Assembly (NCBI GenBank): GCA_017462015.1
Contig: JAFTRX010000083.1
Location: forward strand, 1-54,962
Length of the DNA stretch: 54,962 bases
Direction: 5' to 3'
DNA from: Lentisphaeria bacterium
Lineage (GTDB): Bacteria > Verrucomicrobiota > Lentisphaeria > Victivallales > Victivallaceae
The notes under the pieces are model-generated. The model did not search any database. It was not told the origin of the DNA and was given only the letters and a program-made list of their open reading frames with translations. Position numbers and translations under genes: made by a program. The number at the start of each line of letters is the position of its first letter. The stretch's first letter is position 1. Positions 1 through 54,962 of the stretch are shown here, one piece after another.

Positions 1-30
1 ATTGTAGAACGCGAATAGGAGCAAGACAAA

Positions 31-210
31 AGCACACCTTTTTGAATCATCTTTTGCTGATTATCAACTTTTTTAACGATTTTTTTGCAAACAACACTTG
101 AAATTTAGTCTCTCATAGGAGCACACCTTTTTGAATCATCTTTTGCTGATTATCAACTTTTTTAACGATTTTTTTGCAAACAACACTTGAAATTTAGTCT
201 CTCATAGGAG
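31..210. repeat. Tandem direct repeat, period 89 bp, two copies
   Basis: Two head-to-tail copies of an AT-rich 89-bp unit (31-119 and 120-208, with one further matching base) appear identical. They hold oligo-T runs but no plausible gene. A short similar stretch just upstream (about 14-23) may be the edge of a decayed third copy. No function is evident. A recent slippage duplication or an assembly artefact would look the same. Confidence 0.9.
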
Positions 211-450
211 TACAGTCGTACACTCCCTCGGCATCACCTTGATTTCCCCCCAACCTTGCCGCACGATGCATCCGCCGGTCGCGACAAAGCATTTGAACGC
301 ATTTCCACTGGTGGCGCGGCGCATAGCGCACGCGCGTTTTGCTTTTCGCAAAACAAAATCTGACAAAATCACTTTTTCCAAATCCAATTTTCTTCCGCTG
401 AAAAAATGAAAAACAAGCGTTTCGCTGATTTTATGGGATAGTTGTGGAGT
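209..450. repeat. Gene-free stretch with dispersed repeat modules
   Basis: Bases 209-280 carry a module that recurs near 7815-7886 and 43830-43912, and in weaker form near 15110-15165. It begins with a partial inverted repeat around GAGTACAGTCGTACACTC and ends in ATCCGCCGGTC. Bases 356-377 (AATCTGACAAAATCACTTTT) recur at about 43942-43965. Reading frames here look like chance products of the repeat, and I see no gene. Confidence 0.7.
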
Positions 451-455
451 TGAAT

Positions 456-1154
456 TTAAAGCGGGGGAAGCCGGCGGGAAAACGCCTTCAGTTGATTCTT
501 GCGCAGCTGGTAATCCGGGCAGAATGAGGCGACGATGTGCCAGAATTTTGGCGAGTGGTTGAGTTCTTTCAAGTGGGCAAGTTCGTGGATTATCACATAA
601 TCAATCAATTCCGGCGGGCATTGGATGAGTTTCCAGCTGAAAGAGATGGTACGCTTGGAATTGCACGATCCCCAACGGGTGCTGGCACTGCTGAGGCGCA
701 GGTTGTCCGGATGAAGATTGCAGCATGATTGCAGTTCCGTGCAGCGTTTGAAGATATATTTTTTTGCCATCTCCTGATAAAGAGAGGTCAGTTCGGTTTT
801 CATCTCCTCATCACTGCCGCGCGGAATGAGAAAACGTTCTCCATCGAAACAGTACAATCTGGCAGTCTGCTTGAGCGGATAAAATTTTCCCAACAGGGCA
901 AAACGGCTGTTTTCGTCAAAGGAGAGTTCCGGCCGCTGTAATGCCTGTGTCCGCTGGCGCAAGCGGATAATGGCAGTGCGTTCCGCAGTGGGGATGCGGG
1001 CAAGAAAACTTTCCGGAACTTCCGGCGGGGCGAGGATCTCCAGCACCCCGTCCGGAGCGATCCGCAATGCGATGCTTTTCCGGCGCGGATTGCGGATTAT
1101 GCGGTAATTTTCACTGTTGCTTTGCGGCATAGTCAGCAAGATACTTTTCGGCAT
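456..1154 (-). CDS. YgjP-like (DUF45) zinc metallopeptidase
   Basis: Predicted cytoplasmic metallopeptidase of the YgjP/DUF45 (SprT-like) family. It has HELAH at residues 190-194 followed by His200 and a PKFW segment, the usual zinc-ligand arrangement. The conserved RWGSC block (160-164) precedes it. The length of 232 aa is normal for the family and there is no signal peptide. The gene lies directly after trxB on the same strand. From the first ATG it overlaps trxB by 44 nt; from the internal ATG at 1130 (Met9) the overlap is 20 nt, and no strong ribosome-binding site decides between them. Translational coupling to trxB is likely. The substrate is unknown; members of this family are often annotated as M48-like hydrolases. 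Confidence 0.88.
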   Translation of the reverse strand: MPKSILLTMPQSNSENYRIIRNPRRKSIALRIAPDGVLEILAPPEVPESFLARIPTAERTAIIRLRQRTQALQRPELSFDENSRFALLGKFYPLKQTARLYCFDGERFLIPRGSDEEMKTELTSLYQEMAKKYIFKRCTELQSCCNLHPDNLRLSSASTRWGSCNSKRTISFSWKLIQCPPELIDYVIIHELAHLKELNHSPKFWHIVASFCPDYQLRKNQLKAFSRRLPPL

Positions 1155-2052
1155 CGAGTGCAGCTTTTACGCCGTTACCGGCGGCGACACTTGCCTGCCG
1201 GTAACGGGGATCCATGCAGTCACCGGCGGCAAAGACACCGGGTATATTGGTCAAAGAGGTGTTGTTTTCAACGACAATGTAACCGTTGTCATCGGTGGCG
1301 ACACCTGCGGCTTTGAAGAGTGCCGTTGACGGGATGTGACCGAGGGCGGCGAAGAAACCTTTTGCCGGGATAAGTTCGGTGGCGTTGGTGTTTTTATCGG
1401 TTATCAATACGCCGTCAACTTCATCGTTTCCGGTGATTTCGGTGATAAGGCTGTTGAGGTGGAAGGTGATTTTTTCGTGTGCCCGGGCGCGTTCCACCAT
1501 GATTGCAGAGGCGCGGAAGGTGTCGCGGCGGTGAACCAGATGGACATGGGAGGCAAAGCGGGTGAGGAAGAGGGCTTCCTCCATGGCGGAATCACCGCCG
1601 CCGGCAACGACGACCGGGACACCTTTGAAGAACGCTCCATCGCAGGTGGCGCAGGCGGACACTCCGCGTCCGCGCAAACGCTCTTCGCCGGGAACGCCGG
1701 TGAAACGGGGGACGGCACCGGTGGCGATAATGATGGCAGGAGTTGTGAACTCTCTGCCGTCAGCTGTGGTAAGCGTATGTTTGCCGGGGGTGAAATTTAT
1801 GGCGGTCACGGTGTCATAATCGACCACGGCGCCGAATTTTTCGGCCTGCATCTGAATTGCCATTACCAGATCGAGTCCGTCGATTCCGTCGGTGAAGCCG
1901 GGGAAGTTCTCAACTTCACTGGTCTGAGTCAACAGTCCGCAGGGGAGGTCACCGGCAAAAACGCGGGGTTTCAATCCGGCACGGGCGGCGTAAACGGCGG
2001 CACTGCATCCGGCAGGGCCGTTGCCGATGATGATGATTTGTTCTTTGAGCAT
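1111..2052 (-). CDS. trxB: Thioredoxin reductase (NADPH)
   Basis: Flavoprotein that passes electrons from NADPH to thioredoxin in the cytoplasm. Visible hallmarks are the FAD-binding GNGPAG (10-15), the redox-active CATC (Cys134, Cys137), the NADPH-binding GGGDSA (151-156) with a downstream HRRD segment, and the C-terminal FAD motif AAGDCMD. At 313 aa it is a full-length low-molecular-weight type. A GAGGAAA ribosome-binding site precedes the ATG. The YgjP-like peptidase gene overlaps its 3' end, so the two are probably cotranscribed. Confidence 0.97.
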   Translation of the reverse strand: MLKEQIIIIGNGPAGCSAAVYAARAGLKPRVFAGDLPCGLLTQTSEVENFPGFTDGIDGLDLVMAIQMQAEKFGAVVDYDTVTAINFTPGKHTLTTADGREFTTPAIIIATGAVPRFTGVPGEERLRGRGVSACATCDGAFFKGVPVVVAGGGDSAMEEALFLTRFASHVHLVHRRDTFRASAIMVERARAHEKITFHLNSLITEITGNDEVDGVLITDKNTNATELIPAKGFFAALGHIPSTALFKAAGVATDDNGYIVVENNTSLTNIPGVFAAGDCMDPRYRQASVAAGNGVKAALDAEKYLADYAAKQQ

Positions 2053-2093
2053 AAAAATTTCCTCTATTTAATAACTTTTACAAAAAATACAAT

Positions 2094-2129
2094 CTGCGGC
2101 GGCGCCTCGCGCACAATGCGCCGCCGCAG
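2094..2129. repeat. Perfect 12-bp inverted repeat (GC-rich hairpin)
   Basis: The arms CTGCGGCGGCGC (2094-2105) and GCGCCGCCGCAG (2118-2129) flank a 12-nt loop between trxB and the upstream secreted-protein gene. The left arm is the CTGCGGCGGCG core found in several other intergenic spaces of the window. On the minus strand it follows the stop at 2156 but has no adjacent T-run, so it may be a repeat module or an imperfect terminator. Confidence 0.8.
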
Positions 2130-2155
2130 GTGGTATTTTTCACAAAAAATGACAC

Positions 2156-3424
2156 CTAATAATTTTGCAGATAATCCTTTTCCGTGTTTTCCAGATAACG
2201 TTGAACTTCCCGGGTCAACAGATGCATAAATTCCGGCGAGCAGACGTTAAAGTGGTGTTTGTAGAGATGTTGTACCGGGAGCGTGGAAAAATATTGACGC
2301 ATAAATGAGCGTTCGATTTTTTCTTCCAGTGCCAGCTGTTGTCTGATGTCGTTTACGGCGGAAGCAAACTCCGTTGCCAGAGATTCATCTTCGCCGATGG
2401 CGGCGGCTGCGCGGATGAGTCTGGACGCAAGTTTGCTTACGGCAAACGAGCCGTGCATGGCGAATTGTCGGCACTGGGCGGCGCAGTAACGGCGTATTTC
2501 GGCAAGATCAGGGCGGGGCGTTGAGCAGAGCAGAGCGTTGGCCTGGGCAAAGGAGAGTGTCAGCATTTTTCCGTTTGGAACGGAATTTTTGTCCAGTTCC
2601 GGCATTGTGATTTTGTCCAGTTCGGCAAGTTTTTGGTTCATTATGGCAGCGGGGAGGGGAGTACGGCGGGAGAAGAGGAGTTTCATCGCCAGATCGGAGA
2701 GCTGGGACTGAGCTTCCCGTGCGTTGGAAAACGTGGAAATAAAGTTGTCAGGAGCTTTGCCGTTGCGGCAATCGGCAACGATATTGGCAAGCAGTCTTTT
2801 TTCGGCGGCAGTTTCCAGAAGCAAACGGGACATCTGCTTGAACACAATGCGCTGGGCGCTGTGTTCCGGCAGGGCATCGAAAGCGGGCAGTGCAGTGAAA
2901 TCCGGCAGTTTTCCGGAATGTTTGACGATGGAACGCAGAGCGAAAAAATCCTTGTTTCCGGAGTGGTATTGTTCGCCGTTGGCTTTGCCTTCCATCGCTT
3001 CATCAAGCGCGGCGCACATCCATACCGGAAGAGAATGGACAGCAGCAGCGGGGGACATGTCCAGATTGAAGCGGCTGAAAAAGAGAATGGCAAAAAGTTT
3101 CCGCCGCAACTCAAAAGATTTCTGCCATTGGGTGTGCGTGCCGGGAACCATGATGATGACGATTTTTTTCCCGGCATATATTTCCCACTTGCGGGAATTT
3201 ATTTTGAACAGCACCTTCATCTCCTGTTTTCTGATGCCGCTTTTTTTGGCAAGCTGATTGATCCGGCGCAGTGCCAGACGGAGGTAAGAAGCATCCTTCC
3301 CGTCGGAAAGATCGTTATCCAACGCGTTGCGCATGGAGAGCGAGATTTCCGCGTGCAAAGAGGGCATTGCCGCAAAAAATAGTGCCGTTATCAAAAATAT
3401 TGCAAATATTCTGTTCAAAGTCAT
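2156..3424 (-). CDS. Secreted protein of unknown function
   Basis: A 422-residue protein with a clear Sec signal peptide (charged start, hydrophobic core, likely cleavage after LHA near residue 25). The reading frame stays open far upstream, but those codons lie opposite thiD, so the ATG at 3424 in front of the signal peptide is chosen. Nothing in the mature part is confidently recognised. A central segment (LPVWMCAALDEAM) resembles the LPxWLxxGL stretch of peptidase-MA-like proteins, but there is no HExxH motif. A degenerate peptidase-like fold is therefore possible but unproven. The gene is divergent from thiD, with 57 bp between this ATG and the first in-frame thiD ATG. Confidence 0.75.
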   Translation of the reverse strand: MTLNRIFAIFLITALFFAAMPSLHAEISLSMRNALDNDLSDGKDASYLRLALRRINQLAKKSGIRKQEMKVLFKINSRKWEIYAGKKIVIIMVPGTHTQWQKSFELRRKLFAILFFSRFNLDMSPAAAVHSLPVWMCAALDEAMEGKANGEQYHSGNKDFFALRSIVKHSGKLPDFTALPAFDALPEHSAQRIVFKQMSRLLLETAAEKRLLANIVADCRNGKAPDNFISTFSNAREAQSQLSDLAMKLLFSRRTPLPAAIMNQKLAELDKITMPELDKNSVPNGKMLTLSFAQANALLCSTPRPDLAEIRRYCAAQCRQFAMHGSFAVSKLASRLIRAAAAIGEDESLATEFASAVNDIRQQLALEEKIERSFMRQYFSTLPVQHLYKHHFNVCSPEFMHLLTREVQRYLENTEKDYLQNY

Positions 3425-3450
3425 AAAATTTCGGTTGTTTTTTTCCGTTT

Positions 3451-3478
3451 TTGGATGTAATTTAGTTACTGGTACAAT
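3451..3478 (+). promoter_or_regulatory. Putative sigma70-type promoter of the thiD operon
   Basis: TTGGAT (3451-3456) and TACAAT (3473-3478) are separated by 16 bp. Transcription would start near 3485, downstream of the first possible thiD ATG at 3482, which favours the ATG at 3509. Confidence 0.55.
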
Positions 3479-3508
3479 ATAATGCATAAAAGCTCCGATA
3501 GCAAGTCT

Positions 3509-4390
3509 ATGGAAAAGAAAAGAAAAAAAACTGTTGAAAAATCTTATCCGGTCGCGCTTACTGTCGCCGGCAGTGACTCCGGCGGCGGTGCCGGAGTGCA
3601 GGCTGATCTGCGTACATTCAGCGCGTTCGGTGTCTACGGCTGCAGTGCGATAACGGCAGTGACATGCCAGAATCCCCGAGGTGTCAGCCGGATCGATTTT
3701 ATCCCGGCCGCCGGTGTTGCAGAGCAGATCCGGATGGTTGCCGGATGTTTTGACCTTGCGTATGCCAAAAGCGGTATGCTCGGGAGTGCAGAGAACGTGG
3801 AAGCTGTGGCAGCGGCGGTGAAACAGTTCAAACTTAAACTTGTTTGTGACCCGGTGATGATATCGACTTCGGAAGCCAGATTGTTCACAGGTGATGTTGC
3901 CGGAGCGATGAAAAGTCAGCTTTTCCCGTGTGTATCGTGGCTTACGCCCAATGTGCCGGAAACGGAGTTTATTCTGCAGCGGCAAGTGACATCGTTTGCC
4001 GATATGTGCGATGCGGCAAAGGAGCTTGCTGATAAATTCGGTTGTTCGGTCTGGCTGAAGGGCGGACATCTGATTCCGGAAGCGGTAAAAGGAATCGGTC
4101 TGCGCCGGGTGACGGATGTTATTTGTGCGGAAAATTCGCTGTGGAAAATATCCTCTCTGATGGCAGATGTGCCAAAATACACCTCTCATGGAACCGGATG
4201 CACGCTTTCGGCGGCGCTGACGGCGACATTGGCACTGGATTTGCCGTGGCAGGATGCAGTATGCGAGAGCAGGGCATTTGTTCTGGGGTCGCTGGTGGAA
4301 CATGTGCGTATAGGCAATGGACTTTGTGCCATGTATCCCGCCGGCAATGATTACACCAACAGTATTCAATTTGAGGAAGTCCGGCGTTGA
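3509..4390 (+). CDS. thiD: Hydroxymethylpyrimidine/phosphomethylpyrimidine kinase
   Basis: Thiamine-biosynthesis kinase that phosphorylates HMP and HMP-P in the cytoplasm; ribokinase fold. It shows the N-terminal AGSDSGGGAGVQAD block (about residues 20-32) and the ATP/anion-hole motif HGTGCTLS (about 227-234). An in-frame ATG exists at 3482, but the likely promoter starts transcription after it, so 3509 is preferred (293 aa). Neither start has a strong ribosome-binding site. The stop overlaps the TTG start of the amidase gene. No other thiamine gene is nearby, so the protein may serve salvage. It could also act on pyridoxine-like substrates, as some ThiD proteins do. Confidence 0.92.
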   Translation: MEKKRKKTVEKSYPVALTVAGSDSGGGAGVQADLRTFSAFGVYGCSAITAVTCQNPRGVSRIDFIPAAGVAEQIRMVAGCFDLAYAKSGMLGSAENVEAVAAAVKQFKLKLVCDPVMISTSEARLFTGDVAGAMKSQLFPCVSWLTPNVPETEFILQRQVTSFADMCDAAKELADKFGCSVWLKGGHLIPEAVKGIGLRRVTDVICAENSLWKISSLMADVPKYTSHGTGCTLSAALTATLALDLPWQDAVCESRAFVLGSLVEHVRIGNGLCAMYPAGNDYTNSIQFEEVRR

Positions 4391-5340
4391 GCAAGTTGCG
4401 TAATATTAGTGTTGCGGCGCTGTTTTTCACTTTGCTGTCAGTTGCGGCATCTGCTGTTCCGGAGAGAGTTATCAACGGGCGGCAGACGTTTGACTTTTGC
4501 CGTCTGCTGCAGTTGAACGGCGCCCGGGCATCACGGCTGGGCAGGGGACATTTTTTTGCGGCGCGCTACTTTACCTGCTCGGTGGAACGCAACAGCCGCA
4601 GAAGCATTATCAACGGAACCAAAGTCGATTTGAATTTTCCCGTTGCGTACATCAACGACCGTCCGTATCTGTCCAAGTTCGACTGGGTGAAAACGTTCCG
4701 GCCGCTGCTTTATCCGGGAACATTGCGCAAACACCGCATTGCCACAGTGACCATCGACATGGGGCATGGCGGCAATGACCCCGGAGCTATGGGCGCATTC
4801 TCCCGGGAAAAGAATATCACGTTACGGGTCGGTTTGCGTTTGGGACAGATATTGCGCGGAATGGGTTACCGTGTCATGTACACGCGCCGTTCAGATGTAA
4901 AAATCCCGCTGGAACGTATCGGCGCTATTCAGCGCAGTCACAAAAGTGATCTTTTTGTTTCCATTCATGTGAATTCGGCGCGCGACCGTTCCGTTTCCGG
5001 AGTTGAGACCTACTGTCTGACCCCGGCGTATGCGCCATCCAGCGGAGCGAAAAAATTACAGCGTTCCTTGCAGAAAGGCAACGGTTTTGATAACAACAAT
5101 CTGGCGCTGGCGTATCAGATCCAGCGTGGGATCATCCGCCGCACCGGGGCGTATGACCGGGGTGTGAAGCGGGCAAATTTTGTCGTTTTGCGGGAATTGA
5201 GTGCGCCCGGAGTTCTGGTTGAGATCGGTTTTATCAGCAACCGGGCGGAGGAGCGCAAACTCAACAGTGCAGCGTATGTAGAACTTTTGGCAAGAGGTAT
5301 TGCCGAAGGTATGATATTTTATCGTAACACAATGAAGTAA
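4387..5340 (+). CDS. N-acetylmuramoyl-L-alanine amidase (Amidase_3)
   Basis: Exported zinc amidase that cleaves the lactyl-peptide bond of peptidoglycan. It has an N-terminal signal peptide (about residues 1-23), a non-catalytic linker of about 95 residues, and an Amidase_3 domain from about 117 to the end. Expected zinc ligands are visible: His127 (GHGG), Glu141 (REKN) and His194 (SIHVNSA). The catalytic Glu279 lies in LVEIGFISN. The start is TTG, overlapping the thiD stop by 4 nt (TTGA), with a GAGGAAG ribosome-binding site about 8 nt upstream; this indicates translational coupling. It fits an AmiC-type cell-separation or wall-turnover enzyme, but the linker is not a recognisable AMIN domain. 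Confidence 0.92.
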
Positions 5341-5353
5341 TGGAGGAAAAATT

Positions 5354-6532
5354 ATGAAACTTGGTACAGCGTTAACTCCCAGCGCATGCAAGGTGTTGTT
5401 GTGCGGATCCGGTGAATTGGGTAAAGAGGTCGCCATCGCGATGATGCGTTTGGGCGTTGAAGTCGTCGCCGTTGACCGTTATCCCAACGCGCCCGCCATG
5501 CAGGTCGCGCACCGCTGCCATGTGGTGAATATGCTCGACAGCAACGAACTGCGCCGTATCGCCGAACTGGAGAAACCTGATTACATCGTGCCGGAAGTCG
5601 AAGCTATCGCCACTCCGGAGCTGATCAAACTGGAAGAGGAAGGCTTCAACGTCATCCCCACCGCCCGCGCAACGTGGCTTACTATGAACCGCGAAGGCAT
5701 CCGCCGTCTTGCCGCTGAAGAGCTGGGTATCCCGACTTCCACCTATCGTTTTGCTTCCAACTACGATGAATTCAAGCAGGCGGTCGCCGAAATCGGCATG
5801 CCGTGCGTGGTCAAGCCGGTGATGAGCAGCTCCGGTCACGGTCAGAGCGTGATCCGTACCGCTGAAGATATTGAAAATTCCTGGAACGAATCCCAGTCCG
5901 GCGGTCGTGCCGGTGCCGGTCGCGTTATCGTGGAAGGCTTTGTCAACTTTGATTTTGAAATCACGCTGCTCACTGTCCGTCACGTCGGCGGAACCAGTTT
6001 CCTTGAACCGGTCGGACACCATCAGGTCGATGGCGATTATCAGGAATCCTGGCAGCCGCAGGCGATGAGCCCCGTTGCCCGCAAGAAAGCTGAAGAGATT
6101 GCCGGAAAAATCACTGCTGCTCTCGGCGGCCGCGGTATCTTCGGCGTGGAACTCTTTGTCTGCGGTGACGAGGTCATCTTCAGCGAAGTCAGCCCCCGTC
6201 CGCACGATACCGGTATGGTGACGATGATCTCTCAGGATCTCTCTGAATTTGATCTCCACGCCCGCGCCATCCTTGGTTTGCCGATCCCCAACATCGCGTT
6301 CCACGGTCCTTCCGCCAGTAAAGCGATCAAGGTTTTCGGCGATTCCAACTCCGTCAGCTTTGGCAACCTTGAAGCGGTCTTGGCTGAAGTTGATACCGAT
6401 ATGCGTATTTTCGGCAAAGGCGAACTCAAAGGCAAACGCCGTCTCGGTGTTCTCCTTGCCCGTGCTGCTACCGTTGAAGAAGCCCTGGAGAAGGTCAAGC
6501 GCATCCACAGCAAGCTGGAAATTGAGCTTTGA
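5354..6532 (+). CDS. purT: Formate-dependent GAR transformylase (PurT)
   Basis: ATP-grasp enzyme that formylates glycinamide ribonucleotide with formate and ATP in purine synthesis. The N-terminal Rossmann-like region contains [10 protein letters not shown] (about 18-27) and the PEVEAIAT segment. The ATP-grasp core spans about 110-300 with the conserved EPVGHHQ and FGVELFV stretches, and the family signature [11 protein letters not shown] follows. The 392-aa length is typical. GGAGGAAA precedes the ATG, 13 bp after the amidase stop, so it is the last gene of a thiD-amidase-purT operon. Its codon use is more C-ending than that of its neighbours, consistent with higher expression. The stop codon abuts a dispersed structured repeat. 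Confidence 0.96.
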
Positions 6533-6732
6533 GGGGCGACGATCTCGCTTGTTACTGCGAGCCTTTTCTGCGGACGGCGGCTCGGTTGAGGACAGTAGTC
6601 CACGCCCTCGCCGCCGCCTTGAAAAAACTCGCATTAACGTCGCGATATCGCCGCCTATGGACTGGGCTGGAGTGTGTGTCGCCTGACGGCGACCAATGTA
6701 GTGGTGTGGGGCGCCACCTGCCGGTGGCTTAT
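6533..6732. repeat. Dispersed structured repeat, copy A (about 200 bp)
   Basis: Most of this stretch matches 10990-11180. Three hairpins are shared by the copies: CTCGC/GCGAG around an 8-nt loop near 6543-6560, GTCGCC/GGCGAC near 6678-6693, and GCCACC/GGTGGC near 6713-6728. No conserved reading frame is apparent. It begins directly at the purT stop and ends just before a terminator, so it lies in the purT 3' untranslated region. Confidence 0.8.
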
Positions 6733-6735
6733 AGG

Positions 6736-6754
6736 ACGCCTTGCGGCGTTTTTT
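6736..6754 (+). terminator. Rho-independent terminator after purT
   Basis: The ACGCC-ttgc-GGCGT stem is followed directly by a T-run (6750-6754). It lies about 200 bp after the purT stop, beyond the structured repeat. Confidence 0.7.
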
Positions 6755-6793
6755 CAGCGCGCGCCAGCTGTCAGTTGCGCCAGTTTCAGAAAA

Positions 6794-6833
6794 TAAAAAA
6801 AAGCGACAGGTTCACAAAACCTGCCGCTTTTTT
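6794..6833. terminator. Bidirectional terminator between convergent genes
   Basis: A 12-bp stem (6801-6812 with 6818-6829, one mismatch) has an A-run on the left and a T-run on the right. It separates purT (+) from the DUF4328 gene (-), whose stop is at 6846, and could act on both strands. Confidence 0.85.
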
Positions 6834-6845
6834 CAGCTTTACAGC

Positions 6846-7709
6846 TCAGTAGTTATTGTAACCGCCGGGAGCAGGAGGCACTCCGTAGCCGGGAGCAGCT
6901 CCGCCATTCAAAGAACGGTTGCCCAGTGCAACAACGATCTTCTTGAGTTCATTGAACAACAGGAAGAAACACACAATCTGACCGATACTGGCAATCCAAC
7001 CGAGGTACGGAATCCAACTGGCAATAGAACAGATACACATTGTGGTTGCATAAGTTACGATCGGCGCAGAAGTGTAGCGCTGATAGAACATCGCCAGTTT
7101 GCGGTAAGCTACAAAGATCCAGTAAAGGTTGAAGAAGGGGATAAAACAGAAGCCGACCGCTTTTCCCGGCGTGGTGACATAGTAGCTCTCCTGGTATGGG
7201 ATGAATTTCCAGAACTTGTAGAGCAGGATAAATGCAAAAACGGCTCCGGCGATACCAGTCAAACCGCAGGTCAAAATAGATGCTGCCATCAATATCCACA
7301 TGGTAGTGTAGAACTTCTGCACCTGCTGGGCTTCGTTGTAGTCAACGTACCAGTTGGAACCTTCAACATTGATTCCCTGCATCATCGGAGCGGCACCGTA
7401 GGGCTGATTGAAACCCTGCTGCGGGGGCGGCGGAGGAATCGGAGCTCCGGCACCATAGGGCTGATTGAAACCCTGCTGCGGGGGCGGCGGGGGAACATTC
7501 ATACCCGGCATCGCCTGCGGCTGCGGAGGCGGCGGGGGGACGTTCATACCCGGCATCGCCTGCGGCTGGGGCGGGGGAACCGGGGCTCCCGGCTGCTGGA
7601 TCGTGAAATTGTTTTGACATCCGGGGCAGGCAACGTTCATGCCGACCCACTCCGACTTGGCAGTGACATCCATTCCGCAACGCGGACATTTGGTTACAAA
7701 ATCAGCCAT
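6846..7709 (-). CDS. Zinc-ribbon, proline-rich DUF4328-like membrane protein
   Basis: A 287-aa protein with three parts. First is an N-terminal zinc ribbon (Cys8, Cys11, Cys28, Cys31). Next is a proline/glutamine-rich linker (about 42-115) made of near-identical repeats, PQPQAMPGMNVPPPP twice and QQGFNQPYGA twice. Last is a C-terminal membrane domain with about four to five hydrophobic segments, resembling DUF4328. The repeats are also near-identical at DNA level, suggesting recent expansion. GGAGAATATT precedes the ATG. The role is unknown; ribbon-plus-membrane architectures of this kind are common in PVC bacteria. Confidence 0.82.
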   Translation of the reverse strand: MADFVTKCPRCGMDVTAKSEWVGMNVACPGCQNNFTIQQPGAPVPPPQPQAMPGMNVPPPPPQPQAMPGMNVPPPPPQQGFNQPYGAGAPIPPPPPQQGFNQPYGAAPMMQGINVEGSNWYVDYNEAQQVQKFYTTMWILMAASILTCGLTGIAGAVFAFILLYKFWKFIPYQESYYVTTPGKAVGFCFIPFFNLYWIFVAYRKLAMFYQRYTSAPIVTYATTMCICSIASWIPYLGWIASIGQIVCFFLLFNELKKIVVALGNRSLNGGAAPGYGVPPAPGGYNNY

Positions 7710-7739
7710 AATATTCTCCTTTATTTATTGTGACTGTCT

Positions 7740-7965
7740 TTTTGTAAAAATACAACCTGCGGCGGCGCCTCGCGGGCAATCTTGCGGGCAAATCTTCGGA
7801 TGCCAACTCAGTCGAGTACAGTCGTACACTCCTTCGTTGTCACCTTGATTTACCCACAACCTTGCTCCACGATCCATCCGCCGGTCGAGTTCAGCCTTTT
7901 TTCTGAACCTTCGCGGCAGCGCCTCGCGGGCAACAAGATTCTTTACATTACAAACTGCTTATAAT
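7740..7965. repeat. Intergenic repeat modules, 293-bp gap
   Basis: The space between the DUF4328 gene and the DUF4838 gene has no supported gene. It holds TTTTGTAAAAATACAACC followed by the CTGCGGCGGCGCCTCGCGG module (about 7740-7785), then the module shared with 209-280 (about 7815-7886), then a second CGGCGCCTCGCGGGCAA stretch near 7910-7932. The order is a mosaic of pieces seen elsewhere in the window. Confidence 0.65.
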
Positions 7966-8002
7966 GTACAACACTTTCTGTATAAATGCAACATCTTTAA
8001 AT

Positions 8003-10885
8003 TTATTTTTTCACAGTTTTAAGTTTTTTTCTGCCGGATTTTGCTTTTTTTACGGGTTTTGCCGGTTTTTCATCATATTTTGCATCCGGATCGTAAGCTA
8101 ATATGTTGTCGATAATCAACAAACCTCCGCGCGGCTGTCCGATGATGACGATTTTACCCTTTCCGAACTTGCGGCAAATGACCGCATTGCCGCGGGTATT
8201 GTTTTTGGTCTTTTGGGCAACCAGTGTTGTCCAGAGTTCCGGATGTTTGGGATAAAAGGTGACAGTTCCGCAGCTGCGGTAACGCTTGCGGAGATCGTGG
8301 ACATTATCGGCAAAGCCGGGGGCGAAATATTCCGGACGGCGGATCTTGTGGCTGTCCTCTTTGCACTTGACGGCGTATGATGCATCCCCCAGTGATTTAC
8401 CCAGCATATCGAGCCAGAAATAACTGCGGATGATGAGCGTTGCTCCGTTTTTCACTGCCGGGGCAATTTTTTCCGACCAGAACTTGTCGGAAAAACGGGT
8501 CTGGTACGATTCCAGCAGAATGAGTTTTTTTCCGGTAAGATCAAGTTCACTTGCCGCCTTTTCCCCGCTGGCGACATCACAGCTCCAACCGTTGTCAAAG
8601 AAGAAGTTCCGGTAGGCATCAAATGCTGACGGCGCATTGGCTTTGGTGATAAATGCCATCGTCTTTTCTGTGGAGGCTTTTTTGCTGAACCAGATGGTTC
8701 CGGCACTGGAAATATCCATGTGCATGGGGGCAGGGAAGCCGATTGCCGCCGGTTTGCTGTTGCGAATGACCATCAGCTGCCAGGATTTTTTATCCTTGCC
8801 GCTGAAACTTGCAAAGGGCAACGTGATGTCGGCTGTCCAGCGGTCTTTGGCGCGGGTAACGACTGCCTTCCATTCCGGGTTGTACGCGGCATCGTTTGCC
8901 AGTGCATCGTAGCGGGTTCCCCCGGCGGTGACCACCAGCTGACGGAAAGGCTGACCGTCACCGGGATCGAGCAGGATCTCCACGGAGTCATCTTTCCAGA
9001 CGTTGCCGTCATGTTCTTTGGCTGCCATCCGGAGATTTTTCATATCCGGTTCCATGGCGGTGACTTCGAGCCGGAGCGCCTGATCGGTCCAAAATACCTT
9101 CATCGTGGTCGGTTTGGACTGTTTACCTGCTTTGTTTTCTTTGACCTTCAGCGGCAGTTTGAGCGCGTTGGCAAAATCTTTTGCCTCCGGCTGATACGGC
9201 GGCATGACCGTCGGCTTGGAACCGGAGAGGTTGTAATACTTTTCCCAGGCAGAGAAAATTTCGGTCTCCAGTTTGACTTCATCCTGATGACGTTTGGAGG
9301 ATTTTTTTACCGCCTTTGCCGCTTTTGCCAGCTGGGTGCGGCAGAATTTCAACCGCTTGTCATTGAAAAGATATGATACCGTGCCGACCGGCGTTCTGCC
9401 GAAGTAGGTCGGATGGTTTTTCTGGGTTTGCCATGCGGTCGCCATCTCATCAAGATAAGCGTACATAAAGGGGGCGGCTTCTTTGCCGTAAACGGTTTGG
9501 CACCAATCTTTGAGCAGCGCGGAAACATCGGCATCCGGATTCCACACCAGCTGCGCCCACATCCAGTTGGCAATGCGGTTGATTTGCGGAGTGAGCTTGG
9601 CGCGCGGTGTATTTTTGGGATAGTAGACGGACATTTCGGTTTTGACCCGCACCGCCTGCAGATCCCGATAGGTGCGCATGGCATCGGCGGTCGATTTCCA
9701 GTTGGCAAGCATGGTTGCAGGATTGAAAATATCGAATTCATAACCGTAGATGCCGATGGGAGCTTTTTTCTTCCAGGCGCGGAGTTCTTTCATGCTTCTG
9801 GCATTGATTTTACAGCTGGGATCGTCGAGCTTGTGGGCGTAACAGCGGTTGTAGTGGCAATATTCCACATACTCAAGACCTTTGACTTCACCGGTCGGGA
9901 TCGCCCGGTATTCCTGATACGCGATACCGGCAAATTTCAGTTTCGGGAACTGCTTTTTCAACTCCGTTATCAACTGGTAATAGTAGTTGAACCAACGGCT
10001 GGAGCGGTCGGGATTGACGGAACACTTTTCACATTCACAGCGCTGAGTGATGTCGGCGGGGAAGATGTTGATGATTTCGGCATTGTTCTTTTTTATCAGT
10101 TTGGCAACGTTGTCGATCACCTGTTTGGTGAATTCCGGATTGGACCAGCATCCGGCGTAACCGGATCTGTCCCGGCGGCCGGCGATGAGAGAAAAGAGTT
10201 CCGGCTTGAGGTCAAAAACTTTTTTGGCATTGTAAACGGTGACGCGGTGACCTCCGGTTATGCGGATGAATCCGGCTTTGTCCCGGATGGAAAGCGTTCG
10301 GGAGTCCCCGTTGAGAAAGTTGCGTGCCAACCAGATCTCCGTCGGGACGTGACGATGCCAGTGGCAGGGCGAAAATGCCCGGATCTTAAAGGGCGGAGTG
10401 TAGTTGTATTTCAGCGCTCCCGGGAGAGTGTAACTTTGCCGTTTGGTGATGAATTCACCATCGTCCCCCGGCCAGTACCACCGCACGCCAAGCTGGTTTT
10501 GCAAAAATGCATAAACGGCGTACAGTACACTGCGCGGATTGTTCCCGGCAAGGTAAAGATTCTCATTTTGAGCGTAAACGGCAACGGTGTCGATGGCATT
10601 TTCCCCCGGCAGACGGAGGGTGCTTTTAAGTTTGCCGATAACCGGGGAGTTTTGCGGCGTTCCGAGGAAAATATTGAACTTCTTTCCGGCAGTGGTGCTT
10701 ACCGGAAATTTTACTCCGGAAATTTTTTGCAATGCGGTAATCAACTCTTCTGCGGCATACTGCATCACCTGATCCTTCTCAGATGGCAGTACGATACTCC
10801 ATTTGGTTTTTCCATTGGAGAACAATGCTTCTGCATTCAGAATCATCGCGGCAGCGGCTATTGCCAAAATCAGCAACTTTTTCAT
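8003..10885 (-). CDS. Secreted DUF4838 glycoside-hydrolase-like protein with CBM9-like domain
   Basis: A 960-aa exported protein. Residues 1-20 form a signal peptide. Residues about 25-130 resemble the N-terminal alpha/beta domain found before GH20 and GH67 barrels. Residues about 130-520 match the DUF4838 barrel-like region, including a CECEKC motif and several Trp-rich blocks. Residues about 590-750 look like a CBM9-like sandwich (the WKDDSVEILLDPG segment is typical). A further alpha/beta region and a Lys-rich tail follow. It probably acts on complex glycans outside the cytoplasm, but neither substrate nor catalytic residues can be named. The ATG follows AAGGA and a good promoter. It appears monocistronic. 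Confidence 0.85.
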   Translation of the reverse strand: MKKLLILAIAAAAMILNAEALFSNGKTKWSIVLPSEKDQVMQYAAEELITALQKISGVKFPVSTTAGKKFNIFLGTPQNSPVIGKLKSTLRLPGENAIDTVAVYAQNENLYLAGNNPRSVLYAVYAFLQNQLGVRWYWPGDDGEFITKRQSYTLPGALKYNYTPPFKIRAFSPCHWHRHVPTEIWLARNFLNGDSRTLSIRDKAGFIRITGGHRVTVYNAKKVFDLKPELFSLIAGRRDRSGYAGCWSNPEFTKQVIDNVAKLIKKNNAEIINIFPADITQRCECEKCSVNPDRSSRWFNYYYQLITELKKQFPKLKFAGIAYQEYRAIPTGEVKGLEYVEYCHYNRCYAHKLDDPSCKINARSMKELRAWKKKAPIGIYGYEFDIFNPATMLANWKSTADAMRTYRDLQAVRVKTEMSVYYPKNTPRAKLTPQINRIANWMWAQLVWNPDADVSALLKDWCQTVYGKEAAPFMYAYLDEMATAWQTQKNHPTYFGRTPVGTVSYLFNDKRLKFCRTQLAKAAKAVKKSSKRHQDEVKLETEIFSAWEKYYNLSGSKPTVMPPYQPEAKDFANALKLPLKVKENKAGKQSKPTTMKVFWTDQALRLEVTAMEPDMKNLRMAAKEHDGNVWKDDSVEILLDPGDGQPFRQLVVTAGGTRYDALANDAAYNPEWKAVVTRAKDRWTADITLPFASFSGKDKKSWQLMVIRNSKPAAIGFPAPMHMDISSAGTIWFSKKASTEKTMAFITKANAPSAFDAYRNFFFDNGWSCDVASGEKAASELDLTGKKLILLESYQTRFSDKFWSEKIAPAVKNGATLIIRSYFWLDMLGKSLGDASYAVKCKEDSHKIRRPEYFAPGFADNVHDLRKRYRSCGTVTFYPKHPELWTTLVAQKTKNNTRGNAVICRKFGKGKIVIIGQPRGGLLIIDNILAYDPDAKYDEKPAKPVKKAKSGRKKLKTVKK

Positions 10886-10933
10886 GATTAATGTAAATCC
10901 TTCTTTTTATGAAAATTTATTTCACCCTGTTAT

Positions 10934-10962
10934 AAATTACAGCGGCATGCTTGTTTTGTCAA
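10934..10962 (-). promoter_or_regulatory. Sigma70-type promoter of the DUF4838 gene
   Basis: On the minus strand, TTGACA (10962-10957) is followed after 17 bp by TAATTT (10939-10934). It lies about 50 bp before the ATG at 10885. Confidence 0.7.
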
Positions 10963-10965
10963 GTG

Positions 10966-11180
10966 TTGTGTCATAAAAAATTACCTGCGGCGGCGATCTC
11001 GCTTGTTACTGCGAGCCTTTCCGTAGGACGTCGGCTCGGTTGAGGGCGTGAGCCCACGCCCTCGCCGCCTTGGAAAAACTCGCATTAACGTCGCGATATC
11101 GCCGCCTGTAAGCTTGGCTGGCTGTGTGTCGCCTGCGGCGACCAGGGTAGTGGTGTGGGGCGCCACCTGCCGGTGGCTTA
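10966..11180. repeat. Dispersed structured repeat, copy B, with flanking module
   Basis: Most of 10990-11180 matches 6538-6732, with the same three hairpins. One of them, GTCGCC/GGCGAC near 11128-11142, differs only in its loop (TGC here, TGAC in copy A). The left edge is GTCATAAAAAATTACCTGCGGCGGCG, a version of the CCCATAAAAAA-plus-CTGCGGCGGCG module found at 14945, 40721 and 43757. No gene is evident. Confidence 0.8.
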
Positions 11181-11227
11181 TTTTTTCGGTGCGCACCAGT
11201 CCACTTTGCTGCTGACTCCAGTCGGCT

Positions 11228-11263
11228 GTCCTGCAAGTCCTACTTGTCCTACACGTCCTACTC
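11228..11263. repeat. Four tandem 9-mers GTCCTACNN
   Basis: The units are GTCCTGCAA, GTCCTACTT, GTCCTACAC and GTCCTACTC. A similar 4 x 9-nt array (GTCNGACNN) lies inside the coding sequence of the four-helix-bundle gene at 20653-20688. Confidence 0.8.
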
Positions 11264-11324
11264 AAAACATTCGCTCTCGCAGGGCACTTCGCAGTGCGCC
11301 AGCTGCCAGTCCGCTTTGCTGCAA

Positions 11325-11362
11325 AAAAAAAGCACTCCCCGCCGAAACTGCGGGGAGTGCAA
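11325..11362 (-). terminator. Rho-independent terminator of the CreD-like gene
   Basis: On the minus strand an 11-bp stem (GCACTCCCCGC with GCGGGGAGTGC) is followed by at least eight T residues. It lies about 30 bp after the stop at 11393. Confidence 0.9.
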
Positions 11363-11392
11363 CAGCAATTACTGTTATTTTTCAAAATTTCT

Positions 11393-12565
11393 TTACGGCA
11401 TCTCTTTACGGTTGATTTTTCCGGTAAGCACCATTATCACCGCCAGCAGAATTGCCAGTACGATGGTTCCGGCAAGCAGAGAGTAATCTTCCATGCGGAG
11501 AATGACAAAATTGATCAGATAGCTTGCCGCAAAAACCACTCCGGACAACAATGCCGGAAGCATCCTGCCCAGAAACATCCGGAAGTAACAGCTCACCATC
11601 AACACTGCCGTCGCGGCACTGACCACATATCCCGCCGTAAATCCGATGTGTTCTGAAAACGCCAGTACCATGAGATAAAAGAGTACGGGCGCCGCCGCCG
11701 CAACGATGTACTGCAGCGGATGTACCGCCGTTTTGGTGATGATCTCACTGAAGAGCATGGTACAGAAAAAGACGATCAGGAAAAATGTGGCATATTTCAT
11801 CAAGCGTTCACACTGCAGATAGGGCGATGCCGGAAGAAGCAGCGCAACCTTGGCAAAATTTCCTTTGAGCGCAGTGAACTTGTTGAACTTCCATTCTGCC
11901 CGGAAAGAGTTGCTTTTCACACTGCGTGAAACCGGCAGAAATGCTCCGCCGAAGAAAGGCGTTCCCCAAGCCCCGGAAACGGTGATGGTCGAGTTCTCGG
12001 TTTTCGGAACAAATTTCACGCTCTGACTGCCCCGGAAATTCAGGATCACCCGGCATTTGCTGTTGGCTGTAATTTTTTCCGGAAGCACAAGATTGTTCCC
12101 ATCGACCGCAAGTGGAATTTTTTCACCGCTGATTTCCGCATAGGCTGACTGTACGCCGTTCATGTCCGAAAGCGTCAGATACTCTTTGCCGCCTGCCGGA
12201 GCTTTGGAGTAGGAAAAATCCAGCTGCATCGCTGCCGTGTAGACCAGTACATGATAAATTCCCCGGTAACGTATCTCCGGTGAAAGTTCTGCACTGACAG
12301 CCACATTATCGGCACTGGAAACAATGGACAACTCCTGTGATTTTCCCCAGCTATCCGCGATTTGAGTTTCAACCTGACTGAGATTTTTACTGCGTTCAAG
12401 CGAAACTTCTCCAATCATATACAGCGGCAGTTGAAACAGAAGCAGAGCAATGGCTATAATGATTATTTTGACCAGCCAGCGTTGCGCTGGAGGCGGGAAT
12501 GCCGGCAGAAAACGGCTTTCGGGTTGGGAGCTTGGCAAATTCACATACGGTGGAGGAGTTTCCAT
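11393..12565 (-). CDS. creD: CreD-family inner-membrane protein
   Basis: A 390-aa integral membrane protein resembling CreD, the Cre-regulon protein linked to colicin E2 tolerance and envelope stress. An N-terminal membrane segment is followed by a GEVSLER motif and the SWGKSQ motif characteristic of the family. A periplasmic beta-rich domain and about six C-terminal membrane helices follow. The frame is open upstream to 12661, but the ATG at 12565 has an AGGAAAGG ribosome-binding site and lies downstream of the promoter, so it is chosen. No CreBC two-component genes are nearby, so control by a Cre system cannot be shown. Confidence 0.85.
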   Translation of the reverse strand: METPPPYVNLPSSQPESRFLPAFPPPAQRWLVKIIIIAIALLLFQLPLYMIGEVSLERSKNLSQVETQIADSWGKSQELSIVSSADNVAVSAELSPEIRYRGIYHVLVYTAAMQLDFSYSKAPAGGKEYLTLSDMNGVQSAYAEISGEKIPLAVDGNNLVLPEKITANSKCRVILNFRGSQSVKFVPKTENSTITVSGAWGTPFFGGAFLPVSRSVKSNSFRAEWKFNKFTALKGNFAKVALLLPASPYLQCERLMKYATFFLIVFFCTMLFSEIITKTAVHPLQYIVAAAAPVLFYLMVLAFSEHIGFTAGYVVSAATAVLMVSCYFRMFLGRMLPALLSGVVFAASYLINFVILRMEDYSLLAGTIVLAILLAVIMVLTGKINRKEMP

Positions 12566-12627
12566 GATCTTGACCTTTCCTGGTTCGGGGTTGATGAAAA
12601 AATTGCGGTATTTCTGAGAACTGATAC

Positions 12628-12657
12628 AATATAGCACACATGATTGGATATTTTCAA
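12628..12657 (-). promoter_or_regulatory. Putative promoter of the creD-like gene (extended -10)
   Basis: On the minus strand TTGAAA (12657-12652) is followed after 18 bp by TGC-TATATT (-10 at 12633-12628). The GTGTGCTAT context is shared with the promoters at 12697 and 44066. Confidence 0.5.
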
Positions 12658-12696
12658 TCAACTTTGCAAAAAGTTATTAACATTTTTACAGTCAAG

Positions 12697-12725
12697 TTGA
12701 AAATCTGTTGAAAGTGTGCTATTTT
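12697..12725 (+). promoter_or_regulatory. Putative promoter of the lipoprotein gene (extended -10)
   Basis: TTGAAA (12697-12702), a 17-bp spacer and TATTTT (12720-12725) preceded by TGC. It is nearly the same architecture as the GH20 promoter at 44066-44094. Confidence 0.6.
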
Positions 12726-12756
12726 AAACAAAACTCATATTCGAGGAGAAGATGTT

Positions 12757-14535
12757 ATGAAGAAGATATTACTGCTTATCGGCAGTGCACTGCTTTTGAG
12801 TGGATGTTTGTCTGTTAAAGAGGAGAACACGATGAAAAAATCACATTATATCGACCTGATGGAGAAAACACTTTCTGCGTACAGTACCGCGCATATCGAC
12901 CGCTATTTTGATCAGGTGAAACGCGAAGGATTAAGCGAACACGGCTTCCCCCGGTTGACCGCCAATATCGGTATCCTTATTGCCCACGGCCGCAGAACCG
13001 ATTTGATGGAGCGCTTCATGGCGATGATGGATTTCTGCTGTCAGCAGATCCCGAAAGTTATCGCCGCCAACGAATTTTCCATCAAGGAGATCATCTTCTG
13101 TATGGAGGAACTGGAGAAAAATCAAACCGTCCCGGCAGCAAAAATCGAAGAATGGAAAAGTCATCTGCGGAAAGTGAAACCGTACAGCTGTTACACCAAA
13201 CTTGCCAAAACCAAAGAGGATATCGTGCATAACTGGGCAGCTTTCGGTATGCTCAGCGAATATATGCGTAAAAAAGCCGGAGCAACTGCAGAAAACAACG
13301 ACGATGTCATCGAGTTGCAGGCATATTCTCAAATCCGGCATCTGGATAAAAATGGCATGTACCGCGACCCGGGGTGTCCCATGGTCTATGATTTTGTTAC
13401 ACGCGGATTATTTGCCCTGCTGCTGCACGAAGGATATCAGGGGAAATATAAGGATGTCTGGCAGGAGGCTCTGGAGCGCAGTGCCGTTGCAACTTTGGAA
13501 ATGATCTCCGTCAATGGTGAATTGCCCGCTGGCGGCAGAAGTCACCAGTTTCTGCACAATGAAGCGCACGTTGCGCTGATGATGGAGTTTTACGCCGGAA
13601 TGTTTGCGAAAAAAGGCGATATGATAAACGCCGGAAGATGCCGCGCCACAGTGGCCCGGGCATTGAAAAATATCTCTTTCTGGCTGGATAAAAAGCCGAT
13701 TTCCCATATCCGGAACCGGTTTCCCATCGAAAGTAAGTACGGCTGTGAAAAGTATGCATACTTTGATAAATATATGATCACTGCAGCATCGTTTCTCTAT
13801 GCGGCATCGCGCTTTTGCGACGAATCCATTCCGCCGGTCGAACTTGATGACAACAAGGGCATGACCTTGCAGACTTCAGACGATTTCCACATGCTTTTCC
13901 TGCGCGCCGGAGAGTATTCTGCACAATATGATTACGATGCACGGCAATATTACAACGGAATAAAATACTACGATTGCAGCGGAATAACCCGGCTCCACAA
14001 AAAGGGAGCGCCGTCAGAAATCTGTATGAGTGTCTCCTGTCCGGGAAAATCAAGTTACTCTGTGGACATCAAAGACCCGTTCCCGTTGTCCATCGCCCCC
14101 GGAGTATGCGTTGACGGCAAATGGATATATGCTGCCGATATGAGTGTCAAGCACAAAGTTAAATCTCACCACTCCGAAGGAAACAGCGCCCACGCCGAAG
14201 TTGAGTGCCGTTTCCCCGGAGAAAAAACAGTAAGCAGTAAATACACTTTGAACCGCGATGGTCTGACCATGCAAATCACCGGAAGCGATGATATCCGCTG
14301 TCTGTTGCCGGTGTTCCGGTTCAATGGAGAAACCAACACCAAAGTTCAGCAGAACGGCAATACATTGACCGTTGAATTTGAGGGCTTTGTCTGCTCCTAC
14401 GAGGTTTTGAACGGCACGCTGAAAGATTTGAAGAAAGCGGCAAGAAACCGCAATGGTCACTACGATGCATTTGCCGCTGAAGGCAAAAACAGTTTGACCG
14501 TAAAGATTTCCATCGAAAAACTCAGTTCCAGATGA
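12757..14535 (+). CDS. Lipoprotein, possible alpha-toroid/beta-sandwich carbohydrate-active enzyme
   Basis: A 592-aa lipoprotein: the signal LLLIGSALLLSGC gives a lipid-modified cysteine at about residue 17. The N-terminal part (about 30-380) is helical, with repeated aromatic blocks and a conserved-looking GGRSHQFLHNEAH segment. The C-terminal part (about 400-590) is beta-rich. This order, helical toroid then beta-sandwich, is that of many polysaccharide lyases and some glycoside hydrolases (heparinase-like, GH88/GH105-like), but I cannot assign a family. An AGGAGA ribosome-binding site precedes the ATG. The gene is divergent from creD and followed by a terminator, so it is monocistronic. 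Confidence 0.75.
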   Translation: MKKILLLIGSALLLSGCLSVKEENTMKKSHYIDLMEKTLSAYSTAHIDRYFDQVKREGLSEHGFPRLTANIGILIAHGRRTDLMERFMAMMDFCCQQIPKVIAANEFSIKEIIFCMEELEKNQTVPAAKIEEWKSHLRKVKPYSCYTKLAKTKEDIVHNWAAFGMLSEYMRKKAGATAENNDDVIELQAYSQIRHLDKNGMYRDPGCPMVYDFVTRGLFALLLHEGYQGKYKDVWQEALERSAVATLEMISVNGELPAGGRSHQFLHNEAHVALMMEFYAGMFAKKGDMINAGRCRATVARALKNISFWLDKKPISHIRNRFPIESKYGCEKYAYFDKYMITAASFLYAASRFCDESIPPVELDDNKGMTLQTSDDFHMLFLRAGEYSAQYDYDARQYYNGIKYYDCSGITRLHKKGAPSEICMSVSCPGKSSYSVDIKDPFPLSIAPGVCVDGKWIYAADMSVKHKVKSHHSEGNSAHAEVECRFPGEKTVSSKYTLNRDGLTMQITGSDDIRCLLPVFRFNGETNTKVQQNGNTLTVEFEGFVCSYEVLNGTLKDLKKAARNRNGHYDAFAAEGKNSLTVKISIEKLSSR

Positions 14536-14634
14536 TGACGCATTAATACCTCTGACTGATGTCCCGGAGGGTATGTGTTCAAAACTGCCATGAAAACGAC
14601 CGGTGCGCCGCAGGTCGCTCTTGCAAAAAAAATA

Positions 14635-14670
14635 CCGTTACAAAACTTCAAGTTTTGCAACGGCTCTTTT
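14635..14670 (+). terminator. Terminator of the lipoprotein gene
   Basis: The stem CCGTTaCAAAACT/AGTTTTGcAACGG (14635-14663) is followed by CTCTTTTTT. It sits about 100 bp after the stop and just before the convergent tRNA pair. Confidence 0.8.
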
Positions 14671-14683
14671 TTATTTCAATCAT

Positions 14684-14768
14684 TGGTACCGGAGGTGGGA
14701 CTTGAACCCACACTCCCAAAGGGAAATAGATTTTGAGTCTATCGCGTCTGCCATTTCGCCACTCCGGC
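14684..14768 (-). tRNA. tRNA-Leu (anticodon CAA)
   Basis: 85 nt including an encoded CCA. The acceptor GCCGGAG pairs with CTCCGGT (G-U at the end). The anticodon stem ATAGA/TCTAT encloses CTCAAAA, giving anticodon CAA. The long variable arm TCCC-ttt-GGGA and the T-arm GTGGG-TTCAAGT-CCCAC support a class II leucine tRNA. It lies 10 nt downstream of tRNA-Met and is probably cotranscribed with it. Confidence 0.95.
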
Positions 14769-14778
14769 AACAAAAAAG

Positions 14779-14855
14779 TGGTAGCGGGTCCCGGACTCGA
14801 ACCGGGGACCTGCGGATTATGATTCCGACGCTCTAACCAACTGAGCTAACCCGCC
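14779..14855 (-). tRNA. tRNA-Met (anticodon CAT, elongator-like)
   Basis: 77 nt with encoded CCA. The acceptor is GGCGGGT/ACCCGCT (G-U closing pair), the D-arm GCTCAGTTGGTTAGAGC, the anticodon loop ATCATAA (CAT) and the T-arm CCCGG-TTCGAGT-CCGGG. The 5' end lacks the C1-A72 mismatch of initiators, favouring elongator Met. A tRNA-Ile with modified CAT cannot be fully excluded. Confidence 0.92.
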
Positions 14856-14877
14856 ACATCAAATGTAACATGTGTAT

Positions 14878-14906
14878 AATGTATACCTTGTTGTGCGATT
14901 TGTCAA
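14878..14906 (-). promoter_or_regulatory. Promoter of the tRNA-Met/tRNA-Leu pair
   Basis: On the minus strand TTGACA (14906-14901) lies 17 bp before TACATT (14883-14878), immediately upstream of tRNA-Met. Confidence 0.75.
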
Positions 14907-14938
14907 GTGTGTTTTGGAAAAAAAGTTGTTTTTTTATT

Positions 14939-15190
14939 ACAGCTGTCCCATAAGAAATGACCTGCGGCGGCGCCTTATGGGCAATCAGCGGAACGCTGAT
15001 TGCGTGAAGAGCGCCTCCGGCGCGTGAAGATGTGAAGGTGTGAAGTGCGCCCTTGCGGGCGTAAGGATGTTATGTTTTTTATTCTTAGGGCAATCTTGCT
15101 CCTGTCCTCCGTAGCCATCAAGGCGAAGGAGGATGCTCCGCGATCCATCCGCCGGTCAAGTTCATAGCAGTCTTGAACTCCGCCGCAGGT
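14939..15190. repeat. Intergenic repeat mosaic, 330-bp gap
   Basis: The region between the tRNA promoter and the LVIVD gene has no supported gene. It opens with CAGCTGTCCCATAAGAAATGACCTGCGGCGGCGCC (about 14940-14974), the module also seen at 43751 and 40715. Short hairpins GCGCC-tcc-GGCGC and CGCCC-ttgc-GGGCG (about 15011-15061) follow, then GCGATCCATCCGCCGGTC (about 15139-15156) as at 7868-7886. Confidence 0.65.
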
Positions 15191-15192
15191 TG

Positions 15193-17100
15193 TTACTTTT
15201 CAAAATATATTCCCTCCCGGCCTGCCGGGATATATGCCCTTTGGTTGTAAAATACCACTCTGCCAATAACTGCCCCCCGCAGTTTGATACGGCGTTTGGG
15301 CTCTTCTTTCAATCTCTTTCCGTCGAATTTGTAAAAGTATACTTCCCCCTTTTGCCGACTGCTGACTGCCACGATCTTTCCATCAGAGGTTGGAATTCCG
15401 GCATGCACCGGGTGCATCGTAACGATTTGAAATTTATCCGGAGCTTCCGGCGAAAGCAAAATCCCTTCTTTTCGCCCCAACAACAAAAATTTACCGTTGA
15501 TTTCGGTAATGCCGTTCCGCTGAGTGCTGCGCCGGTGAAGTTTCGGCAGCTGTCCAAAGTTTTTACCGTTTTGGTCATACCACCGGACAAAACGGGCGTG
15601 CCAGTTGACCGGGAATTTCCCGCTCACGCTTCTTTCCGGCAGCATATCTCCATAAAGCAATCCGCCTCCGGATGCACTGCCGCAGTTTTTTATTTGCGGA
15701 AACTTGCTGATATTCAGAAAATAAAGCCGTCCTCCTTTGCCATTGCAACACAGGAGATCTCCCAGAAGACGCACCTGAAGATAGGGCGCATTTCCGGCGG
15801 CTGGCAGTGATTTTATCAACTTTCCGCTGTTGCGGTCATAAATCTTTAAAACCCGGTCTCCGGCAACGATCAGAAGTTTTTCTGACACGGTGCAATCCAT
15901 GGCAAATCCCGGAAAATCCCGGAGGCAAGAGAGGTTCCCATCCGGGGAAATGGAAAATTCTTTAACCCCGCCTTCGCCGCACGCGGCATAAAGTTTTGCT
16001 CCATATCCGGCAATGCTCCAGACAAATCCGGGCAGCTGGATATTATGCAAATTCGGAACCGCGGGAGGCGGAATATTGGTTGCAACGGCGGTCACTTCTG
16101 CGTTTTTTTCCGGAATGACCGCTCTGGCTCTGGGGTGTTCAAAGAGATAAAGTCCGCTCCGGTGTCCGGAAACATAGACCACCTGATTGCCCGGCGCGAT
16201 TTGCGAGGCGCTGTCTTGGGGGATTTTGATATTTGCGACAACTTCCGGACGGGTTTTATCGGAGACATCGACCACATACACTCCGTTTTCAGTATCGGCA
16301 ACGAAAGCGGTATTGTTGACGACGGCGACTTGCCACCAGTCCGGCATCGCGGTAACTTTCCGGGCAAACTTCACCCCACCAAGTTTGCGCGGTTGTTTCC
16401 AGTTGGTAACATCAAAAATTTCCAAGCCGTGACCGCCGCCTTTGATTTTGGAATTTCCGCCGGTTGCGCAGTAGAGATGGTTGCCTTGAACAAACACACC
16501 ATCGCCTTGACCGTCCAGTTTGGCACTGGCGATAACTTTGGGACGGGAGGGATCGCTCACATCGGCAATGACTGCCCGTGACCTACTGCTCCAATCGCCG
16601 ACAACGATTTTTCTGTTTCCGGCAAAGACGGCAGATTGAGCTTCTCCTGCCGCCATTTTGCCCAGATATCTGACCTTTGCCGGATCACTTACGTCAAAAA
16701 ATTCCACGCCGAAGATCCGCAACGTCACAGCCAGAACATTTCCGGACAGTGTCAAACCGGTCGCCAGTTCCGATGGAAAAAAGCGGCTGACTTCCTGCGG
16801 TGATGCCGGATTTTTCAGCGAAAAGATTTGCACGCCGCGCGCGCGGCAACTCAAGTAAAGGTATTTGCCGGAACTCACCATCTGCCGGTTGCCGGCGGCG
16901 GGAGTTTCACTGATTTTCACCGGGACACGCGGATCGGAAACATCGAATGTGCACAATTTATTATCCAGAACCGCGTAAAGATATTTGCCGGACAACAATA
17001 ATGCGCCCCCTTTTCCGGACGCAGTTTTTTTAAGTTCGGCGCCGTGAACAGCGGTGATTACGATAAATACCACAAGAATAAAATATTTCAACAACTTCAT
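15193..17100 (-). CDS. Secreted LVIVD-repeat beta-propeller protein
   Basis: A 635-aa exported protein starting at the ATG at 17100, directly in front of a signal peptide (KLLKYFILVVFIVITAVHG). The mature protein consists of LVIVD-type repeats with recurrent FDVSDP, IFDVTN and VVDVSD segments (about residues 60-310), then a further propeller-like half to the C terminus. Such proteins fold as beta-propellers and are usually surface-exposed; binding partners are unknown. The frame continues upstream into a ribokinase remnant (17101-17286), which I treat separately. It is the last gene of the DUF2339/DUF3999-like operon. Confidence 0.85.
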   Translation of the reverse strand: MKLLKYFILVVFIVITAVHGAELKKTASGKGGALLLSGKYLYAVLDNKLCTFDVSDPRVPVKISETPAAGNRQMVSSGKYLYLSCRARGVQIFSLKNPASPQEVSRFFPSELATGLTLSGNVLAVTLRIFGVEFFDVSDPAKVRYLGKMAAGEAQSAVFAGNRKIVVGDWSSRSRAVIADVSDPSRPKVIASAKLDGQGDGVFVQGNHLYCATGGNSKIKGGGHGLEIFDVTNWKQPRKLGGVKFARKVTAMPDWWQVAVVNNTAFVADTENGVYVVDVSDKTRPEVVANIKIPQDSASQIAPGNQVVYVSGHRSGLYLFEHPRARAVIPEKNAEVTAVATNIPPPAVPNLHNIQLPGFVWSIAGYGAKLYAACGEGGVKEFSISPDGNLSCLRDFPGFAMDCTVSEKLLIVAGDRVLKIYDRNSGKLIKSLPAAGNAPYLQVRLLGDLLCCNGKGGRLYFLNISKFPQIKNCGSASGGGLLYGDMLPERSVSGKFPVNWHARFVRWYDQNGKNFGQLPKLHRRSTQRNGITEINGKFLLLGRKEGILLSPEAPDKFQIVTMHPVHAGIPTSDGKIVAVSSRQKGEVYFYKFDGKRLKEEPKRRIKLRGAVIGRVVFYNQRAYIPAGREGIYFEK

Positions 17101-17286
17101 AGGTAATGTCCCAAATTTTGTAAAACTCGTATGCAGAACCGACTTTGCCGCCCCCGGACGGCTGACGGCGACAGCTCCGGCATTGAGTGAATACTCAAGT
17201 GAGGAGAGTGTCTCCCCCGGAGAAACGAAGTGTTCAACTGTATAAACATGGTCGATATTGAGTGAACCGAAATTCAGTACCGGCAT
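17101..17286 (-). pseudogene. Ribokinase-family gene with internal deletion
   Basis: The ATG at 17286 has a good AGAGGAG ribosome-binding site 6 nt after the upstream stop. The first ~37 residues (LNFGSLNIDHVY, then SPGETL and EYSLNAG) match the N terminus of PfkB/ribokinase proteins. The next residues, AVAVSRPGAAKS, look like the C-terminal AxAVTRPGA motif of the same family. About 250 central residues, including the catalytic Asp region, are missing. The frame then runs without a stop into the LVIVD gene's signal peptide. Enzyme activity is not possible; the peptide could still be translated and affect expression of the next gene. Confidence 0.7.
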
Positions 17287-17292
17287 AAAAAT

Positions 17293-18561
17293 TTACTCCT
17301 CTTTATTTTTCTCTTGAGTCATCAGAAGTTTGACAATGACCGCCCCCAGCAGCAGGATGACCACTGCCAGCACGCCCCACATGGCATAGTTCATGATCTT
17401 TTCCTTCGGCAATCCGGGAGCATACGCCGCAGAAATTTCCTCCTTGCCCGGCAAGTAAAAATCGTGCGGTGCCAGAAGCAGTTTGTCTGCGTATTTTTCA
17501 ATATCATAGCTCTTTTTCGGTGCATTGCCGCCGTAATAGATTTTCAAATCTTTGCCGGAACGCGAGGCGGCAAGCAGAATTTTTTCCGGAGCTTCCCAGC
17601 TGAGAACAAGATCTTTCAGCGGTGCATCGTAACCATTGATGATGGTCAGACGCAACTTGTCGGCGCGGCAGACTTTAAGCGGTATTTTGTCCTGACCATT
17701 AAGAATTTGAAAGGCGTGCGCGTAAAGCAGCTTGTTCTTTTTATCCATATACTCCAATGTCACCGTGCGGCAGTAATATTTGTTATTTGTGGAAACTTTC
17801 AACGTTTCCAGCGGTATCCGGCAGGCATCAATGGTAATGACCGTTTTTCCATTGACATCCGCGCGCGTTTCCGGCATCACAACGGGAACCATCCGGCGTT
17901 TGGCGTCAGCTGCATTTTTTGCAACGATGTTTTTGATTAAAAACTCTTTGCGCTCAACACTTTTCATTACACTGGAACGTTTGTCTCCTGTGGTTTCGGT
18001 AAAGTACGGAATTTCTGTTGCCTCTGTGAAATTATGAATGATGATCTGCAGTTTTTTGGCTGTAATGCGTTTGAACTTCACCTCCGGAGTACCGTAGAGA
18101 TCGTCATATTTGTAAAGTTTCAACTTCTCATCTTTGCGGATAATATTGTTTTCGCTGTCAAAAAAAGTGATTGAAACCTTTTTGTCGAACCGCCGCAGAG
18201 GAGTGGAAAACGCGATGATATTGATGGCAAGTTCCTGCGGCAAAGTCAGCTCGATCTCTGCCAGATTCTGTTTGTCATCGCGCTTGAAGCCGGTGATTTT
18301 TCCGGAATAACTTTGACCTGCATATTCCACGATGTCACAGACCGCAAAAGGAACGGTATTGCCGTCACTGTCGGTGATAAGGATATTGGAGTAATCCGCG
18401 TTGGTATTTTTATACAGCGTATTGTCGAAGCGGATCGCCAGTGTCTCCGCTGGTGTGCCGCCGGACTTCGCACTGCGGACAAATTTATACTCGTTGAGCG
18501 CGTCACCGGCAAACGCGGCACACGCCAGCAACAGCAATGTTGGCAATAATGATTTTTTCAT
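17293..18561 (-). CDS. DUF3999-like exported membrane-anchored protein
   Basis: A 422-aa protein with a signal peptide (cleavage after AFAG near residue 19), a large extracytoplasmic beta-rich domain, one C-terminal membrane helix (about 393-415) and a short charged tail. Size, topology and its place directly after a DUF2339 gene match DUF3999 proteins, but sequence motifs are too weak for certainty. Its ATG overlaps the DUF2339 stop by 4 nt (ATGA), so the two are translationally coupled. A joint envelope function is likely but undefined. Confidence 0.72.
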   Translation of the reverse strand: MKKSLLPTLLLLACAAFAGDALNEYKFVRSAKSGGTPAETLAIRFDNTLYKNTNADYSNILITDSDGNTVPFAVCDIVEYAGQSYSGKITGFKRDDKQNLAEIELTLPQELAINIIAFSTPLRRFDKKVSITFFDSENNIIRKDEKLKLYKYDDLYGTPEVKFKRITAKKLQIIIHNFTEATEIPYFTETTGDKRSSVMKSVERKEFLIKNIVAKNAADAKRRMVPVVMPETRADVNGKTVITIDACRIPLETLKVSTNNKYYCRTVTLEYMDKKNKLLYAHAFQILNGQDKIPLKVCRADKLRLTIINGYDAPLKDLVLSWEAPEKILLAASRSGKDLKIYYGGNAPKKSYDIEKYADKLLLAPHDFYLPGKEEISAAYAPGLPKEKIMNYAMWGVLAVVILLLGAVIVKLLMTQEKNKEE

Positions 18562-20375
18562 CTGTTTTCCTCCTCTGTTTTTCCGGCAAAACGTTTACGG
18601 AAAATTATATATGCCGCCGCTCCGCCGAGGAAAAGTATTCCGGTCAGCAAAAAAGCTATCACTTTGTGCAAGGTGTTCAATCCGGCGATATCGGCCAGAT
18701 ATATTTTCCCGGCACAGGCGGTAAACAGCAAAAATCCCGCTATCCGCAACGCTTTTATATTTTTCTTTATACCCGCAATCAGCAGCGCGCAGGCCGCGAT
18801 TGCCCACCATACTGAAAGTCCGCCGCTGCGGAAATGCTTGTACACTTCGATCGAAGTGTAAACCAGCATTGAAAAGCCGCCGAGAGCAAAAAACAGTGTT
18901 TTCATGTCATTGCACAACTTATCTTTGCGGTGCTTGAACATAATCAGTCCCGCCGCCAGCAGAGCCAGCGAAAACACTCCTCCACGGAAAAAGCGGATGA
19001 CCATGTCACCTTTGAAAATATACTGCGGCGAACACAATATCATCGCCATAAAAGCAAAGTAAAACGCGACGATTCCCAGCACCAGCAGAGTTTTGAACCG
19101 GCTCCGGGCAAACGCCAGAATCAGTGCAAATGCCAGCACTGACCAGGATGTGACGATGCCGCCGGTATTATCCAGCGCCAGCGGCACTGCACTTGCCAGT
19201 GCGGTGATGGAAGCCGCCAGAAATGCCGGAAGCAGTTTGTTTCCGCCCTGCCGCTTTTTGAAGAGCCACACCCCTTCAATCAAAGTCACTGCGGAAACGA
19301 TTACAGCAAAAGCGGCTGCGGCAAACTCTTCATACTTTTCTCCGAGCGCGTAAAAAATCATATTTATTCCCAACAGCAATGCAAACGCCGCCGACAGAAT
19401 CGGCAGCAGCCATTCGGAAAGTCCGAATTCCGTATTTTTCTTGCGGATGACCGGGATGAGCGAAAAGATGAGAAAATTGGCAAACACACATCCGGCACAA
19501 TACAAATCAGCTTTGTTTGAAAGATCATCAAACGCCGCACCTGCAAGGCCAAAGCTCAGCACAAACGCCGCTACTTCCAGACTGCGCCAGCGGTAAACCC
19601 GCGCGGCAATAAGCACACCCGCCGAAATCAGCACGATGTAGGCAAGGAAATACAGCAGATTACCACTGTTGTCTGAGAGCATTACCGGAGTGAGATATCC
19701 TCCGGCGCAGCTGATAAGCGCCACCGGCAGCTGATTGAATTTCACTGCAATCAGCATGGCAACCACTGTTGTCAACAGCATGATCGCAAATGCCATTGCC
19801 GCCGGAAGAATGTGATAAAGTTTGAATCCGGCAAAAGCCCCCATGTAAAATGTCACTACTCCAACCGATAAAACTCCCACCGCAAGAATGTGGAAACGTT
19901 TGTTCACCCCCGCAAGTCCAGTTGCCAGCAACGCACTTGCCGTGACAAAGGTCATAATAACCCGCACGGTTGGACTTACCAGATTGTTTTCGATGGAGTA
20001 TTTAAGGAAAAAGCCGACGGCACAGAGAAGAATAAGAATTCCCGCCCGGATCAGCCAGGTCGTCGCCGCCGCGTACTCTTTTGATACATTATCCCGCTGG
20101 CTTCCGTAACAGAACCAATAGGCAAATTTATCCCATAAATCAGGAGACGTTTTCTCTTTTATATCGGGGGGCGGTGTTGTAAACTGCGGTATGACCAACG
20201 GCGGCGGAGGCGCAGCCTGAAGCGGCATTTTCGGACGCGGATGAACCGGCGGAACCGGGGCGGGATTTTTCTCTTCCCCGGAACGGAGCAGCTTTTCGAT
20301 ACGGTTGAGTTTTCCGTGAAGCACAAGCGTGGAAATCAACAACAATAAAACAAGTATGATATTCAATTCAGTCAT
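18558..20375 (-). CDS. DUF2339 polytopic membrane protein
   Basis: A 605-aa protein: an N-terminal membrane helix, a proline-rich cytoplasmic linker (about 35-75), then a conserved block with WDKFAYWFCYGS and roughly 18 hydrophobic segments to the C terminus. This is the DUF2339 (putative membrane transporter-like) architecture. The ATG at 20375 is chosen because GGAGGTTTAT precedes it; an upstream ATG in the same frame has no such site. It is the first gene of an operon with the DUF3999-like gene, the ribokinase remnant and the LVIVD protein. The substrate is unknown. Confidence 0.85.
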   Translation of the reverse strand: MTELNIILVLLLLISTLVLHGKLNRIEKLLRSGEEKNPAPVPPVHPRPKMPLQAAPPPPLVIPQFTTPPPDIKEKTSPDLWDKFAYWFCYGSQRDNVSKEYAAATTWLIRAGILILLCAVGFFLKYSIENNLVSPTVRVIMTFVTASALLATGLAGVNKRFHILAVGVLSVGVVTFYMGAFAGFKLYHILPAAMAFAIMLLTTVVAMLIAVKFNQLPVALISCAGGYLTPVMLSDNSGNLLYFLAYIVLISAGVLIAARVYRWRSLEVAAFVLSFGLAGAAFDDLSNKADLYCAGCVFANFLIFSLIPVIRKKNTEFGLSEWLLPILSAAFALLLGINMIFYALGEKYEEFAAAAFAVIVSAVTLIEGVWLFKKRQGGNKLLPAFLAASITALASAVPLALDNTGGIVTSWSVLAFALILAFARSRFKTLLVLGIVAFYFAFMAMILCSPQYIFKGDMVIRFFRGGVFSLALLAAGLIMFKHRKDKLCNDMKTLFFALGGFSMLVYTSIEVYKHFRSGGLSVWWAIAACALLIAGIKKNIKALRIAGFLLFTACAGKIYLADIAGLNTLHKVIAFLLTGILFLGGAAAYIIFRKRFAGKTEEENR

Positions 20376-20472
20376 ATAAACCTCCATGATACTCTCCAAT
20401 GTTTTGTAAAAATGCAATTTGCAGTGGTGCCGATGCCGAGCAAGAGCATCAAAAGCAATTTAACGGATTTTT

Positions 20473-21090
20473 TCATTTTTCGCCTTGTTGTTTTCTTTTT
20501 TCGGAACGGATGCGGTAAAGCCTTTCGGTAAAGCCGCCATCTTTTTCAAAATCGGCGGCAAGACGGGATATTTGTCTTGCCAGCAGAAATGTTTCCTGAT
20601 TGATCAAGCAAATCATCGTATTGGCGGCGACCTCCTGCTTAACGGCGTTTTTGTCGGACTGGTCAGACTTGTCCGACAGGTCGGACACCAAACACGCCAT
20701 AAGCTGTCGGAGCTGTGTCAAGTTTTCCGGGCGGGCTTGTCTTACTGTTTGTGCTTGGGCGGATTGGGCATTCCAGAGCGGCAAATTGCGCTGGCGCAAA
20801 AAGGAGCGGTAATCTTCGAGCAGTTCTTCCTGCGAAGCTTTTGCGACATTGGTCAATTTGAGTTCCGTTTTTTTACTGGCGGCACTGGCTTCGGAGCCTT
20901 CCACAATATTTGCCACGCCTGATCGCGCCGCCTGAACCATCTGATCAAAAGTCCGGTCTTTGCGATTAAAATAATGTTCGCAAAAAGCGGCAGTTGCATC
21001 ATAAATCAAAAGTCCGAGCTTGTAGGTAACAAGTTTACCGTATCCGCCGTGCGGAGGGATCAAATGCTCTGAAATATCATTGTTTCTCAT
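20473..21090 (-). CDS. Four-helix-bundle (S23/IVS-type) protein
   Basis: A 205-aa protein with the four-helix-bundle signature: YKLGLLIYDATAAFCEHYF, then DQMVQAARSGVANIVEGS (about residues 45-62), helical EELLEDYRSFL, and a suffix ending in a conserved-looking FTERLYRIR segment. Homologues occur in 23S rRNA intervening sequences and as free-standing genes; function is unknown. A four-unit 9-nt array inserts SDLSDKSDQSDK at about residues 135-146. The start at 21090 is fixed by AGGAGGG and overlaps the upstream stop by 4 nt. Confidence 0.85.
   Translation of the reverse strand: MRNNDISEHLIPPHGGYGKLVTYKLGLLIYDATAAFCEHYFNRKDRTFDQMVQAARSGVANIVEGSEASAASKKTELKLTNVAKASQEELLEDYRSFLRQRNLPLWNAQSAQAQTVRQARPENLTQLRQLMACLVSDLSDKSDQSDKNAVKQEVAANTMICLINQETFLLARQISRLAADFEKDGGFTERLYRIRSEKRKQQGEK
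20653..20688. repeat. Four in-frame 9-mers GTCNGACNN within a gene
   Basis: Consecutive units GTCGGACTG, GTCAGACTT, GTCCGACAG and GTCGGACAC encode an SD-rich tract on the minus strand. The array resembles the noncoding one at 11228-11263. Confidence 0.8.
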
Positions 21091-22373
21091 TTTCCCTCCT
21101 CGCTTTTTCCCCACGGGATGAAGAAGATATGACCGCCGCCATCGTGTTTTTCCAGTAATCTCCAGCAGAATGACCAGCTGCTGCCTTTTGATGTTTCCAT
21201 GATCTTGATAAAGGGGAAGAATTCCCACTTTACATCACCTTTGAAGCGGTGATAGGAGAAGAGTTTATACAGCAGAGAAAAGCGGCGGGAATGTTTGTTT
21301 TTTGCGTTGCGGAAGAGCGCGCCGCCCAACACCCGGTGGTCAAAGGAGTCTTTGCCACATTCAGCATACCACAGCGCCCCGAAAGGCAGCACTTCAGTCG
21401 TGGATTTTTGGGTTTCTTTGTGCAATGTGTAATCAAACACCAGCGGAGAGAGTATTTGTATCCGCTTTTTATCAAACGCCGTTGTAAATCCGCTGCCCTG
21501 CCATGAGGAATCAAAGTTCGAATAGGAAAACAGGAAAAACGGCGCACTTGCACGCTTGTTGAATCCGTAATAACCCAACGGCCACAGCCAGAATTCCCGG
21601 TGGTGTTTACCCGCATTAACATCGAAAAACGGATAAAAAACGTGATGTCTTCCCTCTGAATAGTGGTACAGCACCATGGCGATGTTCAGCATTCTCAACT
21701 CATTATACCTGGTGCGGAACGAAAACAGCGGTGTCAGCAGCTCTTTCCCCTCTTTATCCGTAGTGAAAAAAGCAAGCGGCAGAACAAAGTATGAATCTTT
21801 TTCCCGTTCCTGGTCATTGTAATGCACAAAATTCAGCAGATAGACCCACTTCTTTCCCTTCCCGTAAAACGGAAGCACCAGAAACGTCTCATTATCTTTG
21901 TAAACATTGACCGCCCAGAGGACATTCTTTCTTTCGTCCCGGTAGAAAAACGGCAGAACAGCATAATGTTGATTATTGCTCCACCACGATGCCGGAAATA
22001 CCCACAGAAAATCACGTCCCTTTACAAACAGCGGGAGCAAACCGGAATATTTTTCGCGCTCCCAGAAAAATGTTCCCAGCCAGCCTTCTTTGGAGTTGAA
22101 GGCGCACAGCGGCCACAAAACACCGTGTTCATCATTATCTTTGTGATAAAACGGTCGTACCGCAAAGCCCCGGTTGTCGATGTCGATCAGAGGAAAAAGT
22201 ATGGAACGGTTCACCCCTTCCTGATAATACAGCGGAAAAAGGTTGACCCCGTCCCGGTAAAATTTACTGCCGGCAAACGGCGAGTTGCGCACCATCCGCT
22301 CCCCGCTTACACAACCGGCAAGGAGCAGTGCGCAAAACGCCGCCAGGAAAAGTGATGATGATCTCTTTTTCAC
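21087..22373 (-). CDS. Lipoprotein with many aromatic PL/PF repeats
   Basis: A 428-aa lipoprotein. The GTG at 22373 overlaps the upstream stop as GTGA and starts a lipoprotein signal (AAFCALLLAGC, lipidated Cys at about 21). The mature chain holds at least twelve repeats of a hydrophobic-hydrophobic-Pro-(Leu/Phe)-aromatic motif, such as LFPLYY, VRPFYH, LWPLCA, LLPLFV, VLPFFY, VLPLAF and FYPFFD. They are spaced mostly 12-25 residues apart. This suggests repeated beta-hairpins, either a surface beta-structure or an outer-membrane-associated sheet. I do not recognise the family. It is coupled on both sides to its neighbours. Confidence 0.8.
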   Translation of the reverse strand: MKKRSSSLFLAAFCALLLAGCVSGERMVRNSPFAGSKFYRDGVNLFPLYYQEGVNRSILFPLIDIDNRGFAVRPFYHKDNDEHGVLWPLCAFNSKEGWLGTFFWEREKYSGLLPLFVKGRDFLWVFPASWWSNNQHYAVLPFFYRDERKNVLWAVNVYKDNETFLVLPFYGKGKKWVYLLNFVHYNDQEREKDSYFVLPLAFFTTDKEGKELLTPLFSFRTRYNELRMLNIAMVLYHYSEGRHHVFYPFFDVNAGKHHREFWLWPLGYYGFNKRASAPFFLFSYSNFDSSWQGSGFTTAFDKKRIQILSPLVFDYTLHKETQKSTTEVLPFGALWYAECGKDSFDHRVLGGALFRNAKNKHSRRFSLLYKLFSYHRFKGDVKWEFFPFIKIMETSKGSSWSFCWRLLEKHDGGGHIFFIPWGKSEEGK

Positions 22374-23095
22374 AGCCGGGCATTTTCCAAAACGGTACGC
22401 CCCTCTTTGGTACCGGCAAGCCCCGGAATCAAATCTGTGAGCAAATCGGTACAACTGCTGTAATTCCGGGAAAGATTGTGTCCGCGAACCGAACCGTCGG
22501 CATAAAGGATGTTGACATATTTGTCATGATAATCGGAGTACTCTATTAAGATCGGTGTTTCACCGCCTGCAGCTCCGTTAATCAATCCTTTGCCCAGGTA
22601 AATATATTTCTTTTTTGATGACGGACAGGCATAGACATATTCATCAGTCAAATATTCATTCTTTTTGAGCGCGTGCAGATCAGCCGGGAACTTTTCGCGG
22701 TTATCGCAGGCATACATCATGATAGCACTGCCGATTTGTTTCATATTGGAAATACAGCTTGAACGTCTGGCGCGTTCACGGGCGTCACCGAGAGCACTGA
22801 AGATAAAAACAAATACGATGCCAAACAGTGCAAGCACAGAGCCAACGATAATAAGAACAATGGTCAGTACATTACTCTTTTTAGGGGGATATCCCACAGG
22901 AGGAACTCCGGGAGGATACGAACCATACTGCTGTTGGGGATACGGCTGAACCATCTGAGGCTGAAGTTGTTGAGCAGCTTGCAGATTTTCACAAACAAAC
23001 TGCTGTTTGCACACGCTGCACTCCAGAGTCATGCCCTGGTATTCGTCTGGAAGTTCCGGATATTCCTGTTTGCAATGCGGACAAATCGATTTCAT
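22370..23095 (-). CDS. Zinc-ribbon fused to a pseudopilin-like H-X9-DG domain
   Basis: A 241-aa protein. An N-terminal zinc ribbon (CPHC at 5-8, CSVC at about 26-29) is followed by a Gln/Pro-rich linker (about 40-75) and one membrane helix (about 78-100). The next segment, ARERARRSSCISNMKQIGSA, is typical of the region right after the pilin helix in PVC pseudopilins, and the C-terminal half contains H-DKYVNILYA-DG (an H-X9-DG motif). The FTLIELL prepilin peptidase site is absent, so the domain is probably anchored by the uncleaved helix with the ribbon in the cytoplasm. It is the first gene of a three-gene coupled operon; AGGAGCTG precedes the ATG. Confidence 0.82.
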   Translation of the reverse strand: MKSICPHCKQEYPELPDEYQGMTLECSVCKQQFVCENLQAAQQLQPQMVQPYPQQQYGSYPPGVPPVGYPPKKSNVLTIVLIIVGSVLALFGIVFVFIFSALGDARERARRSSCISNMKQIGSAIMMYACDNREKFPADLHALKKNEYLTDEYVYACPSSKKKYIYLGKGLINGAAGGETPILIEYSDYHDKYVNILYADGSVRGHNLSRNYSSCTDLLTDLIPGLAGTKEGRTVLENARL

Positions 23096-23253
23096 CTTTT
23101 CAGCTCCTTATTTATTCGTGGTTGAATGTTCCGTGTTTAATCTACCATTACAAATTTGAATATCAAGTGGATCACAGAAAAATTTTTTAAAAATATCATC
23201 GCCGTCTTTTATGAGACAGCTGTTTTTATCTGAGGAAAATTGAGTATCCGCGG

Positions 23254-23282
23254 TTGACATCTTGTCATTATGGGGTTATTTT
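23254..23282 (+). promoter_or_regulatory. Promoter of tRNA-Pro
   Basis: TTGACA (23254-23259) and TATTTT (23277-23282) are spaced 17 bp apart, 15 bp before the tRNA. Confidence 0.7.
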
Positions 23283-23297
23283 ATATAAAATGAATAT

Positions 23298-23375
23298 CGG
23301 GACATAGCGCAGTCTGGCCAGCGCGTCTGCTTTGGGAGCAGAAAGTCGCGGGTTCGAATCCCGCTGTCCCGACCA
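23298..23375 (+). tRNA. tRNA-Pro (anticodon TGG)
   Basis: 78 nt with encoded CCA. The acceptor CGGGACA pairs with TGTCCCG, the anticodon stem TCTGC/GCAGA encloses TTTGGGA (anticodon TGG), and the T-arm is GCGGG-TTCGAAT-CCCGC. The region downstream carries a hipBA-type pair, so the tRNA may mark an integration site. Confidence 0.96.
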
Positions 23376-23757
23376 TTTTTATTCATTGAACATCAAGATG
23401 TCAGGCAAGAAAATCCACTTGCACAATTCTCATCTTTTGTGATGCAAAATACAAAAATCAAGCATAAAACAACACAAAAAGTGACACAAGGTTTCCAACC
23501 GACAAACACCGATTTACCCCATTCATTGTGTGCTATGTGATTTGCAACAGGATGCAAACGACACCGACATCGCAAATCATGTTGATTTTTTAAGAAACAG
23601 TGTTAAAAGCATTGGTTTAAAAGTGCCCCCGGCGAAACGAATTGCTATGTTCAGGAGATTTCAGATTTTATCCAATTGACTGAGGCGGAAAGAAAAAAAT
23701 TGCAAAGCAGTGATTGGATATACTGAACCGTATCTTCGGAATATTTTGTATTCAATC
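23376..23757. other. Gene-poor stretch between tRNA-Pro and hipB
   Basis: About 380 bp with lower GC than its surroundings and no supported gene. One short frame near 23624-23725 ends in QLTEAERKKLQSSDWIY and has no recognisable start, so it may be a decayed coding remnant. No integrase, direct repeat of the tRNA 3' end or inverted repeat was found. Confidence 0.5.
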
Positions 23758-23785
23758 TTGAATTATAGTCATTTTGCTGTATATT
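23758..23785 (+). promoter_or_regulatory. Putative promoter of hipBA
   Basis: TTGAAT (23758-23763) and TATATT (23780-23785) are spaced 16 bp. The -10 region is a run of alternating TA that could also hold the autoregulatory site expected for a HipB-like repressor. Confidence 0.5.
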
Positions 23786-23818
23786 ATATATTGAAAACAA
23801 CAGATAAGGGATAGCATA

Positions 23819-24121
23819 ATGACCGATATTCTTTTAATTACCCCCGCTGATGTGATGCAGAGAACGGCACAACGTGCCAAAGCATTGCGTTTAGAGCAGA
23901 ATATCACCCAGCAGGAGCTTGCCGACAAGGTCGGTATTGCTGTCGGTACAGTCAAGCGTTTTGAGAAGACCGGCGAAATCCAGTTCAATCATCTGCTCCG
24001 CATTGCTCTGGTACTTGGCAAACTCGACGACTTCAGCAATATCTTTGCAGTCGATGATCTCCCGGTTTCGCTCTATGATCTCAAAGCTGAAAAGGTTCGG
24101 CAGAGAGCGAGGAAAAAATGA
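23819..24121 (+). CDS. hipB: HipB-like XRE-family antitoxin
   Basis: A 100-aa DNA-binding protein with an XRE helix-turn-helix (about residues 20-75; LRLEQNITQQELADKVGIAV then GTVKRFE). In HipBA-type modules this protein neutralises the HipA kinase and represses its own operon. The stop overlaps the hipA ATG by 4 nt (ATGA), the usual coupling. AAGGG precedes the ATG. Assignment as antitoxin rests on domain type and gene order. Confidence 0.88.
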   Translation: MTDILLITPADVMQRTAQRAKALRLEQNITQQELADKVGIAVGTVKRFEKTGEIQFNHLLRIALVLGKLDDFSNIFAVDDLPVSLYDLKAEKVRQRARKK

Positions 24122-25269
24122 AACTCAAAGTCTTTTTGAATATGTACGGCATCCGTCAGGAAGTCGGGCTGCTGCTTCAAGACAAGCAACGTATCTTCTT
24201 TGAATATGCTCCAGGCTTTTTGAAGAGCGGTATAGAGTTGTCTCCTTTCAAGCTGCCTTTGAAAGCCGGAGTGTTTGAAGAAAAATCATATCTCTTTGAT
24301 GGGCTTTTCGGTCTTTTCAACGACAGTCTGCCTGATGGGTGGGGGTGTCTGCTCCTTGATCGCAAACTCCGTAAGCTGGGCAAGTCTTATGCAGAAATAA
24401 CTCCCATTGATCGACTTTCACTCATCGGTGTTGATCCCATGGGAGCTTTGGAATACGAACCGGCAGCAGAGGATTCTGACTTTTATGGAGATATTGAACT
24501 TGATTCACTCTCAGGGGAGGTTGACCGGATTATTGACGGCGAAGAAAGCACCGTTCTTGATGAACTGCTGAAACTCAATGGTTCCTCCGGTGGAGCCCGT
24601 CCCAAGATAGTTGCCTGTGTTTCAAGCGACCGCAAACAGATCATTCATGGCGGAAAGAGTGTCCCTGACGGTTTTACTCCGTGGATCATCAAGTTTTCAG
24701 AAAAGCACGATCCGCAGACTTCCGGAGAGTTGGAATACCGCTACTCTCTGGCGGCGAAGGCTGCTGGAATCACCATGCCGGAAACGCATTTGTTTCCCTT
24801 GAAAGACGGACGGGGGTGTTTTGGAGTTCAGAGATTTGATCGTACTCCTGAAGGCAAAGTCCATACCCATACCGCCTGTGGATTGCTTCATGCGTCGCAT
24901 CGCTTTGCTTCACTTGATTATGAAAATCTGTTGAAGCTCACCTGGATTCTGACCAGAAACCATGCCGATGTGGTGGAAATGGTACGCCGGATGATTTTCA
25001 ATGTCAAAAGCTGCAATAAGGATGATCACAGCAAGAACTTTTCATTCCTGCTGAACTCCCGGTACCAGTGGCAGCTTGCTCCTGCCTACGACCTCACACC
25101 AAGTGCCGGTATCAACGGCGAACAAACCTGTATGGTCAACGGCAAGGGATGCAATATCACCGATGCTGACTTGATCAAAACTGCGGGAAGTGCCAGCGTT
25201 TCAGAAGCAGAAACCAAAGCCCTGATCGAACAGGTAAATGCCGCTTTACAACAATACAATATTTGCTGA
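24118..25269 (+). CDS. hipA: HipA-like serine/threonine kinase toxin
   Basis: A 383-aa HipA-family kinase. The N-terminal subdomain carries PLKAGVF and the FNDSLPDGWG block (about 67-76). The ATP-binding SSGGARPK lies at 156-163. The catalytic loop NKDDHSKNFSF (300-310) and the metal-binding PAYDLTPS (322-329) are intact, so it should be active. Family members phosphorylate targets such as glutamyl-tRNA synthetase and induce dormancy; the target here is unknown. It is somewhat shorter than E. coli HipA (440 aa). A fragment of an AraC-type gene follows within a few bases of the stop, suggesting insertion beside or into an older gene. Confidence 0.88.
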   Translation: MKLKVFLNMYGIRQEVGLLLQDKQRIFFEYAPGFLKSGIELSPFKLPLKAGVFEEKSYLFDGLFGLFNDSLPDGWGCLLLDRKLRKLGKSYAEITPIDRLSLIGVDPMGALEYEPAAEDSDFYGDIELDSLSGEVDRIIDGEESTVLDELLKLNGSSGGARPKIVACVSSDRKQIIHGGKSVPDGFTPWIIKFSEKHDPQTSGELEYRYSLAAKAAGITMPETHLFPLKDGRGCFGVQRFDRTPEGKVHTHTACGLLHASHRFASLDYENLLKLTWILTRNHADVVEMVRRMIFNVKSCNKDDHSKNFSFLLNSRYQWQLAPAYDLTPSAGINGEQTCMVNGKGCNITDADLIKTAGSASVSEAETKALIEQVNAALQQYNIC

Positions 25270-25279
25270 AATTTTATTT

Positions 25280-25444
25280 AATGAGTTTGGAGCAGCGATC
25301 GCTTTACTTAAATACAGTGATTGGAGCATAACAGAAATTGCCGGACTGTGCGGATTTTCTATTGCGGGTCATTTTGCAACATTATTCAAACACAAATATT
25401 CGCACACGCCCAGCGATATAAGAAAAAATTCTGCCATGAAATAA
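25280..25444 (+). pseudogene. AraC-family C-terminal fragment
   Basis: About 54 residues match the end of an AraC/XylS DNA-binding domain: AIALLKYSDWSITEIAGLCG, then FSIAGHFATLFKHKY and the HTPSDIRKN end. The first helix-turn-helix and the ligand-binding domain are absent, and there is no start of its own. It lies 10 bp after hipA and appears to be the remnant of a regulator cut off by the acquisition of hipBA. Confidence 0.75.
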
Positions 25445-25461
25445 ATTACTATTCCAAGGCG

Positions 25462-26181
25462 TTATAACTGCAAACCGCCAGCTATCGGGATTTCCGCACC
25501 GGTGATATATCCGGCATCGTCGGAAGCGAGAAAAGCGATAAGTTTGCCGCACTCCTCTGCCGTACCGAAACGGTGCATCGGAACCTTTTCTTTAAGCATC
25601 GCGGCAAATCCTTTATCGCTCAACGCCTCCGCGTTGCGGTCGGTCTCGATCACCCCCGGCAATATGGAGTTGACCGTGATATTGAAAGGAGCACCTTCCA
25701 ATGCCGCAGTGCGCGCGAGATTTTGAAACGCCGCCTTGGTTGCACCGTAAACAGCCAACCGTCCGGCGGGTTTTACGCCGTTGACACTGCTGACAAAAAT
25801 CACTCTGCCCCACTGTTTTTTCTGCATTTCAGGGAACAGTTTATTCAACAACAAACAAGTGCTTTCCACATTGGTATCAAACATTTTCCGGTACTCTTCT
25901 GCCGTAAAATTGCCGATGCCGGTGTAGCTCTGATACGAGGCATTGAAAACCAATATATCCGGAACCTGATTTCTGGCGATAAGTTCATCAGCAAAATCTG
26001 CCGTTGCCTCCGCACTGCTCAAATCCACCCCGTAAAATGGAGAAGCTCCGGCGGCGGCAAGCAGCTTGTCACTCACCTTGGAAGCGTGATAAATCACCTG
26101 ACATCCGGCATTTTCCAGTTCTTTAGCCGCGGCAAGACCGATTCCCCGGCTGGAACCGGTAACCAATGCAATTTTTTTCAT
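25462..26181 (-). CDS. SDR-family oxidoreductase
   Basis: A 239-aa short-chain dehydrogenase. The cofactor motif TGSSRGIG lies at 8-15, NAS at about 80-82, and the catalytic Ser131/132, Tyr145 and Lys149 are present. The C terminus ends in ITGAEIPIAGG as in FabG-like classical SDRs. The start at 26181 overlaps the lactonase stop (ATGA) and follows AGGAG. As the last gene of the IclR operon it is a candidate sugar or sugar-acid dehydrogenase. A 3-oxoacyl reductase role is unlikely given the context. Confidence 0.88.
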   Translation of the reverse strand: MKKIALVTGSSRGIGLAAAKELENAGCQVIYHASKVSDKLLAAAGASPFYGVDLSSAEATADFADELIARNQVPDILVFNASYQSYTGIGNFTAEEYRKMFDTNVESTCLLLNKLFPEMQKKQWGRVIFVSSVNGVKPAGRLAVYGATKAAFQNLARTAALEGAPFNITVNSILPGVIETDRNAEALSDKGFAAMLKEKVPMHRFGTAEECGKLIAFLASDDAGYITGAEIPIAGGLQL

Positions 26182-26975
26182 AAGTAAAACTCCTTTCCTG
26201 CTTCGGGAAGCAAAGTTTTCATGCCGAGTTTTTCGCAATACTCAATCGTGACCGGTTCAGCCGGATCGTTCCCGGCAAACATCTTTATATGACACGGAAT
26301 AAGCAGTTCAGCTCCGCAAGACTGCGCCAGACAAACGGCTTCATCAATATCCATATTTCCGGCAATGCCCATTGCATGACGCACCTCATCGCGTCCATTT
26401 ACCGGCAGACACATGATCAATTTTGCACCCGACGGAAGATTTCGCAAAATTGCGGCATCCTGTCCCGGATATGGTACTGTATCTCCTCCGAAAAACACCG
26501 AAATATTTTCTTTACGGAAGTTGACAAGGAAACTCACGGATTTGTATTCACCATTTTCATCGGTTTCCAGAGTTTCATGCGCCGCCGGAATGGTATGCAG
26601 TTCAATTCCCGCAGTTAATTCAACCATTTTTCCCGTTGAGACAAATTCAAACTTTTCAGCTTTTTCAGACAAATACTGTTCGATCTTTCCCCGGCAGTCT
26701 CCCGGACAGAAAAAGCGGCAATCCGGATTATTCGTCATTACAGGAATGATCGTTTCCGGGTCAAAGTGATCAGCGTGGGAATGGGTGATAAGGTACAAAT
26801 CCACTTTCAAATCAGCCGGATCCCGGACAATGGGAGTTCCGCGCGTATGGTCAAGTTTGCTCTTGAGTTTCGCGCACGAATTCGAAAGATAGGGGTCGGC
26901 AAGTAAAACCGTATCACCTGTCCTGACCAGAAATCCGCTCTGTCCGAGCCAGCAGAGTTTTATCTCATTTCCCAT
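26178..26975 (-). CDS. UlaG-like metallo-beta-lactamase-fold hydrolase (putative lactonase)
   Basis: A 265-aa cytoplasmic metallo-beta-lactamase-fold protein. Metal ligands are visible as THSHADH (His65, His67, Asp69, His70), His133, Asp165 (GGDT) and His229 (PCHIKMF). The PVNGRD segment (191-196) is typical of the UlaG subfamily, whose founding member opens L-ascorbate-6-phosphate lactone. No ascorbate PTS or other ula genes are present, so it more likely opens a sugar lactone made by the adjacent dehydrogenase (inference). Its ATG overlaps the aldolase stop by one base (TGATG). Confidence 0.88.
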   Translation of the reverse strand: MGNEIKLCWLGQSGFLVRTGDTVLLADPYLSNSCAKLKSKLDHTRGTPIVRDPADLKVDLYLITHSHADHFDPETIIPVMTNNPDCRFFCPGDCRGKIEQYLSEKAEKFEFVSTGKMVELTAGIELHTIPAAHETLETDENGEYKSVSFLVNFRKENISVFFGGDTVPYPGQDAAILRNLPSGAKLIMCLPVNGRDEVRHAMGIAGNMDIDEAVCLAQSCGAELLIPCHIKMFAGNDPAEPVTIEYCEKLGMKTLLPEAGKEFYL

Positions 26976-27730
26976 CAGAAATATCCGCCTTTGTCAATGA
27001 TTTCACTGATGGTGTCGCCCTGCCGCACCCAGGAGAAAATATCAACTTCATTGCGTTCAATTCCTTCGGCACGCAGCAGCACATCGTAGGCGATTTCGCG
27101 CGGGATACACAAGACTCCATCTATGTCGCCGAAAATAATATCGCCGGGACGGACGGTCACTTTGCCGATCTTTATCGGAACCTGATAATGGGTGATCATA
27201 CAGCGTCCGAGAGAACCGTTGGAAGTACGGTACTTGTAGAAGATCGGAAAATCCTGTTCCAGAATCTGCTTGGTATCGCGGATACCTCCGGCGATGACTG
27301 CGCCCCGGATACCTTTGGTGATGGCGGTCGCTGTCATCACGCCACCCCACAAACTCGCTTCGACATCATTGGAGGTATCCCAGACCACCACACCTTCAGG
27401 TTTAAAATCATCAAGCATTTGGGCGCGGAAGGTCATTTCGCCTTCGATCATCACATTGGGAGCGCTTTTAACGGTAAAGGCTTCACCGCAAACGGTCATT
27501 TCATCGCGCAGCGGCATAATGTCGCTGGGGAGATTCTGGTCAAGCAGAGTATATTCGCGCATGACATCGTTGATACATCCGGTGTAGAGTTTTTCGTAAC
27601 GCTCGCAGAGTTCCTTTATGGGGATGGGGATTTCGCAATTGGGTATCCGCTGACGGACAGCGATAAGTTTGTCTAATTTCATCAAACCGGCTTCTTTTGC
27701 CTGTTCTCTCATATCTTTCAGTGACGGCAT
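26975..27730 (-). CDS. RraA-family aldolase/decarboxylase-like protein
   Basis: A 251-aa member of the RraA/HMG-CHA-aldolase family, often misannotated as demethylmenaquinone methyltransferase. It has WGGVMTATAITKGIRGAVIA leading to GGIRD (148-152) with the Arg151-Asp152 pair of catalytic members, and PGDIIFGDIDGVLCIP (about 199-214). A roughly 60-residue N-terminal extension makes it longer than RraA itself (about 160 aa). Family aldolases split 4-hydroxy-2-oxo acids into pyruvate plus an aldehyde or keto acid. Here it is a candidate 2-keto-3-deoxy-sugar-acid aldolase. AAGGAAAA precedes the ATG. Confidence 0.85.
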   Translation of the reverse strand: MPSLKDMREQAKEAGLMKLDKLIAVRQRIPNCEIPIPIKELCERYEKLYTGCINDVMREYTLLDQNLPSDIMPLRDEMTVCGEAFTVKSAPNVMIEGEMTFRAQMLDDFKPEGVVVWDTSNDVEASLWGGVMTATAITKGIRGAVIAGGIRDTKQILEQDFPIFYKYRTSNGSLGRCMITHYQVPIKIGKVTVRPGDIIFGDIDGVLCIPREIAYDVLLRAEGIERNEVDIFSWVRQGDTISEIIDKGGYF

Positions 27731-27749
27731 AGTATATTTTCCTTATGTT

Positions 27750-29063
27750 TTATGACCATTGACGGTCGTTTGACCACTCTTTATCCCAGCGAGAGGTATC
27801 GCCCCACGCTTCGGGGAATTCGGGGTGGAGTTTCTCTTTTATCAAATCTTCGTTGAGAGCTTCGATACCAAGTCCGGGACGGTTGGGAACTTCAATAAAT
27901 CCGCCGTCGTACTTCAATGCAGGAATTACGAGGTCGCCCCACCACGGTACATCGACACTGTGAAGTTCCAAACTCATAAAGTTACGCGTGGCAGCGGCAA
28001 CGTGGACAGCGGCAAGGCAGGCAATGGGACTTTCTGCCATGTGGATATTCATCTGAGCGCCGTATTCTTCAGCCATGTCGCCGATCTTTTTGGTTTCCAG
28101 AATACCACCGGCAGTGAGGATATCCGGGTGGATAACGGCAAGTGCACCGGATTCGAGCAGCGGTTTGAAGCCCTCTTTCAAATAGATATCTTCGCCCGTT
28201 CCCAACGGCACGGTAGTCGCATTATGAAGCTGAACCCACTGTTGAGTCATCTGCCACGGGACCGCATCTTCCATCCAGGCGAGGTTGTATTTTTCCAGAC
28301 GGCGGGCAAGTTTGATGCAGTCTTCCAAAGGAATGTGTCCGAGGTGGTCAATGGCGATGGGAACTTCGTAACCGACTTCAGCGCGGACATCTGCCATATA
28401 CTGTTCCAGATAATCGAGTCCGACTTCCGTAAGGTGGATGCCGGTAAAGGGGTGCGCGGTATTAAAAAGATCATACGCCGCACCGCGCATGGCGGATGGA
28501 TTGATGGAACCATGCGGAGTTTTGAATACCTGCTTGTACTCTTTCATTGTTTCGATGAAGCCCAGCGGCGCAGAGAGCGTGCCTTTGACATTCATCAGAA
28601 GTTCGATGCCCAAATCCATTTTGAGGAAAGTGAATCCCTGCGCCATACGCGCTTTGAGCGCTTTTCCCATGTCGCTGCCGTGACCTTCACTGTCGGTATC
28701 GCAATAGCAGCGGATCTTATCGCGGAACTTGCCGCCGAGAAGCTGCCAGACGGGAACACCCCACGCTTTACCGGCAATATCCCAGCAGGCAACTTCAATG
28801 GCGCACACGCCACCTGCCTGACGGGAATCTCCGCCAAACTGTTTGATGCGGCGGAAAACTTTTTCTACGTTACAGGGATTTTCACCGATGATGCGGCTTT
28901 TGAGCATAGCGGCATAGGTGGCACTGGAAGCATCACGCACTTCTCCGTAACCGACGATGCCCTGATTGGTGTAAAGCTTCACCAGTGTACACCGTTTGGG
29001 CGCGCCGTCGATCTCGGCGAAGCGCATATCGGTGATCTTCAAAGTTGATGGATCGATTTTCAC
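27750..29063 (-). CDS. Enolase-superfamily acid-sugar dehydratase-like protein
   Basis: A 437-aa mandelate racemase/muconate-lactonizing-type protein. Metal ligands appear as Asp239 (AIDH), Glu265 (MEDAVPW) and Glu291 (GEDIY). The barrel also shows Lys148-x-Asp150, HPD (312-314), and NIH (His341) as the likely general base. The length and C-terminal YDGGFIEVPNRPGLGIE stretch fit acid-sugar dehydratases better than muconate cycloisomerases. The start is GTG with an AAGGA site. Position between GH10 and the RraA-type aldolase suggests it dehydrates an aldonate or uronate to a 2-keto-3-deoxy acid. Galactarolactone cycloisomerase activity is an alternative. Confidence 0.88.
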   Translation of the reverse strand: MKIDPSTLKITDMRFAEIDGAPKRCTLVKLYTNQGIVGYGEVRDASSATYAAMLKSRIIGENPCNVEKVFRRIKQFGGDSRQAGGVCAIEVACWDIAGKAWGVPVWQLLGGKFRDKIRCYCDTDSEGHGSDMGKALKARMAQGFTFLKMDLGIELLMNVKGTLSAPLGFIETMKEYKQVFKTPHGSINPSAMRGAAYDLFNTAHPFTGIHLTEVGLDYLEQYMADVRAEVGYEVPIAIDHLGHIPLEDCIKLARRLEKYNLAWMEDAVPWQMTQQWVQLHNATTVPLGTGEDIYLKEGFKPLLESGALAVIHPDILTAGGILETKKIGDMAEEYGAQMNIHMAESPIACLAAVHVAAATRNFMSLELHSVDVPWWGDLVIPALKYDGGFIEVPNRPGLGIEALNEDLIKEKLHPEFPEAWGDTSRWDKEWSNDRQWS

Positions 29064-29076
29064 AGTTGTAAATTCC

Positions 29077-30405
29077 TTATTTCAGAGTTATGACAAATTC
29101 GTTGAACGAGTGTTTGCTTAAATCGACTGTCCGGCGGAATGTTCCATTATCGGTGATGATTTCCGCTTCATATTCTCCATAGAAGCCGTGGAAACGGTTA
29201 TCGCCTCCGGCACGGTATTCAACGGAGGTTTCGGTGTGCCATTCTTCATTGAGCAGACGGCGCAGTACTTTGCACGCTTTTTTGTCGGTAAAGTCGTAGT
29301 TGACCAGTCCGGCGCGCAGGCGGTTTTCGCCTTCTTCGCTGCCCAATGGCGCGTAGGCGGCAGTACCGTCAACCAGATTCCACCATACTATCGCTTCGGT
29401 GGCAGGGTGACTGAACCACAAGCGGTAGAGTCGTTCCAATGCCAGCGCCTGAAATTCATCACCATCTCCCAAGGTGCGGCAGGAAAGCAGACTAACTTCC
29501 GACATATTCAGCGGGATGCCGAGTTTGGCGTATTGGTCCAGAGCGCGCCAGACACAGCGGGGAGAGAGCGGGCGGTTGACCTGCATTACGCTGTCACTTT
29601 TCATATTGTTGAACATGTGATACTGCAACCCCAGACCATCGACCTGACAACCGTGTTCCATAAGAGTTTTCACCAGCAAATAGACCGGAGTATAATCTCC
29701 CTGATAATTCCACCAGGAAATATTGTCGTTATAAATTTTTTGATTGCACGGGAAATATTTTTCTGCAAGTTTGAAGCAGCGTTCAACATGGTCGTCCGGC
29801 AGACTTTCGGTCAAACGCACACCGGGGTGCCGGGTCTGCGCCTCATTGACAACATCCCAGACCGGAATAATATCGGCATAACGCTCTGAAATCTCTTTAA
29901 AACGCTTGTCCAGAGCCTTCATCAATTCACGGCTGTTTTTCGGAGCCCATTCCGGGGTAAAATTGTGCCAGCATAAAGGATGCCCTTTGGGGGTGATATT
30001 ATATTTGCGGCAGAATTCCAGAACCCGGTCGGGCGCAGGGCGACGGTAGATAAAAGGAGAATTCACGCCGAAACGCGGCTTTCCCGGCTCCGGTTCAAGG
30101 TCGCTCCAGTAAAAGGGAACGACTGCCAGATTGAAGAGAGACGCGAAAGTTTCTTCGTATTGCTGATTCTGTTCCGTTTCGGGGAAAGAGTCGATCATAA
30201 AGGCGTTGCATCCGAACTTGTATTCATGACTCTTTTGCTTCAATTTGATCGTTGCACCGGGGATGTCATTACCGTCTTTATCCCGCAGAGTAAAGCGGCC
30301 GAATCCCTTACGGTACATTTCAGTACCATATTTGATTTTGAAATCGAGTTCGGAATCTTCTTTAAGCAGAGAATTCAAATACTTTTCAGCTTCTTCTGTA
30401 AACAT
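29077..30405 (-). CDS. GH10-family endo-1,4-beta-xylanase-like enzyme (intracellular)
   Basis: A 442-aa GH10 protein. The acid/base Glu188 lies in WDVVNEAQ and the nucleophile Glu303 in LNMSEVSL. GHPLCWHNFTPEW (141-153) is the conserved -1 subsite block. A short N-terminal beta domain (about 30-65) precedes the (beta/alpha)8 barrel, and a small C-terminal domain follows residue about 395. There is no signal peptide, so it should act in the cytoplasm on imported oligosaccharides. It lies 12 bp after the IclR-type gene and 13 bp before the dehydratase-like gene. It may not be a xylanase in the strict sense. Confidence 0.92.
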   Translation of the reverse strand: MFTEEAEKYLNSLLKEDSELDFKIKYGTEMYRKGFGRFTLRDKDGNDIPGATIKLKQKSHEYKFGCNAFMIDSFPETEQNQQYEETFASLFNLAVVPFYWSDLEPEPGKPRFGVNSPFIYRRPAPDRVLEFCRKYNITPKGHPLCWHNFTPEWAPKNSRELMKALDKRFKEISERYADIIPVWDVVNEAQTRHPGVRLTESLPDDHVERCFKLAEKYFPCNQKIYNDNISWWNYQGDYTPVYLLVKTLMEHGCQVDGLGLQYHMFNNMKSDSVMQVNRPLSPRCVWRALDQYAKLGIPLNMSEVSLLSCRTLGDGDEFQALALERLYRLWFSHPATEAIVWWNLVDGTAAYAPLGSEEGENRLRAGLVNYDFTDKKACKVLRRLLNEEWHTETSVEYRAGGDNRFHGFYGEYEAEIITDNGTFRRTVDLSKHSFNEFVITLK

Positions 30406-30417
30406 AGTGTTTACCTT

Positions 30418-31155
30418 TCAATTAAAATTTTCACACTTGGCTGCCGCATGGCGCATCGCCCGGGACAGCTGCGATAATTTGTCATTGGAGAAGTCTTCCA
30501 CATTCCCCAGCACGGTCAGAGCCGCAACGACCCGCCGTTCCCGGTCATGGAGCGGAATGGAACCGGCGGCGATATTCCAGCGGTTCTTTTTGAGATTGAA
30601 AACGATTCCGTTCTTTCGAACCTCCTGAACCGCATTCAGCAGTTGCTCCGGGAAAGATTTTTCCGGAATATCCACCGTACAGCGGGAAAGAAGTTCAAGT
30701 ATGGTATCATTATCTTCCCGATAGAGCAACGCAGCTCCAACGGAACCTTCCACCACCGGAAAACTCGCGCCCACCCGGCCGGTCAATGAAAACGGCCCCG
30801 GTAATTCCGAACGCATGATGGTTGTCTGTTCTTCGCCCCGACGCAGAGAGATTTTGCAGGCAACATTGAGCTTTCGCGTTATATCATCCATCAAACCTTG
30901 CGCATGTTCAAATATCTGCATACTGCGGTAACAGTGATGCACCAGCGGCAGAATACCGTGATCCAGTTCATAACGCCCGGCATCATCTTTACGCACCCAG
31001 CGGTGTTTCAACAATGTCTGCAATATCCGGTAGGTACTGCTCATGGAAATTTGCAGCTTCCTGCAAATCTCACTTTGCGTAACTCCACTGTCGGTACTGC
31101 TTATATACTCCAGCACAGCGATAGTGTGTTTTACGGCAGGGATCGTATTGTTCAT
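30418..31155 (-). CDS. IclR-family transcriptional regulator
   Basis: A 245-aa regulator: N-terminal winged helix (residues about 1-70; VLEYISSTDSGVTQSEICRK then SSTYRILQTLL) and a C-terminal IclR effector-binding domain with GSVGAALLYRE and the AAGSIPLHDRERRVVAALTV region. The frame is open to 31245, but the ATG at 31155 is chosen because the promoter at 31195-31223 starts transcription near 31188. It heads the catabolic operon, so it probably controls its own synthesis and that of the enzymes in response to a pathway acid or keto acid (inference). Confidence 0.9.
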   Translation of the reverse strand: MNNTIPAVKHTIAVLEYISSTDSGVTQSEICRKLQISMSSTYRILQTLLKHRWVRKDDAGRYELDHGILPLVHHCYRSMQIFEHAQGLMDDITRKLNVACKISLRRGEEQTTIMRSELPGPFSLTGRVGASFPVVEGSVGAALLYREDNDTILELLSRCTVDIPEKSFPEQLLNAVQEVRKNGIVFNLKKNRWNIAAGSIPLHDRERRVVAALTVLGNVEDFSNDKLSQLSRAMRHAAAKCENFN

Positions 31156-31185
31156 ATTTGAACACCCTATGTTATTTTTTGAACA
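31153..31185 (-). promoter_or_regulatory. Possible IclR operator in the operon leader
   Basis: On the minus strand the leader holds two copies of TGTTCAAA, and the one next to the start codon extends to GTTCA-AATA-TGAAC, a perfect 5-bp inverted repeat spanning the ATG. IclR-type proteins bind such short repeats near their own promoters. No binding data are implied. Confidence 0.4.
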
Positions 31186-31194
31186 TTTGATATT

Positions 31195-31223
31195 ACTATA
31201 TCCTTGGCAAAAGATTTTGTCAA
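31195..31223 (-). promoter_or_regulatory. Strong sigma70-type promoter of the IclR operon
   Basis: On the minus strand TTGACA (31223-31218), 17 bp, then TATAGT (31200-31195): a near-consensus promoter for the six-gene operon. Confidence 0.8.
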
Positions 31224-31395
31224 TAATATTTCGCAAATATTTCATAAATTTTTACGTTACGCGATCAGGGCTTCTTATTGGCAACAAACTGGATCAGTTT
31301 CACGTTCATATGGTGTAGTTTTTTGTGGCACCCTTGCACATCTTTTTCAGGCTTTTATCACTTAAGGGGCGGTTGCAACATCTGTTTTCATCCCC

Positions 31396-31737
31396 GTGTG
31401 CTGGATCACAGTAATCATCATCGGATTTGTGGTCTATTCGCTGTACACTCCACGGATGACCGTATTTGATTTTCAGGAGAAAAAGTTTTTTTGCTGTAAA
31501 CATTTCAGCCCGGAAAAAGCAGAAAAAATGAAAGCACTTTCTTTTGACAAAGTGGATCACTTGTGCTGTAATACACTCTTTAATGGAAACAAAGGGCAAT
31601 TCATCGGCGTGTTTGCCGTGACCCACGATGGATATAAGTTACCTCTGTTTAAGGTTACAAGGAAACGCCTTGATCTGCTCTTTGAACTGCTGCCGGAACT
31701 TGCAGAAAAAATGGGGCATCTTCCCATCACTTACTGA
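31396..31737 (+). CDS. Small membrane-anchored hypothetical protein, possibly 5'-truncated
   Basis: The 113-residue frame begins at a GTG without a clear ribosome-binding site. It has one hydrophobic segment (ITVIIIGFVVYSLY), then a soluble part with VFDFQEKKFFCC and a FKVTRKRLDLLFELL C-terminal helix, which could be a small PH-like fold. Hydrophobic residues continue upstream of the GTG (AVATSVFIPV), so the true start may be lost, or the gene may be a 3' fragment of a longer membrane protein. I do not recognise the family. An alternative start is the ATG near 31456, which would remove the membrane helix. Confidence 0.5.
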   Translation: MCWITVIIIGFVVYSLYTPRMTVFDFQEKKFFCCKHFSPEKAEKMKALSFDKVDHLCCNTLFNGNKGQFIGVFAVTHDGYKLPLFKVTRKRLDLLFELLPELAEKMGHLPITY

Positions 31738-31802
31738 AAGTTCGTCCATTGGCAGTTGCTATTTGCCTGCCGGAAACAGACGAAGACGGCGGAAGTTTAA
31801 TT

Positions 31803-34133
31803 TCAGCAAAGTGTGACTGGTCCGTATAAGCCGGATTCTAAAGAATCTGATTCAAACGCCCGGTAGATCGGCTCATAAATTTGAAGCGGAGACCATTTTT
31901 TTTGCCAATCTTCCAATACATGTTCCGGCTCAATCGCGTTGGAAAGTGTATTGGAAACAATGATTTCCAGATGATTTGTTCCCGTTTTCAGCGCATCTTT
32001 CACATCAAAACGGAATGGCCCCCACAGTAATTTGCCGAGTTTCTGACCATTCAGGATGACTTGAGCTGAATAGTTGACTTTTCCCAGATCGATACCGTGC
32101 CATTTTTGGGGATCTTTACATTCAAAATCTATGGAATAAACTGCATCTCCGCTGTATTCACTGTCGAGAACCTGCCGCCAATCACCAAGAGTGACCAACT
32201 GGAATTTCTGCGGCAAGGGGGTGACCGCATAACTGTTTTCTTCTACACTGTGACGGCAAAGCGGTGAAATCTGCCACGTTCCGGAAATCTCCTGTTGGAG
32301 TTTGCTCTCTTTGCGATACGGTGCATCGTGTTCGCCAATAAGAAACAATTCTGAACTTCCGGGGGAAAAGTGCCACTTCCAACTGCCGTTACGGCTGCGT
32401 ATTTTTTCGATTTTCCCGCTTGCCGCATCACAACGGATGACGGGAAGTTTTTCCGGGATGGTCAGAGTGACATCCAAATCACTCATTGACTCATTGACGA
32501 CAAAGTAGAGATAACCGTTTTTAAGTTTGCGTTTCTGAATACGCAGCATTTCTGTTTCCGGGAAGCACTGCATCATCTGCGGCAAAGTATATACTTCTTC
32601 TTCAGAAATAATATTGACTCCGGATTTTTTGAGAAGTTCCAGTTTTTGCCGGGATTCTTCCGGAAGCATTGCCATCATCGGAATGATAATGGTATGGTAT
32701 CGCATTGCTCCATACTGCAAAGATTTTCCGTTCACTTTGCCGTCTTGAATAATATCATCATCAATAAAATCGAAATCGATCCGGCGTTCCATCAGTTTGC
32801 GGCAAAGCGTTTCCTGAACACCTGCCGCATTGGCGGCAGTTCTCTGATTCATCCACAGTGACCGGACATCAAAATAAACGGCGGTCGATATTACCGGTTT
32901 TCCCTGAGAAAGCATCCATGCCGTCCGGGCGGTGTAACGATGGAAGTGTTCCATATATTTCCACAAAGGATTGTGACATCCGAAACAACGGTCGGTGATT
33001 TTTTTGCCTTGCGGATCGTATTTGAAAGAACTTACCACAAACAAATTTACTCCGCGTACCAGCAGATAATCTGTTATCCAGCGGATGACTGCCGGAGTAA
33101 GTCCGCTGCCGTAAATGGCAAATATTTCGCCCAGAGCATATTTTGAACCGTTCTGATGAGCGGCGCTTGAAGCGAATTTGGGGAACACCCTGCTTCTGAC
33201 ACCGGGATAGAGTTGCCGCCATATAACATCCACCCCCGGCAGATCCAGCGCCCGGAGTGAACGCAAAATATGACCGTATCCCTGAAAAAGAGTCCGTTCC
33301 GGCTCATCTTCTCCGCCGAAGTGACCGCCTGATTTCAATTTGTGCCGGTGGCACCAGTCGCGTATCGGCAGCAGAAAGCGTTCAACAAAAAGTTGGGAAA
33401 CAACATCATAATAGTCGATCAGGTAATATCCGGTTTTGGAGGGAAACGCTGCGAGTTTCTGGTTGACGATATCTCCGAGATGCGGCATGATGTCGTAACC
33501 TTTGCGTTTTTTGAATTCTTCCGGCAGGTCATCGACCCACGGCAGTTTATCTCCGCCGTTGGTAAATGCCGGTTCGTCAGTAAAGGTAAATTTACAGGAT
33601 TTGCCGAAATGTCTGGATATATGGCGGGCGTAACCTTCATGGGTGAGTTCGATGAATTTTCTGGTGGCATCCGGATTCAGTACATTGGGGGAGGGGGCAG
33701 TTTTTGCCGGATCGTATTCAACATTTTTTATAACATATCCGCCATTGCCGTCAGGAGCAACATATTTTCGGGAAAACCGTTCCGGATCGCTCGCCCAGAC
33801 CCGTCCGCAGGCACTGCCGGATGGCCAGCCGCCTTCGTCATACAAATAACAGTTCATCCCCAGTTTTTCTGCAGTCTCATACATTTTGGCTGCGGCACGG
33901 AAATAATCTTCAGAAAGGTATTCCGGAGCAAGAGCACTGGGAGTGGTTCGGGGACGGAACTCCGGCGGCATCGGATGCGGGCAGGCATTTTTTGCTCCTG
34001 CATCATTCATCATGGTCATCGGTTCAACGATACTTTTATCATCAAGTTTCTCATCCAGCATCCAGAAATAACCGGGATGAACAAGCGCAGGCGGAGTCTT
34101 GAATAAAATCGGATCAATAATATATTTTTTCAT
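31803..34133 (-). CDS. GH106-like glycosyl hydrolase (alpha-L-rhamnosidase type)
   Basis: A 776-aa protein. Residues about 1-420 form a barrel-like region with YDEGGWPSG (98-106) and FTDEPAF (184-190), motifs of the GH106/alpha-L-rhamnosidase-like group; acidic residues there are candidate catalysts. A middle alpha/beta region follows (about 430-560). The C-terminal jelly-roll-like domain (about 620-776) has DLGKVNYSAQVILNGQKLGK and LWGPFRFDV. No signal peptide is seen, implying cytoplasmic action on imported oligosaccharides. The family is broad, so rhamnose specificity is only a guess. It is transcribed from its own promoter and convergent with the small gene at 31396. Confidence 0.8.
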   Translation of the reverse strand: MKKYIIDPILFKTPPALVHPGYFWMLDEKLDDKSIVEPMTMMNDAGAKNACPHPMPPEFRPRTTPSALAPEYLSEDYFRAAAKMYETAEKLGMNCYLYDEGGWPSGSACGRVWASDPERFSRKYVAPDGNGGYVIKNVEYDPAKTAPSPNVLNPDATRKFIELTHEGYARHISRHFGKSCKFTFTDEPAFTNGGDKLPWVDDLPEEFKKRKGYDIMPHLGDIVNQKLAAFPSKTGYYLIDYYDVVSQLFVERFLLPIRDWCHRHKLKSGGHFGGEDEPERTLFQGYGHILRSLRALDLPGVDVIWRQLYPGVRSRVFPKFASSAAHQNGSKYALGEIFAIYGSGLTPAVIRWITDYLLVRGVNLFVVSSFKYDPQGKKITDRCFGCHNPLWKYMEHFHRYTARTAWMLSQGKPVISTAVYFDVRSLWMNQRTAANAAGVQETLCRKLMERRIDFDFIDDDIIQDGKVNGKSLQYGAMRYHTIIIPMMAMLPEESRQKLELLKKSGVNIISEEEVYTLPQMMQCFPETEMLRIQKRKLKNGYLYFVVNESMSDLDVTLTIPEKLPVIRCDAASGKIEKIRSRNGSWKWHFSPGSSELFLIGEHDAPYRKESKLQQEISGTWQISPLCRHSVEENSYAVTPLPQKFQLVTLGDWRQVLDSEYSGDAVYSIDFECKDPQKWHGIDLGKVNYSAQVILNGQKLGKLLWGPFRFDVKDALKTGTNHLEIIVSNTLSNAIEPEHVLEDWQKKWSPLQIYEPIYRAFESDSLESGLYGPVTLC

Positions 34134-34209
34134 TTTTCAACTCTTGTAAAAGTCCAAAATTTTGTAAAACCTATATGCTGTGTGCTGCACAAGAAATGTT
34201 GCGCTGTAA

Positions 34210-34238
34210 AATGTACTGCAACAGAGGTGTTTTGTCAA
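34210..34238 (-). promoter_or_regulatory. Promoter of the GH106-like gene
   Basis: On the minus strand TTGACA (34238-34233), 17 bp, TACATT (34215-34210). The leader of about 70 nt contains the recurring TTTTACAAAATTTTGGAC motif also present at 17106-17124. Confidence 0.75.
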
Positions 34239-34304
34239 GCGGGAAAAAAGCCGCCGGGGCTTTCTGACGTACCGGTTTGATTTTTATTCCGGCACATTTT
34301 TTAC

Positions 34305-34333
34305 TTGAAATTTCCGTTAACATGATGTATATT
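34305..34333 (+). promoter_or_regulatory. Promoter of the SASA esterase gene
   Basis: TTGAAA (34305-34310), 17 bp, TATATT (34328-34333), 31 bp before the ATG. Confidence 0.7.
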
Positions 34334-34364
34334 GCCGAAACAGTTTTTTACAACGGAGTTTGAT

Positions 34365-36344
34365 ATGATGAAAAAATATTTTCTTACAGTTGCGGCAATG
34401 TGTTCCGGAGTGATGGCATTGGCGGCGGTCACGGTTCCTGCGATTTTTTCAGATGGAGCGGTGTTGGCAAGGCGGGAAAATGTCCCGGTGTTCGGCTGGG
34501 GCGCTCCCGGAGAAAAGGTTACGGTAAAATTTGGTTCGCAAACCCGGCAGGCGGTTACTGGAACCAATGGGAAATGGGAAGTTTTTCTGAATTTGAAAAA
34601 CGTGTCCACAACTCCGCAGGAGCTGCGTATCAATGATCTGGTCATCAAAGATGTGGTCGCCGGTGAAGTTTTTCTCGCTTCCGGTCAGAGCAATATGGCA
34701 TTCAAGGTCCCCCGGGCGATCGGCGGGGCTGAAGAGTGCAAACTTCCGCAAAACCGCAACATCCGCTTTTTCAAAGTCGAGACTGCTTATGCGGACGAAC
34801 CGGTATCTGAACTGCGCGGAAAATGGATGTATGCTGAAAGCGAAACACTTCCGCTTTTTACTGCGGTTGGCTACTTTTTTGCTAAAAAGCTCCAACAAAC
34901 ATTGAATGTTCCTGTTGCCATTGTTGATTCCAGTTTGTCCGGAACTCCGCTTGAAGGTTGGATGAGCAAAGAGAGCGTTGCCCCCTTTCCCGAAACTGTA
35001 AACCTCGGTAAACGCCGCCTTGCGAATTTGAAATCCTATCCCGCCCGCCTGAAAAAATTTCTCAATGCGACCGCCGTCTGGGAGAAAAAGTATCATCGCA
35101 CCGATATCCCGGTCAAACTTCCGTCCGTTAAAGCCCAGTGGAAACCGCACGCCGGTAACGTTTCCGGCGGAGGCGTTTGCTGGCTGCGGAACCGTATCGT
35201 TCTTTCTGCCAGGGATGCTCAGAATGGATTCAGAATTTCCCTCGGGCGCATCTACGCGCCGATCCAAATTTTTATTGACGGCAAAAAAGTTTTGGAGGGA
35301 AATGTGAAAAAAGCCTGGAGCAACTCTCAATTCTGGATCGATATCCGGCCGGGAGAATTTACCGCAGGCACGCACGAAGTGTTGGTTCGTTACTGGATTT
35401 CTCATGACCGGATGCACATGCCGCAGCCGTTCCGCTTCGGCAGTTACAGCATCGACGGCAAAGGTTGGGAAATCTATTGGGAGAAACGGTTTCCCAAATG
35501 CGCCGGAGAAATGTTGAAAACCCGTCCTCAGCCGCTGGGCAACGCTCCGATGGCTGAACGGCAGTGGTATTGCCTGTTCAACGCGATGATCCATCCCCTT
35601 ATCCCGTACCGTTTCTCCGGGGTGATCTGGTATCAGGGCGAGGGCAACGCCTCCCGATACGCCAATTACGGCAACGTTTTTTCTGCGATGATTACCGATT
35701 GGCGGAAGAAATTCCGTAATGAAAGTATGCCGTTCTACTTCTGCCAGTTGCCCTCATTTATGCTTCCGGCGGCTGATCCTGCGGATTGCGGCAACTGGGC
35801 ATACATGCGTAAAGAGCAAACGGAAGCCTTGAAACTTCCCCACACCGGCATGGCGGTTTTGACCGATGTCGGAGAGTGCCGTGACATCCATCCGCTGAAT
35901 AAAAAAACTCCCGGCGAACGGTTGGCACTGTTGGCGCTGGCGCAGATTTACGGCAAAAAAATTCCGTTTAAAAGTCCGGTCGCTGTCAAGGCTGTCCGGA
36001 ACGGAAGTTCTGTCAAGGTCGCATTTTCCCACACGGATGGCGGGCTGACGGCGGCGGCGTTCCCGGAGAAGCTCCCGAAGAAAAAGAGCAACAACACCAC
36101 GCTCCCGCTGATTCGCCGTTCACCCAATGCGATGCTGGAAGGTTTTGCGTTGTGCGGAACCGACGGCAAATGGTTCTGGGCGGATAAAGCGCAAATTTCC
36201 GGAAACATGGTCGAAGTTTCCTGCAAACAGGTTCCGTCACCGGTAAAGATCAGATACAATTGGACCAGTTTCCCGCTGGGAAATCTTTTCAGTAAAGCCG
36301 GTCTTCCTGCTGCTCCGTTTGAGCTGCCCGCTACCGCAAATTGA
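34365..36344 (+). CDS. Secreted SASA-type carbohydrate esterase (sialate O-acetylesterase-like)
   Basis: A 659-aa exported esterase with a signal peptide (FLTVAAMCSGVMALA). The catalytic Ser lies in SGQSNM (106-111), the second block in WYQGEGNA and the Asp-His part in GECRDIHP: the SASA/SGNH arrangement. An inserted beta domain (about 255-365) interrupts the catalytic halves, as in sialate O-acetylesterases. It probably removes acetyl groups from glycans outside the cytoplasm, and sialic acid need not be the substrate. GGAG precedes the ATG at 34365. It is divergent from the GH106-like gene and convergent with GH92. Confidence 0.88.
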   Translation: MMKKYFLTVAAMCSGVMALAAVTVPAIFSDGAVLARRENVPVFGWGAPGEKVTVKFGSQTRQAVTGTNGKWEVFLNLKNVSTTPQELRINDLVIKDVVAGEVFLASGQSNMAFKVPRAIGGAEECKLPQNRNIRFFKVETAYADEPVSELRGKWMYAESETLPLFTAVGYFFAKKLQQTLNVPVAIVDSSLSGTPLEGWMSKESVAPFPETVNLGKRRLANLKSYPARLKKFLNATAVWEKKYHRTDIPVKLPSVKAQWKPHAGNVSGGGVCWLRNRIVLSARDAQNGFRISLGRIYAPIQIFIDGKKVLEGNVKKAWSNSQFWIDIRPGEFTAGTHEVLVRYWISHDRMHMPQPFRFGSYSIDGKGWEIYWEKRFPKCAGEMLKTRPQPLGNAPMAERQWYCLFNAMIHPLIPYRFSGVIWYQGEGNASRYANYGNVFSAMITDWRKKFRNESMPFYFCQLPSFMLPAADPADCGNWAYMRKEQTEALKLPHTGMAVLTDVGECRDIHPLNKKTPGERLALLALAQIYGKKIPFKSPVAVKAVRNGSSVKVAFSHTDGGLTAAAFPEKLPKKKSNNTTLPLIRRSPNAMLEGFALCGTDGKWFWADKAQISGNMVEVSCKQVPSPVKIRYNWTSFPLGNLFSKAGLPAAPFELPATAN

Positions 36345-36349
36345 ACAAC

Positions 36350-36399
36350 AAACAAAAAATCGAAGGGCTGTTGCCGACTTTAAAGTTTGGCAACAGCCC
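36350..36399 (-). terminator. Terminator of the GH92 gene
   Basis: A perfect 11-bp stem, GGGCTGTTGCC/GGCAACAGCCC (36365-36375 with 36389-36399), is followed on the minus strand by TTCGATTTTTT. It lies about 50 bp after the stop at 36450. Confidence 0.85.
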
Positions 36400-36449
36400 C
36401 GTGTCATTAATACCAGTCGCAGTCAGTGCGCATCTCTGCGCGACTCAAC

Positions 36450-38480
36450 TTACAGCCAATCCGGAATCGGAGAAGCTCCGGTTGATTTGTCCGTCAGATA
36501 GAACTTCAATTTGCCGCCCTTTTCCAGTTCGGGAAGAGGAAGCCACGGTTCATTGAATCTCTTGCCGTTGAACTCATAACCTGCCGGATAGATCGAAGCT
36601 GAACTTTCTCTTTCAACTTCGATTTCCAGTGTGCCGTTGGGCAGATCAATCTCTGCGCGGTTCACCGCCGGTGCGCCCAGCAGATAGTAATTGGTTCCGG
36701 TATAAGGATAGATGCCAAGCATGCTCCACACATACCAGGAACTCAATCCGCCGGAATCGTTGTTTCCGGGACAGCCGCCGTCACCTTCGCAGAAGCGGCA
36801 TCGCTTCACCAGGTCACAAACTTCCGCCAGACGGTCACGCCGTCCCGCCCACAAGTAGCAGTACGGAGTTTCCATATCGGACTCATTGTTCATGCCTTCA
36901 AAGCGGTTGTTTATCGTAAGCCGGTCACCCGGAGCTGTTTCCGGCGGACAATCTGCGCCGAAGAACTTGTCCAGAAGCTGAGTGAACTTCTCCACTCCAC
37001 CGGCAAGTTCGATACGCTCTTTCATCTGCGTATGCGGACGGAAAGAGTAGTTCCAGCATGTGCCTTCATAGTAGACCGCATCGGCGACCATCAATCCGGT
37101 TGCCGGATCATACGCTTCTTTCCACAGCAAACTTTCTTTGCGCAGTTCGGCGGCATAGCTTTCATCACCGCATCGTCCGGCGATTTCAGCGGCGGCTCTC
37201 AAAGCTCCGGCAAGGTCAAGTTTGTGAGTGGGGGATCTGCCGCTGATATCAGCGTGAGCGAACTCCGTAGTCACTGCCTTTTTGAACTGCGCATAATCGC
37301 TGATATAACCGCGGTTGAAACCATCACACAAGGTGTAAATGACCAGAGAAGTCGCCTGATTGTCGTCATGGTGATAATCATCGGTCATCATATAGCCGTT
37401 GGGGAAGAAGCCGAACTTTTCAATGGTTTTCATCATCGAATCGACGATGCGTTTACCCAAATCCGGGCAGATCGCCAGCACCAGCGGCAGCTGAGTGCGG
37501 TAAACATCCCACATCGTCTGGAAATCGGTAAACTCATCACCGGCATCGACCGGCTTCAACAGTGAGTGGTAAAGCGTACTGTAAAAAATGCGGGTATCGG
37601 ATTCCTGTGGGAACTCCACCCGGATGCGGTTGAGCCGTGCTGTCCACTCTGCTTCAGCGGAACTTCTGGCATTGTCAAAACCGGTTTTTACCGCGGCGTT
37701 CAAACGTTCATCCGCTTCGGCAACGCTGCTCAGCGAAAAGGCGATGACCGACTCGCTGTATCCGCCGTTGACCGTTGCGATAACTTTACTGCCTTCGATG
37801 GCGGCAGTTTTGATATCACCGTCAAACTTCACGGCAAAGAATATTTTTACGCCGTTGCCCAGGACAAAACCGTGCCAGACGTTATCTCCGGCCGGGGAGA
37901 GCCCGTATTCGGCAATATGCTCTTTTTTCCGTTCCCCGATAATATCTCTGCCCAAGCCGAGCAGCTGAACATCCAGAGTAAGGGTCCCGGCTTTTCCATC
38001 CTGATAGCGGCAGCGGTGGTAAGCGGCAAATTTTCCGGCAGTCAACTCAAAGTCGACGCCGTAGTTGCTCAAGGTTCCGGAATAATATCCCGGATGAGCC
38101 GCTTCGTTATCCAGATCGGAACGCCGGGAGGTGTCAGCGCCGCACACTGCCGGAGTTATCAGGAAGTAGTTGTAAAAGTAACCGAGATAACCGACACCGC
38201 TGGTGTGGAAGTGGGAAAATCCATAGGCATACTTGCGATCCAGCGCCACCGGAGCCGGACCGCAGCTGGAGACTCCGTTGATGCCGTATCCGCAGGAGTA
38301 TGCCGCAGAATAGGGGACGACCGATACCCAGCCGCACGGAACCAATGCTCCGGGATGGGTGTTGCCGGTCTGGGCTTTCAACCAGTTCCAGTTACGAGCC
38401 ATACCTTCTGCGGCGGGGGATTGAGTTCCGGCATTGCCCCAGAAGGGATTGGCATAATTCAAAACAGCTTTATTCATCAA
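36450..38480 (-). CDS. GH92-family alpha-mannosidase-like enzyme (intracellular)
   Basis: A 676-aa GH92 protein. Residues about 1-240 are the N-terminal beta-sandwich, and the rest the (alpha/alpha)6 barrel with TMWDVYRTQLPL. NNESDMETPY (531-540) holds the expected acid Glu533. The family usually has GND/ED-x-G at the base site; here it reads GNNDSGG (572-578), so one of the two acidic positions is Asn. No signal peptide is present, unlike most secreted GH92 mannosidases. AAAGGA precedes the ATG. Calcium-dependent exo-alpha-mannosidase activity is the family norm. Confidence 0.9.
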   Translation of the reverse strand: MMNKAVLNYANPFWGNAGTQSPAAEGMARNWNWLKAQTGNTHPGALVPCGWVSVVPYSAAYSCGYGINGVSSCGPAPVALDRKYAYGFSHFHTSGVGYLGYFYNYFLITPAVCGADTSRRSDLDNEAAHPGYYSGTLSNYGVDFELTAGKFAAYHRCRYQDGKAGTLTLDVQLLGLGRDIIGERKKEHIAEYGLSPAGDNVWHGFVLGNGVKIFFAVKFDGDIKTAAIEGSKVIATVNGGYSESVIAFSLSSVAEADERLNAAVKTGFDNARSSAEAEWTARLNRIRVEFPQESDTRIFYSTLYHSLLKPVDAGDEFTDFQTMWDVYRTQLPLVLAICPDLGKRIVDSMMKTIEKFGFFPNGYMMTDDYHHDDNQATSLVIYTLCDGFNRGYISDYAQFKKAVTTEFAHADISGRSPTHKLDLAGALRAAAEIAGRCGDESYAAELRKESLLWKEAYDPATGLMVADAVYYEGTCWNYSFRPHTQMKERIELAGGVEKFTQLLDKFFGADCPPETAPGDRLTINNRFEGMNNESDMETPYCYLWAGRRDRLAEVCDLVKRCRFCEGDGGCPGNNDSGGLSSWYVWSMLGIYPYTGTNYYLLGAPAVNRAEIDLPNGTLEIEVERESSASIYPAGYEFNGKRFNEPWLPLPELEKGGKLKFYLTDKSTGASPIPDWL

Positions 38481-38494
38481 AAAGATCCTTTATG

Positions 38495-38530
38495 TAAAAA
38501 CCTGCTCTCCGTAACTGGAGGCAGGTTTGA
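38495..38530 (-). terminator. Terminator of the coiled-coil protein gene
   Basis: On the minus strand AAACCTGCCTCC...GGAGAGCAGGTTTTT forms a stem of about 11 bp with one bulge, ending in a T-run, 30 bp after the stop at 38561. Confidence 0.8.
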
Positions 38531-38560
38531 GCAGATACTGCAAATAAGACAACAAATATA

Positions 38561-39367
38561 TTACTTGTTTTTGTCGTTGATAAACTTGATAAGTTCCTTG
38601 CGTTTCTGGGTCAGGGAATATTCAGTGTTGATCTTTTCGATGACAGCTTTCACGCGGGCATCTTTATCATTTTTGTCTTCCGGCGTGATTTCAAATTTCT
38701 TTTCAAGAGCCTCGAGGATCGTATCGATATTTCCATCTTTGATAGTTTTATTTTTCATAAACTTATCAATCTCAGCCGCCTGAGCTTTACCCTGCTGAGC
38801 TTTCTCACGGGAAGCTTTTTCCCGTTCAACGCGTTTGGTATTGATATGTTTTATCAACTTGGATTTTACTTTTGAATCGGGATAACGATGGTTGATCTCA
38901 GCAATAACGGAGTTACAGCGTCCGCGCAGTCCCATTGATTTGTTTTTGGTAGTGCCGAAATGTTTCTCCAAAACACCCAATATCTTGTAGATATCGCCGG
39001 AGGATGTCAGTTTGAGCAATTTATTGACTTCCGCATCCTGAACTTTGCCGGCTGCGGCTTTTTTTGCCCGGGCCTGCTGGTCGGCTTTTCTCTTGGCTAT
39101 GGCAGCTTTTTTCTTATCTGCGGCAGCCTTCTTTTTGGCAGCTTCCCACTGGGCGATTTCGTCCTTGATCAACTCTTTTTCTGAGTCGGAAAGGTTTTCG
39201 ATATTGATATAGCTGATACCGTCAGCATGGAGGATCTGGATACCGCGCTGAGTGATCCGGGTTATCTGAACATTTTTGTATTCACCCAGTCGGGCAAATT
39301 TTTTCGCAGCCGCGTCCAGCTGCAACCCCACTGCCGCGACCAAAACAAGTACTGCAAAAATACGCAT
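38561..39367 (-). CDS. Secreted Lys/Ala-rich coiled-coil protein with duplicated module
   Basis: A 268-aa exported protein (signal peptide about 1-21). Residues about 26-66 (YKNVQITRITQRGIQILHAD, then a GISYINIENLS end) resemble a short beta domain seen in other PVC secreted proteins. A Lys/Ala-rich coiled coil (about 72-112) follows. The C-terminal part is an internal duplication: about 113-180 and 195-262 both run AExxKxx...Lxx(L/A)LEKxF...IxxIN...K.LIKxI. Function is unknown. It begins 22 bp after the GH109-like gene with a GGAATTT site, so it may be cotranscribed with it. Confidence 0.78.
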   Translation of the reverse strand: MRIFAVLVLVAAVGLQLDAAAKKFARLGEYKNVQITRITQRGIQILHADGISYINIENLSDSEKELIKDEIAQWEAAKKKAAADKKKAAIAKRKADQQARAKKAAAGKVQDAEVNKLLKLTSSGDIYKILGVLEKHFGTTKNKSMGLRGRCNSVIAEINHRYPDSKVKSKLIKHINTKRVEREKASREKAQQGKAQAAEIDKFMKNKTIKDGNIDTILEALEKKFEITPEDKNDKDARVKAVIEKINTEYSLTQKRKELIKFINDKNK

Positions 39368-39389
39368 GTTTTAAATTCCTTTTATTTTT

Positions 39390-40634
39390 TTATTCGTAAA
39401 CTTCATCCAGCGACCATTTGCCGGTGGTGACGACATCTTCATAAATCCACTTGCCGTTGGTGAAATCCGGAATCGGCATCGGCATGCTTCCGCAGGCGAT
39501 GGATTGTTCGGAAAGACAGGTCAGGCACATCCACGCCGCGCAGTCATAGACGTCGATCGGCGGAGTGGAACGGTTGCGGACTGCTTCGCAGAACGCCTGA
39601 AGGGTCAAGGCATCCATACCGCCGTGACCGCCGACAACGTTTTCCCGGAAGTTTTTCCAGATGGGGTGGTCATACTCTTCGTACAAATCCTGGATGGGGG
39701 TCCATTCATGCGCCATGTAGGGGTTGCCGGCGACGTCGATTTTCTCATATTTGGGGCTGAGACCTTCGATATAGACTCCTTTGGCATCTTCCAGCCAGAT
39801 ACCCTTGGTTCCCTGGACGCGGCAGTCGCGGGAATAGGGGCGCGGCAGAGAAACACCGTGGGTCATGGTGATGGTTTCGCCGTTGGCGCATTTGATGACC
39901 GTGGTGACGATATCGCCCTGATTGTAAACAACTTTACCTCTGCCGGAACGTTCAGCTTCCAGCATAAATCCGCGACCTTTGCTGGCGGTACTGGTCAGAG
40001 AGACGAAACGGTTGCCGCGGTTGATGCGGAGGATTTTGGCAATAGGACCGATGCCGTGGGTCGGGTAAAGGTCACCGCAGCGGCGGAAGTTGTGAACCGC
40101 ACGTTCCGCACGGTTGCCGTCATCGCGCGCCATCTCCGCCAAATCATGTTCATAACCGCAGGAGCAGTGGATAAGTTCACCGAACATGCCTTTACGGACA
40201 AAGTTCAGTGCCAGAAGTTCGTTACGGCCGTAGCAGCAGTTTTCCAGCATCATACAGGAAACTCCGGTGGATTCAGCTGCGTGAACCAGATGCCACAACT
40301 CATCGACACTGGCGGCACCGCCAACTTCGATACCGGCATATTTGCCGTGATTCATCGCATCTTCGGCGATCTTCAAATGGGAGTTCCAGGAGGTCGGAAC
40401 CAGAACAGCATCCACATTGTCCGAGGCGATCAGCGCCCGGTAATCGGTGTAAGTGTCCGGCTTGGGAGCGTTACGCGAAGCCATGATGCCGAGAATACGG
40501 TCGATTCTGGACTGCTGAACGTCACAGATTGCAGTCACTTCAATATCCACCTGGCGCAATTCATTGAGAGTTGCCAGCAAAGTTTCGGCGCGGGCGCCGA
40601 GACCTATTATACCAAGTTTTACAATTTTACCCAT
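39390..40634 (-). CDS. GH109-like Gfo/Idh/MocA oxidoreductase
   Basis: A 414-aa NAD(P)-dependent oxidoreductase-fold protein. GLGARA (about 11-16) is the Rossmann motif. The EVGGAASVDELWHLV stretch replaces the usual EKP block, and DLYPTHGIGPIAKILRINRG (about 188-207) closely resembles the GLYPTHGLGP region of GH109 glycosidases, which hydrolyse alpha-GalNAc links through transient NAD-dependent oxidation. It may therefore be an NAD-dependent glycosidase rather than a dehydrogenase. No signal peptide or Tat motif is seen. GGAGATATT precedes the ATG. Confidence 0.85.
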   Translation of the reverse strand: MGKIVKLGIIGLGARAETLLATLNELRQVDIEVTAICDVQQSRIDRILGIMASRNAPKPDTYTDYRALIASDNVDAVLVPTSWNSHLKIAEDAMNHGKYAGIEVGGAASVDELWHLVHAAESTGVSCMMLENCCYGRNELLALNFVRKGMFGELIHCSCGYEHDLAEMARDDGNRAERAVHNFRRCGDLYPTHGIGPIAKILRINRGNRFVSLTSTASKGRGFMLEAERSGRGKVVYNQGDIVTTVIKCANGETITMTHGVSLPRPYSRDCRVQGTKGIWLEDAKGVYIEGLSPKYEKIDVAGNPYMAHEWTPIQDLYEEYDHPIWKNFRENVVGGHGGMDALTLQAFCEAVRNRSTPPIDVYDCAAWMCLTCLSEQSIACGSMPMPIPDFTNGKWIYEDVVTTGKWSLDEVYE

Positions 40635-40675
40635 TTTAATATCTCCGAACTTATTACATAAAATCGTTTTGCATT

Positions 40676-40704
40676 AATATAACTGCCATACACAGAAAAA
40701 TCAA
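40676..40704 (-). promoter_or_regulatory. Promoter of the GH109-like gene
   Basis: On the minus strand TTGATT (40704-40699), 17 bp, TATATT (40681-40676), about 40 bp before the ATG. Confidence 0.65.
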
Positions 40705-40713
40705 GTTTTTTTC

Positions 40714-40915
40714 ACGGCTATCCCATAAAAAACAACCAACGGCGACGCCTCGCGGGGCAACCGCAGGGAGATTTTTTTGGTTATAAAAAAATTCATCAAC
40801 TACCATATCCTTTTTTACTGTATTGGAATATACCTCAAAAGGGATAATCTGTCAAATAATAAAACGGTTTGATTGCAGTCGGTGAGGTTGTATTTTTTAC
40901 AAAAAATGAGACCCT
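40714..40915. repeat. Intergenic repeat module, 286-bp gap
   Basis: The space between the kinase and GH109-like genes has no supported gene. It carries CGGCTATCCCATAAAAAACAACCAACGGCGACGCC (about 40714-40748), a diverged copy of the module at 14940 and 43751, and TTTTTTACAAAAAATGAGACCCTAAT near 40893-40918, which resembles 2145-2160. Confidence 0.6.
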
Positions 40916-40920
40916 AATAT

Positions 40921-42072
40921 TTATCTGATTTTGCCGAGGATGATATCAGCTTTCTTTTTTATATTGAAAGTTTTAATATATTTTTCCTCCATCGGTATCC
41001 AGCGCTTGGCAAATATTTCTGCCATGCGCACGCCGTTGCGTTTGCAAATACGCCGGAGCTGAGTTTCCGGCGCAATGTCAAAAAACACCTTCAAATCAGC
41101 ATAATCACCGAATGTCGGATGCAGACAATATGCTCCTTCCACGATACGCCAGCGTGATGCGCTGATATGCCTCATTTCTCCCGGCTGCATTTTGGAACAA
41201 TCAAAGCGCTGATATGCAAACGCGGCATTGTGTTTCAATTTGGGCAGTACCTCTATTTTGAATCTTTCATAATGAACATTGCCTCCGGCTTCTGCCAATC
41301 GAGCCGGAGTGCGTAACTCCTGCGGCAGAAAGAAGTCGTCCATGTGTACCGGTGTCGTCTCCAGAATCAGCGCCAGCTGTCTGGCCAGCGTGGTTTTGCC
41401 GGATGCCGCCCGTCCGTCAACTGCAATTACTGATACACTTTTTTCCGGCAGTTTTGCCGCCGCAGTCAGCACCGGCAGCGCCGTGAGAAAGCGGATGTTC
41501 ACCAGTCGGTAAGATGGATGGTATTTCTGCCGGTACAGCGGAGTGTGATGCACTGCGCCGCCACGGTATTTTTGCATGAAATCATCCAGCTCACGGCGTT
41601 TGTCTCCCTGCAGTGTTCCCATTTGCCGGATGTACTCATTGAAGAGTTTTTGACTCTCCGGCAGAATTTCCGCCGAAGCACAAAACATATTGAACAGCCA
41701 TTTTTCCGGCAGTTTTGCGGCTTTCCATGCTCCGAGATTGACCCGGCAGTAGTCTGGTGAAATCACTTCAAACAACGCCAGAGTTTTATCCGCTTCGGCA
41801 CGGGCAAACTCCCGGGAAAAATATTTCCACGCCCGTTCCCGGTCAGCGATTCCGTGCGCCGGTCCCCATGCCGCCTGATATGCCAGTTTTACCAGATCCT
41901 GGATCCCGCTCTCCGGATAGCGTTCCAGCTGTTCCCGGGCAAACCTGGCGAAATCGACAACTTGACCCCGGAAGAAAAGTTTAGTGCGTTTTCCGTTGTA
42001 TTCAAGCGAATATCCCCCGTAACAAATCTGAAACGCGGCGGATAATGCCAATGTAAGAATTATTTTTTTCAT
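40921..42072 (-). CDS. Uridine-kinase-like P-loop protein with an apparent signal peptide
   Basis: A 383-aa protein. The first ~19 residues (KKIILTLALSAAFQICYGG) look like a Sec signal. Residues about 50-200 form an unassigned helical domain containing LAYQAAWGPAHGI and a YRLVNIRF end. From 213 a uridine-kinase-like P-loop domain starts, with Walker A GRAASGKTT (220-228), a VHMDDFFLP nucleoside-kinase motif and RWRIVEGAYCLH. Similar domain pairs, to my memory, exist as cytoplasmic proteins; export of an ATP-dependent kinase would be odd. Either the hydrophobic start is not a signal, or the true start is internal. Confidence 0.78.
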   Translation of the reverse strand: MKKIILTLALSAAFQICYGGYSLEYNGKRTKLFFRGQVVDFARFAREQLERYPESGIQDLVKLAYQAAWGPAHGIADRERAWKYFSREFARAEADKTLALFEVISPDYCRVNLGAWKAAKLPEKWLFNMFCASAEILPESQKLFNEYIRQMGTLQGDKRRELDDFMQKYRGGAVHHTPLYRQKYHPSYRLVNIRFLTALPVLTAAAKLPEKSVSVIAVDGRAASGKTTLARQLALILETTPVHMDDFFLPQELRTPARLAEAGGNVHYERFKIEVLPKLKHNAAFAYQRFDCSKMQPGEMRHISASRWRIVEGAYCLHPTFGDYADLKVFFDIAPETQLRRICKRNGVRMAEIFAKRWIPMEEKYIKTFNIKKKADIILGKIR

Positions 42073-42073
42073 T

Positions 42074-43057
42074 TTAAAGTCCTGCTATCGTATCTTTGCT
42101 GTTATCGACTTTTCCCATGTTGAACCATGTATTTTTCAGTGTCTCATTGTCCGCATCCGGGAAACCTTCTTTTGACGGTATCTGCTTCTTTTCCCGGCTT
42201 TCAACGTGGCCGTCAACAAAAATCACTGCTGCTTTCCGGTTGTGACGGAAATACGCCGCCCGGTTGGGGCCGATGTTGCCGGTAACATGTGTTCCGCTTT
42301 GATTGACCGCATCATGTCCGTAACACAAATGTCCATAATTTTCCACCAGCATCGCCGTTTTTGCCGCACCGGTCAATGCCGAAATTTTCAACCCTCTGCC
42401 GTTATCAGTGGCTATAAGGTAATTGAGTCCGTAATTGGTCGTGATATCTTCTTGGGAATTTTCCAGCGGACAGCGCAATACCTCCACCGGCTCTGCCGAT
42501 GCACTGTCCCGGCGCAAATAATACAACACCACCCCGTCCAGCCAGTTTTTCGCACTGATACTCTCTCCGGACGGCGTAAATCCGCCAATCAGATTGTCGC
42601 GGCAGGGCAGGTAACTGTTGTAGTCATCCGCATAAAAAAGATAAATCATCCCCAACTGCTTGCCGTTGGATAAACATGACATCCCCTGCGCCCGCCCCCG
42701 CGCACTCTGTAACGCCGGAAGCAGAACCGCCGCCAGTATCGCAATTATTGCAATCACCACCAGCAATTCTATTAAAGTGAAGGGCTTTATGGGAGAGGGG
42801 AAAAACTTCTTTTCACGGGAAAAGAGGTTTTTCCCCTCTCCCAAACCCTCACCCCTTTTCAAGAAAAGCGGGGTGTTTTGCTGCTCCAGTTGGTCGCAGC
42901 TATTTGCAATGAGCATGTATGCGGGGGACAAGGAAAACTTTTTTTCACGGGAAAAAAAGTTTCCTCTTTCCCCCGCCCCCCCTTTCTCTTTCAAAAAAAG
43001 CGGGGTGTTTTGCTGCTCCCGTTGGTCGCAGCTCTTGATGTGTGGTACTTTGTTCAT
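42074..43057 (-). CDS. Pseudopilin (H-X9-DG) with duplicated 92-residue leader
   Basis: A 327-aa type II secretion/type IV pilin-like protein. The pilin helix [20 protein letters not shown] starts at 93. The globular part ends with [12 protein letters not shown] (H-X9-DG). Prepilin leaders are normally about 5-30 residues; here 92 residues precede the cleavage point and consist of two copies of a unit (about 8-45 and 52-90) sharing [15 protein letters not shown] and FSREKKF. Residue -1 is Pro, where Gly or Ala is usual. AGGATAATA precedes the first ATG. No assembly genes lie in this window, so the machinery must be encoded elsewhere. The stop is 1 bp from the kinase start, suggesting coupled expression. 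Confidence 0.85.
42791..43032. repeat. Two coding palindromic repeat units in the pseudopilin leader
   Basis: Unit 1 (42791-42900) contains a 24-bp inverted repeat with one mismatch around ACGG (42791-42814 and 42819-42842). Unit 2 (42921-43032) contains a 26-bp inverted repeat with four mismatches around the same ACGG (42921-42946 and 42951-42976). Both are followed by a 56-58 bp direct repeat ending in GTTGGTCGCAGCT. Both units are translated in the same frame. Confidence 0.92.
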
Positions 43058-43080
43058 TTTTATTATCCTTTTTTTATTAT

Positions 43081-43138
43081 TTATTTTAAAATCGTAATAC
43101 TATTGTTGTTACTTATTTTAAAATCGTAATACTATTGT
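43081..43138. repeat. 26-bp direct repeats upstream of the pseudopilin gene
   Basis: Identical 26-mers at 43081-43106 and 43113-43138 (period 32) lie 25-80 bp upstream of the pseudopilin ATG, where a promoter or tandem operator would be expected. They contain TATTACGATTTTAAAAT on the minus strand. Confidence 0.75.
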
Positions 43139-43226
43139 CGCAATTATTTCTTTACCGGGTAACTATCGGGGATTTTTTTTTCAGCGTTTTTTGCGCTGCA
43201 CTTTTTGATTCTCTGTCATTGGTTTG

Positions 43227-43655
43227 TCAGCTGCTTCCGCCTTTGGCGGCGGTGGATGTTATAACGAACTCCGCTTGAACCACTCCTTTGAGCTTGCGTA
43301 TGGAGTTCACCAGCTCCCGTATGTCAGCGCCGATGCCGCAGAGGGTTATCATCGTGGAAGAACACTCTCTTTCTACCAGAAAACGGCTGCTGCCCAGTAC
43401 TTTAATGGTGCTTTCGTCCAAGATATTGTTCAGCTTTTCCTCTATCCGTTCATGTTCAAGATCGCACAAAACGCTGACGGTGCCGATGACCTCTCTGCTT
43501 AAAGCGCACTCTTTTTTTGCCAGCTGTTTGCGTATCATGTCCCGGATAAATTCAGAGCGGTTTTCGTAACAATGCTCTTTCAGCAGTCTTTCCAATCCGG
43601 CAAAAAGCTCCTGTTCGATGGAAAAACTCATTCGCACCAAATTGTTGTCTTTCAT
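43227..43655 (-). CDS. NikR-like ribbon-helix-helix regulator with altered metal ligands
   Basis: A 142-aa protein with an N-terminal ribbon-helix-helix (about 1-50; VRMSFSIEQELFAGLERLL then ENRSEFIRDMI) and a C-terminal ACT-like domain, the NikR layout. In E. coli NikR nickel is bound by His76, His87, His89 and Cys95. Aligned by eye, this protein keeps the Cys (RECSST) but has no His at the other three positions. It is therefore probably not a standard nickel sensor, although another ligand set could exist. AAGGG precedes the ATG. No nickel transporter lies beside it. Confidence 0.82.
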   Translation of the reverse strand: MKDNNLVRMSFSIEQELFAGLERLLKEHCYENRSEFIRDMIRKQLAKKECALSREVIGTVSVLCDLEHERIEEKLNNILDESTIKVLGSSRFLVERECSSTMITLCGIGADIRELVNSIRKLKGVVQAEFVITSTAAKGGSS

Positions 43656-43748
43656 ACCAGAACCCTTTAATTATACCTGCTTTTTTGTATAATATACACT
43701 TTCCGGCGGATATTTTCAACCGGGCAGGGGAGAGTTCTAATATTTTAT

Positions 43749-44040
43749 CCACAGCTGTCCCATAAAAAACAGACTGCGGCGGCGCATTGTGCGCAATCTC
43801 TTGGCAAATCGGCGGACTCTGGTTCGGTCGAGAACCGGAGTTCACTCCCTCACCATCGCCTTGATTTACCTGCGACCTTGCATCACACTGCATCCACCGA
43901 CTGAAAACAGGCAGTTTCGAGCACAACTGTTTCTGGCAGGAAAATCTGACAAAATCACTTTTTCAAAAATTAAATTTCTCTCGCTTGAACACAGAGAAAA
44001 TACCTGTTTTTTGAAAAATTATGAGATATCTGTGTATTTT
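43749..44040. repeat. Intergenic repeat mosaic, 477-bp gap
   Basis: Between the NikR-like and GH20 genes I see no gene. The stretch holds CAGCTGTCCCATAAAAAACAGACTGCGGCGGCGC (43751-43784), then the module shared with 209-280 (about 43830-43912), then AATCTGACAAAATCACTTTTTC (about 43942-43963) shared with 356-378. The order is the same as at the left end of the window, so the modules can travel or be copied as a block. Confidence 0.7.
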
Positions 44041-44065
44041 ATCATGAACGAGTGTTCACTTTGCC

Positions 44066-44094
44066 TTGAAAAAGAAGTGATTTTGTGCTATTTT
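44066..44094 (+). promoter_or_regulatory. Promoter of the GH20 gene cluster (extended -10)
   Basis: TTGAAA (44066-44071), 17 bp, TATTTT (44089-44094) preceded by TGC; about 40 bp before the GH20 ATG. GTGCTATTTTA is shared with the promoter at 12697. Confidence 0.65.
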
Positions 44095-44132
44095 ATCCGG
44101 AAACAAAATCAATTTAAAAAGGGAGGTCTATT

Positions 44133-45560
44133 ATGGGTATTTCCGCTTTGAAAACTATTGTTCCGGCGCCGGTTGAAATCATTCCGGCAGTTTCCGGGAA
44201 GTTCGTTCTTTCAAATTTGAAAACGGTCTCCGCCGCGCCCGGATTGGAGCGCTTTGCTGTGGAAGCTGTTGATTCTCTCCGCTTTTTCGGAGTGAATGCC
44301 GAAGTGATCTCCGGTTCGGAAGCTCAACTTACTTTTGCTTTGGACTCATCTTTGGGCGCTGAAAGCTGGGAACTGGTAGTTTCTGAAAACGCCATTTCCA
44401 TCACCGGTGGTGATTCTGCCGGAGTTTTTTATGCGCTTCAGGCTTTGGTTCAAATCACCGCCGCCGCTTCTGCGGAAGGACCGGTTCCGGCGGCGATCGA
44501 GTGCGGTAAAGTCAAGGATTCACCCCGCTTCGGTTGGCGCAGTTTCATGCTGGATCCAGCCCGTCACTTCCAGACGGTAGAAACGGTAAAGCGGGTCATC
44601 CGGATGATGGCATCCTACCGTTTGAACATTCTCCATTGGCATCTTACGGACAGTCAGGGGTGGCGGATCAAAGGCGGGGTCGTTTCAGATGACGCCTGTT
44701 TGAACACCATGACCTCCGGAGCTTACACCATTGATGAACTCAAAGAGATCGCCGATTATGCGGAAAAATATTTTGTTGAAATCGTTCCGGAAGTGGATGT
44801 CCCGGGCCACTCGCTCGGGCTTGCCACAGCTTACCGTAATCTTGCCTGTGATCCGGAAAATCCGGGCATTGAGCTTTGCATCGGCAATCCGGAAACTCTG
44901 ACTTTTGTCAAAAAAGTCTTTGCGGAAATCCTGACGATCTTCCCCCGCAGCCGTTATATCCACATCGGCGGCGATGAAGCTGCTCTTACCCACTGGGAAA
45001 AATGCCCCCGCTGTCAGGCCGCCGTGAAAGCCGGAAACTTCAAAGATTTGCGGGAACTGGAAAACCACTTTATGCGCCAGGTTGCCGCGTTCATTACTGA
45101 AAACGGCAGAACCCCCATCGTTTGGGGAACCGGTACTCCCTTTGATTCCAACACCGTTATTCAGGCTTGGCTCGACCACCGCGAACCTGCCCGGCACATC
45201 GCCAATAACTGCAAATGCATCATGTCGGTGCATAACTCTTATTATTTCGACTATCCTGCCGACCAGAATGAAGCCCAGCGCAGCTGGATGTATTCTCTTC
45301 CGGAAGAAGCCGTTTACATGGCAGACCCCTTTGTCATCTGGGAGAGCAGCTGGAAAGATCATCTGCTCGGACCGGAGGCCTGTCTCTGGACGGAATATGT
45401 TCCCGACTGGCGCGTTATCCAGAAGATCCTGCCCCGGTTGGGAGCTTATGCGGAAGTGGCGTGGAGTCAGGTCGCCGTCAAGGATTACTACGATTTCCGC
45501 CGCCGTTCCGGCTGGCTGCGTGCTGCCGGGTATGAAGAGTACCTGCGTTCTTTGATTTGA
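44133..45560 (+). CDS. GH20-family beta-N-acetylhexosaminidase (intracellular)
   Basis: A 475-aa GH20 enzyme that removes terminal GlcNAc/GalNAc by substrate-assisted catalysis. An N-terminal alpha/beta domain (about 8-125) is followed by the barrel with HWHLTDSQGWR (168-178), PEVDVPGHS (219-227) and the catalytic Asp281-Glu282 in IGGDEA. There is no signal peptide, so it acts in the cytoplasm, probably on imported amino-sugar oligomers. GGGAGGT gives a strong ribosome-binding site. It is followed 10 bp later by a metallophosphatase gene and is the first gene of a probable three-gene operon. Confidence 0.95.
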   Translation: MGISALKTIVPAPVEIIPAVSGKFVLSNLKTVSAAPGLERFAVEAVDSLRFFGVNAEVISGSEAQLTFALDSSLGAESWELVVSENAISITGGDSAGVFYALQALVQITAAASAEGPVPAAIECGKVKDSPRFGWRSFMLDPARHFQTVETVKRVIRMMASYRLNILHWHLTDSQGWRIKGGVVSDDACLNTMTSGAYTIDELKEIADYAEKYFVEIVPEVDVPGHSLGLATAYRNLACDPENPGIELCIGNPETLTFVKKVFAEILTIFPRSRYIHIGGDEAALTHWEKCPRCQAAVKAGNFKDLRELENHFMRQVAAFITENGRTPIVWGTGTPFDSNTVIQAWLDHREPARHIANNCKCIMSVHNSYYFDYPADQNEAQRSWMYSLPEEAVYMADPFVIWESSWKDHLLGPEACLWTEYVPDWRVIQKILPRLGAYAEVAWSQVAVKDYYDFRRRSGWLRAAGYEEYLRSLI

Positions 45561-45570
45561 GGTGGCAATG

Positions 45571-47244
45571 ATGACGAAAAATTTTATTTGTCTGCTGCTG
45601 ACACTTTTGGCGTGTACGCTTTATGCTGAGACGGTGACGGTGCCGCGTTTTCAGGCGGTGAAACTGGTGCATGACGGTGTTGCATCTGAAGAGTTCTGGA
45701 AAGATGCGGCACTTATAAAAGATTTTCAAGTATTTCGCAAAGGAGGGAAATCCGGTGCCGCGACCGAAGTACGCATTTGCGCTGACAGGAAGAATATCTA
45801 CCTTGCGCTGCGCTGTGAAGAACCATCCGGAAAAATCTCCGCGTTGCAGGATGCTTCTGTCTGGGGAACGGATAATGTTGAAATCTTTTTTGCCTCCACC
45901 ACCGAAGGCAGAGAGTGGGTGCGGCAGATGGTCTTTGGCTGCAATGGCAAGCGCTACACTGAATTTATCGGCGAAGATCAGTTTTTCCCGGTGATGAAAC
46001 TGGAAAAAAATCAGTGGACTGCCGAGGTCGTCATTCCGTGGGAACGTCTGGGGGCGATGGAAAATAACCGTTTGCGCTTCAATATGTTCCGCAACCGTAA
46101 GGAGGCATCGGAGCTTTCCAGTTGGCAGAATGTCTGGTACGGTATCGACACTGACCAGTATGGAACATTGGTGTTTTGCACTCCGGATACGGAGGTTGTT
46201 CACGGTCCGTGGAGCAGTGAAGTTTCTGCAAATTCCGGAATCATCAGCTTTGAAACTTACGGGAAGTGTGCCGCTTCGGTATTTTTCCGTGAATTCGGAA
46301 CGGAAAAATTCACGGAAGTTTTTGCTGATATTTCCGGAGGAGTCCGCAATCGTGACCGGCGCCTTCACCATGCCAAACTCAATAACTTGAAGCCGGATAC
46401 CCGCTATGAATACCACACCGGAGACGGTAAGGTGCACTCGTTCCGTACTCTTGCCGAAAAGAGTGATGAGTTCCGTTTTACCGTCGTGAGCGACATTCAC
46501 GGCAACAGCAAAAAACTGGAAAACATATTGAGCAGAAACGATATCCAGTCGTCGGACATGATGTTTTTGCTGGGTGATCTGGTCACCGGAGTTATCGGGC
46601 GGAATATGTGTTACGACGGATTTCTGGATGTTTTGGCGCAGTATTGGAACAAACCGTTTTATGTGACCAGAGGAAACCATGAGTACCGGGGCGGGGCGCC
46701 GGGAGAATTTTTTGATCTCTTTGTTCCGGAAGGACGGAGTTTTTACCGGGCGTTCAGCCATAAAGGAGTGTTTTTTGTTATATTGGATACCGATGGAGAT
46801 GTTGTTCACGACCGCAGTTACATGGACGCGCAGACGGAATGGTTGAAGCGCACAGTTGAGAGCGAAGCCTTCATCAATGCCGAATACCGGGTATTGTTGA
46901 ACCATGTCCCGCTCCTTCCGGAAGATCTTGGCGGCGGCAAGGAGATAAATCAGCTCTTTTTCTCATTGCCGGAAGCGCGCCGCAACGCCTTTGATCTGGC
47001 AATTTCCGGACATTTTCACCGGATGGAAAAACTGCTCCCCGGAGATGGAAAAATTGTCTCCAGTCATCCCGGACGGAATCAGAAAAGCGTTGATGAAAAG
47101 TTCAAACTTGCGTTCCCGGTGGTGACTGCCGATTTCTGCGGTTCGATCACGGTCGACAAAAATTCGCGGGCGCTGGAACTGCGGATATATGACCGTGACG
47201 GCAAACTTTACGACAGTGTTGAAGCTGCGCGTGTTGCGCGATAA
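45571..47244 (+). CDS. Secreted CBM9-like/metallophosphatase fusion
   Basis: About 557 aa: a signal peptide (to about residue 20), a CBM9-like beta-sandwich (about 25-205; WGTDNVEIFF), an Fn3-like purple-acid-phosphatase N-terminal-type domain (about 215-297), and a calcineurin-like metallophosphatase domain (about 302-490). The phosphatase motifs are SDIHGN, LLGDLV, RGNHEY, LNHVPL and SGHFHRM, so all metal-binding blocks are present. The ATG at 45571 is spaced best from GAGGTGG; the ATG at 45568 and GTG at 45562 are alternatives. A carbohydrate-binding domain on a phosphatase suggests a phosphorylated glycan substrate (inference). Confidence 0.88.
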   Translation: MTKNFICLLLTLLACTLYAETVTVPRFQAVKLVHDGVASEEFWKDAALIKDFQVFRKGGKSGAATEVRICADRKNIYLALRCEEPSGKISALQDASVWGTDNVEIFFASTTEGREWVRQMVFGCNGKRYTEFIGEDQFFPVMKLEKNQWTAEVVIPWERLGAMENNRLRFNMFRNRKEASELSSWQNVWYGIDTDQYGTLVFCTPDTEVVHGPWSSEVSANSGIISFETYGKCAASVFFREFGTEKFTEVFADISGGVRNRDRRLHHAKLNNLKPDTRYEYHTGDGKVHSFRTLAEKSDEFRFTVVSDIHGNSKKLENILSRNDIQSSDMMFLLGDLVTGVIGRNMCYDGFLDVLAQYWNKPFYVTRGNHEYRGGAPGEFFDLFVPEGRSFYRAFSHKGVFFVILDTDGDVVHDRSYMDAQTEWLKRTVESEAFINAEYRVLLNHVPLLPEDLGGGKEINQLFFSLPEARRNAFDLAISGHFHRMEKLLPGDGKIVSSHPGRNQKSVDEKFKLAFPVVTADFCGSITVDKNSRALELRIYDRDGKLYDSVEAARVAR

Positions 47245-47265
47245 CATTAAATAAAGGAATATGTT

Positions 47266-48327
47266 ATGAGAAAGCTGTTATTATTTTTTATTGCCGCACT
47301 TGCTTTGCTGTGCGGGTGTGCATCGCCTGTCAAGGACGGTTATGAGGTGATGGTGCTGGGAGATTTGCACTATGACGGTATGGAGTATCACACTTCTGCT
47401 GCAGTCAGTTCCAGTCGCGCCAAAGAGCGTGTCCGCAACTGTACGATGTGGAAGGAAGCCACTCCGAAACTGTTGGAAGCGGCGGCAAAAAATTTGAACA
47501 AGGATACCCCCTTTATCATTCAGGCTGGTGACTTTACCCAGGGCGACTGCGATACCTTCGCGCTCCATGAAAAGATGATCCGGGATGGTTTTGCCAAAGT
47601 CAAATCCTATTTCCCCAACCACAAATTTCTCCCGGTTCGCGGCAACCACGACATCCGGATGCTCAAAGGCAACAGCGGTGTTCCTACGGTCAATGCGTTT
47701 TTTCCGCTGATTGCCAAAGAGCTGGGCGTGGAAAAAGTCACCGGAACTTACACGGTGCGCCACGGCAAAGATTTGTATATCTTTTTTGATGGTTTTCTCC
47801 CCAAAAAGCAGGGGCTCAACTCTTTGAAGAAAGCGCTTGCCGACAACCCCGGCGTCCGCTACACCTTTTTCATCACCCATCTTCCGGTGTTGAATTGCAG
47901 TGTCGGCAATCCGGCATGGCTGGTTCGGGATTATAAGGCAGTCCGGCAGCTGCTGCTTGAGCGCAATGCGATCATCATTACCGCGCACACTCACGTCCCG
48001 TCTCTTATCCAGGCAAAGCGCAACGGCAAACAGCTTACGCAGGTAGTACTCAGTTCCGTCGGCAAAGATTGGGTCCCCGGTTCCAAGCCTGAGGTGAATA
48101 TCTCCGGTCTGGACAGCTTCTGCAAAGCCGTCGGTTCCCGGAAACTTGCCCGCAAATCGATCAAGGCTTCGATCGACGATATGAGGACATTTGAACTTCC
48201 GGTGTATGAGCTTTACAAGTTCAAATCCTGTACCGGCTTTGCCAAACTCAAAGTTTCCGATGCCGGAGTCAGCATCGAGTTTTACACTGACGGCAATAAA
48301 CCGGCGATGGTAAAGAAGCTGCGCTGA
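47266..48327 (+). CDS. Lipoprotein metallophosphoesterase
   Basis: A 353-aa lipoprotein (lipobox LLCGC, lipidated Cys18) with a calcineurin-like phosphoesterase domain. Motifs are LGDLHYD (Asp33, His35), QAGDFT, VRGNHDI, ITHLPV and TAHTHVP, a complete metal-binding set. AAAGGAATAT precedes the ATG, 21 bp after the preceding phosphatase gene. The two are only distantly similar and may hydrolyse different bonds of one substrate outside the cytoplasm. It is the last gene of the cluster, followed by a terminator. Confidence 0.9.
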   Translation: MRKLLLFFIAALALLCGCASPVKDGYEVMVLGDLHYDGMEYHTSAAVSSSRAKERVRNCTMWKEATPKLLEAAAKNLNKDTPFIIQAGDFTQGDCDTFALHEKMIRDGFAKVKSYFPNHKFLPVRGNHDIRMLKGNSGVPTVNAFFPLIAKELGVEKVTGTYTVRHGKDLYIFFDGFLPKKQGLNSLKKALADNPGVRYTFFITHLPVLNCSVGNPAWLVRDYKAVRQLLLERNAIIITAHTHVPSLIQAKRNGKQLTQVVLSSVGKDWVPGSKPEVNISGLDSFCKAVGSRKLARKSIKASIDDMRTFELPVYELYKFKSCTGFAKLKVSDAGVSIEFYTDGNKPAMVKKLR

Positions 48328-48346
48328 TATAACCGGCAAAGCCGCA

Positions 48347-48391
48347 AAAAAAACTGCTGCAAACCGTGAGGGGATGCAGCAGTTTTTTTTT
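48347..48391. terminator. Bidirectional terminator
   Basis: The stem ACTGCTGCA/TGCAGCAGT (48353-48361 with 48375-48383) has an A-run before it and a run of eight T after it. It separates the phosphatase gene (+) from the pseudopilin gene (-). Confidence 0.9.
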
Positions 48392-48409
48392 ACTGGATTC
48401 GCAGGCAGA

Positions 48410-49195
48410 CTATTCGATCTGTTTCAAAATATTGGTCGGCTTCTGCCAGATACCGACGGAACCGTAGGTGTAGGAATCGTGATTGACATATTCCAGATAA
48501 CTGCGGGCATCAACGTGACCGTCAAGGAAAAGCTGGTTGGCATTCTGACCGTGGGCGCCGTTGCTGCGGACTTTGAATTTGTTGGCAACAAGACCGCCTT
48601 CGACTTTACGGATACCGGCATTCTGGCGGCAAGAGGCAACTCGGGCGGGATCCCAGTCGTCGATCAGGATCATGACACGGCTGGCAAGCGCAGCATGCTG
48701 ACCGATTTTCAGGATTCGACCATCGTTGTTGCCGTATTCGTTGTTGTAACCGACCCAGAAGTTATTGGAGTAACTGTTGACGACCCAAATGTTTGCAGAG
48801 GTGGCAGTCGGACGGGGGTCAGAGGGACATTCCAGAATTTTGTTGACATAAACTTTGGAAGTTCCGGCGGCAGCGACGTAGCCGTTGATCTCTTTGCAGC
48901 TGCCGAATTCTGACGGATTCAGCGCAACATGTTCGTTCCACTGGCGTTTGCTGCTGCCGGTGTGGTACTGACCGGGAAGGAGCCATTCCCCGTTGCTGGA
49001 GGCATAACTCATGTAGTAGTTGCCGAACTGCTTCATGTTGTTGAGGCAGCTGGAAGCGCGGCCGCGTTCACGGGCGCTCTGCAGAGCGGGCAGCAATATT
49101 GCTGCCAATATCGCTATAATAGCAATCACTACCAGCAGTTCGATAAGTGTGAACTTGACTTTGCTTTGCATTTGTCCGGAGCGTTGATTTTTCAT
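48410..49195 (-). CDS. Pseudopilin (H-X9-DG type)
   Basis: A 261-aa type II secretion/type IV pilin-like protein with the typical short leader (14 residues) ahead of [20 protein letters not shown], then [19 protein letters not shown] and a globular domain with [12 protein letters not shown] (H-X9-DG). The residue before the cleavage point is Lys rather than Gly. Such proteins are abundant in PVC genomes and many may be surface or glycan-binding proteins rather than pilus subunits. AAGGATAG precedes the ATG. It is monocistronic or cotranscribed with nothing visible. Confidence 0.9.
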
Positions 49196-49236
49196 AATAC
49201 TATCCTTTCATGTTGTAAGGTTTGGTATTGTGTTAT

Positions 49237-49265
49237 AAGTTAACACCACATCTTTAAAAAGTCAA
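49237..49265 (-). promoter_or_regulatory. Putative promoter of the pseudopilin gene
   Basis: On the minus strand TTGACT (49265-49260), 17 bp, TAACTT (49242-49237). The -35 overlaps the stop codon of the upstream gene. Confidence 0.5.
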
Positions 49266-51349
49266 TAGCTATAATAATAAATTTTTGTTTCCAATGGCGT
49301 AAATATGTCATTTATAGTGTGATTGTGGACTTTCATTGTTAATTTCTGTTCAGCAGGCGAGAGGTTGACCACAGCCAACATCAGGGTATTGCCGCACTTA
49401 CGTACTGACCAGAGAAAATTGCCACGGCAATATTTGACCAGTTCCGGCATTTCAGTTCCGGCGGCAAAGCGCGGATAAACTGCGCTGAGTTCAGCATTGA
49501 TACCGGAGACGACCGACCAGATACGGCTTTGATTTTCCGCGATGCCGCCGTGTCCCAGATGGAAGATCACGCCATTAAGATTGCAGATCATTGCACAATA
49601 TGCGGCAAAACGCAGCTCTTCGGCGGTGCGGGTGAAATTATCCGGAACCGATACCCCCACCCAGAATATGACCGGCTTGTCCTTGGCAAGTTTGCGTACA
49701 TTGCGCATATCTTTTATCAAATCGGGATAGAGTGCTTCCGCAAAAGAACTGCTCCAATACGCACACTCCAGTATGTCGCATGCCGGGAGATAATGGGATA
49801 ACTCCTTTTCATCATCGACATGGATGGAAAAGAGCATTCCGGGGTGCGCTTTTTTCATCTTCCGGTAAAGTCCGGTGTGAAATTTCACGCCATCGCCCCG
49901 TTTCCCGGCGGCATCGTAGAACGGCAGTTGTGCTTCGTAGCCCAGGCGGCTGATTTTTCTTTTGGCTCCGGCATTGCCGGAGAGATAACGCTTCAAGCGC
50001 TCTTCCCAATCGGGAAGCAGACGGAATCCGGTCTCCGGCTGCCGGATGAGCTTCCACAGCGGCAGACCTTCCAGATCAATGGCGTTGGGGAGCAGTCCGT
50101 AATCTCCGGAACGCAAGTTGAAACACGGCGCAAATTGCAGGGCGGGTTTTGCTGTAGAACTTCCGCCGATGGCGAAAACGGGGGCATCGTTCAGCATCAG
50201 TTTGCCATTTTTGATGCCAAGTACGGAATTGGCAGTGACAGCCGGTGCAGCAAAGCCGGATGATGTTACAATGAAGCTCCGGCTGGTGCGCATATTGCCG
50301 CTGCTTATCACCGCACGGTAACATCCTTTGGAAAGTTCCGATATATCCAGTTTGCCCCGGAAGGGCAGGGGTGTGCACTGCAGGCGCAGCCGTCCTGCCT
50401 GATCGTACACTTTCAACGCGGACTCCCGGGGGAAGTTGTGCTCAAAAGAGAGTTCCTTATTCTGAGGGGCGTAGTAAAAGCGGTCAAGTTTGAGAAAGTA
50501 CGGCGGAAATCCGGCAGTTTCCCCACTGCGGAAAAAAACGGTTTTTCCGGCTTTATCTTTGACTGTAACCGTAAAACGGCTGTAAAATTTTACCGGCAGA
50601 GAGTCTTTGTTGTACAAAGGAGTGGTCAGCTCTTGGTTATCACCCTTTTTGACGGTCAACGTTCCCCGATTTGTGGTGAGCGTCGCCGGGAAATCTTTAT
50701 ACCTGGGAGGCAGATGGAGTTTGATTTTCAAGTTACCATCCTGTACACCCCACGCTTTGACAAATATCTGCTCTTTGTTATCAGAAAAGGTGATTTTGCC
50801 AAACGTTGACAAATCGTGGAAACTTGCCGCCGGATTCCAGCTTACCACCCGCCGGACACCGTTATCAAAGAGTGTGGCCGCAAAGTTGGCACGGATGACC
50901 ATGTTTTCATGCACGCGTTCCAACTTTATTGCGGCGCGGGGAATGGTCATCTCTCCGCCCCAATGGTCAGCTTTTTTGAATACCTTTACTGCCAGCGGGA
51001 GTTGAACTGAGGTATCTTTGTTGCGCGCAGTATAATATTTTCCTGCCGGATTGACGGCAAAGTGATAATAATCTTTTTCCGCCGCTCCCGGTGAAATCAG
51101 AAATTCAAACACCTCGCCGGAGAAAACTCCCTCCACAGCTCCGGCAGGATACGGAACTTGAAACTTTACTTTGACCTCTTTTTCTGTGAGTGCAAACTCA
51201 AACTGCGGCGACTTTGCCGGTATCATCCCGCTCTTTGACATCATCGCCTGACAACGGAACACCGCCTTGTTTAATGGCAGAGTGACCGCCGCGCCGGAGA
51301 GTTTCAGCGCGCAAATCAATGTGGTCAGGAGTAATGTCAGAATTTTCAT
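49262..51349 (-). CDS. Secreted CBM9-like domain protein with barrel-like C terminus
   Basis: A 695-aa exported protein (signal peptide to about residue 20). Residues about 25-190 resemble a CBM9-like beta-sandwich (SGEVFEFLISPG). Two Ig-like beta domains follow (about 195-370). The C-terminal part (about 375-690) looks like a TIM-barrel glycosidase region, with FSIHVDDEKELSHY and VIFWVGVSVPD. The family is not recognised and no catalytic pair is certain. It lies 2 bp after the GH123-like gene, so it is cotranscribed with it and probably acts on the same glycan at a different cell site. Confidence 0.78.
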   Translation of the reverse strand: MKILTLLLTTLICALKLSGAAVTLPLNKAVFRCQAMMSKSGMIPAKSPQFEFALTEKEVKVKFQVPYPAGAVEGVFSGEVFEFLISPGAAEKDYYHFAVNPAGKYYTARNKDTSVQLPLAVKVFKKADHWGGEMTIPRAAIKLERVHENMVIRANFAATLFDNGVRRVVSWNPAASFHDLSTFGKITFSDNKEQIFVKAWGVQDGNLKIKLHLPPRYKDFPATLTTNRGTLTVKKGDNQELTTPLYNKDSLPVKFYSRFTVTVKDKAGKTVFFRSGETAGFPPYFLKLDRFYYAPQNKELSFEHNFPRESALKVYDQAGRLRLQCTPLPFRGKLDISELSKGCYRAVISSGNMRTSRSFIVTSSGFAAPAVTANSVLGIKNGKLMLNDAPVFAIGGSSTAKPALQFAPCFNLRSGDYGLLPNAIDLEGLPLWKLIRQPETGFRLLPDWEERLKRYLSGNAGAKRKISRLGYEAQLPFYDAAGKRGDGVKFHTGLYRKMKKAHPGMLFSIHVDDEKELSHYLPACDILECAYWSSSFAEALYPDLIKDMRNVRKLAKDKPVIFWVGVSVPDNFTRTAEELRFAAYCAMICNLNGVIFHLGHGGIAENQSRIWSVVSGINAELSAVYPRFAAGTEMPELVKYCRGNFLWSVRKCGNTLMLAVVNLSPAEQKLTMKVHNHTINDIFTPLETKIYYYSY

Positions 51350-51351
51350 TT

Positions 51352-53013
51352 TTATCTCTGCAACTTTTCCAATATGGCATTATCCAGACGGTGGCGTACA
51401 TCGAGCAGCCACCGGGCGGAACGGGGATAACTGGTCAGTGACAGCGGGGTATCCAGACCTTTTTGCAACAGTTCCATTACCGCCTCTTTGCCGGCAAGCT
51501 CTTCCAACAGCGTACACGCCCGGAGATCCTGCAATCCTTCGCGGAAGATCTCGTGGTGTATCGAATCCACCGGACCATCTTCTCCCGGGTAGACGTTGAA
51601 CGGGCCGCCCCCGGAAAAACCGCTGCCGCCGGTGGGGTCTTTCCACACGTCGTGATACCAGTTGATCGAGTTCTGGCTGAAGTAGAAGTTGAATCCCCAG
51701 TGGAGAAAGCCGTCAATTTTTTCCGCATAGGCAAGTATGCCGAATACCCGGTTGCGCATCGAGGGCAGACCGAATTGCCGGTTGGGAACACCGTTTTCAT
51801 AGTCACCGCAATAGTAGACCCAGCGGCGTTTAAGATCGAATTGGGCAAAATCGGCAAACTTCGGTGTTGCCGGTATCGGCTCCTTGATAGCTCCTGTTTT
51901 GTAAAAGTCCACATCACTCAAGGCATCTATCACCGGGTAATCTTCCACCAGCGGCAACACCACCGATGCCGCGTAACGGTAGTTTTCAAGGTAGGCAAGC
52001 GGCGGTTCGTCGGAGATGTGGAAAAAGAGTTTGCCGTGAAGTCCCTGCTTGTCAAAGAAGGCGGTCAACTGCGGCAGAAGCTGTTCCAGATAGCTCCGGT
52101 ATTCAGCCGAGTTTGCCGGACACTCCCAGCCGAAACGGGACTCTCCATTGACGATGACGCGCGGCGCTGATTTTACTCCCCACTGGGAGAATAAGTGTGG
52201 AGCTTCAAAATATTCAAAACCGATACTGCGGGCAAGAGCGAGCCATTTTTCCAGCAGTGTAAAGTCAAAATCATATTTTCCGCGGCACTCCGTGATGGTC
52301 AGAAGTTGACAATCCGGACGCTTATGTCCGACTGCCACATCCAGCGGCAGCGGCCACAATGGGGTCAGCAGAACATTTCCGCCATGCTCAAAGAGTGAAC
52401 GCATATATTTTTCCAATATCTCCCAGTGACGATCGCTCCACGCGTCCGTGTGAAAATGGGTCATCAGGCAATCGGAGTGGAACCAGTTGATATTGAGAAG
52501 TTTCTGTTTGGGGAGCGCGTAGTTGAGAATTTCAAATTCCACCGCGTATTCCGCCTCCATTTCCGGCGGTTCCCAGGGGAAGTAATCAACTTTGGGAATG
52601 GTGAATTTAAAAGAAATTTTATGGATACCGGCTTCCGGAAAATCTTCCGGTATCGCCACTTTGACCCAGACGGCGTGCCAGTGACCGGGGGAGAGGCGGA
52701 GCCTTTTACCCTCTTTCAGCAGCGGCAGCGGGTCGGGGAACAATCCGGCATCATGGGTCAGTACGAAATCATCTGCCGGATTACTGGGGACGGTACAGGG
52801 AACGAGTCCGACTTCATGGAGGGTAATCAACTCCTTGATATCGGACTCCATTTCCACATCGATCGTCCAGTTTCCGCTGGAACGCATGGCAAGCTGGAAC
52901 GCGGCGTATTCTCCCCGCGCTCCGGTAAAATAACGCTGTTCAGCAGCATCGTTGTGAACTGATGGAAAGATTTTTTCCAGTGAATTTACCGCTTTTACTT
53001 CAAACAGCGTCAT
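51352..53013 (-). CDS. GH123-like DUF4091 glycosidase
   Basis: A 553-aa protein with an N-terminal beta-sandwich (about 1-165) and a DUF4091/GH123-type barrel. The catalytic pair is expected at Asp335-Glu336 in HISDEP, the GH123 substrate-assisted arrangement known from beta-N-acetylgalactosaminidases. The barrel also shows LHWGFNFY and the Gly-rich GGSGFSGGGPF loop before VYPGEDGP. There is no signal peptide. It begins 23 bp after the stop of the upstream gene, with AGGAGAG before the ATG. Substrate specificity within this large family is uncertain. Confidence 0.86.
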   Translation of the reverse strand: MTLFEVKAVNSLEKIFPSVHNDAAEQRYFTGARGEYAAFQLAMRSSGNWTIDVEMESDIKELITLHEVGLVPCTVPSNPADDFVLTHDAGLFPDPLPLLKEGKRLRLSPGHWHAVWVKVAIPEDFPEAGIHKISFKFTIPKVDYFPWEPPEMEAEYAVEFEILNYALPKQKLLNINWFHSDCLMTHFHTDAWSDRHWEILEKYMRSLFEHGGNVLLTPLWPLPLDVAVGHKRPDCQLLTITECRGKYDFDFTLLEKWLALARSIGFEYFEAPHLFSQWGVKSAPRVIVNGESRFGWECPANSAEYRSYLEQLLPQLTAFFDKQGLHGKLFFHISDEPPLAYLENYRYAASVVLPLVEDYPVIDALSDVDFYKTGAIKEPIPATPKFADFAQFDLKRRWVYYCGDYENGVPNRQFGLPSMRNRVFGILAYAEKIDGFLHWGFNFYFSQNSINWYHDVWKDPTGGSGFSGGGPFNVYPGEDGPVDSIHHEIFREGLQDLRACTLLEELAGKEAVMELLQKGLDTPLSLTSYPRSARWLLDVRHRLDNAILEKLQR

Positions 53014-53036
53014 GATTCCACTCTCCTGTCGGGATA

Positions 53037-54962
53037 TTATTCAGCGTAATACGGTGTACACTGGATAAAGTTCAACACGCGGCGTTCACCTGCAACTCCG
53101 CCCATTTCCTTATCATTCTTCCAGTCGGAAAAGGTGATGGTGACCTCCGGTTTGTCCGCTTTGAACATGAGCTTGCGGGTCTGGATCTCCACGGGGTTGT
53201 CCTGGAACTGCTTGCCGCCGGCGCGCATGTCATAGCTGAATTTGGGAATGACGGTCGCGCCATCCAGCGTGGCATCGAAACAGATGTCGGATTTGATTTT
53301 TCCGTAACGCTTGTTGGCGATGTTGTCCGCATCGGCGGTCACCCAGCTGATGGTGTAAACTTTGCCGGGAACGAGACCGGTGATCTTGCGGGAGAGCTTA
53401 TTTGGCGCTTTGGCACTGCGGATAAAGAGCGCACAGGTGTCGCCGTAGGGGGAGCTGTGCAGACGGCGGCACTGGAAACGCTTGGCAAGACCGTATATCT
53501 TGTGCGGAACGAGAGAACCTTTTTCCGCAGGGTGCGCCGTCCAGTTTTTGAAACCGTCCTGAAAATCGCAGTTGTCAAGGAGACCCGGGATAAGTTTGTA
53601 ACCGTACTGTTTGGAGACCAGTTCCGTTTTACCTTCGATGCAGTAATGGCGCACCAGTTTGGCGATCCAGCGCTGCATCTCTTCATCTCCGGAAGCGATG
53701 CTGTAACAGCCGAAACCGTACAAGCCTTTGCAGTTAGGATCAGTGGCGAGGATCTGCAGATAGCGGTCGTAGAAATACTTCATGTCGATGTGGGGATAGC
53801 AGTTGGCGTTCCAGATGCCGAACTTCTGATAGTTGCCGATGACGTAGGTAAGGCGTTCCTGCGGATTTTTGACCAATCTTTTGAGGAAGTCGATCTGGCG
53901 GACAAAGTTGGCAAAGTAATCTTCCATGCTCTTTTCATCCGGCTTGGAGAGGATGTAGGTCTCCATCAGCAGTTTGCCGCGACCGCTGGAAACGTTGGTC
54001 AAACCGGCGACCAGCGGACGGTGGATCGCCGGATAGTTGAAATAGGGGTGATACTGGGCATCCATCCAGGTGTGGATGATCTTCTCATAATCCTGAAGTG
54101 CCCAGCCCAGCTTGGTCAATGCAGTCATGACACCTATGGCGGCGTTGGGTCCGGTCTCATCCAGACAGCGGCCGCTGGTGGTGCGGGTGGAATCGGCGAC
54201 TTTCATATCATCGAGCATAGCTTGAGTGTTGCTCCACTTCTCCAGCGGGAATCCTTCGCAGGCAAGGACCGCGATGCCGCGTTTTTTGAACTCCTCCGTG
54301 GCGATGGCGGTGATGCGGTTTTTGTTGGGGATCCAGATGTTGCTCATAAAGTAGGTGTTGAAGTTCTGCCAGAGATATTTTTTGGCAAAATCAAGGTCGC
54401 AGGAGAAGGCGCCGACTTTCACTTTTTCGTTGTTGTCATAGTAGTTTTTTTCGTCAACGGTGAAGGGGAAGACGGGAAGTTCGGGAACTTTGGAGATGAT
54501 GATCTCCGCTCCGGGAACTGCGCCGGAAACGGTGACGGTGTGAGTGCCGCGTTTCAGGAAACGCATGGTTTCAGAAAGTTCATTGGGGCGGAACAACACC
54601 ACCGGATCGGCCATGTTGTCCAGTTTGGCAATAGCATTTTTCTGAGCTTGGGTGAAGGCGATACGGTAGTGACCGTCGTCCCAGGCGGTGAATTTGTACT
54701 GGCGATTTTCCAGTTTGCCGCGGTAGATTTCCACGACAAAGTTGTTCAAACGTTTTCCGGTCTCCGGAAGCGGTTTGAGTGCAGTCATGGAGTAGGTGTT
54801 GGAAAGCAGGACTTTGCTGTCTTTGGCGTTGACCATTTCAACTTTGAGTTTGGCAGCACCTTCGGGGAGTTTGCCGAACTTGGCATGGATAAGACCATCG
54901 TCGCTGATGGGGAGCTGAAGAGTGCGTTCTTTGCCGTCTTTGATATGGGTCACGCGGCAGAA
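53037..54962 (-). CDS. Large carbohydrate-related protein, 5' end beyond the window
   Basis: At least 640 residues, with the N terminus cut by the right edge of the window; the frame continues past the first visible Met. The visible part has a beta-rich segment (about 1-165), an alpha/beta region with DETGPNAAIG and many aromatic blocks resembling a TIM-barrel glycosidase-like fold (about 170-460), and a C-terminal beta-sandwich (about 470-638) typical of carbohydrate-binding domains. I cannot name a family or catalytic residues. It is upstream of the GH123-like gene in the same direction, so it probably belongs to one transcription unit with the next two genes. Confidence 0.7.
   Translation of the reverse strand, partial: FCRVTHIKDGKERTLQLPISDDGLIHAKFGKLPEGAAKLKVEMVNAKDSKVLLSNTYSMTALKPLPETGKRLNNFVVEIYRGKLENRQYKFTAWDDGHYRIAFTQAQKNAIAKLDNMADPVVLFRPNELSETMRFLKRGTHTVTVSGAVPGAEIIISKVPELPVFPFTVDEKNYYDNNEKVKVGAFSCDLDFAKKYLWQNFNTYFMSNIWIPNKNRITAIATEEFKKRGIAVLACEGFPLEKWSNTQAMLDDMKVADSTRTTSGRCLDETGPNAAIGVMTALTKLGWALQDYEKIIHTWMDAQYHPYFNYPAIHRPLVAGLTNVSSGRGKLLMETYILSKPDEKSMEDYFANFVRQIDFLKRLVKNPQERLTYVIGNYQKFGIWNANCYPHIDMKYFYDRYLQILATDPNCKGLYGFGCYSIASGDEEMQRWIAKLVRHYCIEGKTELVSKQYGYKLIPGLLDNCDFQDGFKNWTAHPAEKGSLVPHKIYGLAKRFQCRRLHSSPYGDTCALFIRSAKAPNKLSRKITGLVPGKVYTISWVTADADNIANKRYGKIKSDICFDATLDGATVIPKFSYDMRAGGKQFQDNPVEIQTRKLMFKADKPEVTITFSDWKNDKEMGGVAGERRVLNFIQCTPYYAE

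Follow-up and report, generated by a model that had tools for sequence, protein, structure and literature searches.

Non-phosphorylative routes of the Dahms or Entner-Doudoroff type use a dehydrogenase, an optional lactonase, a dehydratase and an aldolase of the DHDPS or HpcH type. The substrate of the HMG/CHA aldolase, an enzyme of the RraA fold, belongs to aromatic degradation. An RraA-family protein has also been described in polysaccharide catabolism: FlDet (LC519890; 237 residues), from the alginate catabolism of Flavobacterium sp. UMI-01, acts as a dehydratase/decarboxylase and converts 2-keto-3-deoxy-D-glucarate to alpha-ketoglutaric semialdehyde (PMC8563752). RraA-family enzymes are thus not wholly new to such sugar-acid pathways. 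In the available part of that report, FlDet is not described as an aldolase, no enolase-superfamily enzyme is named, and among the keto acids tested only 2-keto-3-deoxy-D-glucarate was used, with no action on 2-keto-3-deoxygluconate (KDG).

Three other systems resemble parts of the operon described here. As far as the available text goes, haloarchaeal mannan clusters combine an IclR regulator, the mannonate dehydratase ManD, RraA and glycoside hydrolases, but the hydrolases are mannanases rather than GH10 enzymes, and the authors route KDG through a kinase and KDPG aldolase (PMC10963439). UxuA adjoins an RraA-family aldolase gene in Paenibacillus sp. B2, and such a gene lies nearby in Agrobacterium sp. 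B1; in the part of the paper at hand, the authors read the UxuA-RraA pair as serving lignin-fragment breakdown (PMC12673573). The XynR/YjhI xylonate operons of E. coli and Salmonella place a sugar-acid dehydratase and an aldolase under an IclR regulator, but these enzymes are of the dihydroxy-acid-dehydratase and DHDPS types, an MFS transporter is included, and the accessible portion of the source names no glycoside hydrolase (PMC12445098).

The operon analysed here lies in a 54,962-nt stretch of DNA from a gut bacterium of the Lentisphaeria (hereafter the window). It offers candidates for the same enzyme series as the Dahms and Entner-Doudoroff routes and contains no kinase; it differs from them in the RraA-fold protein at the place of the aldolase, in the UlaG-like or beta-propeller lactonases of its group, and in the GH10 gene within the operon.

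Operon layout and encoded families

Six genes occupy positions 25462-31155 on the minus strand, with gaps of 12, 13, 19, -1 and -4 nt, as the original prediction had described, and Pfam agreed with its family assignments for all six proteins, GH10 included (Table 1). By Pfam, the operon contains neither a transporter gene nor a beta-xylosidase. The near-consensus promoter that had been proposed is indeed the best of 13 promoter-like matches between 25200 and 31850, although the scan is weak by itself, since shuffled sequence gives 7.9 ± 2.7 matches. Several relatives have similar promoter boxes upstream, as judged by eye.

Table 1 Positions of the operon features in the window
Feature	Position	Strand	Evidence
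Classical SDR, 239 aa from ATG at 26181	25462..26181	-	PF13561 2.7e-48
Metallo-beta-lactamase-fold hydrolase, UlaG-like, 265 aa	26178..26975	-	PF12706 2.5e-15, PF13483 7.1e-12
RraA-like protein, putative aldolase	26975..27730	-	PF03737 6e-33
Probable aldonate dehydratase, mandelate racemase type (ENO), 437 aa, GTG start	27750..29063	-	PF13378 2.4e-44, PF02746 8.5e-12
GH10-family glycoside hydrolase, 442 aa	29077..30405	-	PF00331 3e-29, residues 79-349
IclR-family regulator, 245 aa	30418..31155	-	PF01614 (IclR_C) 1.9e-21, PF09339 (HTH_IclR) 2.8e-12
Putative IclR operator TGTTCAAATATGAACA	31149..31164	.	palindrome spanning IclR start codon
Promoter-like TTGACA-17-TATAGT	31195..31223	-	11/12 consensus matches

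The palindrome TGTTCAAATATGAACA has a single exact copy in the genome sequence searched. Across the start codon, TTCAAATATG is found in 13 of 14 IclR genes compared, and the remaining gene has one difference; besides the window's gene, this comparison covered 13 selected ones, of which 12 belong to the IclR cluster (22 other members in all) and one comes from locus L059.

The enolase-superfamily protein (ENO) has the N and C domains, the three carboxylates and the His-Asp dyad of the mandelate racemase type, and its predicted model resembles structures of that type. D239, E265, E291, D314-H341 and K148-x-D150 are invariant in 22 sequences; a separate count of conserved columns left out 6 of 50 ENO rows because of their length. 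As aligned with 2qq6 and 3rcy, D239, E265 and E291 are candidate metal ligands and D314-H341 the candidate dyad; where 2qq6 has D-x-H, ENO has D239-H-L-G-H. Its top NCBIfam models are galactonate and gluconate/galactonate dehydratases, all under cut-off (203.9 of 311 bits for galactonate dehydratase, then 172.1 of 750 and 144.4 of 550), and no equivalog cut-off was reached for known isofunctional aldonate dehydratases (DgoD, GnaD, ManD and others). ENO is probably an aldonate dehydratase, and no characterised member of its clade was found among the NCBIfam models, solved relatives and structure-model matches. The SDR, probably an NAD(P) dehydrogenase, keeps S134, Y147 and K151 in 53 of 53 rows and S84 (NAS) in 50 of 53, after 10 of 63 rows were dropped by length; none of the 25 NCBIfam matches listed for it reached its cut-off.

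The RraA-like protein scores 114.7 bits against PF03737 (gathering score 24.5). R123-D124 of 3noj, which we take to be the catalytic pair of HMG/CHA aldolase, correspond to its R151 and D152, and both residues are kept in at least 97% of 81 rows; by this alignment the protein carries the Arg-Asp pair of an HMG/CHA-type pyruvate aldolase. In addition to this pair it shares the fold with that enzyme, but the match amounts to only 45 bits, and the protein falls under both curated HMG/CHA aldolase cut-offs (NF006731, 81.4 of 179 bits; TIGR02798, 75.8 of 304.5 bits). The nearest solved relative, 5ir2, was deposited as 'Cellulase'; the three papers listed for 5ir2 are off topic by title, and, as a guess, the label could have come from a GH gene next to it on the clone that was screened. 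Replacement of an absent KDPG aldolase (Eda) by RraA was considered and rejected: since the window's genome has Eda, as do 26 of 27 RraA genomes, RraA does not stand in for it.

The UlaG-like protein, a possible lactonase, has the expected fold and the HxHxDH, H, D, H site, with H65, H67, D69, H70, H133, D165 and H229 invariant in 8 sequences. In a Foldseek search with its predicted model, UlaG (2wyl_A; TM 0.76, E 4.6e-16) ranked second; the top hit was Igni18, and further hydrolases, NAPE-PLD among them, matched as well. Against the UlaG lactonase model NF008688 it remains under cut-off (32.5 of 306 bits).

Typical GH10 xylanases have an Asn and a Lys in the minus subsites; in the present family Tyr99 stands at the Lys position, as aligned, in all but one of 59 rows. 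The catalytic residues Glu188 and Glu303 are kept in all 59 (3 of 62 rows were dropped by length), and inspection by eye revealed no obvious signal peptide. The best solved relative is the beta-xylanase 8b73 (3.9e-28), named endo-xylanase AcXyn10A (PMC12485897), which has the same FYW motif as the window's protein. Some related operons carry GH13 and GH113 genes.

Gene neighbourhoods of RraA in related genomes

We surveyed 81 RraA loci, namely the window and 80 others, the best of 142 relatives; the survey is therefore confined to the less distant RraA contexts. Their source is metagenome-assembled Lentisphaeria and Kiritimatiellae, in many cases from ruminant guts to judge by the titles; genes were called with codon-use weighting, and SDR and ENO sub-types were separated by BLAST. 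Since 52 of the 81 RraA runs reach a locus end, all run counts are lower bounds. The SDR clade is present in 51 runs (once at just 28% identity), the ENO clade in 47, GH10 in 41 and the IclR gene in 21; the 47 runs with ENO include the SDR in 40 cases and GH10 in 35. Gene densities per 100 kb, compared between the first 5 kb around RraA and the region 6-10.5 kb away, are 6.5 and 0.8 for ENO, 7.4 and 0.5 for the SDR, and 8.4 and 0.3 for GH10; for UxuA, the near and far values are 1.4 and 0. Since ENO, SDR and GH10 are enriched near RraA relative to farther positions in the same loci, the operon is not a chance arrangement. Across 100 relative genomes, ENO and RraA occur together in 25, ENO alone in 1, RraA alone in 2 and neither in 72 (Fisher 3.7e-20, uncorrected for kinship; E ≤ 1e-150 for ENO and a stricter E ≤ 1e-100 for RraA, counts read by hand). 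Fifteen of the 81 runs lack ENO, UxuA and the core SDR, and 6 of these are clear of locus ends.

The UlaG-like gene is found in only 5 of the 81 loci. In the 100 relative genomes it occurs in 8 (one at 34% identity), all of which have ENO, and it lies beside RraA in 6. A conserved five-gene order including UlaG is therefore rejected. These counts support dehydrogenase, dehydratase, RraA and GH10 as a unit with an optional lactonase. A lactonase of a different fold, the beta-propeller, lies beside the SDR or ENO in three loci (L045, L069 and L083); model matches are below cut-off in all three, and PF10282 was found for L069.

The UxaC, D-mannonate oxidoreductase and UxuA route of glucuronate ends in KDG. 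The strongest evidence on RraA comes from 8 loci without ENO, in which it sits with genes of this route; each of the 8 RraA proteins is 94.0-98.8% identical to one from an ENO context. On the RraA tree, the glucuronate-route contexts require 7 changes, at least 3 of them forced by the starred branches. A D-mannonate-oxidoreductase-type SDR is present in 7 RraA loci, all with UxuA and/or UxaC; the one in L051 scores 323.9, above the cut-off of 281, and the UxuA proteins of L047 and L081 are also above their model cut-off. Four RraA loci hold both UxuA and GH10, and three of these also have ENO. To see whether RraA locally replaces KDG kinase in uronate clusters, 20 of 93 listed places were examined. 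Thirteen of these stretches show no UxuA or UxaC by the references used, and in one of them (L129) Eda lies about 2.5 kb from the oxidoreductase. The other seven have UxuA-like genes (two of them weak, 26 and 35%), with RraA beside UxuA in L143; the remaining six lack RraA, and no Eda or PfkB motif turned up in them, in a gene reading that covered 6 of the 20 stretches and was disturbed by antisense ORFs. Since the six stretches without RraA also lack Eda and PfkB, the absence of a kinase is uninformative.

Proposed pathway and competing explanations

The operon, its families, their intact catalytic residues and their recurrent co-occurrence are read from sequence; the reactions, their substrate, the aldolase mode of RraA and the mode of regulation are all inferred. 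GH10 would cut xylan-type oligosaccharides in the cytoplasm, the SDR would oxidise the freed aldose to a lactone, and the UlaG-like protein, where present, would open the ring. ENO would then dehydrate the aldonate, giving a 2-keto-3-deoxy acid whose C4 is configured as in KDG: 2-keto-3-deoxy-D-xylonate if the aldonate is xylonate, KDG itself if it is gluconate or mannonate. RraA, by putative aldolase chemistry, would split this acid into an aldehyde and pyruvate. Control of the operon would lie with the IclR protein, acting through the palindrome at its own start codon. We give an even chance to this non-phosphorylative, aldose-oxidising route from hemicellulose sugars to pyruvate. The complete oxidative sugar pathway originally predicted thus keeps its candidate genes and a recurrent core, whereas the lactonase is not conserved, and 'complete' and 'sugar' are interpretations; pentoses, hexoses and imported acids are all candidate substrates. 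Because one RraA protein occurs in two gene contexts, its substrate class becomes a directly testable prediction: most likely, it acts on acids of the KDG type, and ENO would supply KDG or the pentose analogue. Since the same RraA is found in the glucuronate route of relatives, it would be the common terminal enzyme of several sugar arms. More tentatively, at a little below even, we propose a highly conserved RraA clade with a new aldolase function on KDG and its pentose analogue. It would form the shared terminus of an aldose arm, made up of the SDR, the new ENO clade and alternative lactonases, and of a glucuronate arm with UxaC, UxuB and UxuA, and would be distributed patchily in gut, plant-wall-degrading Verrucomicrobiota. 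Against the aldose-oxidising route we count the scores of ENO and the SDR below NCBIfam cut-offs, the D239-H-L-G-H stretch of ENO, the runs without partners, the prevalence of Eda, the failure of FlDet to use KDG and the lignin reading of the UxuA-RraA pair, and the GH13 and GH113 genes fit a xylose-only route poorly. In favour of the route, no xylose isomerase match was found in the window's genome; XylA is absent from RraA genomes (0 of 7), and this avoidance is not significant (P 0.10).

If RraA were a dehydratase or dehydratase/decarboxylase, the same oxidative front would lead to a 2-oxoglutarate-semialdehyde-type product and a Weimberg-type ending instead of the Dahms or Entner-Doudoroff one. 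The RraA-family FlDet, which makes alpha-ketoglutaric semialdehyde, is a precedent for such an ending, but it is inactive on KDG in the available part of the report (PMC8563752). Also against it, the 942 ORFs of the 81 loci contain no aldehyde dehydrogenase signature, as sought with one narrow motif, and we consider this ending unlikely. To our knowledge, there is no example of FlDet-type chemistry on KDG itself. A start from a sugar acid or uronate, imported or internal, seems equally doubtful; aldose oxidation would then play no part, and the SDR would use a uronate, a keto acid or the aldehyde formed at the end. Such a start would suit the RraA of glucuronate operons and the MFS gene of 13 of the 81 runs, which in several lies between the SDR and RraA; that of L091, the only one scanned, scores highest against phosphoglycerate and galactonate transporters, at 95.9 and 92.3 bits, far below cut-off. 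Enterobacterial xylonate and rhamnonate operons are likewise under IclR-type regulators, according to the available text (PMC12445098). The window's operon, however, has no transporter gene, and sugars and lactones are suggested by the frequency of GH10 in ENO runs and by the occurrence of two lactonase types.

It is quite improbable that these are co-regulated genes serving different reactions, with RraA as, for example, an oxaloacetate decarboxylase or an aromatic-pathway aldolase and the UlaG-like protein as another hydrolase. The runs without partners and the 'Cellulase' entry would fit such a mixture, as would, in the parts of the sources available, the putative oxaloacetate decarboxylase label of RraA in the haloarchaeal clusters (PMC10963439) and the lignin assignment of the aldolase beside UxuA (PMC12673573). 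Against it stands the strong, distance-controlled association of RraA with enzymes of sugar-acid metabolism whose dehydratases belong to two unrelated folds.

If the aldose-oxidising route is correct, it would provide a kinase-free path from hemicellulose sugars to pyruvate, a function for proteins that commonly carry RNase-regulator or methyltransferase annotations, and a role for the ENO clade. Among the points in favour of the route is a putative nickel hexonate epimerase (NF052594, 622 over a cut-off of 500) near RraA in L060, with a member of the same cluster in L058.

Recurrence of the gene set around RraA

The window forms contig 31 of a genome of 2.8 Mb (92.8% complete). The original prediction of a six-gene set was confirmed, and Pfam bore out the family names of all six genes: IclR, GH10, an enolase-superfamily protein (ENO), RraA, a UlaG-like protein and an SDR.

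Features of the window and of two loci fetched around RraA relatives (L060, L069)
Feature	Position	Strand	Content
Operon	25462-31155	minus	six genes; gaps 12, 13, 19, -1, -4 nt
RraA	26978-27730	minus	nearest solved relative 5ir2
ENO	27753-29063	minus	invariant D239-H-L-G-H
HTH-like and HipA-like kinase genes	23819-25269		kinase: PF07804, 1.8e-47; PF13657, 3.1e-15
Carbohydrate genes upstream of the operon	31806-40634		GH106-like, GH92, GH109/Gfo-Idh-MocA protein, sialate acetylesterase-like (opposite strand)
L060	10906-13228		downstream of RraA: aldo-keto-reductase-like gene and putative nickel-dependent hexonate epimerase (over the NF052594 cut-off)
L069, second cassette	6300-11254		RraA, then another SDR, MFS protein, second gluconate/galactonate-dehydratase-like ENO, beta-propeller lactonase

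A scan of named genome contigs gave 142 RraA relatives, and the best 80 of these (87-99% identity) were retained with up to 10 kb on either side, making 81 loci with the window. The closest named relatives among them belong to Lentisphaerae/Lentisphaeria MAGs, several titled as ruminant gut. Genes were called with a heuristic of our own making and clustered, and the same-strand run around RraA was read; 52 of the 81 runs reach a locus end, and the counts are lower bounds. The core SDR occurs in 51 runs (once at merely 28% identity), ENO in 47, GH10 in 41, IclR in 21, an MFS protein in 13, UxuA and a GH13 protein in 10 each, a D-mannonate-oxidoreductase-type SDR in 7, UxaC in 4, and a beta-propeller lactonase and GH113 in 3 each. 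SDR accompanies ENO in 40 of the 47 ENO runs and GH10 does so in 35. A conserved five-gene order did not hold up: the recurrent core is SDR, ENO, RraA and GH10, and the UlaG-like protein is found in 5 of 81 runs. By context, 44 runs carry ENO, 3 ENO with UxuA, 8 glucuronate-route genes without ENO (hereafter UXU), 1 another ENO type, 10 SDR only and 15 no partner, 6 of these last being clear of locus ends.

A distance control set the genes lying up to 5 kb from RraA against those 6-10.5 kb away in the same loci. Per 100 kb, the near and far densities were 6.5 vs 0.8 for ENO, 7.4 vs 0.5 for SDR, 8.4 vs 0.3 for GH10, 1.4 vs 0 for UxuA, 0.9 vs 0.3 for D-mannonate oxidoreductase, 0.6 vs 0.3 for UxaC and 0.4 vs 1.5 for XylR. 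Among 100 relative genomes, 32 have RraA at E <= 1e-40, 27 still do at E <= 1e-100, and 26 have ENO at E <= 1e-150. In a table compiled by hand, ENO and RraA (E <= 1e-100) occur together in 25 genomes, ENO alone in 1, RraA alone in 2 and neither in 72; ENO is present in 62 of 387 genomes sampled from the phylum. On these counts the unit is real and patchily distributed.

In five loci (L042, L043, L044, L048, L050), an RraA 94% identical to that of the window has as its neighbour a short, conserved gene of cluster c11 that looks HIT-like by eye; the runs hold further genes but no sugar-acid partner. In L069, a first ENO-SDR-MFS set precedes RraA, and the second cassette also looks complete.

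Substrate and reaction of RraA

RraA directly follows genes for glucuronate isomerase, D-mannonate oxidoreductase and mannonate dehydratase in L051 and L067; two or three glucuronate-route genes share its run in L063, L068, L100, L104 and L109, and UxuA alone in L047. Against curated models, the L051 oxidoreductase (323.9 vs 281) and UxuA of L047 and L081 score over the cut-off; UxaC of L067 (347.1 vs 387) and UxuA of L063 (184.8 vs 191) and L103 score under it. This route leads to 2-keto-3-deoxygluconate (KDG). All eight UXU-context RraA proteins are 94.0-98.8% identical to an ENO-context RraA, and in a quick, poorly resolved tree (11 of 74 inner branches starred) the UXU rows require seven changes, at least three of them forced by starred branches. 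Near identity across the two contexts is most simply read as a common class of substrate. At C4, KDG and 2-keto-3-deoxy-D-xylonate do not differ in configuration, and thus a single RraA aldolase could serve the glucuronate, gluconate, mannonate and xylonate arms. The motif GIRDT aligns with GVRDT of the HMG/CHA aldolase 3noj, R151-D152 falling on R123-D124.

FlDet, which belongs to the RraA family and acts in alginate catabolism, speaks against a firm aldolase claim: it is a dehydratase/decarboxylase active, among the keto acids tried, on 2-keto-3-deoxy-D-glucarate only, with no activity on KDG (PMC8563752). Through FlDet, a role of the family in sugar-acid catabolism is already in print. Our literature search, with subscription journals mostly outside its reach, found no paper giving RraA a KDG or xylonate role. 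Haloarchaeal mannan clusters combine IclR, ManD and an RraA labelled putative oxaloacetate decarboxylase (PMC10963439), and UxuA adjoins an RraA-family gene in Paenibacillus sp. B2 and lies near one in Agrobacterium sp. B1, which the authors read as lignin breakdown (PMC12673573). The pathway originally predicted is supported in part and has been extended: an oxidative sugar route that ends in an RraA-family enzyme is plausible for this operon.

Two further tests lent the KDG reading no added support. RraA fills no genome-wide gap left by the KDPG aldolase Eda, since 26 of 27 RraA genomes have Eda. Among 20 stretches around D-mannonate oxidoreductase genes, the six with UxuA-like genes and without RraA likewise showed neither Eda nor a PfkB motif, so that a missing kinase is no evidence. 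The entry 5ir2 was deposited as 'Cellulase', probably a misassignment, and its sequence is RraA-like.

Partner enzymes and the sugar

ENO is of the mandelate-racemase type, and its metal ligands and His-Asp dyad are as expected. Its best scores are to galactonate and gluconate/galactonate dehydratase models, every cut-off being missed. Its predicted structure (mean pLDDT 80.9) resembles structures of the mandelate racemase type, most of which have no known function; the 50 matches listed include solved gluconate dehydratases. At D239-H-L-G-H, an invariant motif of ENO that may mark a different acid catalyst, the aligned 2qq6 has D-x-H. SDRs usually carry an acidic or basic residue after the second strand; in this clade it is a conserved His (50 of 53), and NAS replaces NAG (S84 in 50 of 53). 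No NCBIfam cut-off was reached among the 25 SDR matches listed.

The UlaG-like protein retains an intact metal site. UlaG ranks second among the structure matches of its model (pLDDT 88.0), among other hydrolases, and its score against the UlaG model (32.5) is under the cut-off of 306. It occurs in 8 of 100 relative genomes (once at 34% identity), all with ENO and 6 beside RraA (hypergeometric 8.4e-6, uncorrected for kinship). In L045, L069 and L083, beta-propeller lactonase-like genes adjoin SDR or ENO in its place (PF10282 for L069; 6-phosphogluconolactonase models under cut-off in all three). Since two unrelated lactonase folds occur in one setting, the gene content supports a lactone intermediate; spontaneous opening could replace the lactonase at other loci.

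Xylose is favoured as the sugar, since GH10 adjoins and xylose isomerase has no match in the window's genome; the closest solved GH10 relative, AcXyn10A, is called an endo-xylanase. The sugar may nonetheless be either a pentose or a hexose: in 58 of 59 rows GH10 has Tyr at the position that, in our alignment, corresponds to the subsite Lys typical of the family, GH13 and GH113 genes are present in some RraA operons, and L060 encodes a putative nickel hexonate epimerase near RraA.

The IclR start and flanking genes

The palindrome TGTTCAAATATGAACA spans the IclR start codon and is the sole exact copy in the 92.8%-complete genome; TTCAAATATG at the start is common to 13 of the 14 IclR genes compared, the comparison covering 13 selected relatives. 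Autoregulation by IclR would fit this arrangement. Coding constraint contributes to the conservation, since the palindrome partly overlaps codons.

Just past the operon, a gene for a small HTH-like protein (100 aa, by eye) overlaps the HipA-like kinase gene, an arrangement resembling a HipBA toxin-antitoxin pair. More carbohydrate genes lie upstream.
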